Shown here one piece after another: positions 1 through 64,000 of a stretch of DNA of 64,000 nucleotides. Position 1 is the first letter of the stretch. Every line of letters starts with the position of its first letter. The notes under the pieces are model-generated. The model was not told the origin of the DNA, searched no databases, and saw only the letters and a program-made list of their open reading frames with translations. The stretch is taken from NCBI GenBank assembly GCA_032622095.1, contig CP136065.1, positions 22,928,134 through 22,992,133 of the forward strand, read 5' to 3'. A program made the position numbers and the translations under genes. This DNA is from Siphonodentalium dalli. Its lineage: Eukaryota > Mollusca > Scaphopoda > Gadilida > Siphonodentaliidae.

Positions 1-304
1 AGATTGATTCACAGTGAGTGACCCATTCAACACCAAAATTTTTAAAGACAATGATTAGCAAATGCTATACCGGTACATGTATGTTCTAAACAACTTGGTG
101 ACATTTCTAAGTGGGTCTCCACAATGTAAATTTTTTTTTTGCTTATCACATATTTTTTACGTACTGTTTGTTTACATAACATGTTGTTTGTTTACATAAC
201 ACAGAGTACTAGTATGACAATAACATGCAATCAACCCAATATTTATGATTGGTATAAGAAAAATATTTGTTTATACTATAACATTCTTTCTAATTATGGC
301 AGTT
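1..304. other. AT-rich intergenic sequence, nothing recognised
   Basis: No splice-flanked exon, RNA gene or transposon end is visible. Short open frames here have low-complexity translations and no family resemblance. Confidence 0.5.
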
Positions 305-761
305 TTAAAAGTACTAAATCCGATTCGATGGTCCCCATATCATCAGATTCCAACAACAACAAGATTTTTTTAAATGCCTTTTCAGTTGTCAGAATCGATT
401 AATTGTTCAAATATATCAATACTAACCATAGTCAACTATAGCATAAAATCGACAAAAACCTGTATTTTATCAAGTTTTTGTTCAATGAATATTGCCAGTT
501 TGTCAAATATCTGACAAAAAAAACACTTAATTTTAGAGTTATCCATCTTTTTCAGCAATTTGGTCAGAGAAAGTATTCTCGTCTGCTGTTTACTGGGCCA
601 CCTAAAATTAAAATAATAGACTTATAAAAATTTATATCTGATCATGCTGAGCTTTGATGGGTGGGTTCCTCGACCCGGATCAAATATTTTTTACCTCCGC
701 AGCAGTCCGAAGTCAAGGCAATAGTAATCTGCGAGGGTTAATTCAGATTGAGTACCTTTAA
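305..761. mobile_element. TTAA-flanked MITE, copy 1
   Basis: The element runs from TTAA at 305-308 to TTAA at 758-761. Its ends are inverted: left AAAGTACTAAATCCG against the reverse complement of right CAGATTGAGTACCT. Internal sequence (a GGTCCCCAT stretch on the left, a CTTTGATGGGTGGGTTCC stretch on the right) matches the better-preserved copy at 33318-33793. There is no coding capacity. A TTAA target duplication is known for piggyBac-type and Kolobok-type transposons; the superfamily here is unresolved. Confidence 0.7.
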
Positions 762-1531
762 CAGATGTGACTGTTTTATGCATCGATAACGACATTGATT
801 GCTTATTAATTACAACAATCTGCATAAATACGTTTTATGGAGAAAATATATTAGAAACACTAAAATAGTAAATCTACCCAGGTGATACTTAATATGTCTG
901 GACATCATCTGCTCTTTAAACGGAAAATTTTGTGTGTTAAAATATTTATACCATAGTAAAACTACATCGTAGTTAGGAAAATAGTTCTTATGTAACATTC
1001 ATTTGAAGTTGTCATAATTTCAATTAGTTATGAGGAAAATTGCTTGCATTTCATTCAAATGTAGCTTGCTAGTGTTATATGATCTTGGACAAATATGAAT
1101 GGGAATATCAAGTGACTGATGGCTTAGAAACAGGTTGACATCATGATGTAAATGTTCACATCACTATGCGTGAAGCAAATTCCTTATTGCGCTGTGTGTG
1201 TGTCTGTGATGAGAATATACATCCCAAGCCCCGAATGCAGATTTTTTCGGATATCATGCAATTTGTTTTCAAAATCATTTCTAAGACAAATTACAGCTTC
1301 AAAATGAATTGAAACAATCAGATTCATATAGTAGTGCATGCTATAGCCTCATACAAGTGAGGGGGCTCTATAATTAAATTTTTTGCCCATAATTTCTCCC
1401 TTTAACAGTTGAAACCATGGGGTGGGTCTGGTTTTGGTAGAGGACAAAAATTGCAGTGAAAAAAAATCCATTCTCATCTTTTCTCATAGTTGATCATGGC
1501 TTTTTAAATTTATTATACATAGAGGATACCT
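762..1531. other. Intergenic sequence, nothing recognised
   Basis: I see no exon, repeat boundary or regulatory element that can be supported. A short GTGTGTGTCTGTG run lies near 1195. Confidence 0.4.
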
Positions 1532-1664
1532 GTGTGTTTTGAGTGAATACCGGAAGTATCTATATGAGTGGTCACAGTGAGATACTGGAATCATCACAAG
1601 TGATGATTCCAGTATCTCACTGTGACCATGTATGAGGTAATTCCGGTATTCACTCATAACACAA
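1532..1664. repeat. Near-perfect palindrome (hairpin MITE)
   Basis: The inner arms, GTCACAGTGAGATACTGG onward and its complement, pair perfectly for about 27 bp around the centre CATCACAAGTGATG (near 1599). Outer arms continue with few mismatches to GAGTGAATACCGG on the left and CCGGTATTCACTC on the right. No ORF is present. It is likely a small inverted-repeat element; no clear target duplication was found. Confidence 0.7.
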
Positions 1665-2008
1665 AGGTTTTCTTTTTATTATATTATATACAGAAAGACC
1701 ACGTGGTTCAATAAAATACTGTCGATAACTCAGAATACACATGCTTCAAATGTGTGTAATCTATCTTCTGTTGACCCAATATTCTTTGCCGATTGAGCTA
1801 AATACATATGATGTCATTTACGTTACCATTGACTTATTGGCCACCTTTCTACTTATTGGCCGACTTTTTCACTTATTGGCTTTTGTTACTTATGATGCAG
1901 GTAGCGTTCTACTTATTGCAGCCGATAACCTATAGCTAATTAATGATGGTGTTTATGTAAATGTACCTTCTGCCGCAGTCCATCTGTTATTGTCAAGACT
2001 TGGTTTTT
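1665..2008. other. 3' flank of the minus-strand gene
   Basis: This follows the stop codon of the minus-strand gene and probably includes its 3' UTR. I could not fix a poly(A) site. A TTATTGGCC(G/A)C motif recurs several times at 1835-1925. Confidence 0.35.
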
Positions 2009-2224
2009 TCATTGTTTTTCTTTTCTTAGCCCAAGACCTGAGCTAATGCTCAGCTCTTCTTGGCTGAACAGAATGTCAATGTGTTGGTTGAATAAGTATC
2101 CTGCTGGATCAGGTTTGCTACTCGCAGCAGCTTGTGCCTTGGACAGGGTTGTTATATGCACCAAAAGATCCACAAATCTCTCTGGATGGTTGGCGTCCAC
2201 CAACAATTGTCCCAAGACAATAGT
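2009..2224 (-). CDS. Terminal coding exon of an unrecognised cellular gene
   Basis: On the minus strand the exon follows a good acceptor (CTCTTTTAG, 2225-2233) and reads in phase 0 for 71 codons to a TGA at 2011-2009. The product segment starts TIVLGQLLVDANHPERFVDL and ends SSGLGLRKEKQ. It looks like ordinary cellular coding sequence: mixed hydrophobic and charged, with an Ala-rich stretch and no transposon motif. Its entry phase equals the exit phase of the exon at 4882-4955, which ends in CAG before GTAAAT. A Helitron-like copy begins only 46 bp upstream of this exon. I do not recognise the family. A bacterial-style start inside this frame would be wrong, because the frame is open right through the splice acceptor. 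Confidence 0.75.
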   Translation of the reverse strand, partial: TIVLGQLLVDANHPERFVDLLVHITTLSKAQAAASSKPDPAGYLFNQHIDILFSQEELSISSGLGLRKEKQ

Positions 2225-2270
2225 CTAAAAGAGAATAGAAACATATAACGATGTATTAGGATGATCAATT

Positions 2271-3615
2271 TTTATGTTTACCCATACCATAGTATGGTAA
2301 ACATAGTGTCGTTGCCCGGATTGACCACTCGTCGTTCGTCCGTCCGTCTGTATGTCTGTCCGTAGACACTTTACGAGTAATGTGATAACTCAAACATTTT
2401 CTATCCGATCGAAACCAAATTTTGTATATGGGTTTCTCAGCCCAAAATACAGATCGAGTTCGAATTTGGGTTGGATCCGAGATTTTGTCACAGAGTTATG
2501 GCCCTTTTTCAACTTAGAATTCACGCATTCTGCCATAACTCAAACATTTTTTGGAACCAAATTTGGCATGTGAGTTTCACAGCCAAAAATACAGATCGAG
2601 TTCGAATATGGGTTTGATCCGATTAATTTGAAATGAGTTATGACCCTTTTTCGAAAAACAAATTGAAAAAATAAGATTTAATTTTAAATTTATTTTTAAC
2701 TTTTATAATACCGGGTATTAATAATTAAAAAAATGTCATTGACATTGTCATTTGTTTTCATTTAGATATTGATGATTATGATAAAAGTTGATAAAAAGAT
2801 TTCCAATGTGTCCCTTTAATTTTTTTTAATAATTAAAAAAAAAAAATTAAGTTAAATGTTTTTTTAAAACTAACACCATTATAACTCTGGCAAGGGTACC
2901 CCGAATCACCACAACAAATTTGATTAAATCGGTCCAAAATCTTGTGTTATGTACTGGTAAATCTGTAAAATCCCATTCACCAATTGCCTTTGGACTACTT
3001 AGCTATTGATAAGGCTATATTATTTTCTGATGTCTCTTATGCCAATGTGCAAATAATCTGATAAAGAAGGCTATGGTATCTAATTTAAAATAAAGATTCA
3101 ACAATAAACATCACATGATATTAACAGTAGACTTGGACATCTGTGCTGCAGAGTTATATCTTCAGATGGTCTGATATCATTATAATTGTTATTGGTTTAA
3201 TAGAGAGGTCAGTGTTCAACATAAACAATTCCTGTGATATTTTGACAGCTCTGTTATATAATTGATATTAATGGGTCAGTGGTGAGGTTGCTTATCTGTA
3301 TACTAGGACACATTATTATTGTAAACTTAAATTGGACTCTCTTAACCCAAGTATTCCATGTCCAGGTCACACCTACACATTTAACCCATGGGCTTGCTGG
3401 CTATGGCGGTTTAGCATTAAAGATCCTGTACCAGTGCATTCTCTTATATAAATGCCAGTGACCCATAAATTCCAATAATTTGTGTTATGTACATTTGTCT
3501 ATAATAGTACATAACAGTATACTCTATAATTCAACACCAAAACTCTCATTTATCCGATCATATTAAATTTTTATCGCCAAGGGATGGGTTAACATCTGCC
3601 GATCGTGATCGGCCT
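2271..3615 (+). mobile_element. Non-autonomous Helitron-like or foldback element, copy 1 (plus)
   Basis: It starts with TTTATGTTTACCCATACC, contains the small palindrome CCATAGTATGG, then a GTCCGTCTGT-rich run. Two ~155-bp internal repeats (ACTCAAACATTTT ... ACAGATCGAGTTCG) follow. It ends with a perfect hairpin GCCGATC-GT-GATCGGC followed by CTCTC. A second, shorter copy in opposite orientation lies at 5490-6572. There is no ORF. The terminal hairpin and microsatellite recall Helentron/DINE-type elements, but the ends are not diagnostic. Confidence 0.6.
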
Positions 3616-4626
3616 CTCGTTATAAGCTCGTTTTGAAAAAAAAACATATTGAAAATGTATGTTATTAGTATGTTTGTCTGTTTGTTTGTCTTTTTTTGTT
3701 TCTGGATGATAACTTTAGTAAGTCTGAACTGAGTCTGAACTTACAGCCCTGGGAATTAGCCTAGGTCTTAAGCAGAGACAACATCAGTTTGCCTAGGCAA
3801 TATTTAGGCAATAATATTGCCTAGGTAAAATACGTTCATTATGTTATTAACTTTCATGCTGTCAATCAAAATTAAAACCTCTTTACTAGTGTCCAAACTG
3901 ACTACCTTTCACTCTTCTTTACATACCGGTATATTATTCTGCAATATCATCTATACAGTGACATTGACTTAATTTGACTACAAGGACACTGTTCGGGTGA
4001 CGGTTGGGAAATTGTACATATATGTTGAGTAGTGGCCTGGAAAAAGTGTTTCCCAATTTAAGTAAGAATTTAGTGTTGAAATTGTCCACAATGTCTTATA
4101 TAACTAATCATAGTAATCATAATAAAAGGTCGCCTCGAAATGATGCTTTTTAGTATGGATAACTTTTTCAAATTTCATTGGACCATGACCAAATTCAAAC
4201 TTGCCCTTTGTCTTCAGAAATAAGAACCATGTACCAAATATCAAGAGATGCAGTTGAATTGAAAAACACTCAGATAACTAAAAGTAACTCCTCAGTTTGT
4301 TTTTATTTGGATATCTTTTTATCAAATTTGACAATCTAAATCACCTAGAGGTAGAGCTCATTTTAAACCGAAACGCAGTTTAATTGTTAGCTACCGTAGC
4401 TGAGTCAAATACACATATATGTACATGTAAAACTTGACAACATTAAAGAGGGTTGCTCTTTTATGCATGCATATCATGTTCCTATATCGTGATAGGCATG
4501 GGCACGATATGATACAGGCATTGTTTTAAAGTGTACCCCAATACAATGAAATCATGATCAGAATCATTACAGGCCTATTTCAGACTAACAAAATTTTCCT
4601 CAACATCACACTGAAGTTGACTGAAC
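3616..4626. other. Intronic spacer with diverged repeats
   Basis: This lies in the intron between exons 4882-4955 and 2009-2224. A TAGGCAATA-type repeat occurs near 3790-3830. A stretch at 4130-4280 resembles the intronic repeat at 32060-32480 (ATTGGACC, CCATGTACCAAATATCAAGA). No exon was seen. Confidence 0.4.
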
Positions 4627-4761
4627 CACAGGAGCTTGGAATTTGGTCAAAACCCATCTTTTATTGGCGGAACCACCACCCGGGACCAAACGTGACCTTT
4701 GGTCCCAGGTGGTGGTTCCGCCAATATAAGAGGGGTTTTGACCAAATTCCAAGCTCCTGTG
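4627..4761. repeat. Long hairpin in intron
   Basis: CACAGGAGCTTGGAATTTGG on the left pairs with its complement on the right. The pairing continues through GGCGGAACCACCACC to a centre near 4697, giving about 63-bp arms with a few mismatches. There is no ORF. It is probably a small inverted-repeat element. It lies just downstream, in the sense of the gene, of the 74-bp exon. Confidence 0.7.
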
Positions 4762-4881
4762 ATTTTATCAAATTAGTAGGACAAAACATAATAAATTTGA
4801 TCAGACTAAGTTTTTGAATTTTTCACCAACAAGTTCACAACATGTCTTGAATAAGTAGCTTTTCTCTGAAGAATAATTTAC

Positions 4882-4955
4882 CTGTTTAGAAGGCTTTCCA
4901 AGCAAAGCAATTCCCAATTCCCTTCCAATATATGTCAATTGACGCTGTTGACTGG
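4882..4955 (-). CDS. Internal 74-bp exon of the minus-strand gene
   Basis: The acceptor is TTTTCTTCATAG (4956 upward) and the donor is CAG|GTAAAT (4882/4881). The exon enters at codon position 2 and exits in phase 0. This agrees with the upstream exon 7670-7738, which exits after one base, and with the terminal exon 2009-2224. It encodes SQQRQLTYIGRELGIALLGK then PSKQ. The product is soluble-looking, with no recognised domain. Copies of one transposon lie in opposite orientation in both flanking introns, and small hairpins (4627-4761, 5123-5224) flank it more closely. Confidence 0.75.
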
Positions 4956-5122
4956 CTATGAAGAAAATAAAAAATTCATGTTTGAATAAATAAAATTTAA
5001 TGTGGGCGATTGATCCAAATGTGAAATCTAAGATGGTCACGGGAGGCCATGTTTTTTATCAAATATGGGGAAAAATCTGTGGTTCTCATCTAGAGGTCAT
5101 ACCTGAGATCTATTTAAAAAAG

Positions 5123-5224
5123 AGATGTTGATTTGCTTGCGTTCCATAGAGTATGGATGCAAGTTGGTCGACCAACTTGCATCGACCAACTTGCATCCAT
5201 ACTCTATGAAAAAAAATCAACATC
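5123..5224. repeat. Hairpin with internal duplicated arm
   Basis: GATGTTGATTT on the left pairs with AATCAACATC on the right. The inner arm CATAGAGTATGGATGCAAG and its complement pair around CCAACTTGCATCGACCAACT, where the arm tip is duplicated. It is non-coding and intronic. Confidence 0.65.
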
Positions 5225-5489
5225 CATTACTTATATTTACACTTAATCAAGTCAACTGGCAGACTAAAAGAGTTTTAAGCGCCCATTTCCAACATTATTA
5301 TCGTGGCTCGGTGCAAGTTGGGGTCAGCACGCGACGTCATGTGACATAATTTCAACCAACCAATATCCTGCATTTATATTCCACAATACAAATGTATGTG
5401 TGAGTGTAAATATATAAAAATTGGTGATGATTGGAAGAGGAATGTGGCCTGTAGGATGTGATGATGGTATTCAGTTATCCAAAAAAAGA
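5225..5489. other. Intronic sequence, nothing recognised
   Basis: This sits between the hairpin and the inverted transposon copy. No supported feature. Confidence 0.35.
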
Positions 5490-6572
5490 GAGGCCGATCA
5501 CGATCGGCATATGTTAACCCATCCCTTGGCAATAGGAAATTACTATGATCGGAATCATAAATGAGAGTTTTGGTGTTGAATTATAGAGTATACTGTTATG
5601 TACTATTATAGACAAATGTCCATAACAAAAAACTTATTGGAATTTATGGGTCACTCACATTTATATAAGAGAATTCACTGGTACAGCTAAACCACCACAG
5701 CCTTGGGTTAAATGTGATAGGTGGCCTGGACATGGAATACTTGGGTTAAGAGAGTCCAAATTAAGTTTACAATAATAATGTATCAAATTCTACCAACAAT
5801 ATAATATACAGATGAGCCACCTGACTGCTGACCCATTAATATCAATTATATGGCAGAGCTGTCAACAAATCACAAGAATTGTTTATGTTGAACACTGACC
5901 TCTCTATTAAACCAATAACAATTATAATGACTTCAGCCCATCTGAAGATATCACTCTGCAGCACAGATGTCCAAGTCTAATGTTAATACCATGTGATGTT
6001 TATTGCTTTCTTTATCAGATTATTTGCACATCAATTGGCATAAGAGACATCAGAAAATAATATAACCTTATCAATAGCTAAGTAGTTCAAAGGCATGGGT
6101 TGGAATTTGTGAATTGGGTTTAAAGTCGCTCCAAACAAATTTACCAGTACATAACACAAGATTATGGACTGATTTAAACCAAATTTGGTGTGGTGACTCG
6201 GGGTACCCTTAGCAGAGTTATAATGGTGTTAGTTTTTCAAATTTTGTTACTTTAATTTTTTTTTATAATTATTTAAACAAAAAATATTTTATTGTATATT
6301 ATTTATTTATATTCATCTTTTTTTATATAAATTGAGCAAGGAAATCAATCTAAATAATTTTAAAAAAAAAGGGCCATAACTCAGTTAAATAGTTTGATCT
6401 GTATTTTGGGCTGAGAAACTCACATACCAAATTTCGTTGCGATCAGATAGAAAATATTTGAGTTATCGCACCATGCGTAAAGTGTCTACGTACAGACAGA
6501 CAGACGCACAGCAAGTGATCAATCCAGACAACGACACTATGTTTACCATACTATGGTATGGGTAAACATAAA
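5490..6572 (-). mobile_element. Non-autonomous Helitron-like or foldback element, copy 2 (minus)
   Basis: This is the inverse of the 2271-3615 element. The hairpin GCCGATCACGATCGGC lies at its left end. The stretch GGTACCCTTAGCAGAG matches GGTACCCCGAATCACC on the opposite strand of copy 1 with divergence. ACTATGGTATGGGTAAACAT forms the right end. It is about 260 bp shorter than copy 1 because part of the AT-rich middle and one internal repeat are missing. It lies in the intron between exons 7670-7738 and 4882-4955. Confidence 0.6.
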
Positions 6573-7669
6573 AACAAAATGTAAAATCCAAGATAGTCAT
6601 ATATTTTAATGAATTTTCCACCAAAAAAATGATTGCTTACATCTATTTAAGGTCATCCGAAATATCCATAGAAATTTTTTGACAAACAGAGGGATGTAGC
6701 CTGTATGGTGTGCTGAAGGATTTAGTCTTGCAAAAAAAAAAATCTAGTTTTCAAATACACCTACTTCCAGTATTTTCATCTGATGAGATTGTTTCTACCC
6801 TCTTCTCTGTGACATGTGATTCACCATCTGGCTGGTGCAATTCTGTGAGAGAATATGTGGAGAAAACAGAAGTTTATATTTGTGACATTCAGAATTTATC
6901 TGTCACTGAACATGTCTGCAGTGACAGCGTATAGATATGAATTTCAATAATACACACTTTCAATGTTGGCCCTCAATGGAATAAGGTGTTGATAGGTTAA
7001 CTGGATCATGGATAATCAGTGTTTGCTAAGTGTCACTGACCTTATTACTGCATGGGATTTTCTTGATCTTGACCAGTTGTTATTCTGTGGGACTTTAAAG
7101 ACATGATTTTGAACCACTCCCATATCTGGTCCACTAAATTCACTCGAAAGAACCCTGCCTTGACCAAACAAGTGTTATCGTCATAGGTTCATCCAGTTAT
7201 CCCATCAACACGCTATAACTTTTTTTAGGTGAACCAATAGAAGAACTTACAATTCGGAATAATAGTACAGGGTGGAAAATCTCCAAAATCATAATAACAG
7301 TACAATTTGGAACAATAGCACAGGGTACTTAATTATAAGAGTACCAGATATTCCCTATACTAGTACATAGTTTATCATGTGTTTATCTCTCACATTTACA
7401 ATAATTTATTGTAAATATTAACAATAGACACAAGTGAATATAAAGTTAAACATGTACCCATTAACTGCAGTAAACATGTATACTTCTATTTTTGAGCAGT
7501 TCATACTGACATTTTATTAATCAAAGAATTAGGCAGGTTCACATATCAGACATGGTAGAAATTATTAAACGTACAGGACCAACTAAGGAACGTATAGGTG
7601 CAAATTTCAATTGAAAAAAAAATACAAACATACATGTATGACTATTAGGCACTCAAGAATAATAGTTAC
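6573..7669. other. Intron of the minus-strand gene
   Basis: No exon, transposon terminus or RNA gene was identified. An AAGGATTTAGTCTTGCAAA stretch near 6716 resembles the internal repeat of the 48391-49966 element, so a decayed fragment of that family is likely present. Confidence 0.4.
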
Positions 7670-7738
7670 CAATTTCTTGCTGTTTATCTTGCTGTTTCTG
7701 TTCATCTTGCTGTTTCTTTTCCTCTAGTTTCTTCTGAG
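7670..7738 (-). CDS. Coiled-coil exon of the minus-strand gene
   Basis: The minus-strand acceptor CTTTTTAG precedes the exon and the donor ATTG|GTAACT follows it. The 69-bp exon enters at codon position 2 and exits after one base of a codon. It encodes a very polar Lys/Gln/Glu-rich helix (QKKLEEKKQQDEQKQQDKQQ, then EI), typical of a charged coiled coil. The acceptor and first bases resemble those of the preceding exon at 8348-8409, which suggests an exon duplication. The next exon is 4882-4955. Confidence 0.7.
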
Positions 7739-8347
7739 CTAAAAAGTTTGAAGAATTTCATTTCAGTATGGTACATGTATAAGATTTCTTTTCAAATCTA
7801 TACATTTGAACTTGAGACCAAGAAGATATATCTATTCAAGCCTGCTAAGTGCAAATATTGTGCAATTTTCTCCAATTTAACAGGGCTGCACATATCAAAG
7901 GAATGAGGCAATATCAAAGAATGAACACACATAACTCATAAGCCAGTGCTCCCTTACATTTTATTTTAGCAATTTAATATTGTTCTTGAGATATATTTAT
8001 GGTTTTACCACTATGGGTGAATATCTGAAAAGTGTGCAATTTGAAGTTACGACCATTAGCCTTATAATTACAGGTGTGTGCAACAGGAAAAAACAAATAA
8101 TATTTTGTTCTATTAAAGTATCATAGTACTTATAAACAGGTACATGTATGTGAGGCTCCTAATGGGATATATGGGAGACTGGCACAATATATTTAATGCT
8201 GCACCAGTCATGAAGGTGTTAAAAATGCACCAAGTCAAATCTCAAATTTTAAATTGTGAAACACTATAATTAATGACATGGTTAAAAATATTTTAACAAT
8301 TAATAAAAATATCACAACTTCCAAGTAAAAGTACTGTAACAACATAC

Positions 8348-8409
8348 CACAAAATAATTGAACATTTCTTGATTCCAGTTCTTGAACATAGTCCTCCAGT
8401 TTTTCTTTG
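8348..8409 (-). CDS. Coiled-coil exon of the minus-strand gene (most upstream found)
   Basis: The acceptor AACATTTTAG lies at 8410 upward and the donor TGTG|GTATGTT follows. The 62-bp exon enters at codon position 3 and exits after one base, matching the entry of exon 7670-7738. It encodes KEKLEDYVQELESRNVQLFC, a likely amphipathic helix. More upstream exons must exist, because there is no start codon. I could not locate them with confidence in 8.4-14 kb or beyond. Confidence 0.65.
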
Positions 8410-8610
8410 CTAAAATGTTTTAAGAGTTTCATTTCAAGATAGATATTGGATAATTTCAATCTTTAAAATTAATGATATGAAGCAAGGAACACTCAGGACG
8501 CTCAAGTCGCTGATAAACAAATGCCAATGGTCCAGCCAATGACATATACTGGAAATAGTTCATTTATAAAGGATCTCAGTTGAGTTTCTATTTAATACCG
8601 GTGTAACATC

Positions 8611-8702
8611 TCCCCCCCCCCTGATCAACTTCCCCCCCGGGGGGGGGGGGGGTTGACATAGGTTAACTCCCCCCCCGCCCTGATCAACTTCCCCCCCCCC
8701 AC
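8611..8702. repeat. Poly-C/poly-G low-complexity block
   Basis: Two CTGATCAACTTCCCCCC motifs are separated by a run of C followed directly by a run of G (8632-8653). This makes a homopolymer inverted repeat. Run lengths are likely unreliable in the assembly. Confidence 0.8.
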
Positions 8703-8799
8703 CTGAATTTTTTTTATCTTTGAATTTATTGACAAATTATTGGCATATTATTTTTCAGTATCACTATATTGCTGAGAGAAACTATCATTGGTGGCAAGG

Positions 8800-9003
8800 A
8801 AGCATGTCTTTTCTTCGGCAGAGACATTATTGTTCAGATTTTTTTTTATTGAAAATCACCCAGTTTATCTGTAAAAGAGACAATAATTATAGTTCGGAGA
8901 ATTTTCATTGGAATTTACCTAGTTTATCTCTCCCCCCCCCCCTCCTGGATTTTCCATACCTTATTAAACATCTATTGGCGAGATTGGCACTGAAAGGGTT
9001 GAC
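8800..9003 (-). repeat. Inverted, diverged copy of the 181-bp tandem unit
   Basis: On the minus strand this reads CTCGCCAATAGATGTTAA, GGAAAATCCAGG, a poly-G run, then GATAAACTAGGTAAATTCC and GAAAATTCTCCGAACTATA. The same order of motifs is found in the tandem block at 10461-10910. The end GGCACTGAAAGGGTTGAC is a remnant of the MITE end seen at 9964. Confidence 0.7.
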
Positions 9004-9059
9004 CACAGCAGAATTATTGTTAATTTTTCAAGATTTAGTACGAAATATGGCTTGTTGTC

Positions 9060-9160
9060 ATTCGTCGGAAAGTTCTCAACTAAATCCTGAAAAATTACCC
9101 ATAATGCTGCTGTGGTTAAGGAGTCGATTATCAGTGTGTATCAATAATATTTCATATTGA
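9060..9160 (+). repeat. Paralogous empty site for the 9964-10166 MITE
   Basis: The stretch GAAAAATTACCCATAATGCT then GCTGTGGTTAAGGAGTCGAT carries a single TTAA. The related segment at 9936-10175 carries an insertion flanked by TTAA at exactly that place. It is otherwise non-coding. Confidence 0.75.
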
Positions 9161-9935
9161 ATGATATTTACATGATAAAAATATTAAATGAAAGCTTCAT
9201 TTGGTGAACATGTCTGCTATTTGTTGAATGCATTTTGAAGAACAGTCTCACATAAAACTGAATGGTAATTCATAGAGTGTTTCACAGCCTGTGCTTTACT
9301 AGAATACTAAGCATTTAATGTGGGAATGTTCTTTAATCTGCAAAATGTTAGGGTAATTTTTTATCATATTAATATGTGTAAAAGGTTATGCCTTTATTTA
9401 TTCAGGATTTAATTTGAGTGCTTATTTATTATGCTGGTAAATGATAAAGCACTATGTTTGAACATTCTTGATGACATAATTATTTGCAATACAAGTCAGT
9501 CAATGTGACCATTAAATATTCAGCAGTCAAATGTTATAGTTACATTAACTATAACCAACCATTATTGTTAATTGACCATATGTTTGTCAATTCAAAACAA
9601 ACATTTGTGTATATTCATTACCCCAAGCTGGTATGTCATCATACTGAGGGAATTCTGACACAGGCATTAAATAGAATCAAGACATGATATGAAGCAATGC
9701 TATGAGAATGCATGTACAAAAACAAAACACAATGAAAGTGTCAATGACACTGTAGCTCAACTTGTTAGAGCTACCGGACAATCGTAAATTAGAATGACCG
9801 AGGGCATAGCCCGAGGTCATAAGTTTGCGAATGTCCAGTCGCGAGTTCATTAACTGACAGTTTTATAATTTACTTGTAAGTAGAAATTACATTAAATCCA
9901 ACGAATAATCCCGATAAATCACGACAAATGAGAGT
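9161..9935. other. Intergenic; one fragment of a tandem-core element end
   Basis: At 9732-9766 the sequence AATGAAAGTGTCAATGACAC followed by TGTAGCTCAACTT matches the left end of the element at 48391-49966. The adjoining body is not that element. Nothing else could be supported. Confidence 0.45.
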
Positions 9936-9963
9936 TGAAAAATTAACAATAATTCTGCTGTGG

Positions 9964-10166
9964 TTAACCCTTTCAGTGCCAAGTCCGATTTTTGTATCAA
10001 CCCATATTTCCTTGATCCTTTCCCAAATTTATTGATTATAATAATGTGAAACATTGATGATGGAAAGAGCTCGAAGTGTGTCACATTATTATAATCAATA
10101 AATTTGGAAAATGATCAAGGAAATATGGGTTGATACAAACATCGGACTTGACACTGAAAGGGTTAA
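9964..10166. mobile_element. TTAA-flanked palindromic MITE (piggyBac-like)
   Basis: TTAA at 9964-9967 and 10163-10166 bound a near-perfect inverted repeat with ~85-bp arms. The ends are CCCTTTCAGTGCCAAGTCCG and CGGACTTGACACTGAAAGGG. A loop of about 30 bp lies near 10065. CCC-starting termini with a TTAA duplication fit the piggyBac superfamily. There is no coding sequence. The empty paralogous site at 9060-9160 confirms the boundaries. Confidence 0.85.
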
Positions 10167-10460
10167 GGAGTCAATTATTTAGGGCATTAATGTATAGTGA
10201 TTTTGTCATATATTGTTACACATCACTGTATTTCATCTGTTGTTATTTGCAATTGAAGCAAACTAAAGAAAACATATATGCAAATCTGTCCTTATTGATC
10301 TGAATATCAACCCTTTATGTTCTAGGGAGATGCCCATAATAGACATATACATAACTTACATAACTGACATACGCCAATTAGATTATGCCCCTCCAAATCA
10401 CAAACTTGGTAAAATGTCACCGTGGAAAACAAGTTTGAAGTGACATTTCAATTTGTTTTT

Positions 10461-10910
10461 CTAAGTCACATAGTCATAGTGAATGATAAAATGAGACTAT
10501 CTCGCCAATAGATGTTAAGGTATGGAAAATCCAGGTGGGGGGGAGATAAACTAGGTAAATTCCAATGAAAATTCTCCGAACTAATATTATTGTCTCTTTT
10601 ACAGAAAAATCATGCTTCCTTGTCACCTATGATAGTCTTTCTTAGTCACATAGTGATAGTGAACGATAAAATGAGACTAACTCGCCAATAGATGTTAAGG
10701 TATGGAAAATCCAGGCGGGGGGGAAGATAAACTAGGTAAATTCTAATGAAAATTCTCCGAACTATAATTATTGTCTCTTTTACAGAAAAATCATGCTTCC
10801 TTGTCACCTATGATAGTTTTTCTTAGTCACATAGTGAAAGTGAACGATAAAATGAGACTAACTCGCCAATAGATGTTAAGGTATGAAAAATTCAGGCGGG
10901 GGGGGGGGAG
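10461..10910 (+). repeat. ~181-bp tandem repeat, about 2.5 copies
   Basis: Units start with CTAAGTCACATAG or CTTAGTCACATAG at 10461, 10641 and 10822. Each contains GATAAAATGAGACTA, CTCGCCAATAGATGTTAAGG, a G run and AATTCTCCGAACTA. The last unit stops after the G run at about 10910. A diverged inverted copy lies at 8800-9003. Confidence 0.8.
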
Positions 10911-11950
10911 ATTTCGTAGCACGCCTGTATATGGAACTCATTAACCGAGTTCATTAAATTTGATTTGAGCAAAGGTTTACCGAGGCTCAAATCGAATTTA
11001 CATGATCAAATAAATGTAAAGTTTTTATTGAAAACAACAATCATAAACTTCAGCGATCACAAGTCATTTAAATTATGATGTGACATCATCGCACGCACTA
11101 ATATTACACGTGTGTCTTACCAATAATTATGAAGCTGGTTTTGTGAATTAATTACATGTATGTGATAAATTAGAAATATGTTTCAAGAGTGCTATAATAT
11201 TGGATACGGTACAAAATTCATGGAAATAACTTCTTTATGGTTTTCTTTGTTTAAATGTTATCACCCTACTACTATGTGTGACATAATTATTATTTCGACG
11301 ACACTAATATTTACTGTTACAGCATGTAAAAAAAACATTTGAAATGTCGCATGCCAAAAACGACTACATAATTATTGTTTCGTTGCTTTACTGTGACCAG
11401 CAAAACATGCGAAAATGCTGCATGTTTTTTATCTGTACATATCTGTCTAATTTGTCATGTGCTGAGAGCAACATAATGTACAACACAAATTTGTCGCTTT
11501 CAACGTGAACAACAAAACATCTGACATTATCACATTTTTTTGTGGCGCACCGAAAGCGACAAATTAGGTTCGAAAGCAATGAAACATCAACATTTTGTCA
11601 CTTGTAAGTTTATTGCATAACAAATTATGTAAAATGTCAAATGTTTTCTTGCATTCTGAAGGCAACACAACTTCACAAAAGTTCACTTGCAACAAAATGT
11701 GCGACATAATGTCGAATGTTTTGTCAATTTGAACTCGCGATGACTAATGTTGCATTAGCAAACGGTGAATTTGTATTCATCCAAACCTAATTTCAATTAT
11801 CAGATCATCTAAAAATCTGAATTTTTTTTATTGAGAAGTTGTCTCCAAATTGTGATAGGCCTAGAAACAAAATTCAAATGTCAACTGGTCAACAAGTCTG
11901 ACTCAGACCTGGTAATATGGCTAATGGGGTAAGCCATGATCAGCAGATCA
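10911..11950. other. AT-rich intergenic sequence, no gene recognised
   Basis: An inverted pair AACTCATTAACCGAG / CTCGGTAAACC occurs near 10930-10985. Phrases such as ACAACAAAACATCTGACAT and AATGTCGAATGTTTTGTC recur loosely at 11330-11740. No exon or transposon terminus is convincing. Confidence 0.4.
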
Positions 11951-13000
11951 GGTCAGGCACATCCTTAATTCCACTATTATAGTGATATTCCACTATTATA
12001 GTGGTATTTGACCATTACCGTTTTGTTAATTTGATAAAAGTGGGATAATCCAAAATAATATTTCCCACAAATATTATTCAAAATCAGATCACACTAACTC
12101 GATACCATGCATATAGTTTGTCCAGGAGCATTATTAATCATGACGACACACGATAAGCAACTCAATTTAATAGCATGTAATTAGTTGAAATATTGTTATG
12201 AAGGAGCGATTGAGTCATCCTGCTATTGTCATTTAGAACGGGACATATTCGTAATGCTAGGGTCATTGTCACAAGGCTCCGGTCACATTCATAGCCAGCT
12301 TTTTAAATCGATCACAAATGTAGCCAGCTTTTCGCCAGCGAAAAGCCAGCTTTTCGCCGGCGATCACATTCGTAGCCTGAGCTTTTCTAATTCCATGCTT
12401 TATATGGCACGAAATATGACGTCATCGCATTCGTGACTAAAATATCGACGTCATGCTCCAAAACTGACTTCGCTTATCAACTTATATTGAAATATAATTC
12501 GAGCATCGAACGACATTGATCGGAAACCTCAGGTTATTAACTTATTAGATGAACTAATATAAAATTAAAATTATGTTGTTTTTCATTCATCAACTCAGAA
12601 AAATGAGACTAACCTAATCTTGTTCATTGAGGCTCGCATGAATATGAAAAGCTGGCTACAAATGTGATCGCCGTAGAAAAGCTGGCTACATTTGTGATCG
12701 ATTTAAAAAGCTGGCTACGAATGTGACAGGAGCCTTGTGACAATGACCCCATCAGCATTAGTAATAGTATAATATTATTGAATATCAAAGCTGGCGCAAG
12801 AGATTGCACAACGAATTTTGTCGGAAGACTTCATTCGCTGCGATATTGTTATGACTTATGAGTGACATTTGGCTGTGCACTGGTATGCGCCGTCTTCAAT
12901 CCCTACGCAAATAAAGGAAACATGAATATGTTATAGTCAAATATCACTATAATAGAGGAATATCGCTATAATAGTGCAATTCAGGATGTGCTTGGCCTGT
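11951..13000. mobile_element. Nested foldback element, ~1.05 kb
   Basis: The outer ends are inverted: GGTCAGGCACATCC on the left, GGATGTGCTTGGCC on the right. Each is followed by a tandem CACTATTATAGTGATATTC motif. An inner inverted pair (12252-12380 and 12640-12755) is built from repeats of GTAGCCAGCTTTT with GATCACAAATG between. It is non-coding. Terminal tandem repeats plus inner inverted blocks are typical of foldback elements. Confidence 0.7.
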
Positions 13001-13505
13001 GAAATTTCCAGATACCGGCAACCAAAATGCTAATATTGTCCTATATATAACCTTTTCAGTCATTGCGTTCATAAAATAATTTGAACATACAAAGCTGGCA
13101 ATAAAAAGACAAACGACGAGTCTTCTAAATCATCGTCATCATTGTTGTAAATCGAATCTAATCGATGTTGTAAAAATATTTAAGACTTCGTGGTTGGTCG
13201 CCATTTTAAGTTGTTGTTGTAAAATGATTGTCGTTCAAACTTTATCAGAACCAGGGTTATCATTTTACGGTGAATACCGAGCTTTGCCGAATGCTGCACT
13301 GATACTACTGATTCTGTATACAGTATAAGGTAGCCTCACGTTACCAACGAATCACACGCCCGTTCGTCGAATGGAGCAACTTGAGTGTAAGCCCGAAAGT
13401 CCTGAAGAATTGTGCATCATCATTGTGTGAACCATTATCATTTTATTTCAATTCTTTTATCAAGAATAGCTATTGTAACAGGAATCGACCTCGTGGTTGG
13501 GCATA
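13001..13505. other. Flank of the LTR retrotransposon
   Basis: Unremarkable sequence. GACTTCGTGGTTGG at 13183 and GACCTCGTGGTTGG at 13487 form a short direct repeat of unknown meaning. No exon found. Confidence 0.4.
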
Positions 13506-13740
13506 TGTAACACTGAAACTCTCATTAAGGTTTAGGATCATAATCCAGATTCTTTAATCAGCATATCTATACACAATGAATTCTGCAAGTTCTCCCATAC
13601 TCAATAATCCAATGATTCATAATAATAACACAAGTACTAAGTAGGCCTATCTCATGAGCCCCAATTAACTTTCAGCCTAAGCCCTAACTTGCTAAATCGC
13701 ATTTAACCACTTCTCCACCAATCTATATACCTGCTCCCTG

Positions 13741-13750
13741 CACTCACCAT
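13741..13750 (-). other. Leader ATG with adjoining splice donor
   Basis: On the minus strand CACTATG is followed at once by GTGAGTG, a consensus 5' splice site, about 125 bp downstream of the TATA box. In the lost 5' LTR the same sequence could donate a start codon to the accessory ORF, whose acceptor lies at 19831-19850 in compatible phase. This is inference from sequence only. Confidence 0.5.
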
Positions 13751-13864
13751 AGTGAAGGTAAAGTTAATCGGATCTGAGATTTAATTGATAAGAAACTTGG
13801 AAAGTTAATATTGACAATACTGATTGTAATGATAATGACCAACTGAGACACTGGCGACAGCATC

Positions 13865-13876
13865 CCTTTTATATAA
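13865..13876 (-). promoter_or_regulatory. LTR TATA box
   Basis: TATATAAAAGGG on the minus strand is preceded about 30 bp upstream by CATTGGTCAATTAG (an inverted CCAAT box). It is placed where an LTR promoter should be, about 370 bp before the proposed LTR end. Confidence 0.7.
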
Positions 13877-14790
13877 GAGGCGCGGGCCGGACTTGACGCT
13901 AATTGACCAATGAAAGGGCCAGAAAATGACAAGTCCCCAAGTTTAGAGAAAAGTAAAACTTTAAGAGGATTTGAAAGTTTTAGAAAATATAGGATAACTT
14001 TAATAATAAGCTAAGCTCAGATTAACTAAAGGGAGCGTTTTCGATGGGATGATATAAGCTTTAAAATGATATGTATGAAGACGAAATTGATCCTCGCATG
14101 AAAAATCGCTCCTTTAGTCTATCGGAGATTAGCAGGAATTTGCATAAGAAAAAGTGAGTTGAATATTTGCAAATATTTAGTTTGCACCTGAAATGTGCAA
14201 AATGAGTGTTGTACGGTGAAAACCCCACGAGAGCGTTCTTTAGAACAATTTCTATTTTATTGCTTGATGTTAAAAGGTCAGCAGAAACTTAAGTAACCAA
14301 AAATCGCTCCCGAGGTATTTGAAACGTACAACTGAGATAATATGTAATTTATGGCGTATTACGCAGTAAACAAATACCCTACGCACATGCGACGAAATAG
14401 TTCCCTAACAACAATTATGATTAAAAATACAAATCAAACACGAATGCAAATGCACAATTATCAATAATGATAAACACAATTTCATGAATTTCATTAATAT
14501 GATGAATGAACAAAGTTTATTGACATTTGTTAGGCGCCTGCTATTTTACCAAGCAAGTTAGTACGCCGCTGCAAAATAGTGATTACGTGACCTTGCTTTA
14601 AGATTTGTGTGAATAGAATTGACAAAATAAATGTTGACAAGATGCGTGAAAATGTGATGTTGTCATGAGATGAGACCTTACTGTTTAGTTGAAGCATGAT
14701 ATGAGGCATAAAAATGGTAAGTGTGAGCATATGAACTTCGTATTATTTATGCAATATGGGAATGAAAAATGATGAAATTGAATGTGTAAC

Positions 14791-15692
14791 CACAGGAGTT
14801 TGTCAGAATGATAATAAATAATAATAATAATAAATATATACAAATAATAATAAATAGTAGTAATAATAAATAGTAATAAGAGTATAGGAATGAATCAAGG
14901 GGATTAGTGATTTGACCTACAAATGTTTATTTATAAATATTTTGCCTCGAAAATAGGAAAGCCAAAACGTTATCGATTGTAGCGATCTTCAATTATGACT
15001 ATTATACATCAATATGACCGCATGTGGCTGAAATTTAATTTCGCATTGACTACATCACCTATTTTCTCTTTAAATCACCGCAACGGCAAGTTTCATTTTC
15101 GAAGTGTTGGCTGCCCTCGGTGACACGCTGCTGGGTACGGTGTCCTGTAAAACTTGATCAATTCTTGGACGAAGTTGTTTGCAGCAGTGGTCCGAATATT
15201 TCGACCTAAATCTTTTAAATGTTACATCGTTACTAACATTAACATGCCCCGGAAATATTCGGACAGCATGATGCAAACGGCACAGATTCCTCGGCCCTTT
15301 TATTATATGTGTACATTTTTGCCCGACACCGCCAACTAATTACAACGGATGTACATGGTCGCGTGTCCACGAAATCAGCGGACGGTTCGAAAATGAAACC
15401 TGGCGTTGCGGTGATATAAAGAGAACATAAGATGATATTGTCAATGTCATGCTAAATGTAAATCACAGCGGTCACGTTGATGTATAACAGTCATAATAGC
15501 AATGAATATGGAGAGTGCCACGAGCGGAACGTTTTTTCATGTTTCTAAATTTCGTGATACTAAAAAAAAAAAATGACGTAAATCGCTAATCCCCTAGTTG
15601 CAATCCTATTCTTTATTTATTACTTATATATCTATATATATCTATATATCTCTTATATTTTTTATTTACTATCATTCTGACAAACTCCTGTG
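14791..15692. mobile_element. 902-bp inverted-repeat element in the LTR
   Basis: The ends are CACAGGAGTTTGTCAGAATG and its exact complement. They are flanked by the direct repeat GTGTAAC (14784-14790 and 15693-15699). Inner inverted segments include the GGGGATTAG region and CTTTAAATCACCGCAACGGC against CGTTGCGGTGATATAAAG. A (TAA)n run lies at 14815-14850. It is non-coding. A 7-bp duplication, perhaps 8 with decay, would suit a hAT-like element; the class is not certain. Confidence 0.8.
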
Positions 15693-15986
15693 GTGTAACG
15701 AGCGAGCCGCGAGCGAGATTTCCGGTGAAATCGAATTGTGAAAAGTGCGTAAATGCATTTTATGATATTTGAGAAGAATGACTGTATGTGGCGGGGTGAG
15801 GTTTTACTGACGTATGAATTGAAGGTTACGGAATATGTAATAAATGAAAGTATGACATTTGATGGAGTTTAAATGAAGCTACGGGTGACTGAATTTTTAC
15901 TGTTTCCTAACTTCGCGATATAACATTACTACGCACATTTGAACGAGCAAATAGTTAAGAATTATGGACCCGAGGGTCATTACACA

Positions 15987-15996
15987 TCCCCCACCC
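15987..15996 (-). other. Polypurine tract
   Basis: GGGTGGGGGA on the minus strand lies immediately before the TG start of the 3' LTR. This is the expected plus-strand primer position of an LTR retrotransposon. Confidence 0.7.
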
Positions 15997-16136
15997 AAAT
16001 TATCTCCTGGAATTTGACATCTTTTTCTGCGATCATCTTCTGAGATCATCTTCTTCTGAGATCATCTTCTTCTGAGAACTCCCACTGCTGCGCACAGGTT
16101 GTCTTAGAAATATAATTTTATAACAGATCTGGGACC
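15997..16136 (-). other. Gypsy 3' untranslated remnant
   Basis: This lies between the polypurine tract and the long-TIR insertion. It contains three tandem copies of GAGATCATCTTCTTCT on the plus strand. It ends in the target duplication TCTGGGACC (16128-16136). Confidence 0.55.
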
Positions 16137-18234
16137 CGGTGACGCGTTATGCAGTAGGTCCCTAGATTTGCGTAGGTCTCCGTAGATCACTCAATTCGCG
16201 TAGGTCCCCGCAGTAATGCAATATATAGTAGGTCTACATGATTTATTGCCTGATAAAATGGAATGATACCACTAAATGATCATGTTAAATGTTACTTTGC
16301 ATATTTTTTTTATAATTAATTTCCCAAATCTGATGGGTTTGTTTGCTTAGTGATACTTAGACTAGAGGATGAAGCCTAACTAAATTTACGTGATTTCTGA
16401 TCGGGAAAATAAGAGGATTATCTTGCTGGCTTCGGGATAAGATATTAACTGGAGGATAACTGGATATATTTTTGCATTTATTTAGGTTCCCGTAGTAATG
16501 CAAGAGTGCATGCTTTATAGAATAAGTAATGCCTAATATTATCAATTCGTGAACATTGTATATGATATTTCGTTGTTTTTTTAAAATTAAATATCTAATT
16601 ATATATTTTGTTTAGCTTAGATGAAAAAAAAATAAGGTTAGCTTAGATGAAAAAAAAAATAAGGTTTACCATCCAGTTCATTAAGTTATGTTAAGATTTA
16701 ATTTTTTAAGTTAGGACTGACATTGAAGTGATCAGTACGTTACTAAACATAACTTATTTAACTGAATGGTAAGTTTAGACAGCCCAACTACATGGGTGAC
16801 CATTAATCAAATTGTTTGCGAGACTGGGTGTTTGGTGTCAGACCGGTTTTCCGAAGACCTATTACTACGAAGGCCCACAACTCCGAAGAACCCATGCACG
16901 ATCGCCTATCTTACTATATAAATAAAGCCATCTGTTCAAATTTTACAATGAATCAACACCTGTTGATTAAACGCGCCTACTGTTGATTAAACTTCGCAGA
17001 GTGGATTAAAAATTCGCCATACAATTTGAACGGAAAATTGTTTATCCATAGCATTGTAAAAATCGTGGCATAAACAGAGTGGATTAAACTTCCTCCATAT
17101 ACAATTTGAACGGAAAAGCGTTTATCCATCGCATTTTGTTTCTGAATAAAAAATGTTTCTGAAGCATAAGTTGAATAATTATTATCCGGCTAATTAAGTG
17201 ATCGTGTTTTGATCGGACATATATTTTTCTAATGGTCATCTCTGCGTTTTGATTGGTCAAATAGTAATGTCGAGTTTTGTGCAGAAGAAATTATTTATTT
17301 GATTTTGTGATTATTTCCATTAATTTTAATTTTAATTTAAATTATAGCGTTCTGTATTGGTATATTACTACCACCATTTGTAATACTTTTATTTTAATAA
17401 CATGTCATATACAGTCTCAACAACTCCAATAAAAATTAATTATTTAAAGTTACCATCGGATCGGTATTGGTGTATATTTAAATGAGATATTGAGTAGGAT
17501 GGCGGATACTATATTAATTCGTTTTTCCCATTTTATTATTGTGAATTATTTAGTATACTTAATTAGTATTCTCGATCAGTATTGATATCAATTTAATTTA
17601 AGTTGTAAACCATCTTCAATCGGTGTAATTGTGGAAATAATGTAGTATTGATATATGGAACCAGAAATCGACTGAAGTTCGGCGACGACATTTTGAGAAA
17701 TTTTTAAGACAAATCAGACCGACACACGATAGGTGTCATTTACATATTATGTTATAAACGTTTTGGTTGCATGTTTTGATATTCAATAAACTATGAAAAT
17801 TATCAAATTCTCCTAGCTAACGCATCCATGCCCACTCACCTATAGTGATTAATCGAGAAATCTGATAATCCTCTTATTTTCTGCTCCAAATCAATGCAAA
17901 AATACAATCAGTTATCCTCCAGTTAATATCTTATCCCGAGGCCAGCAAGATAATCCTCTTATTTTCCCGATCAGAAATCACGTAATTTTAGTTAGGCTTC
18001 ATCCTCTAGTCTAAGTATCACTTAGCAAACAAACCCATCAGATTTGGGAAATTAATTATAAAAAAAATATGCAAAGTAACATCTAACATGATCATTTAGT
18101 TGTATCAATCCATTTTATCAGTCAATAAATCATGTAGACCTACTATATATTGCATTACTGCGGGGACCTACGCGAATTGAGCGACCTACGGAGTCCTACG
18201 CAAATCTAGGGACCTACTGCATAACGCAGTACCC
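16137..18234. mobile_element. Long-TIR element, Mutator-like (MULE-type), non-autonomous
   Basis: The arms are about 350 bp (16137-16490 and 17875-18234). They share GCGTTATGCAGTAGGTCCCT near both ends and continue with about 90% identity. A 9-bp direct repeat TCTGGGACC flanks it (16128-16136 and 18235-18243). Long terminal inverted repeats with a 9-bp target duplication are the signature of Mutator-like elements. The 1.4-kb interior has no transposase. It holds a ~100-bp duplication (AGTGGATTAAA ... TTTGAACGGAAAA, 16996-17140) and ACCAGTCTGAC-type inverted bits. Confidence 0.8.
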
Positions 18235-18252
18235 TCTGGGACCGACTAAACT

Positions 18253-19836
18253 TCACTCGGCATCTGGCGTCAGCCGCAACGGGATGTCACGCACCGCTCT
18301 CAGCACATCCGCCGGCTCACTGTCCCGGTATCTTACGACCGCTTCCATTTGTCGCACGAATGTGTCTACCTGTCCGCCTGAAAGCTCCCCGTTTGCTACT
18401 GCCCTTAACATAGAATAATTGTAATATCGCAGTTTATTGAAGGATTTTTGTATTTTGGCATCTCCCTCCAATGACAACAATTTTGTACCCGGCAGCGCCA
18501 ACATATTTTAACGGTCGAGCAGCTCAGTTTCTTCTGGGTTAATTTCTTGACTGCTGTTTAATTCCAAGTGTCCCGCCATTACCTTGAATACATGAAGCTT
18601 CTGTTTACTCGTATAACCCCTCCAACCCTTGGGTGGCCACTCCATCCCTCCGGGGAGCGTAATCACCCCATTCACGCCGAGCTCGTTGAAATGTTGGCAT
18701 AGCCCCGGTTGACAGTAATTTCTGCGCCCGTTGAGCTGTGTCACTAACCTTGTTGTTGGCTTCTGTTCTCTTTCTATCTTTTCGCTCCTCTACCTCTTCC
18801 ACAGCTTCCCTTTTTCTCTTCTTCTCCCCCTCTATAACGTGAACCTCTGACCGAACTTTCTTCTCTGAAACCTCGCTCGCACTTTCCTCTATCACCTTCA
18901 CCGATCTAACCTTCTCCATGATGTTACCTCCTCCACCACCTTCTCGGTTTCCCATATAGCCCGAATGCAGCCTATCGGAACATTCAGTGCCACACTGAAC
19001 AGGTGTTTCTTCCTTGGCTGCAAACCCCTTGGATACGTCCTTTTCCTTTCAGGTAATTCTCCTGCGCCGCCCTTGTAGATATTGGTTTTACGGGATAGTG
19101 TTTCTGTGGCTTTGGCGTCGTAGTCGCAATTTGTGTCCTCTAACCGCGCGTACTGGATCTCCCCGTCCTGGCGGAAGTAGACCTCGTACTTTGGCAGGTC
19201 GATCTTCAAGAGGGCGATTTTTCTGTCAGTTATCCCAGGCTGGGCAGGGTCTTAGTTGTCGGTCATATTGATGATGGCGTCCAGTTCACTTTTCTCAACT
19301 GTACATGATAGCTCTGATTCACTTTGAGTCCTCTCCGGGTGCGGCGATTCTTTAACTGCATTCTCGGGCAATTCTGTGGCTTTATTTTCAGGCAATTCTT
19401 TAACGTTACTCTCCGTCTTCATTTCCGATAAGGTCCTCCAGCCCTGCACCCACGTCTCTCTCGATCTTTGGCGTTCATCTGGGCTAGCGGCGATCTTCGA
19501 TAACATAAGCATCCTCGCTTCCACTGCTGCTTTGGATACTCTGTCGGTGGGGGTTGTGAATTTGGCGTAGTTAATGGAATCGGTGGCCAGCCAGAATCCA
19601 TTTGCTTCGTTGAACAAATCATCTGAGACGCTGATTGTCTCTGGCACGTGTTCCGCCTTAGCATGTTTCTTCAAATCAGCCGTTCTCCGGAACAGGGACT
19701 TCTCCTTGCTGCACCACGGGCACTCTACCTGAAACACCTTATGGAGGGCTGAAGCGAGATGGTTCCTCAGCTCTTTCCGGGTGGGCATCACATTAGCACA
19801 CAGCCAGCATTCTAGTTCACTTGTTGCCGCCTGCAA
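18253..19836 (-). pseudogene. Accessory zinc-finger ORF 3' of integrase (gypsy element)
   Basis: Downstream of integrase and separated from it by about 310 bp, one original ORF of about 525 codons can be followed through 19836-18253. The N-terminus has two Cys-His fingers: C-X2-C-X12-H-X5-H (from CWLC) and C-X2-C-X15-H-X4-H (from CPWC). A polar middle follows, then a basic Lys/Arg/Glu-rich segment (18900-18740), then a C-terminal part ending RLTPDAE. It is broken by in-frame TAA codons at about 19252 and 18505 and by frameshifts near 18930 and 18730. It has no signal peptide or membrane segment, so it is not an envelope gene. No ATG lies at the 5' end; the frame opens at a splice acceptor. 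The function is unknown; nucleic-acid binding is inferred from the fingers. Confidence 0.7.
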
Positions 19837-19850
19837 AAATAAAAAGATTT
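19831..19850 (-). promoter_or_regulatory. Splice acceptor for the accessory ORF
   Basis: On the minus strand the T-rich AAATCTTTTTATTTTTGCAG is followed by the first codon (GCG) of the zinc-finger frame in phase 0. A subgenomic spliced transcript, as used by retroviruses for env and accessory genes, is the likely route of expression. Confidence 0.6.
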
Positions 19851-20152
19851 GTCTCAGTCATGAGGCATTTCGATGGGGATGTAGCTGTAACTGCCAAAGA
19901 GACTGGGAGAAAATAAATGCCACATAGATCGCACCCTATTCATTTCTTTGTAACAGTGTTTCATGATCGCCTAATGTGCGCTCTCTCCCATGGCCTCGGG
20001 TACCAATGATATTGAGTAGTTCACCCCTTGTGAAAAATCTCCTTTTCCTGTGATTTGCTCATACTCCTATCATCTGTGGTAATGACTGTTCCAGGAACTG
20101 TTTCCCCATATCGGCGATATCGCGCCCTTGATCTTGATGTCCCCCCTTATTG
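19851..20152 (-). other. Non-coding gap between integrase and accessory ORF
   Basis: Minus-strand frames are closed here. The stretch could hold the branch point for the acceptor at 19831. A TATGGGGAAACAG motif is seen near 20110. Nothing else was found. Confidence 0.4.
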
Positions 20153-21625
20153 TTACTGACGTTCGATTCCAAGTTTTCTCTGTGCCCTCACTATCCATCC
20201 GGGTAGCGTCCTCCCCTTATAAGCCGACAGTCTGTCGATATGGACAACCTTACCGCTTTTACTGTTGCTCTTGCTAACTTCATACAACGAATCTGAGATC
20301 TTGCGTCTAATGATATAGGGCCCCTTCCATTTGATAGCTAATTTCGGACTGACCCCTTTTCGGCGACTTGGGTCGAACAACCAAACTGCCTGCCCCGGAA
20401 CTAATGTTCGTTTCTTGGCTTTTGCGTCGTACAGTCTGCGATTATGTTCAAATGCTGTTTTCAGATGTTTTCGGGCCACGGCATGTGCATTTTCTAGTTT
20501 TTCTCCAAATTGCTTCGCGTGTTCGCTAACTGAAATCTCCTCGCGTCTGTTGGGGACTGGTATGAATGCTTGCATTGGCATCGTTACTTCGCGCCCTAAC
20601 ATCATCATGTTGGGGGTTTTGCCTGTGGTCGCATGTATCGAAGCGCGATATGCTGCCATAACTTGGGGTAGGTATTGGTCCCATTCGTCCTGATTGTCAT
20701 GACAGAAAGCAGATAACATGGCTTCTACTGTCCTGTTTGCGCGTTCTATCATGCCGTTGCTGCACGGTCTATAGCCTGGCGTATGCGTCTTCTCTATGTG
20801 CAGTAATTTGCACACTTCTGCAAGCAATTTGGACTCAAAATCGGCCCCCTGATCGGTGTGTACCTGCATGGGTGTTCCCCATCTTGCGACAAACTCGTTG
20901 ACAAATACCTCAGCGATTGTGGCAGCTTGGTGGTTTGGCAGGGCATACGCCTCAACCCATTTTGTGAAATAACACCCTATCACTATGATGTATCGGTTAC
21001 CTTTGTCAGTAAGTGGTAGAGGGCCCATGATATCCATAGCAACCCTTTCTAGGGGTTCTCCCACTATGTATTTCCCAAGGAGTGCTTTCTTGGCTTTGAG
21101 TTGCTTTCGAGCGCCGCACTGATGGCAGGAGGCACAGTATTCTTTGACAGCTCTCTTCACATTTGGCCAATAGAAAGCCTGTTTTACCCTGCTCAGCATT
21201 TTGTCTGCCCCCAGGTGACCTGCCGTTGGTACGTCGTGATAGTTTCTGAGTACTTCATGCCTTTTCTGGTCTGGGACCACAATTTGCAATGTCGGTCTTT
21301 CGTCACTGGCCCGATGCCAATTTCGGCAAAGTATTCCATTTTCCACGGTCAGATTCTCCCATTGGCTCCACAGTGTCTTCATCTCAGCTGAGTTACTGCA
21401 TATTTCTGACCATTCCGGCTTAGATTCTTCGTCTTCTAATTTTGTCAGTATTTCTGACATATTGTCGTCTCGCAACTGAGTTTCTCTAATGGCAGATAGG
21501 TCCCATCCCTCCAGGATCATTTGATTCGGCACGTCTGTGCAGCCTTTTCCAATCTGCTGCCTTGCTCTGAATTGCCAACCTCGTTTTCTTGGTTCAATTC
21601 TTCCTGTCGTTTGCATACGTTGCAC
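20153..21625 (-). pseudogene. Gypsy pol: integrase domain
   Basis: About 490 codons are open. The zinc-binding HHCC module is intact (H in GHLGADKML, later CASCHQC). The catalytic core follows with D in MDIMGP, D in HTDQGADFE and E in GMIERANRTVE, so DDE spacing is normal. The C-terminus (WKGPYIIRRKIS) is the usual GPY/F-type tail, ending KLGIERQ. The first ~30 codons overlap the RNase H frame by a +1/-1 shift near 21540, and the true N-terminus belongs to the continuous pol polyprotein. Catalytic residues look intact, but upstream damage makes the copy inactive. Confidence 0.85.
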
Positions 21626-22704
21626 GGTCTCCTACTCATGGCATCGGCATTTCGGTGTTGTATACCGCTTCGGTGGGTGATCTTTAAATGGTACGTCTCT
21701 ACCTCTTGAAGCCATCTCGCTACCTGCCCTGTGGGGTTTTTCAGTCGCTTTATCCAGCTCACTGCCGCATTGTCAGTTCTGACGAGTACTTCTTGACCGT
21801 ATAGGTATGAGTGGAAGTGACGTAGCGATTTTACTAGCGCTAACAGCTCCTTTCTTGTTACACAGTACCGCATTTCGTGTTTGTTCATCGTTTTGCTCAT
21901 GAACGCGATAGGACGCTCTTTCCCATCCTGCACCTGGGATAGGACAGATCCGGAGCACCAATCTGAGGCATCGCAGTCCAATACGAACGGTACCCCTGGC
22001 TTCGGGTAAGCTAGTACATCTGTCGTTGTCGTGGCTTTCTTTAATTCATTAAAGGCATCTTCGCATTCCTGCGTCCATTTAAATTTCGCCCCCTTCTCTC
22101 CGAGTTTGTTCAGTTGTTTCGCTATCTGGGAAAATCCCTTGATGAATTTCCTATAGTACCCACATAATCCGAGAAATGCTTTGACTTGTTTCGCCCGGGT
22201 CGTGACAGGCCATTCTGTGACTGCTTTAATTTTGTCTGGATCTGTCGCGATCCCATCTTCCGATACTATGTGCCCCAAGAACTTGGCTGACTTCTGGAAA
22301 AATGTACATTTTTCTGGCTTTAGTTTAAGGTTTGCGTCCCGCAGTCTGTCAAATACATGCGACAAGCGCTCAAGTCCCTGGTCTACCGTCTTGCTCGGGA
22401 TCATCAGATCGTCAACGTATAAAATAACCTCGTCCCACAGGAGTCCTCGCATAATATCTTCCATCAGGTGTACAAATGTCCGGCCGGAATTAACGCATCC
22501 ATATGGCATAACAGTCATCTCATATAGACCTGATGATGATGACACAAAAGCAGTTTTTTCTTGGTCATTCGGATGAATGCCGATCTGCCAATATCCGCTA
22601 GCTAGGTCTCCAGAGCTCAGCCATTTCGCTCCCGAGAGCGATTCTAGCACATCATCCATTCGCGGGATGGGGTATGAATCTTTAACTGTTACATCGTTCA
22701 GCAA
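21517..22704 (-). pseudogene. Gypsy pol: reverse transcriptase and RNase H
   Basis: The frame enters RT within the fingers (LLNDVTVKDSYPIPRMDDVL). It shows the active-site YVDD in VILYVDDLMIPS and the thumb motif FLGLCGYYRKFIKGFS. RNase H follows with D in LDCDASDW, E in RKELLAL, D in RTDNAAV and D in NADAMSRRP. The RT N-terminus lies upstream in the same frame but behind a TAA next to WASPVV at about 22770. The last codons are out of frame relative to integrase. Family and domain order are clear; this is a decayed copy. Confidence 0.85.
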
Positions 22705-22773
22705 ACGGTAGTCTAAGCAAAATCGTGGTGACTTATTTTCGCGGAAAACTAGAACTACGGGTGAGGCCCACGC

Positions 22774-23406
22774 TTATTTTGATTCTTTTATAATTCCTCT
22801 ATCTAACATTTTCTGTATTTCTTCCTTCTCTACCTCTCTTTTTCCTATCGGAAGTCTCCTCGGGCGCTGCATGATGGGTTTGGCGTCGCCGGTATCAATT
22901 TGGTGCAACACTCGGTTACATCGCCCCAAGTCCTCAGGTGATTTGGCAAATACGTCGGGGTTGGCTGTCAACAGGGCTGCCAGATTATGTTTCTCTCCGT
23001 CTTTGAGGTGTTTAGAACTTCTTTCGTACAGATCATGTAGGTGCTCTGGTATCCTTTCGCTCTTGTTTGGCATTATTTCGTCTATTTCTAATGGCTCTGA
23101 TTGCACCCCCATATCTGGATCTTTGACGAGCTCACACGTACCTATTGTCATCTTTGGGTATAAATCAATGGGATCTTGTTCCATGTTAATTACTCGGACA
23201 GCCTTGTTCTCAGCCTGTGCGTTGATGACGCCTCTTACTAGGCATACTCTTTTATTATTTGGGCCTTTGGCTTCTACGTATGCATTCATTTCGCTGGATT
23301 TTATATTTTCCATCTCTGGCACGGATATCATCACAGTGCTGATAGAGCGGGCGGGTAAGGTGATGCGTTCCTTTACTTCGACTCTGCATATCATATTTTC
23401 TGGCAC
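22774..23406 (-). pseudogene. Gypsy pol: protease-RT linker
   Basis: About 210 codons link protease and RT. The segment has a spacer with charged residues and ends with the conserved entry to RT (RRLPIGKREVEKEEIQKMLD, then RGIIKESK). The next codon is TAA, after which RT continues in the same frame, so a single nonsense mutation separates them. It overlaps the protease frame by 16 bp at 23391-23406 in another register, which points to an indel or a programmed shift. Confidence 0.7.
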
Positions 23407-23876
23407 TTAATTTCGCCCTCCTGTGTATGTAAGGTTCTGGTTTGATAGTCCAGCTTGGATGCATACCTCGTTAAGAAATCTTGTCCCAGAATTCCATCTG
23501 GCGTTACATCACAGATTCTCATCCGATGCTTGAATTTCATGTCGCCTATTTCCATATCGGCCTCTACAGTACCTCGTAAGTCTATCAAGGTTCCATTTAC
23601 GTTATGGATGTTCTCTTCACATCTTTCTATATTCACGGGCCCTTTAATTTCTCGCATCTTTTTCTGTGATAAAATTGATGTCGTAGCTCCGCTATCGACT
23701 AATAGATCAAATACTGCCTCTAATATATGGCACCTAATATAGAAGCCATTGTCGCCCTTTCCAATATGTCCAAGTCTATTTGATGTCACCTGAGGCCTTG
23801 TCTCAGTATCCAGCAAATCTTGGCCTATCGACTTGCCGGTTTGAAGTTTCCCGGACCGGTCATATTTGTCCTTGGA
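23391..23876 (-). pseudogene. Gypsy pol: aspartic protease
   Basis: The active-site triad is DSGA in LLVDSGATTSILS, followed by the hydrophobic GILGQDFL flap-to-C-terminal motif typical of retroviral-type proteases. The frame is open upstream of any candidate start to a stop at 23877-23879, so it is part of a longer gag-pol frame whose gag is missing. The join to LINE sequence at about 23876 marks the truncation. Confidence 0.75.
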
Positions 23877-24987
23877 TTATTCTGTCCCATCATTCTGGGT
23901 GATTGCTTAAATGATACCTCAATATACCTGACAGTTGAAAGTCCTGCGCTAGCCGCTAATATACTAAATGATGACCTATATACGCTCGATCAATGGTCAA
24001 AAAATGGCTTGTCGAGTTCAATCCACTAAAAACCGAATCAATGTTACTAGCAAGAAAGGATACAGACGTCCACCACCCCCACTAACTATGGGAACTACCA
24101 CCTTAATCGAAGTTCCTTTTCATAAACACCTCGGACTGATCTTCAATAACCGAGGTACGTGGTGCACACACATCCGCATCATGATCGAAAAGGCATGGAA
24201 ACGGGTTAATCTAGTTAGGAAACACAGATTTACATTGAACCGTAAAACACTGGAAAGAATATACTTTGCCTATGTAAGACCAGTGCTTGAATATGTATCA
24301 CCAGTATGGGATAATTGTCCTAATTATCTCAGCAATGATATAGAGAAAATACAATTTGAAATGGCAAGGATCGTTACTGGAGCGACGAACGGCGCCAGTA
24401 AAGAGAGCCTACTATTAGATACTGGTTGGGAGTCCCTGGCATCCAGGAGGGAAAATCAAAAGCTAATACAATTCCACAAGATAGTTAATAGTACAGCCCT
24501 CGTGTACCTACGAAATTATATTTGTCACTCTGAAAACCAAACCGGTTATAATCTTAGACATCATGCAATACGACTACCATTGGACGCCACAAAGGATATT
24601 TATAAAGATACATTTTTACCCTCTACAATAAGCGATTGGAATAGACTGCCAGAGTGTGTAAAAAATTGTACCAACCTGGACAAGTTTAAAGAGTCACTTG
24701 CTGACGATTGTATATACACACACCCATACTACTATCATTGCCATAGTCGCAAATCCCAAGTATACTACACACGATTGAGACTGAAATGTAGTAATTTGAA
24801 CTTCGACCTCATGACCAATTTTGTTAGGCCCGACCCATATTGTGCATGCGGTGCTGTTGAAACAGCCCATCATTACCTGTTAGAAAGCCATTTATATCAG
24901 GCATCAAGATTGGAATTGCTATCATCTCACCCGAAAGTTCCATTAGGGAAAATCATAGTATTTTCGAGGCCGCACAAAGATACATAA
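23876..24987 (+). pseudogene. 5'-truncated LINE: C-terminal part of ORF2
   Basis: It starts in the RT palm: the region corresponding to the YADD motif reads LNDTSIYL, so the motif is lost. It continues through the thumb (KHLGLIFNNRGTW, YVRPVLEYVSPVWDN) to a C-terminal CACGAVETAHHYLLE cysteine-histidine segment and a TAA at 24985. Two frameshifts lie at about 24003 and 24060. The phrasing LDTGWESLASRREN is common in invertebrate CR1/L2/I-like LINEs. Endonuclease and ORF1 are absent. The 3' UTR probably continues to about 25.5 kb; no tail was located. Confidence 0.8.
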
Positions 24988-25583
24988 TTAGTACAAAACG
25001 ATTCTAAACGTAATACTATGTCACATGTCTTCTGCCATTGAGTCATATATAAAGTCATACATAATGTCATAATTCGGAAAGCCTGACTGCCCAGCTAACT
25101 CACGTAGTCTCTGTACGCCAAGTTATACACAATTGACATATAATTCTACAGCCGAATGTTAAACTACCCCGCCCCCATTGACCATCCTATCTTTCTGACC
25201 TTTCTTAAACCTAACTACTCTCCTTTCGTCCCATTGGTTACCTTTAATTCCCTAATCACACCCACTCCAGTTCTTATCTTATTTCTTGTTATCTGTTGTT
25301 GAGTGCGATCTATATCAAAATCACCAATAAGTTATTTAAAGTATAAATCAGAAAAAATTCCCGTCTGACACGCCCGAACGGCCTTATGTAGTTCGGAAAA
25401 TTTAAGCGATCTGGGAGAGGACTTACAAAAAAGCCACAATAGGCTTGTTATCTCATCCCTTTCCAATCACCCATACTCATCCATTAGCATTTTTGTAAAA
25501 TATTCATCTTGTTTTGTATTGGGAATAAATATTGTTTACACCAACATGTCTACAAAAAAATCTGGCAGCATTTTGATTTGCAG
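24988..25583. other. Probable LINE 3' UTR and flank
   Basis: Open frames end at 24987. The following C-rich, AT-rich sequence has no recognised signal. A TTCGGAAA motif appears at 25075 and 25392. Confidence 0.4.
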
Positions 25584-25673
25584 AAAGACACATCGTGTCC
25601 TATGAAGCGAAGTGCCCAACTACAATTTCCAGTTCCAAAAAAAGTTACCTCCAATTTTGTGACACATTTGAAG
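25584..25673 (+). CDS. Candidate 90-bp exon, gene unknown
   Basis: It is bounded by TTTGATTTGCAG before 25584 and the strong donor AAG|GTAAGT at 25673/25674. The exon is exactly 30 codons (KDTSCPMKRSAQLQFPVPKK and ten more) and stays open in this frame. It could be an upstream exon of the HECT-like gene at 31.8-33.3 kb, but no phase chain links them. The evidence is splice sites only. Confidence 0.35.
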
Positions 25674-25830
25674 GTAAGTTTCCATTTCTATGTATTGGTA
25701 TTGTTTAATTCCATTGACATATTACTTCAGTCATATGGTGGTATTGGTATATGCAATGTTTCTTGTCCCTACTAATTTGCAAATGAATGACAAGGTGGGG
25801 ACAAATATCTGCCTCACTAATCCCCCAATT
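25674..25830. other. Intergenic or intronic, nothing recognised
   Basis: Short stretch between the candidate exon and the inverted-repeat element. Confidence 0.3.
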
Positions 25831-27142
25831 AGGCCTAAACAAAAAATACGTTTGTTTCCGCTAACCCGACCGACCCTATTTTAAACCCCCGACCCTAAAC
25901 TTTTTATTGCCATTGCAAAAAAAAAAATTGGACCAAAAAAATATATTTATTTAAATTATTTTTTTTAAATTTAGGTCCCAATTCATATCATAACAAGATG
26001 CAAAACATTTATATATTTATATATATATTGACATGTAAAGTATGTTTGGCTTTATCTAGCTTTCATCTGTGAAAACTTCAAATAATTTGAGTTCAGGTAT
26101 GTTATCATTCAGCATTCAGACTTCAGTATTTCAATCAATTACAGCACAGGAACATTAACAATTTGATCAAATCAACCTGGTTATCAAGTGGGATCTCATA
26201 ATAAACGAAAAATTAACATATAGATTAGTACCATATATAGTCATTACTACCTTAATACATGTACATTGTTTCTGTACTACATGTACATGTAGTATTTCTG
26301 TACTACATGTACACGTAGTATATTATGTACGGTATGTGTCTCACTTGAATTTTATAAAATAGCCTATTTATGAATTAGAGTGATAACGGCAAGTTTCATT
26401 TCAAGCAGGATAAGCATAATCCATTGAACCAAAAGATATCTGACAATAACTTATAAGCATTTACAATCCATACATATATAAAAAGTTCAAAAGTTATGCT
26501 TGAGAAACTTGATAAAATTTACCTCTCAGTAAAATTCAAAATACTGACTCAAAGAGCCTTTATAATAGATTAGCTCTAAATGCAATGGATTTTCAAAAAA
26601 TTTCCAGGGGGATAACACCCACCATCATCAGGGGGTCACCCTTCCCAAACATTCCTCCTCTCAGGCCTTCAGGTTATGCCTTCGGCATATCATTGCCCAA
26701 AAACAGGTGTCCCCAAACAATACCTACATCCTTCACTGAATGCGGAGGAGAAGGTGGTGTTGTGAAGCCATCCTTAAGAGATCGGTACAAGACGGTCACT
26801 CCAATATGTGAACAGTGCAGTGGTGCTGGACTGACTCCAGTTGTCGCCAGACCATATGGGAAATATTAGGATTATCAAAGACTATATTAGTATATAGACT
26901 AATATATATCATGTAAATATTAAAACATATGTAAGATTAAATTGGAGTTTCTAGTTCCTCTGTCATCTGGGTTGACCTGATTGGAGCCAAGAAGTGCATA
27001 GTTTGGGTTATTGACAAGTATTATACAGTTATTTTTAAAGATACTGGAAAAAAAAAGTTAACAAAAAAAAAGAAGTTAAGCCTACCTACCCTAATTTTTT
27101 TTAGCTCGTTAGCGGAAACAAAGGTATTATTTTTTTAGGCCT
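25831..27142. mobile_element. 1.3-kb inverted-repeat element (AGGCCTAAA termini)
   Basis: The left end AGGCCTAAACAAAAAATACG then TTTGTTTCCGCTAAC is repeated inverted at the right end (GTTAGCGGAAACAAAGGTAT ... TTTTAGGCCT). The subterminal GACCGACCCTA / TAGGGTAGGTAGGC also pair. An ACATGTACATGTAGTA microrepeat lies at 26258-26320. No transposase was recognised. A target duplication is not clear (possibly TTA). Confidence 0.65.
26585..26869 (+). other. Small unrecognised ORF with CX2C inside the AGGCCT element
   Basis: There are 94 codons from ATG to TAG. The second half (KPSLRDRYKTVTPICEQCSG, then AGLTPVVARPYGK) looks protein-like, with one C-X2-C pair. I do not recognise it. It may be a captured exon or the tail of a lost transposase, or it may be chance. 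Confidence 0.25.
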
Positions 27143-27853
27143 TAGCAGTGTCTAGTGTTGGTATTGTGTCACCAGTAAGCTGGTGGCCACAAAGGCTAAT
27201 TATGTTTATGACTCTAATTTTAACAATCAGAGTGTTGATTATCTTATTGTTCTTTACAATGGCATGGGTGTGTGTCTGACTTACTGGGACGGTCTTATTT
27301 CCTTAATAATTAAATGATGGATACATATATGTCTTACTAAAATACTCTTATAATTTTCATTTTTTGCGAAAGCATCAAGATGTCACATGAATCCAGTCAC
27401 ACAAGCACCATCAGCAAGTGACCAACAACTTATAATCTTTCAGTATGCAAAAACATCAACCAAGAATGCCAAAGCATTGAAGATAGTTAGCAAAGTTCAC
27501 AAATCTCTGATATCTATGCGAGGCCGTTTTCACATTTATTCCTGATTTGCACTTAAGCGCAAATAGATCTTCCTTTTTAGAAAAAAACCCCTTCATATCA
27601 ATGGCTCAAGCCTTGCTACCATGTGATCATAAGGGGAGGACCTCCAGTGATGCTTTGCCAAATAAAAATGAATGGGAACAGTTCATTGTGCAACCTTGTC
27701 CTACTCCGAAGGCTATGAAAGACAGTTTTCACATTCAGGCTATCACCTCCATAAGATTTTTAGGAAGGTCTAAACCAATTAAGTTATCATTTTTCATTAG
27801 AAATCCATTTTCCCTCCTTTTTTCATTTGAACTTGGGGCAGCTGGGTGTACAT
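27143..27853. other. Intergenic, no gene recognised
   Basis: One degenerate copy of the GCGCTTAAGCGC palindrome family (GCACTTAAGCGCAAAT) lies at 27547. An open frame at 27547-27918 has no family resemblance and runs into a microsatellite. Confidence 0.35.

Positions 27854-27885
<32 letters not shown>
27854..27885 (+). repeat. (ATT)n microsatellite
   Basis: About ten uninterrupted trinucleotide units. Confidence 0.95.
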
Positions 27886-28212
27886 GATACATTTAGAACG
27901 CATTATACAATAAATTAGTTTCAATGCGCTTACAATACAAACATTGCACACATCCTCTATAAGTATTACAATGCAAATAATTTATGATGGATGACAGGAC
28001 TGTTCAGTCAGCAAATGAAAGATACTCATTAAAGTCTGAATTGGATCAGTGTATTTGGAGAGGATTAAACCTTCAATGGCTTCATCATTCTGTTCATTGA
28101 GGTGCAGTCTTCATAGGATAAGTTGAAGGCTTTGTTTGGTATTTAAGACATTTTTCTCCAATGAATCAAGAGTTGAATCAAGAACAGAAGATAATTCATT
28201 CACAGAATCAAT
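27886..28212. other. Intergenic, nothing recognised
   Basis: No supported feature before the tandem duplication starts. Confidence 0.35.
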
Positions 28213-28437
28213 TGCCGGAGGAAGAGGTTAGTATCAATTAAACCAATGATTGGATTTTAAATTAATTAGATCGATCGGTCTTATTAATATTAAGACCAGT
28301 TGAATTGGTCTTTTCCAGACTTGCATGTACGGTAACTGGAATAAGGGGAATCACTTTAAACTGTTCTATAATTAACCCAATTGTGTTGTAACATCATGTA
28401 ATATATAGATCTCTGTCAATCTGTTAGGTTTCCAGAT

Positions 28438-28544
28438 TATTTGCGCTTAAGCGCAAATAGGTTATTTGCGCTTAAGCGCAAATAATCTAATGGTTACCAA
28501 AGCTCTCAGTCTCCATTCGATTATTTGCGCTTAAGCGCAAATAA
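28438..28544. repeat. Cluster of three perfect 22-24 bp palindromes (copy A)
   Basis: TTATTTGCGCTT and its exact complement form palindromes at 28438-28459 (22 bp), 28462-28485 and 28521-28544 (24 bp each), all centred on GCGCTTAAGCGC. They are conserved in copy B at 30065-30172. Confidence 0.95.
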
Positions 28545-28625
28545 AGCCTGGCATCTTCATACCATATCAAGTTTTCATTCAACACCGATATGGTGCACAT
28601 GGTAGTTCTGTCATCGTACCCCTGA

Positions 28626-29209
28626 TTAACCCTTTCATGATGGGAGCTGCACTATTGCAGCATTAAAGATCCTATGCCCGTGAATTTTCTTATAGATGCA
28701 AGTTTCCCATAGGGAGCCTCGCATGTATTTAAAGAATGCACTAGCTTACAAGGTGAATATTTTTAGGCCAGTCAGGGACGCCGGAGAAGGGGGCATGAGG
28801 GGGCACCACCCCCCTTGCCCGGGCCCGGTGTGTCTAATTGGGACCCAAATGGTGCCCTACTGGCTCGTTTGCCCCCCTTGCCCTTTCGTGCTTCCGGCGT
28901 CCCTGAGGCCAATGTATTATCTTACAGGTATATATGTGAGGCTCCAGGGGTCGATTTAATTTTAAAAATTTGTATAGCATTTTGCAGCACTTGGAAGATT
29001 TTGTATAGTAATCCCTACGATACCAATACATGTTTTTTCATTGTAAATAATTGGTAAGCCAAAATTGGAAATTGCATTGTGAATTGCGATTTGAATCCAG
29101 TTAACTCAATCCATTCGAGGCTCCCTATGGAAGACTTGCATATATAAGAGAATACATTGGCACAGGGTATTTACAAAATTTCAAGAAACTCCAGTCATGG
29201 AAAGGTTAA
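28626..29209. mobile_element. TTAA-flanked inverted-repeat element
   Basis: TTAA at 28626-28629 and 29206-29209 bound termini CCCTTTCATGATGGGAG and (complement) CCTTTCCATGACTGGAG. Subterminal TGCAAGTTTCCCATAGGGAG pairs with CTCCCTATGGAAGACTTGCA. The ends resemble the piggyBac-like MITE at 9964-10166. Copy B of the duplication keeps only the left part (from 30254). Confidence 0.65.
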
Positions 29210-29740
29210 TACATTTCAGAATTATTTGACTACTAGCATGGACTAGTGTATGTTGCAAAGTATTTATAATGTGGGGGAGGTGGTGGAAAAAATAAATTGC
29301 AGGCAGGTATGCTATGTTTTGTTTGCATCTGGCAATTTTGGGAACCCTTCACCCCAAGCCAGCAAAACATATTTGTTTCCACCATATTTTTAGACACCTA
29401 CCCCCAAAGTTTCTCTAACTTACATCTTAATCAGTATACAACTCATAGTTATAGAACTCTAATAGTACGTGGCTATTTCAGTTCCAAAACATGGAATATA
29501 ACAATTAATATCTTTGAACATTATCAAGCTTAGATGTTTGTTTATGAATCAGTTAGATACCAGTTGTACCATAATTCCAAAACTATTCCTGACTATAATG
29601 CCAACCAGTCCATCATCCACATGTATACTGTACCGACCCATACCATTTTTTACCATCCACTGGAGATCAATTTATGATAGGCTATGAAGCAGTTTCCGAG
29701 TGTAGTTAGATATTTATCACAAATTTGAGGAGTAACAAAT

Positions 29741-29845
29741 TTATTTCTGAGTTCATTAACATAGTCTCATTAGGATAGTATGTTGCCTACTCATATTTAT
29801 GCATACAGAATATCAGAATATCAATATCAACCTCCTCATTTCTTT
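29741..29845. other. Junction between duplication copies
   Basis: This carries an imperfect duplicated phrase around CAGAATATCAGAATATCAA and leads directly into copy B. Confidence 0.4.
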
Positions 29846-30850
29846 GAGGAAGAGGTTAGTATCAATTTAACCAATGATTGGATTTTAAATTAATTAGATC
29901 GATCGGTCTTATTAATATTAAGACCAGTTGAATTGGTCTTTTCCAGACTTGCATGTACGGTAACTGGAATAAGGGGAATCACTTTAAACTGTTCTATAAT
30001 TAACCCAATTGTGTTGTAACATCATATAATACATAGATCTCTGTCAATCTGTTAGGTTTCCAGATTATTTGCGCTTAAGCGCAAATAAGTTATTTGCGCT
30101 TAAGCGCAAATAATTTAATGGTTACCAAAGCTCTCAGTCTCCATTAGATTATTTGCGCTTAAGCGCAAATAAATCCTGGCATCTTTATACCATATCAAGT
30201 TTTCATTCAACACCGATATGGTGCACGCGTTAGTTCTGTCATCGTACCCCTGATTAACCCTTTCATGGTGGGAGCTGCACTATTGCAGCATTAAAGATCC
30301 TATGCCCGTGAATTTTCTTATAGATGCAAGTTTCCCATAGGGAGCCTCGCATGTATTAAAGAATGCACTAGCTTACAAGGTGAATAATTTTAGGCCAGTC
30401 AGGGACGCCGGAGAAGGGGGGGCATGAGGGGGCACTCCCCCATCTTGCCCTGGCCCGGGGTGTCTAATTGGGACCCAAATGGTGCCCTACTGGCTCGTTT
30501 GCCCCCTTGCCCTTTCGTGCTTCCGGCCTCCCGGAGGCCAATGTATTATCTTACAGGTATATATGTGAGGCTCCAGGGGTCGATTTAATTTTTTTAATTT
30601 GCATAGCATTTTGCAGCACTTGGTAGATTTTGTATAGCATTCCCTACGATACCAATACATGTTTTTTCATTGTTGTACCATAATTCCAAAACTATTCCTG
30701 ACTATAATGCCAACCAGTCCATCATCCACATGTATACTGTACTGACCCATACCATTTTTTACCATCCACTGGAGATCAATTTATGATAGGCTATGAAGCA
30801 GTTTCCGAGTGTAGTTAGATATTTATCACAAATTGGAGGAGTAACAAAAT
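29846..30850 (+). repeat. Tandem segmental duplication, copy B
   Basis: Same order as copy A, with small substitutions. The 514-bp interval of A is missing at about 30671, where CATGTTTTTTCATTG joins TTGTACCATAATTCC. It retains all three palindromes. Confidence 0.85.
30065..30172. repeat. Cluster of three perfect palindromes (copy B)
   Basis: 24-bp palindromes lie at 30065-30088, 30090-30113 and 30149-30172, identical in core to those of copy A. Bases between them have changed while the palindromes have not. Confidence 0.95.
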
Positions 30851-31435
30851 ATAATTCTGTACAGTACAATCCTCAATATATTTGATAGATTCAGCAGTGT
30901 TCACAGGTGATTACAATCCTGAAGAAATTAAGTGATGACTTATTTTAGAGCCTGGTGCCATCAAAACATTAACATTGCATACCTGAATTCAATATAACAC
31001 CATAATCTTTGACTGATAAATTTGTTTTGTTGGAGAATATACATGATCATGATTCGTTTGTCAATTTTGTATACAATGTGAGAGTTGTTAATGGCCTTTA
31101 AAGCCAGAGTAGCCAGACATTTGAAGGAAAGTGACATTCTTTGTTAATTAACTGTCCTATCTTTCAAATTCAAATATTAATTTTGTATGGAGTGTTAATT
31201 CAAGCCATGGAATATGGGGCAAACCTTGTCTTACAGGTGGACAGGAAATTCCTTGGATTACTTTATGTGTATATAATTGACAATAAAACAATAACTAATC
31301 TTACCAGCCAACCCATGTTTCTTATAAGATAACAATCTGTATATGAATGGAACAATATTACAACATTCCCAGATTTTCATATTTAGAGTGAATTTCTCAC
31401 AATAAAAAGCATACTGTCAGGCTGCAGCTATGACA
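30851..31435. other. Upstream flank or intron of the HECT-like gene
   Basis: No exon was supported here. An open frame at 31141-31332 lacks splice logic and family resemblance. Confidence 0.35.
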
Positions 31436-31565
31436 AATTTCATAATGATCCGACCAAATGTACGACCTGTAGCCTGAATTGTTGACGCCTTACGTGCACA
31501 TGGACGACAAAGCCATGGCAATAGCTCAAACTTTACAAAGTAAAGTTGAGCTAATAAAAATGTTT
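31436..31565 (+). repeat. 3' fragment of the tandem-core element family
   Basis: CGACCTGTAGCC, then GACGACAAAGCCATGGCAAT and the hairpin AGCTCAAACTTTAC ... GTAAAGTTGAGCT match the right end of the element at 48391-49966. Only the terminal ~130 bp are present. Confidence 0.75.
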
Positions 31566-31847
31566 GTTGAGGAGGTCAATAGAGTTTTTACAGGAAATAG
31601 TGGCAAAAATCATACTGCATTATCGAGCTTATGAACCCAACAGTCTACCATCTGAAATCATTGCTATTTGCATGAAAATAAATCAAACATTTCTCATTGC
31701 ATATTTTAGTCTTTTAGTGCTTATTTGCTGAATTATTTTCACAAATGGGGTGCTTTCTTAACACCTTGACTTCAGTAATCAGTAGTCATATCCTAAAATG
31801 GCTGGCACATTCAGGCACATTTGATTAAGATTTGAAACATTTTCCAG

Positions 31848-32018
31848 GTGTCACCGAGACGATACTTTGTAAAAGGTGTGCGCCCTCCACTCCATTGACA
31901 GCAGAATTGCTCTACCAATGCTTTTCATTTAAAGACTATGGTGAAGAAGGATCCAACAATAGATCTCAGTCACAAAAGATAATTGGATTCCTTGAATCCT
32001 TTATCTATGATGTGGACG
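31848..32018 (+). CDS. Internal exon of a HECT-like gene
   Basis: The acceptor CATTTTCCAG ends at 31847 and the donor GACG|GTATGG lies at 32018/32019. The 171-bp exon enters at codon position 2 and exits after one base, exactly matching the entry of the exon at 33016. It encodes a segment with CKRCAPSTPLTAELLYQCF and an acidic linker ending GFLESFIYDVD. This resembles the helical region just before the HECT C-lobe. On its own it would not be assignable; the phase match and the downstream exon support it. Confidence 0.6.
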
Positions 32019-32059
32019 GTATGGGCTATACCATATAATATTGATACATTATTTAATGA

Positions 32060-32480
32060 AAATGTCATTGACACTTTAGCTTAACATGACCTTGACTATG
32101 ATGGCAGTCATGACTTTTGTCCAATCAATCACAATACAACCTATCTGTGTCAATGGTACAGTATGTAGTCTGTACTAAAAGATTTACATTGTACAATACG
32201 AAAAGTGGCATAACTCCATCAACAATCATCGGACCATACATAACCAACTTAGAACCTGGCCTGAATCTTTTCAAATATGAATCATGTACCAAATATCAAG
32301 ACATTCTGTTGAATATTGCTCAAGTTATCATCTGGAAAACCCCAAAAACAGTGATTTCTAAGTCGAAAAAGTGGCAAAAATCATTGGACCGTGATCAAAT
32401 TCGAACCACGTACAAAATATCCAGAAATTCTGTTGAATATTGTTCAAGTTGACATCCTGACACCCTGAAAACAGTAAGTA
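32060..32480 (+). repeat. Intronic non-autonomous element fragment
   Basis: It begins AAATGTCATTGACACTTTAGCT, similar to the left end of the 48391-49966 family. It then carries ~150-bp internal repeats (ATCATCGGACCATACAT / ATCATTGGACCGTGATC; ATTCTGTTGAATATTG twice). It lies wholly in the HECT-like intron. Confidence 0.5.
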
Positions 32481-33015
32481 AAATAAAAGGTCACAGACCC
32501 CACATCCCCCGAATCGAGGTAGCTTTTTGGGAGATTGGCTTTTTTTTTAAGAACCAAAAATTAAAATTGGGAAATTTTTACTCCAACTAAACAATGACCT
32601 GCGCGTTCTCAAAGGTGAGCCACACACAAAGTATCAAGAGATTCTTTTGCAGATTACTCAATTTATCGTTTAGACAATAAGCACTCTTACTATATAAATG
32701 AGCCTTGAAACAGTTTGTGATAAGTGCACACTATATAAATATACCTATCTTATATTTTTGATACATATGTGTGATTCTAAAGCAGAAAAAGTCAAGTTAA
32801 TTTTTTATATGAAGTCTTATATATGTTCAGCACATTTTAAAGCAAGGAATAGATTATTTTAGAATAATTTCCTCATGTGAAAGACACAATTTCAAGTTTA
32901 TTATTAGCGTGAACCTAAGAATATATTGAGTATATTTGATTTAAATTCTGCATCAATGCACAAATACGAAGCACTGTTGTCCTTTGATGACCAGCATTGG
33001 CTGCTATATTTTCAG

Positions 33016-33299
33016 ATAAGAAAATTTCATATGACAGCAGCAGACAAGTTCTTCTTGAAGACATTCTGCAATATATTACCGGATGCAGAACCGTAGTTCC
33101 GGGAGGATTTGAGAAATCAATCGAAGTCCATTTCTCACAAGAAGTGGATACTGATGGGAATACTATAAAAAGATATCCCTTTGTATCTACATGTGCCGAT
33201 TACATGATATTCCATCTATGGATGTCATGTAGCTATGAGAGGTTCAATGAAGTATTTATCGAAACCATCATTGGGAGCAAAGGGTTTGGACATGTATAA
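33016..33299 (+). CDS. Terminal exon of a HECT-type E3 ligase-like gene (C-lobe)
   Basis: The acceptor TATATTTTCAG ends at 33015. The exon enters at codon position 2 and runs about 94 codons to a TAA. The product shows the C-lobe landmarks: LEDILQYITGCRTVVPGGF, then a beta strand, then the catalytic-type STCADYMIFHLW (Cys in the Thr-Cys motif), and a C-terminal GSKGFGHV, like the GFG end of invertebrate HECT-like proteins. Such enzymes pass ubiquitin from E2 through this Cys to the substrate. Upstream exons with the N-lobe were not found, so it may be incomplete or a relic. Confidence 0.65.
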
Positions 33300-33317
33300 G
33301 AGGCATTCGGTGTAAAA

Positions 33318-33793
33318 TTAAAGGTACTCAATCCGTAAAGAGGGTCCCCATCTCAACAGATTCCAACAATCCGATCAGAGGGTCCTATATTACTATTTCT
33401 TTGGGGGTAAAAAATATTTGATTCGAGTCGAGGAACCCATCAAACAAAGCTCAGAGTTATTAGATATTGATTTTTGAAATTTGTTAATTTCTCGAGATGA
33501 GTACTAATAATTGCCGTCAATTTTGAAACCTGCTCGAGATGATTACACCAAAACTCTATTCAAACAGACAAGGATGGATAACTCTAAAATCAAGTGGTAA
33601 TAATCACGCAATTTTGACTACGTATTGGGCCAGAAAGAATTCCCTATAATGAAAAATAATAGATTTCTAAAATCGATATCTAACAAATCTGAGCTTTGAT
33701 GGGTGACTTCCTCGACTCGAATCAAATATTTTTGACCCCCGAAGCCATTGAAATAGTAATTGAGATGAGTTTTATCGGATTGAGTACCTTTAA
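33318..33793. mobile_element. TTAA-flanked MITE, copy 2
   Basis: TTAA at 33318-33321 and 33790-33793; termini AGGTACTCAATCCG and CGGATTGAGTACCT are exact complements. The inner TTTGATTCGAGTCGAGGAA / TTCCTCGACTCGAATCAAA also pair. It is the same family as 305-761. It begins 18 bp after the HECT-like stop codon. Confidence 0.85.
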
Positions 33794-33960
33794 TGGCTAC
33801 AGTTTACTATTCCTGTATTAAAGATTGATTATCTCCTTATATAATAATTTTGAAATAATTTTATGGGTATAAAATAAAAATATGAATTGAAGACCCACAT
33901 CTGGTAACGCTTCTATCAATTAATATTGATTTTATTTCAAATATCTTATTATAAAATGAC

Positions 33961-34214
33961 CAAGTCTTGAAATAGTGTGTCTGTCATTTGCAGAATGAGG
34001 TTCCCAGAGGGTGAATTTAGTGATGCTACCCCACATAGCGGGTTAGCATCCCCAAATTCACCCTCTGGGAACCTCATTTTGCTGAGATGTAAGCAGAATG
34101 AGGTCCCCAGAGGGTGAATATGGTGATGCTAGCCCGCTATTCTGGGTATCGTCACTAAATTCACCCTCTGGGGACCTCATTCTGCAAATGACAGACACGC
34201 TATTTCAAGGCTTG
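33961..34214. mobile_element. 254-bp double-hairpin MITE (hAT-like)
   Basis: The termini CAAGTCTTGAAATAGTGTGT and the complement of the right end agree except at two positions. Flanking 8-mers AAAATGAC (33953-33960) and ACAATGAC (34215-34222) agree at 7 of 8. Inside are two tandem hairpins built on CCAGAGGGTGAAT. CAAG ends and an 8-bp duplication fit hAT. Confidence 0.8.
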
Positions 34215-34576
34215 ACAATGACATGATTATTAAAGTGGGACACTTTATTAATCTATTTTTAGAACAGAAAATATCGTATAGCGATAGAGATCATTAGGGT
34301 GTTCCTGTAGCTATGCACAAAATGTCAAATATCCCAGGTTGCTTGTTTGTATTGTGTTATTACATTGTTATAAGCGATAAAGAATCTAGTTAACTTTTAT
34401 TTGTGACGAAATTACACAAAAAAAATTCTGGTCTCTGTTAACAATAACCACTATTGTTCATTCGCTAAACTATCACACGTTTTTAGACCCGAAAATATTT
34501 GAAATATAATGAATATTAATCAATTTCCAGACAGGGGTCTTTGATTCATATCTAATATTTTATACCCCGGTAACTA

Positions 34577-34755
34577 TATTATAAAGTTATTATACAATGT
34601 TGTGTACAGTATGTGTTTTTCTTGTACGAGTCCAGGTTGTGGTGAAAAGTCATATTGGACGAGACACGCCAGTGTCGAGTCCAATATGACTTTTCACCAC
34701 AACCTGGACGAGTACAAGAAAAACTCATACTGTACACAACATTGTATAATGACAT
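34577..34755. repeat. Palindromic MITE with ~75-bp arms
   Basis: Left TTATTATACAATGTTGTGTA through AAAAGTCATATTGGAC pairs with GTCCAATATGACTTTT through TACACAACATTGTATAATGA, around the loop GAGACACGCCAGTGTC. A further GTCCAATATGACTTTT fragment occurs at 35049-35068. It is non-coding. Confidence 0.8.
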
Positions 34756-36680
34756 TTTTATTATCCATCTGTATGTTTATCCAAATTTTGGAAATAAAAC
34801 TTTTGTGGTTATTTTTGGTATTTGTCGTCACTTAATTCTCTATAAAAGCCTGTACCGTATATTGATCATCAGAAAGCATGATTTGGAAAAGTAAACACGG
34901 AAGTGAGAAAAAAATTCAATGCGGAAGTGAAACGTCTGCTAAAATACATCAATGTTGCGCGCGCATCACAATTTCACCGATTCATTTCGCAATAGAGTTA
35001 ATTCGTGACGTCACGGAGTCCAATATGAGAAGTCATATTGTACAGTCGGGAGTCCAATATGACTTTTTCCAGGACTATCACGTGGCGGCTTTTGCCCAAT
35101 CGGAAATGGTGTTAGTTAAGGGATGGATAATAATATATAATATAACACATGTTTACAAAGAGATAGATCATCTTTAAGACTTTGTTCCTTCCACCAAAAA
35201 CTAGAACAATTTAATGTCACTTTCAACAGCTATGGTCATGATGTGAAAGGACACCTATATTCAGGCGATGGCATTCGTTGATCTTTACTAGTACCCCATG
35301 CTGTGTCCCGAGTCTTAGACTATAAATATGTCCCATCTTGTTCTTCAGGGAAGAATACGGGGGTAATTGGGTAATTTGAGTTAGAAACTGATTGATTATT
35401 CAATATTATGAAGAAGTATTATACAATAACTCAATTATACCAGTATCTGGAGCCATAAATTTTGTACAGTGAAGCCTCTTTAAATGAAAAATGACACAAG
35501 AATAAAGAGATAGTAATCTCTTTGACCAATTTATTTCATCACTTGCACCATTAGCATTATGTGAGTGTCCTGGTAGGGACTATAATTATGTAGACTGTGA
35601 ATGTTTGTAATACATCAATACTTTCAAGCTACAAATATATCTTACTAGTATACTAAGTACACATATGATTAAGATATACAAAGTAAATTAAAGAATAAAA
35701 TATATGCATACTGATCGGTCAGTCGTTGGTCAATATGAGAATATGTAGCCAGGGATGAATCGCCTCATCACAAGTATTGATAAACTAGTACTACAAGCAC
35801 GATTTTGCACTGTCTTTCACATATTATAACTGGGTGAAGGACAGAGTACAAATGCAGCAAAGCCCTGTTGAAATGCAATAGAATCACACATTGACGATTA
35901 ATAACTTGTTAATAGGCTATTGAACAATGACTATTTATCTATTCAGGAAAGCTTGGCATATTCATATCGTAGGAGCTAGCATTTTTCACCTTTTCCATTT
36001 TAGAGTTATCCTTCTTTACAATCTGACAATCGTTTCTCTTTGCTTTTAAAAGAGTGCCAAATGACAGAGTATGCATTTTCATTTTGTCTGAGTTATCACC
36101 CTTAGTTTGTAAATTTTTGCTCTTTGTTTAAGGTGGTTTAATGGATGTAACTATTTTAACAGCAATACCACTGTGACGACACCCATCCTTTAACTTTGCG
36201 AAACATAATGTTAATCCATAAAATTTCAAAAGTCTTAAAACTTAAAATTTTGGTACGTCACTTGAATGTATCACAGATACAATGGTAATATTTCAAATGT
36301 GTTGATAAACAAATATCACTGATACACACAATTACAGTAGTCCCTGCTGCCAACTAGAAGAATGAATGATAATTTATTGTTTATTTAATCTGAGAGACCA
36401 AGTGTATGATGATTGATGGACCAATTCTATACCACCCAGATGATGGATCATTGATGGACTTGATGGGGTACCTACTCAGGTGCTATGCCAACCTGGGGAA
36501 TGTAGCATTCTAATAACATCACCGAAAACTTCAAAGAAATCGACCATACCACTTCATAGAAAACATCATCTGAACTACGCCCAATTTTAAATATTTACAT
36601 ATTGATTCGGGCGGCAACTATCAGAAATAATCTAACACATATAATTTTGCCATCGATAGTCATTGCATTTAATTAATCTA
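34756..36680. other. Intergenic, about 1.9 kb without supported features
   Basis: Apart from the short GTCCAATATGA fragments at 35017-35068, I see no exon, terminus or RNA gene. Composition is ordinary AT-rich. Confidence 0.4.
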
Positions 36681-37490
36681 TCTCATATATATTTTTGAAG
36701 ACCTCTGTCTGTCTGTCTGTATGTCTGTCTGTCTGTCTGTATGTCATTAATACAAATCTACGATTCTCGACCGATCGGGACGAAACTTGGTACGTGTGTG
36801 TAGTTTGACCAGGCGGTGGGCGTTGTCGTATTGGCGAGCCCGTGCGGCGCCCGCTTCGCGCATGCGCAGACGAGATTTCTGAAACGGGTGGAGCTATCGA
36901 CTTGAAATTTGCTATGTGAATGTATCTTGCCCCGGATACGAATTTTATCGGGTCCCGAGCCCGTGCGACGCCAGCTTTGCGCATGCGCAGACCAGATCTC
37001 GGAAACGGGTGGAGCTATCGACTTGAAATTTGGTATGTGAATGTATCTTGCCCCGGATACGAATTTTATCGGGTCGCCGAGCCCGTGCGACGCCAGCTTC
37101 GTGCATGCGCAGACGAGATCTCGGAAACGGGTGGAGCTATCGACTTGAAATTTGCTATGTGAATGTATCTTGCCCCGGATACGAATTTTATCGGGTCGCC
37201 GAGCCCGTGCGACGCCAGCTTCGCGCGTGCGCAGACCAGCTCTCGGAAACGGGTGGAGCTATCGACTTGAAATTTGGTATGTGAATGTATCTTGCCCCGG
37301 ATACGAATTTTATCGGGTCGCCGAGCCCGTCCGACGCCAGCTTCGCGCATGCGCAGACCAGATCTCGGAAACGGGTGGAGCTATCGACTTGAAATAGCCC
37401 GGACAACGTCGGGCTGGGTAGAGCTGGTGGAGCTATCGACTTGAAATTTGGTTTTTGAATAGCCCGGACAACGTCGGGCTCATCGGCTAG
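36681..37490 (+). mobile_element. Non-autonomous Helitron-like element, compact copy
   Basis: The 5' end is TCTCATATATATTTTTGAAG followed by a (GTCT)n tract. The core has four ~121-bp tandem repeats. The 3' end is the hairpin AGCCCG-GACAACGT-CGGGCT, spacer CATCGG, then CTAG, with host T following. 5' TC, 3' hairpin plus CTRR and no target duplication are the Helitron hallmarks. It has no ORF for Rep/helicase. The same ends, in reverse orientation, bound the first module of the large array at 50-64 kb. The terminal hairpin occurs twice (37396-37415 and 37461-37480). Confidence 0.8.
36892..37385 (+). repeat. ~121-bp tandem core of the Helitron-like element
   Basis: Units are marked by CTATCGACTTGAAATTTG at about 36896, 37017, 37138, 37260 and 37382. 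They contain CCCCGGATACGAATTTTATC and a CGCATGCGC palindrome. Array units carry only two of these. Confidence 0.9.
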
Positions 37491-38287
37491 TATATATATA
37501 TAACCCGTCATCTGTGTGTGTCTATCTACATGTTTGTAATTATGTCATGCTTTTGGCGCATTTATAACTTTTCAGCAAATTTGGAACAAGGCCTACAGTT
37601 AATCATAGAAGACGACTTAACAACTTTCATGCCGATTGGTCAAAGAGAACCTGAGTTCAAACTTGGTCCCCCCAAATGCCGTATTTGCATTCAAGTAGAC
37701 ACTATTAATTTTGTTATGACGTTTGTCCAAATGACACCATGTGATATACACAAACCCACACTTGCATTGCTATTGTATTTTGACAAAATTTCCATGCGCT
37801 CAACCCATTGTTGGAAATGGGTGATATAATTTAATTTGTCAGTTCAGGTTGAGTGTGAATAAAAGTTGAAATGCATGTTGATTTTGTCATGGAAGTGCAT
37901 GGGGTTTAGAGAGGAGACTCAAACTTTCTATGCCATCATTGAAAATGGGTGCTAAATGGTCTTTCCATATGCCACTTCAGTGTGAATATAAGTAATGGAT
38001 GTTGTCTTTGAAAGTTGTGCATTGAGTGTGGATTCGAAGGAGTATATATTTGAGTAACGGCAAATTTTTATGTATAAAATGTTGATACAATACCAAAATG
38101 GGAGGTGCGCAAATGGGCCGCAGTGCAGGGGCCGATGGTCTTATAGGCCTATATATGCTGCTGAGTAAAAGCTCCCAAAGGGAGCCTGTTCAAGATCATA
38201 ATGCATGTGTGCGAAGGGCACAGATGGCCTGCAGGCCACACATTCACTGAATAAAGGCCCTGTTTCAGTTACAGTAGTACATATAGT
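37491..38287. other. Intergenic, nothing recognised
   Basis: An (AT)n stretch follows the Helitron end. An open frame at 37518-37829 has no recognised domain. Confidence 0.35.
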
Positions 38288-38452
38288 AATAAATAGAGGA
38301 TATGAAATGAGTGTTTCTCTCATATGATACTTATGAAACGAGTCTAAGAATTTTCAGTTTTCTCGAGCCTCTGGCTCGAGAAAACTGAAAATTCTTAGAC
38401 TCGTTTCATAAATATCATATGAGAGAAACACGAATTACATATTCTATTTATC
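38288..38452. repeat. Near-perfect palindrome, ~80-bp arms
   Basis: GTTTCTCTCATATGATA...TTTTCTCGAGCC faces its complement around the tip CCTCTGG (near 38370). The outer arms ATAAATAGAGGATATG / CATATTCTATTTAT also pair. A copy of the outer arm (ACGAATTACATATTCTATTT) recurs at 38668. It is a MITE-like hairpin. Confidence 0.8.
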
Positions 38453-39349
38453 ATATGACACCTATAAATTGATTATGATGTCCAAAACGCACACAAATCA
38501 CTAAATAGCTATATGGCATCGGCAGCAAAAGGTTAATGTGACGTCACTTCATTGCACCGGAAGCCCAATTACACCTGGTGAACTAGCAGAAATAATATGC
38601 ACGCGAAGGTATAGTGCGCTATTCTGTTATCAGTTTGTGACATTATATCGTATGTTTATTAGATAAATACGAATTACATATTCTATTTATCGTATAACAA
38701 TGTCCAAAACTATATATTTCAAGATTATAATTGCGATAATTGACGCGCACGAATTTGACCTGCATTTTAGAGATGCGGCTCTGCCCAGGCTGCCATTCAG
38801 CCAATCAGAACACACTTTCATATGAAATTGATTTATGACATACTTTCCAACGTAAATAATGATCTGAGTCATATGATAAAGTAATATATGTTGATTTTGT
38901 TGCATTTCATATGTGCATGCATATATGTGGGTGGTGATATAGAAATACAGTTTTAGTGAACAAAAAGTGTTCCCGAGCCATAGGTTTATAGCCGCGGAAT
39001 AAATGCTGCCAAATGGAGTCTATTTTCTGTTTACTTACTTATAATTTGAAAGTCTGTTCAGTATGAAGTAATATTATATACCTTGCGGATGGCAAGATTA
39101 CATACTCATTTAAGTTACTGCATATAGTCCCTAGTCATTGAGTGGCTTCAGTTCACGCTCCGCGTCAATATTATTTTTTACATGATCATGTGTTCCACGT
39201 GTTGCCCAATCCAATTTCTGTCAAATTAATTTGATTTTCTATGTATTATTGATATTAGATCATTGTTATTACTGGGGATTTATTGAAATTGGTGTACAGT
39301 ACCCCTTTAAGATTACCTACGAGACTTATCATTTATTATTCAGAATGGA
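38453..39349. other. Intergenic, nothing recognised
   Basis: Only the solitary outer-arm copy of the 38288 hairpin near 38668 stands out. Confidence 0.35.
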
Positions 39350-39515
39350 AATAATGATATATAAGAGAATATCTAGTTTTTTGAGTGCATACAGCAATTA
39401 TGTCATGAGTGAGCGAGACAAATGTTTAGTTTGGTAAAATAAACATTTGTCTCATTTATGAATGACATAATTGTCATTATGCATTAATAAAACACTAGAT
39501 ATTCTCTTTATTATA
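39350..39515. repeat. Hairpin MITE
   Basis: TATAAGAGAATATCTAGTTTT pairs with AAAACACTAGATATTCTCTT. The inner AATTATGTCATGAGTGAGCG / TTATGAATGACATAATT and AGACAAATGTTTA / AAACATTTGTCTC also pair. Confidence 0.75.
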
Positions 39516-39835
39516 TGCATTACCAAAGAAATTCACCATTTCGACGATAAATTTTCTCACAATCGCCTTCAATAGATGTATCAAAAGCCAACAGCTGATC
39601 ACTGTCTGTTCACTTCACCATCCGTTGAATAGATAAATAGACTTCTGTAATCGAGTTATTTCTCCCATAATTGGGTCGAATTTCAAATTAAATTTTTAAA
39701 TATAACTATAATAATAACAGTTATTCTACTGATTCACAAGAATGTTAAAATATGCATGTACATTGTACATTGCTACACACAAGTGAATCGGTCTGGGGGA
39801 TATTAAAATTTATTTAACCCTTTACCCAACAGAAC

Positions 39836-40069
39836 GGCCCTGTGCCAATGCATTCTTTTATATATGCGAGTCGACCATGGGTCGCCTCGCATATATAAGA
39901 GAATGCATTGGCTTAACACATTAAAAATTATATAAAATTGTTAAAGAATGTAAGAAAAAATGGTAAAAAGTGTTAAAAAAAGATTTTTTTTAGGCCAATG
40001 CATTCTCTTATATATGCGAATCGACCTATGGTCGACTCGCATATATAAGAGAATGCATTGGCACAGGGC
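39836..40069. repeat. Nested pair of hairpins sharing one arm sequence
   Basis: CCAATGCATTCT(C/T)TTATATA and its complement form two successive hairpins (39842-39912 and 39994-40062). The outer ends GGCCCTGTGCC / GGCACAGGGC also pair. A related CCAGTGCATTCTCTTATATA occurs inside the transposon copies at 3430 and 5670 and at 29140, so a dispersed family is likely. Confidence 0.8.
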
Positions 40070-40537
40070 ATAACTGTAACTATCACAATGTGGTCAAGAA
40101 GCCGGTTCCAATGACCACTTGTTTTTTGATAAATTACTGTTTAGCATATAATAAATAAATTTACCATATGGTTTAGATTTTTAAACCATAAATGCTATTA
40201 ATAAACACCAGTGACTGCAACTGTTTTGATAGAGTTCTAATTTCGAGAAATTGATACATTGTTAGACAATATATTTGATTAAACTGCTTGACTATACTCA
40301 TATTACTTTCTCTAGCAAAAATAATATATTTATAAATTAGAGATCTATTCCTAGACTTTGTATTCCATGGTGAGCTTTGGTGGCACCAGCCAGCAGTAGA
40401 TCATGTCATTAATCTCTAACTGGCTATGCCTTTTGAGATCATATTCCACAATTTTAAAACATGGGAACTTTGAAAACAATGAATTTATTGAATGAATAAA
40501 ATTATTAATATATAATACCTGTTGCTATACCTATTTC
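40070..40537. other. Intergenic, nothing recognised
   Basis: No supported feature. Confidence 0.35.
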
Positions 40538-40715
40538 ACAGTAGGTGAAGGTCCCAGCTTGAAATTGTATGATTTAAGTGACTTTGGGGAGGCGATTTTG
40601 CTTTGCGTCACTCACAGTAACGGAAATTCTCCTAGGTAATCAATTCAAAGTTTACTTCAATAACGGCTCACAAAAATAAATCATGAAATCTCAAGCTGGG
40701 ACCACTTCCTACTGT
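40538..40715. repeat. Small inverted-repeat element
   Basis: ACAGTAGGTGAAGGTCCCAG and CTGGGACCACTTCCTACTGT are complementary ends around ~120 bp of single-copy sequence. It is non-coding. Confidence 0.7.
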
Positions 40716-40745
40716 AAATTAGATTATTATTAATTAAGGAACAAG

Positions 40746-40762
40746 TATAAAAAGATGGCGGC
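40746..40762 (+). promoter_or_regulatory. LINE 5' promoter motifs: TATA-like and YY1-like
   Basis: TATAAAAAG at 40746-40754 overlaps AAGATGGCGGC at 40752-40762. The second matches the YY1 consensus, which also sits at the 5' end of mammalian L1. It lies about 110 bp upstream of the ORF1 ATG. Confidence 0.5.
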
Positions 40763-40872
40763 TTTTGAAAATCTTCTCCTTAGAAATAATTCATATTCGA
40801 TGGAAACAACGTTTATTTATGTGTGATCGACTGTGATTTCATATATGATTACTGTAGGAAGTATCCGACAAG

Positions 40873-42408
40873 ATGTCCAGCAAAATTAAAAGGGATCTGA
40901 CAGTTAGTTTCGACCGAAACAGGTACCGTGTAAATAATAGACTAAACCATGAAGATGTCATCGACGCACTAAGCGCCATTATTAATAACCTCAATGACTC
41001 ATTGGCAGGTATACAAATAACTGAGAAGGCATGTTTCATAACGGCCAAAAACTCCAATGTGAAAAGCATACTGATAGACAAGGGTATAACACTTTTTGGA
41101 AGATTCGTGAAACTGCAGAATGCAGAAAATTCTGGTGTGTTTGTCACAATCAAGGATGCCCCGTTTGAGTTATCTGACAATGAGTGTGTGGGCATATTCG
41201 AAAAGTTTGGAAAAGTGGTTGAAGGGAGTTATAAGCGTGGTATGGTACCAGGCTGGAACTTCGAGTCTGGGACTAGATATCTGCAGATTTCCGAGTGTAC
41301 AGAGATACCACGTACGATTGAAATTGATGCAGATTATACTTTGAAAATATTCTCTGACAAAACCAAACTCCAATGTAAACATTGTAGTGACCTGCATTTC
41401 CCACGACAAAGGTGTGATAGTATGTCAAGAATTAATCAGACGTGCCGAAATTGTAAGAGTACCACTCACGGATCACGCGAGTGTACCGAGCCTCCAGTGT
41501 GTTACGCGTGCGGAAGCGATCAACACAAAATTAACCTATGTAATAATAGACTCAAGCCAGGACAATCATCAAGAACTAACGGGTTCTTTGGAAAATACTC
41601 ACGACGAAAGGTGGACCAAGATGACAAAATCGACGAAAGTGATGACAAAAGTGATTGCAGTGATTCTGAGAGTGTCGACGAATTCATTCATGTTGATGAA
41701 AGTGGCAGCATCGATGTGGAACAAGATGTGAGTGACAAAGATGAGAATGACGTGGTGTGTGATGTTGACGAAAATGATGAAGATTCGTGTGACACAGTGC
41801 TGCTTGGTGCGAGCAACTGCCACGGGCTTGAATTTAAAGACCAGCATATGAAGAAATTCAATTACTCTGGTGCCGACATGGGTAGTGTTGGTGAGCTCAT
41901 TAAACTCGTTAAAAAGGACGAGTCTGTTGTTTTAGATGAAGTCAAGCATGTAATTATCCATCTAGGAACAAACGATATTCTGCACAGTGCCTACGATTCA
42001 CATGCAGTTAGTGTAAAATTCGGCTTTGGAATACAGGAGCTGGAGGGAATTTTCACAAATGCAAGATTCACTGTTTGTAGTATCCCTCCCAGAAAGGGAA
42101 GGGGACGGAAAATTCAACTGTTCAATGAAGTTGCAGAACAAGTTAATTCTTACATTAAAGTTATGTGCGGGTTTAAAATCCCAAAATTGTCGTTCGTTGA
42201 CAATTCGAAATTATTCTCAAACAAGGAAGGTTTCGTAATACGAGCTCAATTTAAGGCCGATGAATCGTCAGGCTTACATCTGAGCCCCGACGGGAAAAGG
42301 GACCTTGCAAACGTAATCGAGAGCGCCAGCCGGAACGAGAGAAAGCGAGACCGAAGTGACCAAACGCCACCTAGTGCGAAAGGAAAGTCGGCTAAGGTGT
42401 GTGAATGA
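40873..42408 (+). CDS. LINE ORF1: zinc-knuckle and SGNH-hydrolase protein, 511 aa
   Basis: The N-terminal ~150 residues look like an RNA-binding fold (two RRM-like beta/alpha repeats, e.g. GVFVTIKDAPFELSD). Next come three Cys/His modules at residues ~165-220; two are clear C-X2-C-X4-H-X4-C knuckles (CRNCKSTTHGSREC, CYACGSDQHKINLC). An Asp/Glu/Ser-rich linker follows (residues ~240-300). Then comes an SGNH-type domain: LLGASN (nucleophile block, normally GDS), HLGTND, and a C-terminal DESSGLHLSPDG carrying Asp and His. Such ORF1 proteins bind the element RNA; esterase activity is known for CR1-type ORF1. The start is the first ATG. It ends with TGA in the same frame as ORF2. Confidence 0.85.
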   Translation: MSSKIKRDLTVSFDRNRYRVNNRLNHEDVIDALSAIINNLNDSLAGIQITEKACFITAKNSNVKSILIDKGITLFGRFVKLQNAENSGVFVTIKDAPFELSDNECVGIFEKFGKVVEGSYKRGMVPGWNFESGTRYLQISECTEIPRTIEIDADYTLKIFSDKTKLQCKHCSDLHFPRQRCDSMSRINQTCRNCKSTTHGSRECTEPPVCYACGSDQHKINLCNNRLKPGQSSRTNGFFGKYSRRKVDQDDKIDESDDKSDCSDSESVDEFIHVDESGSIDVEQDVSDKDENDVVCDVDENDEDSCDTVLLGASNCHGLEFKDQHMKKFNYSGADMGSVGELIKLVKKDESVVLDEVKHVIIHLGTNDILHSAYDSHAVSVKFGFGIQELEGIFTNARFTVCSIPPRKGRGRKIQLFNEVAEQVNSYIKVMCGFKIPKLSFVDNSKLFSNKEGFVIRAQFKADESSGLHLSPDGKRDLANVIESASRNERKRDRSDQTPPSAKGKSAKVCE

Positions 42409-45400
42409 ACTAATTATTGTTCGAGTGATGTCGTTTTGGAAAATATCGGGCCAATTCGCCCATGTGTTAATTGTTCATGTGACCAACAACCTGCGAATGT
42501 TTATTGCTTATGTGTTCACGGGGTATTGACTAATATGTACCGCGCGCATGGTAGTGTTATCATTAACGGCAATTACGAGCTGAATTGTACTGCCGTTACT
42601 GATTACTGCTCCAATACATATGCGATAAATCATTTCAATTTAGCGAGTAATGTTTGCGTGCCTATATACAACGTTAAATGGTCAAATAACTATAGCGAAT
42701 TGTTTGTAAATAAAATCATGCATGATAAACGTATGCGCTCAAATGTGAACTCATTTGAAATAAACTTTAACAAAAATGACCAACCCAGATTGATATGTGA
42801 GACCACGATTAATAGACCAGTGGAGATAAGCCGAGAGTCTCCGGGGTCAGAAAATGGAGTTATTTCCCATGGCGTCGATAGCCGACAGCCTGTTCATGGA
42901 GTAATCTCCCATGAACCAGAAACGCGGTTTCTGAACATTTTAACTTTGAATGTGTGTGGCCTAGAAAAAAGGTTGCAATATAAAGAATTTCATGATTTGA
43001 TAACCCGTTACGACATCTTGTGTTTCTCAGAAACGAAATGCTTTTTAGAAGACCAAATAATTATACCTGGTTTTGAAATTTGTGTTGTAAAGGGAAAACA
43101 CATTGGTAATGGTACACGATCGGGTGGCATCATGATAGCGGCAAAGAGTGATTTATTTCAGTACGTTGTTCCTTTAAAATCGGACAACTCTAATGTCGCA
43201 TGGATACGCATTGATGCCAGTGATAAACAATCTTCACCGCTTCTTTTGGGGGCAGTCTACATACCCCCTGCAGGAACGCGATATGCTAATGATGATTGGA
43301 ATTTGAAACTTGAAGATGATATAAGGAAATTCCAAATGAAAAATGATTTACTCCTTTTAATGGGGGATTTTAATTCACGAACAAACAATGTCAGTGACGT
43401 CAGCACCGACAATGACACAGGGGACATGTACCATATTTTTGAAAATACTACTGTTTGTAAAACGGTTAATACATTTTTGTCGTCTATAGAAGATGAATAT
43501 TATGATGATGAATGTAATGACGATGATTTTGATAAGACTTTTCAGGTCCCAAATCGAATATCACAAGACAAAGGTAAAGTGAACTCTTATGGTTATAAAC
43601 TATTGGGTTTATGTAAATTTATGACATTATTCATTGTCAATGGGAGGTGTGGTGATGATAAATGTGGAAAATTTACATCATCTGATCGCACGGTAATAGA
43701 TTATGCACTAGGAACAAAACGCCTTTTGAGCAAAATAGAAAACTTCAAAGTCCACGATCATTGTTCTCTATTCTCCGATATACATGGAGCTATACACTTG
43801 GTGATAAAATTTAATTTCCCAAATCGATATATACGAAATAACTTCACCGACGAGAACTCCACTGTTGGTGAACAAATGATAAAAACGAAACGATGGGACC
43901 CACAAAAAGGGAGAATGTTACCCAGAAATATTAATTCCGATGACATTACGCTTATTATTGGTGAACTTACTGATTTGGAAAACAATAGTTGTTTATCCCA
44001 AACAAATATTGATGATATATGCGGTCTTATAACGAGAGCTCTTAACTCTGCGGCCGATCGTACATTGGGAACTTATAAACCTCAAAATAAAACGCGGGAA
44101 AATATGCGCAAAGACAAGGCCTGGTTTGATGGCGAGTGTCGAACACTGAGGAATCAATTTAACCATTCAAAGCGTGAGTACAATAAAACAAAATCTATTA
44201 TAGATAAAGATATAATGAAACAACATTGCGCGAAGTACAGAGGGGTTATGGATAGAAAAATTAAAGAAATGCGAGTAAAGCAAGTTTCAGAACTTCGAGA
44301 TGCAGCTAAGTATTCAGGTAAGTCATTCTGGGACAGACTTGACAAAATGTGTTCCGACAGCCAGACCAAAAAGTGCAGAGGAAACGTCACAATAGAACAA
44401 TTCGAGGATTACTTTAAGGATTTAAACCTAAACGACTGTAATGATGAATCGGATATTTCCGACTATGTCGATATGGACTTTAATGAAAATCACGAGTCGC
44501 ATCTAAATAGACCTATAACACAAGAAGAGATTTTTAGTGCTGTAAGCAAGCTCAAGAATGGTAAGGCAGTAGGGGCGGACCATATTTTGAACGAATATAT
44601 CAAAGAATCGGTCGGTGAAATGATGAGTATTTATGTCCGCTTTTTTAATCTCATTCTGAGTAGTGGGCATTTTCCGAAACAATGGGCTGTTGGGATGATA
44701 AAACCCATCTTCAAAGGATCCGGGGACCCAAATTTACCTGAATCATATAGAGGAATCACCCTTCTAAGTTGTTTTGCTAAACTGTTTACATCCGTTATTA
44801 ATAATCGTATATCGTCGTTTGCCGAAGACAATGACCTAGTAGATAAAATTCAGACAGGTTTTCGTAAGGGTCACTCAACAGTAGATAATATATTTATTCT
44901 ACATGCCCTAATAAACGTATACCTACAGAGCGGACGGAAAATTTATTGTACTTTTATTGATTTCCGCAAAGCATTTGATACTGTATGGAGAGATGCTCTA
45001 TGGTTGAAACTTATGCAAGCAGATATAAACGGTAAGATACTACAGGTAATACGAAGCATGTACGACAATATAAAATTATGTGTGAAAAATAATAATTCGC
45101 AATCAGACTTCTTTATCAGCCAGATTGGTTTATTTCAAGGTGAACCAATGTCACCTCTTTTATTTTCATTGTTTGTGAACGATATACAAAGTTTTCTGAG
45201 CGACTGTGCAATCTCAAACTTGAACTATTTTGATGAGAAATACTTTGAACATATTGGCTGTTTTATAAATATATTGTGTTTATTATATGCAGATGATACC
45301 GTGATCCTCTCAGACTCGGAGGACAATATGCATCGTGCACTTTCAGCATTCGCCGATTATGCCGAGGCATGGAATCTGCAAGTTAATACAATGAAAACGA

Positions 45401-46281
45401 AAATGGTAATTTTTACAAACAAATGGTCAAAGAACTTACCAATATTCACTTATAGGGGCCAAGAAATACAAATTCTAAAAGAATTTAAATACCTCGGTAT
45501 TAAATTATTTTACAATGGTAGATTCTGTCAATCGATTAAGCAGACCCAGAATACAGCAACGAGAGCCATGTATGGCCTTTTGAATAGAACAAGAAAGCTG
45601 CAGCTGCCTCTAGATATTATGTTTAAATTGTTTGACTCTATGATTATGCCGATTATGCTGTATGGTGGTGAAGTTTGGTGTTTCGAGAAAACTGAAATAC
45701 TGGAGACCATACATCTTAAATTCTGCAAAATTATCACAACAATGAAGTCTAGCACACCAAACTACATGGTATATGCAGAATTGGGGAGATACCCCGTAAT
45801 GATCGAAATTAAGTGCCGAGCAATATCATATTGGTCAAAACTAGTATCGCACGAAGGATCAGAATTAGCTAAAAATGTATTCCTTCTACTCAGGTATCTC
45901 AATGATGGTGATGCCATACTACAAAACAAGATTAAATGGATTTCGTTTATCAAAGAAACTCTGCGAGAAGTAAATATGGAAAGTGCGTGGCAGAATCAGT
46001 CACCACTAAGCAAGACAGACATGAAACACATGAAAGCGAAATTAATAGAGCAACACACATGTTGCCTCTTCGGCAATCTGAATATGTCTATTTCAAGCCG
46101 TGCCATATTTTATCGAAACATAAAGGATTCTGTCAGAATGAACCGATACTTAGTATATATGCCATCTCATCTAGCTACGTATTTACTGAAATTTAGAACA
46201 GCCAATCACAGACTACCGGTAGAGCAATGCAGATGGAATAAAAGTACATGTAAAGACACGAAATGCCCGTTATGTGGCTAA
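42409..46281 (+). CDS. LINE ORF2: endonuclease and reverse transcriptase
   Basis: The frame is open from just after the ORF1 stop to a TAA at 46279-46281, with no in-frame ATG until 42535. A Cys-rich ~160-residue leader (CVNCSC, YCLCVHG) comes first. Then the APE-type endonuclease: LNVCGL, SETKC, MGDFNSR, VIDYAL, and a variant FSDIHGA in place of SDHxP. RT follows: GKAVGADHILNEYI, FIDFRKAFDTVW, SQIGLFQGEPMSPLLF and the catalytic YADDT (residue ~951 counted from 42436). The C-terminus starts a cysteine motif (CKDTKCPLCG), cut by the TAA. It acts at chromosomal nicks by target-primed reverse transcription. The start mechanism is unclear (readthrough or reinitiation). Confidence 0.88.
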   Translation, partial: TNYCSSDVVLENIGPIRPCVNCSCDQQPANVYCLCVHGVLTNMYRAHGSVIINGNYELNCTAVTDYCSNTYAINHFNLASNVCVPIYNVKWSNNYSELFVNKIMHDKRMRSNVNSFEINFNKNDQPRLICETTINRPVEISRESPGSENGVISHGVDSRQPVHGVISHEPETRFLNILTLNVCGLEKRLQYKEFHDLITRYDILCFSETKCFLEDQIIIPGFEICVVKGKHIGNGTRSGGIMIAAKSDLFQYVVPLKSDNSNVAWIRIDASDKQSSPLLLGAVYIPPAGTRYANDDWNLKLEDDIRKFQMKNDLLLLMGDFNSRTNNVSDVSTDNDTGDMYHIFENTTVCKTVNTFLSSIEDEYYDDECNDDDFDKTFQVPNRISQDKGKVNSYGYKLLGLCKFMTLFIVNGRCGDDKCGKFTSSDRTVIDYALGTKRLLSKIENFKVHDHCSLFSDIHGAIHLVIKFNFPNRYIRNNFTDENSTVGEQMIKTKRWDPQKGRMLPRNINSDDITLIIGELTDLENNSCLSQTNIDDICGLITRALNSAADRTLGTYKPQNKTRENMRKDKAWFDGECRTLRNQFNHSKREYNKTKSIIDKDIMKQHCAKYRGVMDRKIKEMRVKQVSELRDAAKYSGKSFWDRLDKMCSDSQTKKCRGNVTIEQFEDYFKDLNLNDCNDESDISDYVDMDFNENHESHLNRPITQEEIFSAVSKLKNGKAVGADHILNEYIKESVGEMMSIYVRFFNLILSSGHFPKQWAVGMIKPIFKGSGDPNLPESYRGITLLSCFAKLFTSVINNRISSFAEDNDLVDKIQTGFRKGHSTVDNIFILHALINVYLQSGRKIYCTFIDFRKAFDTVWRDALWLKLMQADINGKILQVIRSMYDNIKLCVKNNNSQSDFFISQIGLFQGEPMSPLLFSLFVNDIQSFLSDCAISNLNYFDEKYFEHIGCFINILCLLYADDTVILSDSEDNMHRALSAFADYAEAWNLQVNTMKTKMVIFTNKWSKNLPIFTYRGQEIQILKEFKYLGIKLFYNGRFCQSIKQTQNTATRAMYGLLNRTRKLQLPLDIMFKLFDSMIMPIMLYGGEVWCFEKTEILETIHLKFCKIITTMKSSTPNYMVYAELGRYPVMIEIKCRAISYWSKLVSHEGSELAKNVFLLLRYLNDGDAILQNKIKWISFIKETLREVNMESAWQNQSPLSKTDMKHMKAKLIEQHTCCLFGNLNMSISSRAIFYRNIKDSVRMNRYLVYMPSHLATYLLKFRTANHRLPVEQCRWNKSTCKDTKCPLCG

Positions 46282-46473
46282 AATGTATGTGATGAATACC
46301 ATTTTGTTATTTTGTGTACTGAACTCAACGATCTGCGAGAAACCTATATACCGAAGTATTACTGGGAAAACCCTAACAGAAATAAATTCTACAGACTGCT
46401 GTCACTGCTTAACATAAGTATATTGAAAAGAGTGAGCATTTTCTTAAAATTAGCATTTATAAAGTTACCATGA
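46282..46473 (+). pseudogene. ORF2 C-terminal remnant behind a premature stop
   Basis: Directly after the TAA the same frame stays open for 63 codons to TGA at 46471. It supplies the rest of a zinc-binding-like motif (DEYHFVILC), so C-X5-C-X2-C...H-X4-C would be whole without the TAA. A single recent nonsense change seems to have disabled this copy. Confidence 0.75.
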
Positions 46474-46712
46474 AGCAAGTATTACATTATATTATATATA
46501 ATGTAAATATTATATGAAACCATTTCAGAAAACATATTCCCAAATGTATTAGCATTATTTGTATTTATTATCAATATCATATAATATGATGAACTCATTT
46601 ATTGATGTATATGTATGTTGTGTATTGTTTGTATAATGTTGTGTAAATAAGTTGTATGGCATGTTGCAACTTAGATGTTGACTTTGCTAATAAACAATTC
46701 AATTCAATTCAA
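46474..46712 (+). other. LINE 3' UTR and (CAATT)n tail
   Basis: AT-rich 3' UTR with AATAAA at 46689-46694, ending in three CAATT units plus CAA. Short tandem tails instead of poly(A) are usual in CR1/L2-like LINEs. Confidence 0.75.
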
Positions 46713-46786
46713 CAAAGAAATATGGAATATGAACTCCTTGGTAGTATCCAGAGTAGAAATTCATGGCATGATCAACGGGAACATGT

Positions 46787-47660
46787 CTCTATTCCGAAGG
46801 TTCGCTATTCCGAAGGTTCACTAATCCGAAGGTTCACTAATCCGAAGGTTCACTAATCCGAAGGTTCGCTATTCCGAAGGTTTTTGATATTTTAAAAGTT
46901 AATTCTATATTCTAAAGTAATGAGAGGGTTCTTTAGTACGAAGACTCTTTTTATGAAGGAAATAACTTAAAACATTAAAAAAATAAATGTGATTTTTGTT
47001 TTCGTGGGTTTCCTTGAGATTTAACCCTTTGGCGAGTAAACATATATATGTCGTCTATCGGCTGAGGACTAAAACGACATATATGTCGTTTTAGGAAGTG
47101 TTATTTTACGTAGACATAACTTCAATAAATCATCTGATTTATAAATGATTTACATAGGAGTTATTTTGATTAATATAATGTCCCAAATGCTAAATGCGGA
47201 CTATAACAGTGGGGCTCTTGCTGTCAATCAATACTGGAGCGCTATAACTTACTGTATAGCAGAATACCGCTGAATGGACATAACTGCAATTCAGACTTTG
47301 TACTGATTTTAATGTTGATGTTTCTTTCAAGTACAGATTGCCAGTTCGGGTAGAATGCATCTCTAACTCGTAGTTTATTTCAGTCATTGTGTTTTCAACT
47401 TTCTATAATATTAAAGTGATAAACTGATACTGTCTTCTTGCTATTAATAACCGACATCTGGGACAAATTAGATATTAGATTGGGGTGTATAAATGTACGG
47501 GGGCGCAAATTTTGATTCATTTCTGGCTAAAAACTCCCATAATAGAAAACCTTCGGAATAGCGAACCTTCGGAATAGTGAACCTTCGGATTAGTTAACCT
47601 TCGGATTAGTGAACCTTCGGATTAGTGAACCTTCGGAATAGCGAACCTTCGGAATAGAGA
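46787..47660. mobile_element. Foldback element with 16-bp tandem repeats as termini
   Basis: The left terminus has six tandem copies of CCGAAGGTTC(A/G)CTA(A/T)T (46793-46880). The right terminus has seven copies in reverse orientation (47551-47655). The order of the AAT and ATT variants is mirrored. The single-copy middle includes the palindrome AAACGACATATATGTCGTTT (47072). No ORF. This is classic foldback architecture. Confidence 0.85.
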
Positions 47661-48390
47661 ACCCTACCCAAGGTGGTCTAGTGAAGGCACACATAAAGGT
47701 CATGTACAGAAAGTGTGTGAATTTCTTATTGCACATGAACTCCATCCAGTACATGACCTAAGTTCATCTCTGATTGTCCAAATGAATCTCAGTAATATAT
47801 TTGAGAGTAATAAGTGACAGTACTACAGGTATTGGAAAACTATTTTGACCATCCGCGTTCAAACTCAAAGGGTTAAACATTATTTTAGGCCTAGTCCTAA
47901 GTCGTAATGCGAGGTTGGGTCGGTGGTAATGCAGGCATACATAAAAGCTAATTCGTACACTGGTTCATATGCACATTTTCCTTTTTGGTATTACTATAGG
48001 CTCTAGGCCTACTAGTTGATGCTGCTTGATGTCTGAAAAAAAGGATAAATTTAAGTTTGTGTAATTTTTTATTCTATTATAGGCCCTAACACTGGCCCTA
48101 GTTATTTTTTGTTGTCATTCCAGGGGATTCAACATATTTTTCATCTACTCACACAGATGAATAGGCTGGGTTATACCTTCAATTTAGTTGAGATTATCGC
48201 TGATTACTGCTGACTATCGCATAATTATCTGCCAAGAAAATATTTGTCTTGCACATGTTTGTAAACAGGAAGTAACATTTAATTTGGTCTTTCAAAGAAG
48301 GGACCAATATAGAGCGGTTGGTCGTTTTTACAGAGGGGTTTTGGGGTGGGTGTCTAACATTTTATGAAAAAGAAAGGGTGGGTGGGTGTA
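47661..48390. other. Intergenic, nothing recognised
   Basis: GGGTGGGTGGGTG low complexity near 48370. No exon or terminus found. Confidence 0.35.
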
Positions 48391-49966
48391 AAATGAAAGT
48401 GTCAATGACACTGTAGCTCAACTTAGGTAGGGGAATAATTTAATAGTTGACAGTAAATGGAGGAATAGGAAAGGTGCTATAATTGAAATGTCTAAGTAAG
48501 ACAAGATGTACATGTCAATATCGTCATTCATGACAGGTTTCATAATGATCGAATCAGGGATGTGGTGATTATGGTGTGCCAAAGGATTTAGTGATGCAAA
48601 GAGTAAATTATAAAATGGCCACCGGCAGCCTTGTTTTTTTCCGATTTACCCCAAAATGACTTGTTCCCATCTACAGCCTTTACAAATCTCATAATTATCT
48701 GACCAAAGGTACGACCTGTAGCCTGTGCCAAAGGATTTAGTCATGCAAAGAGTGAAATCCAATATGGCTGCTGGTGGCCATGTTTCTTAGCCAAACGACC
48801 CCAAAATGACTCGTTCCCCGTCTACATGTCAATGTCAACAGCCTTTACAAATCCCATCTACATGTCATTGTTAACATCCATGACAAATTTCATGAAGATC
48901 CGATCAACGCTACGACCTGTAGCCCGCGCCAAAGGATTTAGTCATGTATAGAGTAAAATCCAAGATGCCTGCTGGCAGCCATGTTTTTGTCTGAACAACC
49001 CCAAAATGACTCGTTCCCATCTACATGTCAATATTAACACCCAGGACAAATTTCATGATGATCAGACGAATAGTACGACCTGTATTCCGCACCAATGGAT
49101 TTAATTTTGAAATCCAAGATGGCCACCAGCAGTCATGTTTTTGGGCCGAATGACCCCAAAATGACTCGTTCCCTTCTACATGTCATTGTTAACATCTATG
49201 ACTAATCTCATGAAGATCAGACCGAATGTACGACCTGTAGCCCGCGCCAAAGGATTAAGTCATGCAAAGAGTAAAATCCAAGATGGCTGCTGGCGGCCAT
49301 GTTTTTTGGCCGAACGACCCCAAGATGACTCGTTCCCATCTACATGTCATTGTTAACATTCATGACAAATTTCATGAAGTTCCGACCAAATCTACGACCT
49401 GTAGCCCGCGCCAAAGGATTTAGTCATGCAAAGAGTAAAATCCAAGATGGCTGCTGGCAGCCATGTTTTTTGGCCGAATGACCCCAAAATCACTCGTTCT
49501 CATCTACATATCATTGTTAACATCCATGACAAATTTCATAAAGTTCCGACCAAAGCTACGACCTGTAGCCCGTGCCAAAGGATTTAGTCATGCAAAGAGT
49601 AAAATCCAAGATGGCTGCTGGCGGCCATGTTTTTTGGCCGAACAACCCCAAAATCGCTCGTTCCCATCTACATGTCAATATTAAGATCCATGACAAATTT
49701 CATGATGATCAGACGAACAGTACGACCGGTAGCCCGCGCCAATGGATTGAATTTTGAAATGTTTTTTGACCGAATGACCCCAAAATGACTCGTTCCCATC
49801 TACATGTCAATGTCAACATTCATGACAAATTTCATAAAGATTAGACCAAAGGCACGACCTGTAGCCCGCGCCAAAGGAAATTGTTGACGGACACACGCAC
49901 ACACGGACGACGGACGCCAAACCATGTCAATAGCTCAAACTTACAAAGTAAGTTGAGCTAAAAATG
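48391..49966 (+). mobile_element. Non-autonomous element with ~165-bp tandem core
   Basis: The left end AAATGAAAGTGTCAATGACA then CTGTAGCTCAACTTAG; the right end is the hairpin AGCTCAAACTTAC-AAA-GTAAGTTGAGCT. The AGCTCAACTTA motif is subterminal at both ends. The core has eight imperfect units (marked by CGTTCCCATCTACATGTCA at 48661, 48814, 49012, 49167, 49332, 49497, 49660, 49791), each with AAATCCAAGATGGC. Fragments of the family lie at 9732, 31436 and 32060. The layout resembles tandem-core DINE/Helentron-like elements of bivalves; the class is inferred. Confidence 0.7.
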
Positions 49967-50129
49967 GCAATGTAAAAAAAAAAAAAACCCACGTCTCGCA
50001 ACTTTTTTACGCCCCCCCCCCCCTGTAGGTATGCCCTCAAATACGTATGCTGATCCATAAAACAACGACAATCAAAGACTTCGGACTATTGAGCTTTCGG
50101 AATCTCGGACTTCGACAGTTGGGGTAGTA
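49967..50129. other. Flank of the Helitron array
   Basis: Poly-A, then poly-C, then single-copy sequence ending ...GGGGTAGTA directly before the array. The base next to the element on the minus strand is T. Confidence 0.5.
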
Positions 50130-50157
50130 CTAGTAGGCTTATTCGTCGTCGGAATAA
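50130..50157 (-). other. Outer Helitron 3' terminus (hairpin plus CTAG)
   Basis: On the minus strand TTATTC-CGACGAC-GAATAA forms a 6-bp stem. The spacer GCCTA and CTAG follow, then host T. This is the arrangement expected at a Helitron 3' end, but the sequence is unrelated to the inner terminus. It recurs at the end of every unit. Confidence 0.75.
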
Positions 50158-50585
50158 AGGTACGTAACCGTTTTGATATGTAAACACTGAAAATATTGAT
50201 CATCTCGTCAGTCAAATCTTGTTTGCATTTTGAGTAAGCTAAGTGTGATGGATGAAAACAGACTCTATGAACACCTCTGGTGCGATGAAAATAACACCAG
50301 TCATTATAGACATTTGTAGTCCACGTTTCCTTCTTCGTAAATCATATATGTACAATCGAATCGGTTGTGATAATATGTTGCCACAAGTATACGTCGAATT
50401 TCCGTGTATATATCGTTCTATAGCAGGCTTTACGTCTAGATTCAGTGGCTGGTTATTACCAGATTATAGACGGACCTACCCTATAATCGTATGGTCATGC
50501 ACATGCATGTACGGGGGAACAATCTAGGAAGAAGTGCATTGTGCTGTTCCAATGTTTCATGTTCAGAAAGGGCTAGTTTCCTTTT

Positions 50586-50646
50586 TAGCCGGGGTGGTTG
50601 GGTCGTAGATAACACGAGACGGGTAACATGACGCGGGTTCGAACAC
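50586..50646 (+). promoter_or_regulatory. tRNA-like A and B box pair in the captured module
   Basis: TAGCCGGGGTGG (50586-50597) fits the Pol III A-box consensus at 10 of 12 positions. GGTTCGAACAC (50636-50646) fits the B box at 9 of 11. Spacing is 50 bp. Each array unit repeats the pair. No tRNA acceptor stem can be formed, so a tRNA-derived SINE head or chance are alternatives. Confidence 0.35.
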
Positions 50647-51695
50647 CGACAATCGGGACATATTTTTCAAGTCTGATCTGATCGAGTTGCGGGACATGAT
50701 CTCAATGTTAACGCTCATTGAAGCAACTTAGCACATTTGAAGCATTATAGGGAGTGTTTGGGGTGGGGGCGGGGGGGGGGGGGTAGCCCCGGGATTATCG
50801 GAAGGACCCGTAATTTTTTTGGCCTTTAATTATCAAATAAAGATATATAAAAAAGTTTTTTTTTGTTAAAGGCTCACTTAATTTTCGAATCACCAGATTA
50901 CATTATATACAACATATTCCATATTAGATCATATTATATACCACTAGCCGATGAGCCCGACGTTGTCCGGGTTATTCAAAAACCAAATTTCAAGTCGATA
51001 GCTCCACCCGTTTCCGAGATATGGTCTGCTCATGCGCGAAGCTTGCGTCGCACGGGCTCGGCGACCCGATAAAAATCGTATCCGGGGCAAGATACATTCA
51101 CATAACAAATTTCAAGTCGATAGCTCCACCCGTTTCCGAGATCTCGTCTGCGCATGCGCTGCACGGGCGTCGCACGGGCTCGCCAATACGACAAGGACGA
51201 CCGCCTGGTCAAACTACACACACATACCAAGTTTCGTCCCGATCGGTCGAAACGACAGCACAACACGCATTTTTTGTTTTTCATGAATTAATTCATGGTA
51301 CCCGTCCCTCAAAGACTGACCCGATGAAAAATTCCCCTGTTCCTAGGACATATATGACACAACAACCCATTCTGCCTTTTTAATCGAGATAATTGCATTC
51401 CGCGTTTCGTTTTGCATCCGTATTTTACGCATGGGTAGCCGTTTAGCAGCTTCGATTGTAATAAAGAGCGTTAATCCTTAACACCTCCGAATATGGTCAA
51501 TATAAAGATCGTTGATGCCTTAACCCCCCCCCCCCCCCCGAAGTGGCGTTTGCGGTGATTTTGATGATTGTGAGTGGAGAATCGGTGTTCAGAGCTTGTC
51601 CAAAATGCGACGTCGACGATTCCCGTGGGTTTTTACCTTTAGATAGGAAGTTTGGTCTCGATCGGTCAACCCGTTTTCGATTCTATAAAGGACAT

Positions 51696-51736
<41 letters not shown>

Positions 51737-51807
51737 GGTCTTCAAAATATATATGAGACTAGTAGGCTTATTCGTCGTCGGAATAAAGGTACGTAACCGT
51801 TTTGATA

Positions 51808-51934
51808 ACATAACATAACATAACATAACATTTTTATTGACATAATACACCCACGCGGGGCAGTTGTCATAATACAGATAATTTAAACACAAGTCAAGAC
51901 AATTAACATAGATTACCGACTGTCGACGGAAGGT
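51808..51934 (-). other. LINE 3' end with (TTATG)n tail
   Basis: On the minus strand AATAAAAATG leads into about five TTATG/TGTTA units at the insertion border. The inner part ends in a 25-bp stretch (51910-51934) repeated at 56089-56113. Confidence 0.65.
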
Positions 51935-52815
51935 CCAGAGATGGTGAAGATTCATACGCTAGATTGAATATTTTCCATGAGCACTCAGCAATTGTACTCG
52001 ACAGAGATTTCTGGCCCGATGGAGCCATTTGTGTTCGTCTGGACACTCCAAGCCTGGATGTATCACGATCTGGACCTAACGATAGTGTCAGATCTCACTG
52101 GGGCTAATTTACGTCCCTCTCAAACAAGCGTTCGCTCATCAACAGTATGACGATTCTCAGGTCACTAACTATATATATTTTCATCATGATTACGCTCATG
52201 TCGTGGAATGCAACTGGTATTTTCTCTTCTTCATCATATCTATCAAAGATCTTGGACAACCAGAACATTGATATATGCGGTGTATCAGAACACTGGCTGC
52301 GAGATTCAAACTCATCATTTATGCAGTACTTATCCCAATATTACATTTCTCATACAGTGTGTGATGCGGGAATTTTTATTATATTTTCCAAGTATATCTT
52401 CCCTCATCCAACCATTCACATGATCTCTTTTCCAATTATATGCAGAAAGTTACCAATATATTTGACTCGTATCGCCCACTTGGAACTGTTGTTGTTATGG
52501 GTGATTTCAATGCCAACTCACTAAGAGCAAATCCACGAAGTGTCGCTCTCTCGTACCTCTATAACGACAAAGGTGTCTTCTCTCCGATTGAAAACACGTT
52601 CAAAGCAACTCCTGTGAAAACCTTCGTTCCTCCTATGTCGCCCGAATCGGGGTCAATAATTGATCATTTCCTCATGCATAAGTCTATGGAATATAAAATA
52701 CAAATGGTAGACATTCTAATTGATGAAAGTATTGACGTATCTACACATCGACCAATTGTATTGCATATGGATACATATAAAAGTATCTTTATCCCGATGA
52801 GCGCTGTTGCAATAT
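51935..52815 (+). pseudogene. Fragment of a second LINE (end of ORF1, endonuclease of ORF2)
   Basis: 51960-52080 reads as an ORF1 C-terminus (HSAIVLDRDFWPDGAICVRL). ORF2 starts at about 52147 with LMSWNATGI and GVSEHWL. A deletion removes the middle. MGDFNANS, SIIDHFL and a STHRPI (for SDHRP) then follow. It is truncated at both ends. It is a different family from the surrounding minus-strand LINE. Confidence 0.7.
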
Positions 52816-54307
52816 AAATCATTGAAGAATTTAACACTAATGTCTGGATCAAGATCGTCGTTATCTTTCCTACTATCATCTCTCATTTTTTTAATAAACT
52901 TCCAGTATTCACTCGGATCTGACGTTTCATTGTTTTCAAGTTCTATTGCAAATTTGTGTCGGAATAATTTAGCTCTATATTTAGTTTCCCTTTTTATATG
53001 CTTTTTTGGCTGCGCAAAATTTTTCAATTAAACTTTTGTTCAGCGGCTGCTCTCTCATTTCGCGCACAGCCTTTTGCATTATGCATTTTAGTGTTTTACA
53101 CTTATCATTAAACCACCTACGTTTTTTATATTGCTTAATTTTACCATTCTTTACAGTTTTGGATGCCGACTTATTCAGTCTTTTAAGAAGTTCCGTAAAG
53201 TCAGTTACAGCTTTTTCTGTGTCATTTGCGGTTTCTTCATAACGCGATACTCTTAACCTCGATAATTCGTCTTGGAAACATTATTGCCTTGTTTGCACTA
53301 TCTTTAGTCCATTTCAATGAATATTTCGGTACAGTATATTCATATATAAACATATTATCACAATTACTACTCTCTTGAAAATATTCTAAGTGAACAGCAA
53401 GTTGGCTGTGATCTGAAAATTCATTTGGATTTTTGACACAGAAATAGGACACGTCCGATAGATATTTCTCTGACACTATAATATAATCGACTACACTGCA
53501 CCCATTATATTGACAACTCGTAAAGTTCCCAAAAGAATCGCCGGGTGTTCTTCCATTGAGTATACGCAGTGATGCAGCTTTACATAATGAGAGGAGTTGT
53601 CGCCCAAAATGGTTTACTTTATCATCTAAACTTTCTCGTGCAGCGATTTCATCAACTTTATACGTATTGGGAAGGGGGCCATACCTATCGCAATCGTCTG
53701 TAACATAATCCGACCGTTTCGCTGTTCTCGAGTTAAAATCCCCTCCCAAGATAACAAAGTCGTCCGACTTACAATCTTTTAAAAGTGTTTCAATGCTGTT
53801 GTACACGGAATCGTAATTGCTACTATGAGCCCAGAAAGTCGAGTTCGCAGGAGGAATATATATGGATATAAATACTACATTCGATTGCATATTGAAGATA
53901 CTGCCACAAAATTCAACCCATATTGCGTATTGATTTAATTTCAAGACTCTAATTACAGAAGACTTATACTTATTCTTACAATAAAAGGCAATTCCTCCTC
54001 TGATTGTACTATTTGACCCTCTACTAAGATCAAAGCAGCAGTACCCTGGCATTTCTATATCATCCACAGAGTGGTGCCAGGTTTCTGATATCGTTATAAA
54101 ATCATATTTTTATAAATGCTTTCGGCAATCTTCATCGGTAATTTTATTCACAAAGCCTTGCGCATTCCAGGCAGTATATGCAATTTTCCGCCGACGGCTA
54201 TGGTTTTGCGAAAGAGAGCTCATATGTGTATATATATATAGGTAAGGATATTCGAAAAGGACTGTCGGGGATAGTCTAGATATGAACGTCAAAATTGAAA
54301 TAGGCAT
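52815..54307 (-). pseudogene. LINE ORF2: endonuclease half, RT missing
   Basis: The APE-type endonuclease is recognisable: AWNAQGF, SETWHHS, GGDFNSRT, VVDYIIVSE, FSDHSQLAV, all with catalytic residues present. A TAA interrupts at 54110-54112, and frameshifts follow near 53260 and 53020. The linker to RT (KFFNDLYCNSA) ends abruptly at about 52815, where oppositely oriented LINE sequence starts. No RT domain follows. Confidence 0.75.
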
Positions 54308-54628
54308 ATATTCCAGTCACATTGTATATATCTTTAAACTCTTTAGACCATCGTTTCAACACTAGTCTACCTCGTTAATTTTAAGTATCCAGACGCTGTT
54401 TCAACAAAACAATTATACCATTTTGCGTATATAATTGGACCAATATATAGCCGCGCAATTATTATCGTAAACGAATCATAAACGTATATTATAAATCGTG
54501 TTACCACGCATAATAGATTTATGCGACTATACTGCTACGCAATTGATTTGTTAGTACGGTAATATTGTAAATAAATAAAACAATCTAGATATATGATATA
54601 TGCATATACATGTATTTAAAAAAGTTAC

Positions 54629-56905
54629 CTACTGAGGTTTATGTTGGTTATTAATGTATTTCAGAATTTGTGCTAGTTGCTGTGAACAAAAAGATAGCTC
54701 ATCTGTTCTAACACTTTGAAAACACTGTTCTTCATTCTGACGAGCATTCTCGTGTCGATAGGAATTGATATTCCGATGTCCGAAGGCAAGTCCCATCTCA
54801 TTACCAGTACCCGTGTCTCGCTCAGTTGATCTGGTCGCCACAGATGATGTCTTGGGACGCATTTCCCGATACATCTGCCGGTGTTCCCCTGAAAAGTTTG
54901 CACGCCGATCCATCACTGTATCATCATCATATCTGTCCACTGCGATCTCATTCATTTCCTCATGGGGGTATTTGATATTCAATGCCAGAACTTTAGAACC
55001 ATCTCTATTTGGGTGCCAGTTGTCTCTGAACAAATCTACTCTAATCCTGCCGTGTGAAAGGAATGTTAAACAGTTGTCAACAAATATAAATCCATTCTTT
55101 CTGCATATGTTTTGATACTGCAAATTTGTATCATAAACAATCTCGTTGATCACATCCGAATGCATTGTTGGTAGAATGGAAGAAATCCTTATTTCTGCTC
55201 CACGGAACTGAGATCTGATGTTTGAAGCGAGTGATTCCAAATCACTGGCGCTGGTTGAGATACCATTCCTGCACGAATTGATACCAATATGTATCGTTAC
55301 TGTTCCAACATTTTGAAATTGCAAGTCTCCCTCGAGCCACGCATTAAGCTCTGTAATCCGTTGACCGATGTCACAATCGTACTGACTCGTTCTCGTTTCT
55401 TTGACATCTTCAGGGGATTAATTCCACCAACAACTGAATCTCCAACAATTAGGTGCAAGGGCATATGCTTTGCATATTGAAAATGGTGTCTGTCAAAAGT
55501 ATTCAGCTTTCTTAAAGAGGATACAGTATGTCTTTCTCTTGGACGCGGTGATACAATAACTTCACGGTTATTGGCGGTCAGTTGTGATGTTAAAGTTTGA
55601 CTGCATGTCAGTTCGAGTATTAATTTCACTCAACATTTCATCACTGTTGAAAGGAGATGCCAGCGGGTTAAGAATCGTGCTGATGAGTTTTTCGACTTTA
55701 TTTTCGTTCACCGTTCCATTCGCCGAACGTTCAACATTTTCTTCATTAATTTTTTTCCGTTGTTTTTTTCATTTCAATCATCTCGCTGCGCAATTTCTTC
55801 TGTTCATTTTTCAGTGAAGAATTGTCCCTTTTCACATCTTCTATTTTAGAAGAGAACTCTTTCTTCTGTTTATTGATTTCCGATTTTAGCTTTGAATTTT
55901 CCTTTTCGAGGTCTTCAATTTTAGAATTCAATTCGTTTGTGTATACTTTCATTGAGTTCTGCATTTGAGCACGTAAATCATTTATGAGCTGATCCGTGTT
56001 GTTGTCCTGTTCTATTTTAGATAAATTAATCTCTTCGACACATAGACTTAAGTCATTCACTGACTTTTTTAACAACGTTGTGGAAAAGAGATTACCGACT
56101 GTCGACGGAAGGTACACATTTTTACATGAAGACGGGAGTCGAAGTGCCAAAAGCCTGCCAACACCGTAGTATTTCTGATGCCAGGCCTCCTGGGTATCGT
56201 ATAGTGAAGTCTCATTTGTCCACATCCTGACAACTGAGACTTAACTGCTGGTGTAATGTGAACAACCGTTGTTTTATCCAGTGCCATAGAAGATAATTGT
56301 TTGGAAGCGATTGCATTTTTAATTTTCGTAACTTCTTCATCCGATGTTACATTAAATCCTTTCTGATAAATTTCTGGAAGATGGTTTTCAATCCACCATT
56401 CTACAGCCTTTTTTGAACCTTGTATCATAACTTTATTCTGAGTCTTGTATGTGTGCAAAGTAATTTTCGAACATTTTGTTTTTGGCACAGTTATGACATC
56501 TCCAACATAATTCCTATCAGTAGATTTATCATATACGCACTTCCAAACTGAAACTTCTTTTTCGACACATTTAGCGGAGTCCCAATATTTATGCGTTAAT
56601 CCTTCTGTGTATTTCTCGAACTGTATTGTGTCCAATGTCAAAGTAATACATTTCCCTTTGTCTTTAACGTCAAGTTGATACAATTCAGTTAACATACCTG
56701 ACTTTCTTGCAACCACTTTATTAACGTCTAGGTTATAGTCTTTAACTACCTCATGTCTGCAATCTGAAGGTGCATCTTGATCTTCCCATTCTTCCGGAGA
56801 TTCCTCACTCAGATCAGATTTCGGCTCTGTTCCATTATCTCGATCAGATTTCAGCTCTGTCTCATTACCATCCATATCCTTGTGCTTATCCATGTCCATC
56901 TCCAT
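54629..56905 (-). pseudogene. LINE ORF1: N-terminal domain, coiled coil, SGNH domain
   Basis: Start ATG at 56905 (MEMDMDKHKD). An acidic leader precedes a domain with WDSAKCVEKEVSVWKCVYD and VMIQGSKKAVEWWIENHLP. A long heptad-rich coiled coil follows (56000-55750: KIEDLEKENSKLKSEINKQK). Then a SGNH domain: LIVGDSVVGG, IHIGINSC, and DNWHPNRDG with Asp and His. It is broken by frameshifts near 56200, 55750, 55570 and 55320. Unlike the ORF1 at 40873, it has no zinc knuckles and keeps GDS. It would trimerise and bind RNA, by analogy to coiled-coil ORF1 proteins. Confidence 0.75.
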
Positions 56906-57780
56906 TTTGACTTTAATGACTATCCCCGAAGTCCAGATTCGAGATTTAGAAATTACCCATTTAATTACAGTGTATATACAATATATAATTTCACGGCGGA
57001 GCCGGAGCGAATTTTCGTGATATGTAAACACTGAAAATATTGATCATCTCGTCAGTCAAATCTTGTTTACATTTTGAGTAAGCTAAGTGTGATGGATGAA
57101 AACAGACTCTAAGAACACCTCTGGTGCGATGAAAATAACACCAGTCATTATAGACATTTGTAGTCCACGTTTCCTTCTTCGTAAATCACATATGTACAAT
57201 GGAATCGGTTGGGATAATATGTTGCCATAAGTATACGTCGAAGTTCCGTGTATATATCGTTCTATAGCAGGCTTTACGTCTAAATTCAGTGGCTGGTTAT
57301 TACCAGATTATAGACGGACCTACCCTATAATCGTATGGTCATGCACATGTACGGGAACAATCTAGGAAGAAGTGCATTGTGCTGTTCCAATTTTTAATGT
57401 TCAGAAAGGGCTAGTTTCCTTTTTAGCCGGGGTGGTTGGGTCGTAGATAACACGAGACGGGTTACATGACGCGGGTTCGAACACCGAAAATCGGGACATA
57501 TTTTTCAAGTCTGATCTGATCGAGTTGCGGGACATGATCTCAATGTTAACGCTCATTGAAGCAACTTAGCACATTTGAAGCATTATAGGGAGTATTTGGG
57601 GTGGGGGGGGGGGGGGGGTAGCCCCGGGATTATCGGAAGGACCCGTAATTTTTTTGGCCTTTAATTATCAAATAAAGATATATAAAAAAAAGTTTTTTTT
57701 TGTTAAAGGCTCACTTAATTTTCGAATCACCAGATTACATTATATACAACATATTCCATATTAGATCATATTATATACCA

Positions 57781-57810
57781 CTAGCCGATGAGCCCGACGT
57801 TGTCCGGGCT
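57781..57810 (-). other. Inner Helitron 3' terminus (hairpin plus CTAG)
   Basis: On the minus strand AGCCCG...CGGGCT stem, spacer CATCGG, CTAG, then T. It is identical to the end of the compact copy at 37490. It is repeated in the units at 50944, 59370, 60965 and 62574. Confidence 0.8.
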
Positions 57811-58569
57811 ATTCAAAAACCAAATTTCAAGTCGATAGCTCCACCCGTTTCCGAGATCTGGTCTGCGCATGCGCGAAGCTTGCGTCGCACGGGCTCGGCA
57901 ACCCGATAAAATTCGTATCCGGGGCAAGATACATTCACATAGCAAATTTCAAGTCGATAGCTCCACCCGTTTCCGATATCTCGTCTGCGCATGCGCTGAA
58001 CGGGCGTCGCACGGGCTCGCCAATACGACAAGGACGACCGCCTGGTCAAACTACACATACATACCAAGTTTCGTCCCGATCGGTCGAAACGACAGCACAA
58101 CACGCATGTTTTGTTTTTCATGAATTAATTCATGGTACCCGTCCCTCAAAGACTGACCCGATGAAAAATTCCCCTGATCCTAGGACATATATGACACAAC
58201 AACACATTCTGCCTTTTTAATCGAGATAATTGCATTCCGCGTTTCGTTTTGCATCCGTATTTTACGCATGGGTAGCCGTTTGAGAGCTTCGATTGTAATA
58301 AAGAGCGTTAATCCTTAACACCTCCGAATATGGTCAATATAAAGATCGTTGATGCCTTAACCCCCCGAAGTGGCGTTTGCGGTGATTTTGATGATTGTGA
58401 GTGGAGAATCGGTGCTCAGAGCTTGTCCAAAATGCGACGTCGACGATTCCCGTGTGTTTTTACCTTTAGATAGGAAGTTTGGTCTCGATCGGTCAACCCG
58501 TTTTCGATTCTATAAAGGACATACAGACAGACAGACAGACAGACAGAGGTCTTCAAAATATATATGAGA

Positions 58570-60157
58570 CTAGTAGGCTTATTCGTCGTCGGAATAAAGG
58601 TACGTAACCGTTTTGATATGTAAACACTGAAAATATTGATCATCGCGTCAGTCAAATCTTGTTTACATTTTGAGTAAGCTAAGTGTGATGGATGAAAACA
58701 GACTCTATGAACACCTCTGGTGCGATGAAAATAACACCAGTCATTATAGACATTTGTAGTCCACGTTTCCTTCTTCGTAAATCACATATGTACAATGGAA
58801 TCGGTTGGGATAATATGTTGCCACAAGTATACGTCGAAGTTCCGTGTATATATCGTTCTATAGCAGGCTTTACGTCTAGATTCAGTGGCTGGTTATTACC
58901 AGATTATAGACGGACCTACCCTATAATCGTATGGTCATGCACATGCATGTACGGGAACAATCTAGGAAGAAGTGCATTGTGCTGTTCCAATGTTTAATGT
59001 TCAGAAAGGGCTAGTTTCCTTTTTAGCCGGGGTGGTTGGGTCGTAGATAACACGAGACGGGTTACATGACGCGGGTTCGAACACCGAAAATCGGGACATA
59101 TTTTTCAAGTCTGATCTGATCGAGTTGCGGGACATGATCTCAATGTTAACGCTCATTGAAGCAACTTAGCACATTTGAAGCATTATAGGGAGTGTTTGGG
59201 GTGGGGGGGGGCCGGGATTATCGGAAGGACCCGTAATTTTTTTGGCCTTTAATTATCAAATAAAGATATATAAAAAAAAGGGGGTTTTTTGTTAAAGGCT
59301 CACTTAATTTTCGAATCACCAGATTACATTATATACAACATATTCCATATTAGATCATATTATATACCACTAGCCGATGAGCCCGACGTTGTCCGGGCTA
59401 TTCAAAAACCAAATTTCAAGTCGATAGCTCCACCCGTTTCCGAGATCTGGTCTGCGCATGCGCGAAGCTTGCGTCGCACGGGCTCGGCAACCCGATAAAA
59501 TTCGTATCCGGGGCAAGATACATTCACATAGCAAATTTCAAGTCGATAGCTCCACCAGTTTCCGATATCTCGTCTGCGCATGCGCTGCACGGGCGTCGCA
59601 CGGGCTCGCCAATACGACAAGGACGACCGCCTGGTCAAACTACACACACATACCAAGTCTCGTCCCGATCGGTCGAAACGACAGCACAACACGCATTTTT
59701 TGTTTTTCATGAATTAATTCATGGTACCCGTCCCTCAAAGACTGACCCGATGAAAAATTCCCCTGTTCCTAGGACATATATGACCCAACAACCCATTCTG
59801 CCTTTTTAATCGAGATAATTGCATTCCGCGTTTCGTTTTTCATCCGTATTTTACGCATGGGTAGCCGTTTAGCAGCTTCGATTGTAATAAAGAGCGTTCA
59901 TCCTTAACACCTCCGAATATGGTCAATATAAAGATCGTTGATGCCTTAACCCCCCCCCCCCCGAAGTGGCGTTTGCGGTGATTTTGATGATTGTGAGTGG
60001 AGAATCGGTGCTCAGAGCTTGTCCAAAATGCGACGTCGACGATTCCCGTGTGTTTTTACCTTTAGATAGGAAGTTTGGTCTCGATCGGTCAACCCGTTTT
60101 CGATTCTATAAAGGACATACAGACAGACAGACAGAGGTCTTCAAAATATATATGAGA
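58570..60157 (-). mobile_element. Array unit 3
   Basis: 1588 bp; inner CTAG at 59370-59373; short CAGA run (60119-60137). The G run near 59203 is short, and TAGCCCC is lost beside it. Confidence 0.85.
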
Positions 60158-61766
60158 CTAGTAGGCTTATTCGTCGTCGGAATAAAGGTACGTAACCGTT
60201 TTGATATGTAAACACTGAAAATATTGATCATCTCGTCAGTCAAATCTTGTTTACATTTTGAGTAAGCTAAGTGTGATGGATGAAAACAGACTCTATGAAC
60301 ACCTCTGGTGCGATGAAAATAACACCAGTCATTATAGACATTTGTAGTCCACGTTTCCTTCTTCGTAAATCACATATATACAATGGAATCGGTTTGGATA
60401 ATATGTTGCCACAAGTATACGTCGAAGTTCCGTGTATATATCGTTCTATAGCAGGCTTTACGTCTAGATTCAGTGGCTGGTTATTACCAGATTATAGACG
60501 GACCTACCCTATAATCGTATGGTCATGCACATGCATGTACGGGAACAATCTAGGAAGAAGTGCATTGTGCTGTTCCAATGTTTAATGTTCAGAAAGGGCT
60601 AGTTTCCTTTTTAGCCGGGGTGGTTGGGTCGTAGATAACACGAGACGGGTTACATGACGCGGGTTCGAACACCGAAAATCGGGACATATTTTTCAAGTCT
60701 GATCTGATCGAGTTGCGGGACATGATCTCAATGTTAACGCTCATTGAAGCAACTTAGCACATTTGAAGCATTATAGGGAGTGTTTGGGGTGGGGGGGGGG
60801 GGGTAGCCCCGGGATTATCGGAAGGACCCGTAATTTTTTTGGCCTTTAATTATCAAATAAAGATATATAAATAAAGGGTTTTTTTGTTAAAGGCTCACTT
60901 AATTTTCGAATCACCAGATTACATTATATACAACATATTCCATATTAGATCATATTATATACCACTAGCCGATGAGCCCGACGTTGTCCGGGCTATTCAA
61001 AAACCAAATTTCAAGTCGATAGCTCCACCCGTTTCCGAGATCTGGTCTGCGCATGCGCGAAGCTTGCGTCGCACGGGCTCGGCAACTCGATAAAATTCGT
61101 ATCCGGGGCAAGATACATTCACATAACAAATTTCAAGTCGATAGCTCCACCCGTTTCCGATATCTCGTCTGAGCATGCGCTGCACGGGCGTCGCACGGGC
61201 TCGCCAATACGACAAGGACGACCGCCTGGTCAAACTACACACACATACCAAGTCTCGTCCCGATCGGACGAAACGACAGCACAACACGCATTTTTTGTTT
61301 TTCATGAATTAATTCATGGTACCCGTCCCTCAAAGACTGACCCGATGAAAAATTCCCCTGTTCCTAGGACATATATGACCCAACAACCCATTCTGCCTTT
61401 TTAATCGAGATAATTGCATTCCGCGTTTCGTTTTGCATCCGTATTTTACGCATGGGTAGCCGTTTAGCAGCTTCGATTGTAATAAAGAGCGTTAATCCTT
61501 AACACCTCCGAATATGGTCAATATAAAGATCGTTGATGCCTTAACCCCCCCCCCCCCCCGAAGTGGCGTTTGCGGTGATTTTGATGATTGTGAGTGGAGA
61601 ATCGGTGCTCAGAGCTTGTCCAAAATGCGACGTCGACGATTCCCGTGTGTTTTTACCTTTAGATAGGAAGTTTGGTCTCGATCGGTCAACCCGTTTTCGA
61701 TTCTATAAAGGACATACAGACAGACAGACAGACAGACAGACAGAGGTCTTCAAAATATATATGAGA
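60158..61766 (-). mobile_element. Array unit 4
   Basis: 1609 bp; inner CTAG at 60965-60968. Nearly identical to units 3 and 5. Confidence 0.85.
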
Positions 61767-63358
61767 CTAGTAGGCTTATTCGTCGTCGGAATAAAGGTAC
61801 GTAACCGTTTTGATATGTAAACACTGAAAATATTGATCATCTCGTCAGTCAAATCTTGTTTACATTTTGAGTAAGCTAAGTGTGATGGATGAAAACAGAC
61901 TCTATGAACACCTCTGGTGCGATGAAAATAACACCAGTCATTATAGACATTTGTAGTCCACGTTTCCTTCTTCGTAAATCACATATGTACAATGGAATCG
62001 GTTGGGATAATATGTTGCCACAAGTATACGTCGAAGTTCCGTGTATATATCGTTCTATAGCAGGCTTTACGTCTAGATTCAGTGGCTGGTTATTACCAGA
62101 TTATAGACGGACCTACCCTATAATCGTATGGTCATGCACATGCATGTACGGGAACAATCTAGGAAGAAGTGCATTGTGCTGTTCCAATGTTTAATGTTCA
62201 GAAAGGGCTAGTTTCCTTTTTAGCCGGGGTGGTTGGGTCGTAGATAACACGAGACGGGTTACATGACGCAGGTTCGAACACCGAAAATCGGGACATATTT
62301 TTCAAGTCTGATCTGATCGAGTTGCGGGACATGATCTCAATGTTAACGCTCATTGAAGCAACTTAGCACATTTGAAGCATTATAGGGAGTGTTTGGGGTG
62401 GGGGGGGGGGGGTAGCCCCGGGATTATCGGAAGGACCCGTAATTTTTTTGGCCTTTAATTATCAAATAAAGATATATAAAAAAAGGGTTTTTTTGTTAAA
62501 GGCTCACTTAATTTTCGAATCACCAGATTACATTATATACAACATATTCCATATTAGATCATATTATATACCACTAGCCAATGAGCCCGACGTTGTCTGG
62601 GCTATTCAAAAACCAAATTTCAAGTCGATAGCTCCACCCGTTTCCGAGATCTGGTCTGCGCATGCGCGAAGCTTGCGTCGCACGGGCTCGGCAACCCGAT
62701 AAAATTCGTATCCGGGGCAAGATACATTCACATAGCAAATTTCAAGTCGATAGCTCCACCCGTTTCCGATATCTCGTCTGAGCATGCGCTGCACGGGCGT
62801 CGCACGGGATCGCCAATACGACAAGGACGACCGCCTGGTCAAACTACACACACATACCAAGTTTCGTCCCGATCGGTCAAAACGACAGCACAACACGCAT
62901 TTTTTGTTTTTCATGAATTAATTCATGGTACCCGTCACTCAAAGACTGACCCGATGAAAAATTCCCCTGTTCCTAGGACATATATGACCCAACAACCCAT
63001 TCTGCCTTTTTAATCGAGATAATTGCATTCCGCGTTTCGTTTTGCATCCGTATTTTACGCATGGGTAGCCGTTTAGCAGCTTCGATTGTAATAAAGAGCG
63101 TTAATCCTTAACACCTCCGAATATGGTCAATATAAAGATCGTTGATGGCTTAACCCCCCGAAGTGGCGTTTGCGGTGATTTTGATGATTGTGAGTGGAGA
63201 ATCGGTGCTCAGAGCTTGTCCAAAATGCGACGTCGACGATTCCCGTGTGTTTTTACCTTTAGATAGGAAGTTTGGTCTCGATCGGTCAACCCGTTTTCGA
63301 TTCTATAAAGAACATACAGACAGACAGACAGACAGAGGTCTTCAAAATATATATGAGA
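61767..63358 (-). mobile_element. Array unit 5
   Basis: 1592 bp; inner CTAG at 62574-62577. The C run at 63153 is short, as in unit 2. Confidence 0.85.
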
Positions 63359-64000
63359 CTAGTAGGCTTATTCGTCGTCGGAATAAAGGTACGTAACCGT
63401 TTTGATATGTAAACACTGAAAATATTGATCATCTCGTCAGTCAAATCTTGTTTACATTTTGAGTAAGCTAAGTGTGATGGATGAAAACCGACTCTATGAA
63501 CACCTCTGGTGCGATGAAAATAACACCAGTCATTATAGACATTTGTAGTCCACGTTTCCTTCTTCGTAAATCACATATGTACAATGGAATCGGTTGGGAT
63601 AATATGTTGCCACAAGTATACGTCGAAGTTCCGTGTATATATCGTTCTATAGCAGGCTTTGCGTCTAGATTCAGTGGCTGGTTATTACCAGATTATATAC
63701 GGACCTACCCTATAATCGTATGGTCATGCACATGCATGTACGGGGGAACAATCTAGGAAGAAGTGCATTGTGCTGTTCCAATGTTTAATGTTCAGAAAGG
63801 GCTAGTTGCCTTTTTAGCCGGGTTGGTTGGGTCGTAGATAACACGAGACGGGTTACATGACGCGGGTTCGAACACCGAAAATCGGGACATATTTTTCAAG
63901 TCTGATCTGATCGAGTTGCGGGACATGATCTCAATGTTAACGCTCATTGAAGCAACTTAGCACATTTGAAGCATTATAGGGAGTGTTTGGGGTGGGGGGG
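63359..64000 (-). mobile_element. Array unit 6, partial at the window edge
   Basis: It begins at the fifth CTAG/TCTC join and ends at the window edge in the G run of the captured module. The array continues beyond. Confidence 0.8.

Follow-up and report, generated by a model that had tools for sequence, protein, structure and literature searches.

A tandem array in the genome of Siphonodentalium dalli is composed of eight head-to-tail units of about 1.6 kb, and each unit is an ordinary non-autonomous Helitron of about 0.8 kb together with about 0.8 kb of non-Helitron DNA (module 2). We consider it probable that this array (A) began with a solo Helitron insertion, that replication then read through to an outer CTAG, that the product was joined at the 5' end of its parent, and that the resulting dimer grew stepwise to eight units. 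The window, meaning the whole stretch of 64,000 nucleotides that was analysed, corresponds to C5:22928134-22992133 in a genome sequence of 2.23 Gb in nine contigs; stretches to the right of the window were also read. In window numbering, and with a hyphen marking junctions, the features are:

36681..37490, plus strand: solo Helitron of ~0.8 kb, A-TCTC ... GCCCGGACAACGTCGGGCTCATCGGCTAG-T; its internal repeat of 122 bp is present 4.6 times; overlooked in the preliminary description of this DNA
47669..50129, no strand: left flank, including a 164-bp tandem array; also present at a duplicate locus, B (C5:22439314 onward)
50130..51758, minus strand: U1, 1629 bp; module 2 at 50130-50943, Helitron at 50944-51758
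50130..50133, minus strand: outer CTAG, a de novo 3' end; a 6-bp stem, TTATTC/GAATAA, ends 5 nt upstream on the element strand
50944..50947, minus strand: the CTAG inside U1, where the Helitron has its canonical 3' end; TGGTATATAATATG comes next
51759..58569, minus strand: U2, split by a LINE-type insertion; unit pieces at 51759-51807 and 57018-58569
51808..57017 (approximate), minus strand: LINE-type insertion in U2, ~5.2 kb, with an (ATAAC)n end and TGATA on both sides
58570..60157, minus strand: U3, 1588 bp; module 2 at 58570-59369, Helitron at 59370-60157
60158..61766, minus strand: U4, 1609 bp; module 2 at 60158-60964, Helitron at 60965-61766
61767..63358, minus strand: U5, 1592 bp; module 2 at 61767-62573, Helitron at 62574-63358
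63359..64000, minus strand: U6, cut by the window end; U6-U8 reach 68157 (C5:22996290), followed by TTTGAAAG

The preliminary description had reported precise head-to-tail joins, and all five in the window (51758/51759, 58569/58570, 60157/60158, 61766/61767 and 63358/63359) are exact, with zero intervening bases. They read GAGA-CTAG on the plus strand and CTAG-TCTC on the minus strand, and their 8-mer, GAGACTAG, has no further occurrence in the 64 kb when both strands are scanned. The left edge is likewise as it had been given, with CTAG at 50130 and then T on the minus strand. Two more joins lie beyond the window, which brings the array to eight full units with zero-base joins in seven of seven; the four uninterrupted full units within the window measure 1588-1629 bp each. 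The right border, singled out earlier for a check, does not fall inside a unit: it lies at 68157 (C5:22996290), exactly at a TCTC terminus, with an A before it on the element strand. The two breakpoints of the array share one base, an A, and differ beyond it. The LINE-type insertion that splits U2 has an endonuclease domain within the ORF at 53237-54067. A protein search with its RT gave 1308 matches, the best 120 of which include Mizuhopecten yessoensis and Mytilus edulis and also MAGs named Candidatus Thiodiazotropha and Sedimenticola.

Read on the element strand, a unit starts with TCTC, continues through a GTCT microsatellite and the 122-bp repeats, and reaches a hairpin and CTAG 783-815 bases from TCTC. 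This inner hairpin-CTAG, a canonical 3' end that had been overlooked, is present in eight of eight units and at locus B. From there to the outer CTAG each unit runs for 774-820 bases more, locus B having the shortest stretch. Other solo copies in the genome, like the one in the window, begin A-TCTC and end at the inner CTAG-T. The TCTC/CTAG ends, the hairpin and the A/T target bear out the earlier identification of the repeated element as a Helitron. Solo copies and units alike carry the 5' TC and 3' CTRR termini of canonical non-autonomous Helitrons, and the hairpin just upstream of the element's own 3' end folds at -6.4 kcal/mol (z -2.4). Insertion takes place at A^T without duplication: an A precedes 20 of 20 unjoined exact TCTC ends, T starts 15 of 15 non-Helitron 3' flanks, and empty-site alignments agree. 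The A^T target differs from the TT at which Helentron/HINE elements insert. A Pfam scan of eight ORFs in the window found no Rep/Hel, scans for the exact pattern of the family in viral and genome contigs gave no match, and a phage comparison gave nothing either. The outer CTAG end folds weakly, at -3 kcal/mol (z -0.77). Locus A has 17 CTRR sites between the Helitron end and a point 1.4 kb beyond it, and of these the outer CTAG is the only one with a 6-bp perfect stem; in that comparison it folds at -4.0 kcal/mol and two others fold better (a CTGA at -4.4 and a CTAA at -5.9 kcal/mol), which slightly lowers our confidence in the read-through model.

The original insertion site can still be read. 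When the module-2 tail of U1 is joined to the right flank of the array, it aligns with copies of a MITE-like repeat at two loci, L021 and L017, which had been included because they carry Helitron copies of their own and in which the repeat is uninterrupted, without a Helitron, at the junction point. No base is gained or lost at the junction. The alignments have 67-73% identity overall and cover ~80 bp of module 2, namely its end; about 10 bases slightly upstream of the junction in locus A are missing from both copies, and a third locus, L045, matches the module-2 side only. Since the repeat copies run uninterrupted across the joined flanks, a solo Helitron inserted here canonically, and the module-2 tail represents its native 3' flank. 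By these alignments no less than ~80 bp at the end of module 2 is native flank of the solo insertion, and from contiguity we infer that the left flank and the remainder of module 2 are native too; if so, the left border of the array does not mark an insertion. With the module-2 tail native, growth in place is the most likely origin of the array. By the ATATAT/TATATA test the inner flank, TGGTATATAAT, is similar to the targets identified for the family, and the outer flank, TACTACCCC, is unlike them, with an AT content of 10/20 that is below each of 13 flanks. Scored among A^T sites by a position-specific target matrix, the inner flank falls in the top 4.0% and the outer flank at 74%.

The preliminary description had proposed that rolling-circle synthesis made the array as a multimer; we take this to mean a single event, with a 1.6-kb joined-end circle as the template. 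The zero-base joins (7/7) and the borders with A and T fit such an origin. Against it, the empty-site alignments make the module-2 tail native: in two repeat copies the ~80-bp tail of the inner module is continuous with the right flank, which is not what a whole multimer inserted at a target site would give.

The course that we favour starts with the canonical insertion of a ~0.8-kb non-autonomous Helitron into the MITE-like repeat, on the element strand at CTTTCAAA^TGGTATATAAT and with no target duplication, as the empty-site alignments show. Acting in trans, a Helitron transposase would later have started at the TCTC end, and replication would have passed the hairpin-CTAG terminator and 0.8 kb of 3' flank to stop at a CTAG further on that has a small hairpin. 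This Helitron-plus-flank product would have joined exactly at the 5' end of the parent, giving a dimer with a zero-base CTAG-TCTC join. This could have happened by insertion into the A-T made by the host A and the T of TCTC, or by recombination of a joined-end circle back into the locus; both routes yield identical sequence. Multiplication to eight would then have proceeded stepwise, by in-register recombination or by repeated insertion. It is very improbable that the first duplication came from ordinary unequal exchange or illegitimate joining, with the Helitron end a coincidence. The later growth does resemble the usual turnover of arrays and the breakpoints have one A in common, but one lies precisely on the 5' base of the Helitron and the other at a CTAG, which upholds the earlier claim of Helitron-type ends rather than random breakpoints; past that A they do not match, so that homologous exchange would have had no substrate there.

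Divergence among the units of A has a mean of 1.4% (1.8% for U1 against the others), and neighbours are 0.8-1.7% apart. The ancestral states at 13 shared sites were polarised with 30 Helitron copies as the outgroup. At four of these sites U1 and B retain the ancestral base and U2-U8 have a changed one (in one case with a third base in U8), and the derived base at two of the four also occurs in 4-5 of the 30 outgroup copies. At a fifth site the derived state is confined to U3-U8, with U1, U2 and B still ancestral. The remaining eight sites group the units otherwise, as gene conversion or repeat mutation would, and recombination between units was likely also at work. The derived sites place U2-U8 after U1, and it is therefore unlikely that all eight units were made together; U2-U8 would descend from a unit already diverged from U1. 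In our reading the array started as a dimer and was enlarged step by step while its units exchanged sequence, and U1 remains as the oldest of them, although homogenisation of a one-shot multimer could mimic the five nested sites if it spared U1.

Locus B, 0.5 Mb from the array, is a segmental duplicate that comprises the left flank, U1 and, across the join, the beginning of U2. Its first unit (BU1) is nearest to U1, with 31 substitutions as against 42-50 to the other units, and has 10 of the 16 private states of U1, and BU2 has the U1-type base at one site; these resemblances also favour stepwise growth. Both units of B differ from A by the same 4 bp, so locus B may have had its own turnover, or a later independent duplication may have made its join.

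These unit comparisons bear on the one-event multimer in both directions. Shared substitutions are few (6 of 54 variable columns, with five units compared), as it would predict, whereas the derived sites that separate U2-U8 from U1 and the unequal numbers of private substitutions in U1-U5 (17, 13, 5, 5 and 8; p about 0.02) speak against it. Star-likeness of the units was rejected as proof of one event: it is not significant against simulated random trees (P 0.12-0.23). The single multimer is thus left unsupported by the native module-2 tail, by the sites at which U1 is ancestral and by the joins made also to sister families (9/60, see below), and we regard it as quite unlikely. Somewhat less unlikely, in our judgement, is that a local read-through circle was copied several times before joining, so that several units arose at once in place and were homogenised afterwards. 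The joins would be the same, U3-U8 are partly star-like, some shared sites conflict, and joined-end circles are known from Helraiser (described in the sections consulted of PMC4778049); the five sites that nest U1, U2 and U3-U8 by position argue against it and for stepwise growth.

Similar joins were sought elsewhere in the family at 36 loci, the top places among 39 scored of 8538 candidates, less array A and locus B; join frequencies in this sample apply to well-preserved copies, not to the whole family. TCTC ends were counted at these loci and in the solo region of the window, taking exact ends with 60 bases upstream and excluding L001-L014. Exact CTAG-TCTC joins account for 36 of the 60 ends (27 with the 3' end of the same family and nine with that of a sister family), 20 follow other DNA, all with a preceding A, and four are inexact joins: in three the CTAG is without its G, and the fourth has four additional bases. 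Among 57 CTAG ends, 42 abut a Helitron 5' end (the 31 'own' joins in this count include some sister ends) and 15 abut other DNA, which starts with T in 15 of 15. ATATAT or TATATA lies within 20 nt in 13 of the 15 non-Helitron 3' flanks, as against 347 of 10636 A^T sites (window positions 1-50000, both strands); L029 and L030 are possibly sister 5' ends, and without both the count is 11 of 13 flanks.

An identical zero-base join results when elements insert one after another, the model put forward for two maize Helitrons (PMC2267711); an exact CTAG-TCTC join alone is no proof of rolling-circle concatemerisation. Nine joined same-family pairs with both units complete have a median divergence of 5.1% and differ in length in nine of nine, compared with a median of 4.5% for 250 pairs from different loci, and one of the nine is closer than the 5th percentile, a test weaker than it appears because, if the family spread in a single burst, old sister pairs would look nearly as distant as unlinked copies. 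Both the inter-family joins and the lack of any special likeness between neighbours fit serial insertion into A-TCT better than a one-circle multimer. Array A is unlike these sampled joins, its neighbours being sisters 0.8-1.7% apart.

A more general reading, which we hold tentatively and at somewhat short of an even chance, is that the Helitron 5' terminus, A-TCTnATATATATTTT, which sister families have in much the same form, looks like the preferred target. Each insertion would then rebuild the landing site at its own 5' side, and one-way chains of related or unrelated members with zero-base joins would follow; an occasional read-through product would land on its parent and seed a satellite with host DNA in it. 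The ATATAT test gives a positive result, but the target matrix ranks the element's own 5' end only at 34% of A^T sites, which counts against the self-target idea in that form, and the limit of the neighbour-divergence test further lowers our confidence in such chains.

Seamless CTAG-TC joins had been taken as marks of rolling-circle concatemers, and this one genome has them both between and within families, together with a clean eight-unit array traced to a single insertion whose empty site is still readable. Neighbour divergence, empty sites and the flank content of units offer tests that separate serial insertion, in-place read-through and true multimers, and the array suggests in concrete terms how a transposon can give rise to a satellite that takes in host sequence. 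The comparisons that follow rest on the sections consulted of each source. Tandem Helitrons in plants and bats are cited in PMC5876387, maize Helitrons insert near or inside others (PMC3288121), and in fungi three Helitron copies stand in tandem, with self-insertion (PMC5148889). In the open-licence literature searched, no in-place Helitron array of element plus native flank was found, and the corresponding sections of PMC9646362 and PMC3789558 yielded nothing on Helitron joins. Oyster HINE/Helentron elements have internal tandem repeats (PMC7492417) and resemble the present Helitron in these, in a tetranucleotide microsatellite near the 5' end and in a palindrome near the 3' end; they differ in TT insertion and subterminal inverted repeats, as opposed to A^T insertion and TC/CTAG ends.

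Plant tandem Helitrons, attributed to rolling-circle amplification (Xiong et al. 2016, via PMC12628747 and PMC5148889; the concatemer model is described in PMC12628747), are also arrays of Helitrons. They are described as truncated, many having several 5' ends and one 3' end, whereas here each unit keeps both ends and flank. Two adjacent maize Helitrons share the zero-base G/T join, CTAG-TC, and one of two models has the second inserting into an A^T formed with the T of the first (PMC2267711); that is one pair of unrelated elements, and here there are tens of joins in the sample and one amplified array. For Helraiser of bats, PMC4778049 describes bypass of the 3' end, circles with TC-CTAG junctions, Helitrons abutting one another, AT-rich targets with the strongest preference on the 3' side, and 701 new insertions without clustering near donor sites, which argues against frequent local return in that system. 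Our array is like Helraiser in the putative bypass of the 3' end, the flank that would have been transduced up to a new 3' end, the precise TC/CTAG joining and the A^T target that is AT-rich mostly on the 3' side. The difference is that the Helraiser product moves to new loci, whereas here the product would have stayed joined to its parent and become an array.

Among the loci fetched as best matches to the Helitron family of the array, sister families were found at L018, L019, L023, L030, L031, L042-L044 and L047, where they are joined to one another or to the array's own family. Examples of their 5' ends are TCTACTATATATTTTGAG and TCTATTATATATTTTGGAAG, and a 3' end among them is GCCGCCAGTGGCGGGCTAACCTGCTAG. 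Longer chains of Helitrons are present at L019, L027 and L030, each with several joins in which the 3' CTAG of one element abuts the 5' end of the next. At L030, position 3000 and position 7580 carry the same sister-family join, a pattern that would fit tandem duplication of a 4.6-kb piece.

The window also contains other repeats and retroelements:

20153-23816, minus strand: fragmented Gypsy-like retroelement, with ORFs for RT/RNase H and integrase
28218-29044 and 29846-30673: direct repeat of 0.83 kb, 96% identity
31422-31557: piece related to the 164-bp tandem array
40873-46281, plus strand: apparent LINE with two long ORFs
46786-46884 and 47546-47663: two 16-bp-period arrays
48502-49930: 164-bp tandem array

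The two ORFs that apparently belong to a LINE encode products of 511 aa and 1281 aa, the latter with endonuclease and reverse transcriptase. Directly past this element, the 16-bp-period arrays are mutually inverted copies spaced 0.7 kb apart. The 164-bp tandem array, immediately left of the Helitron array, is also present at locus B, the segmental duplicate 0.5 Mb away, and is perhaps another mobile element bearing repeats.
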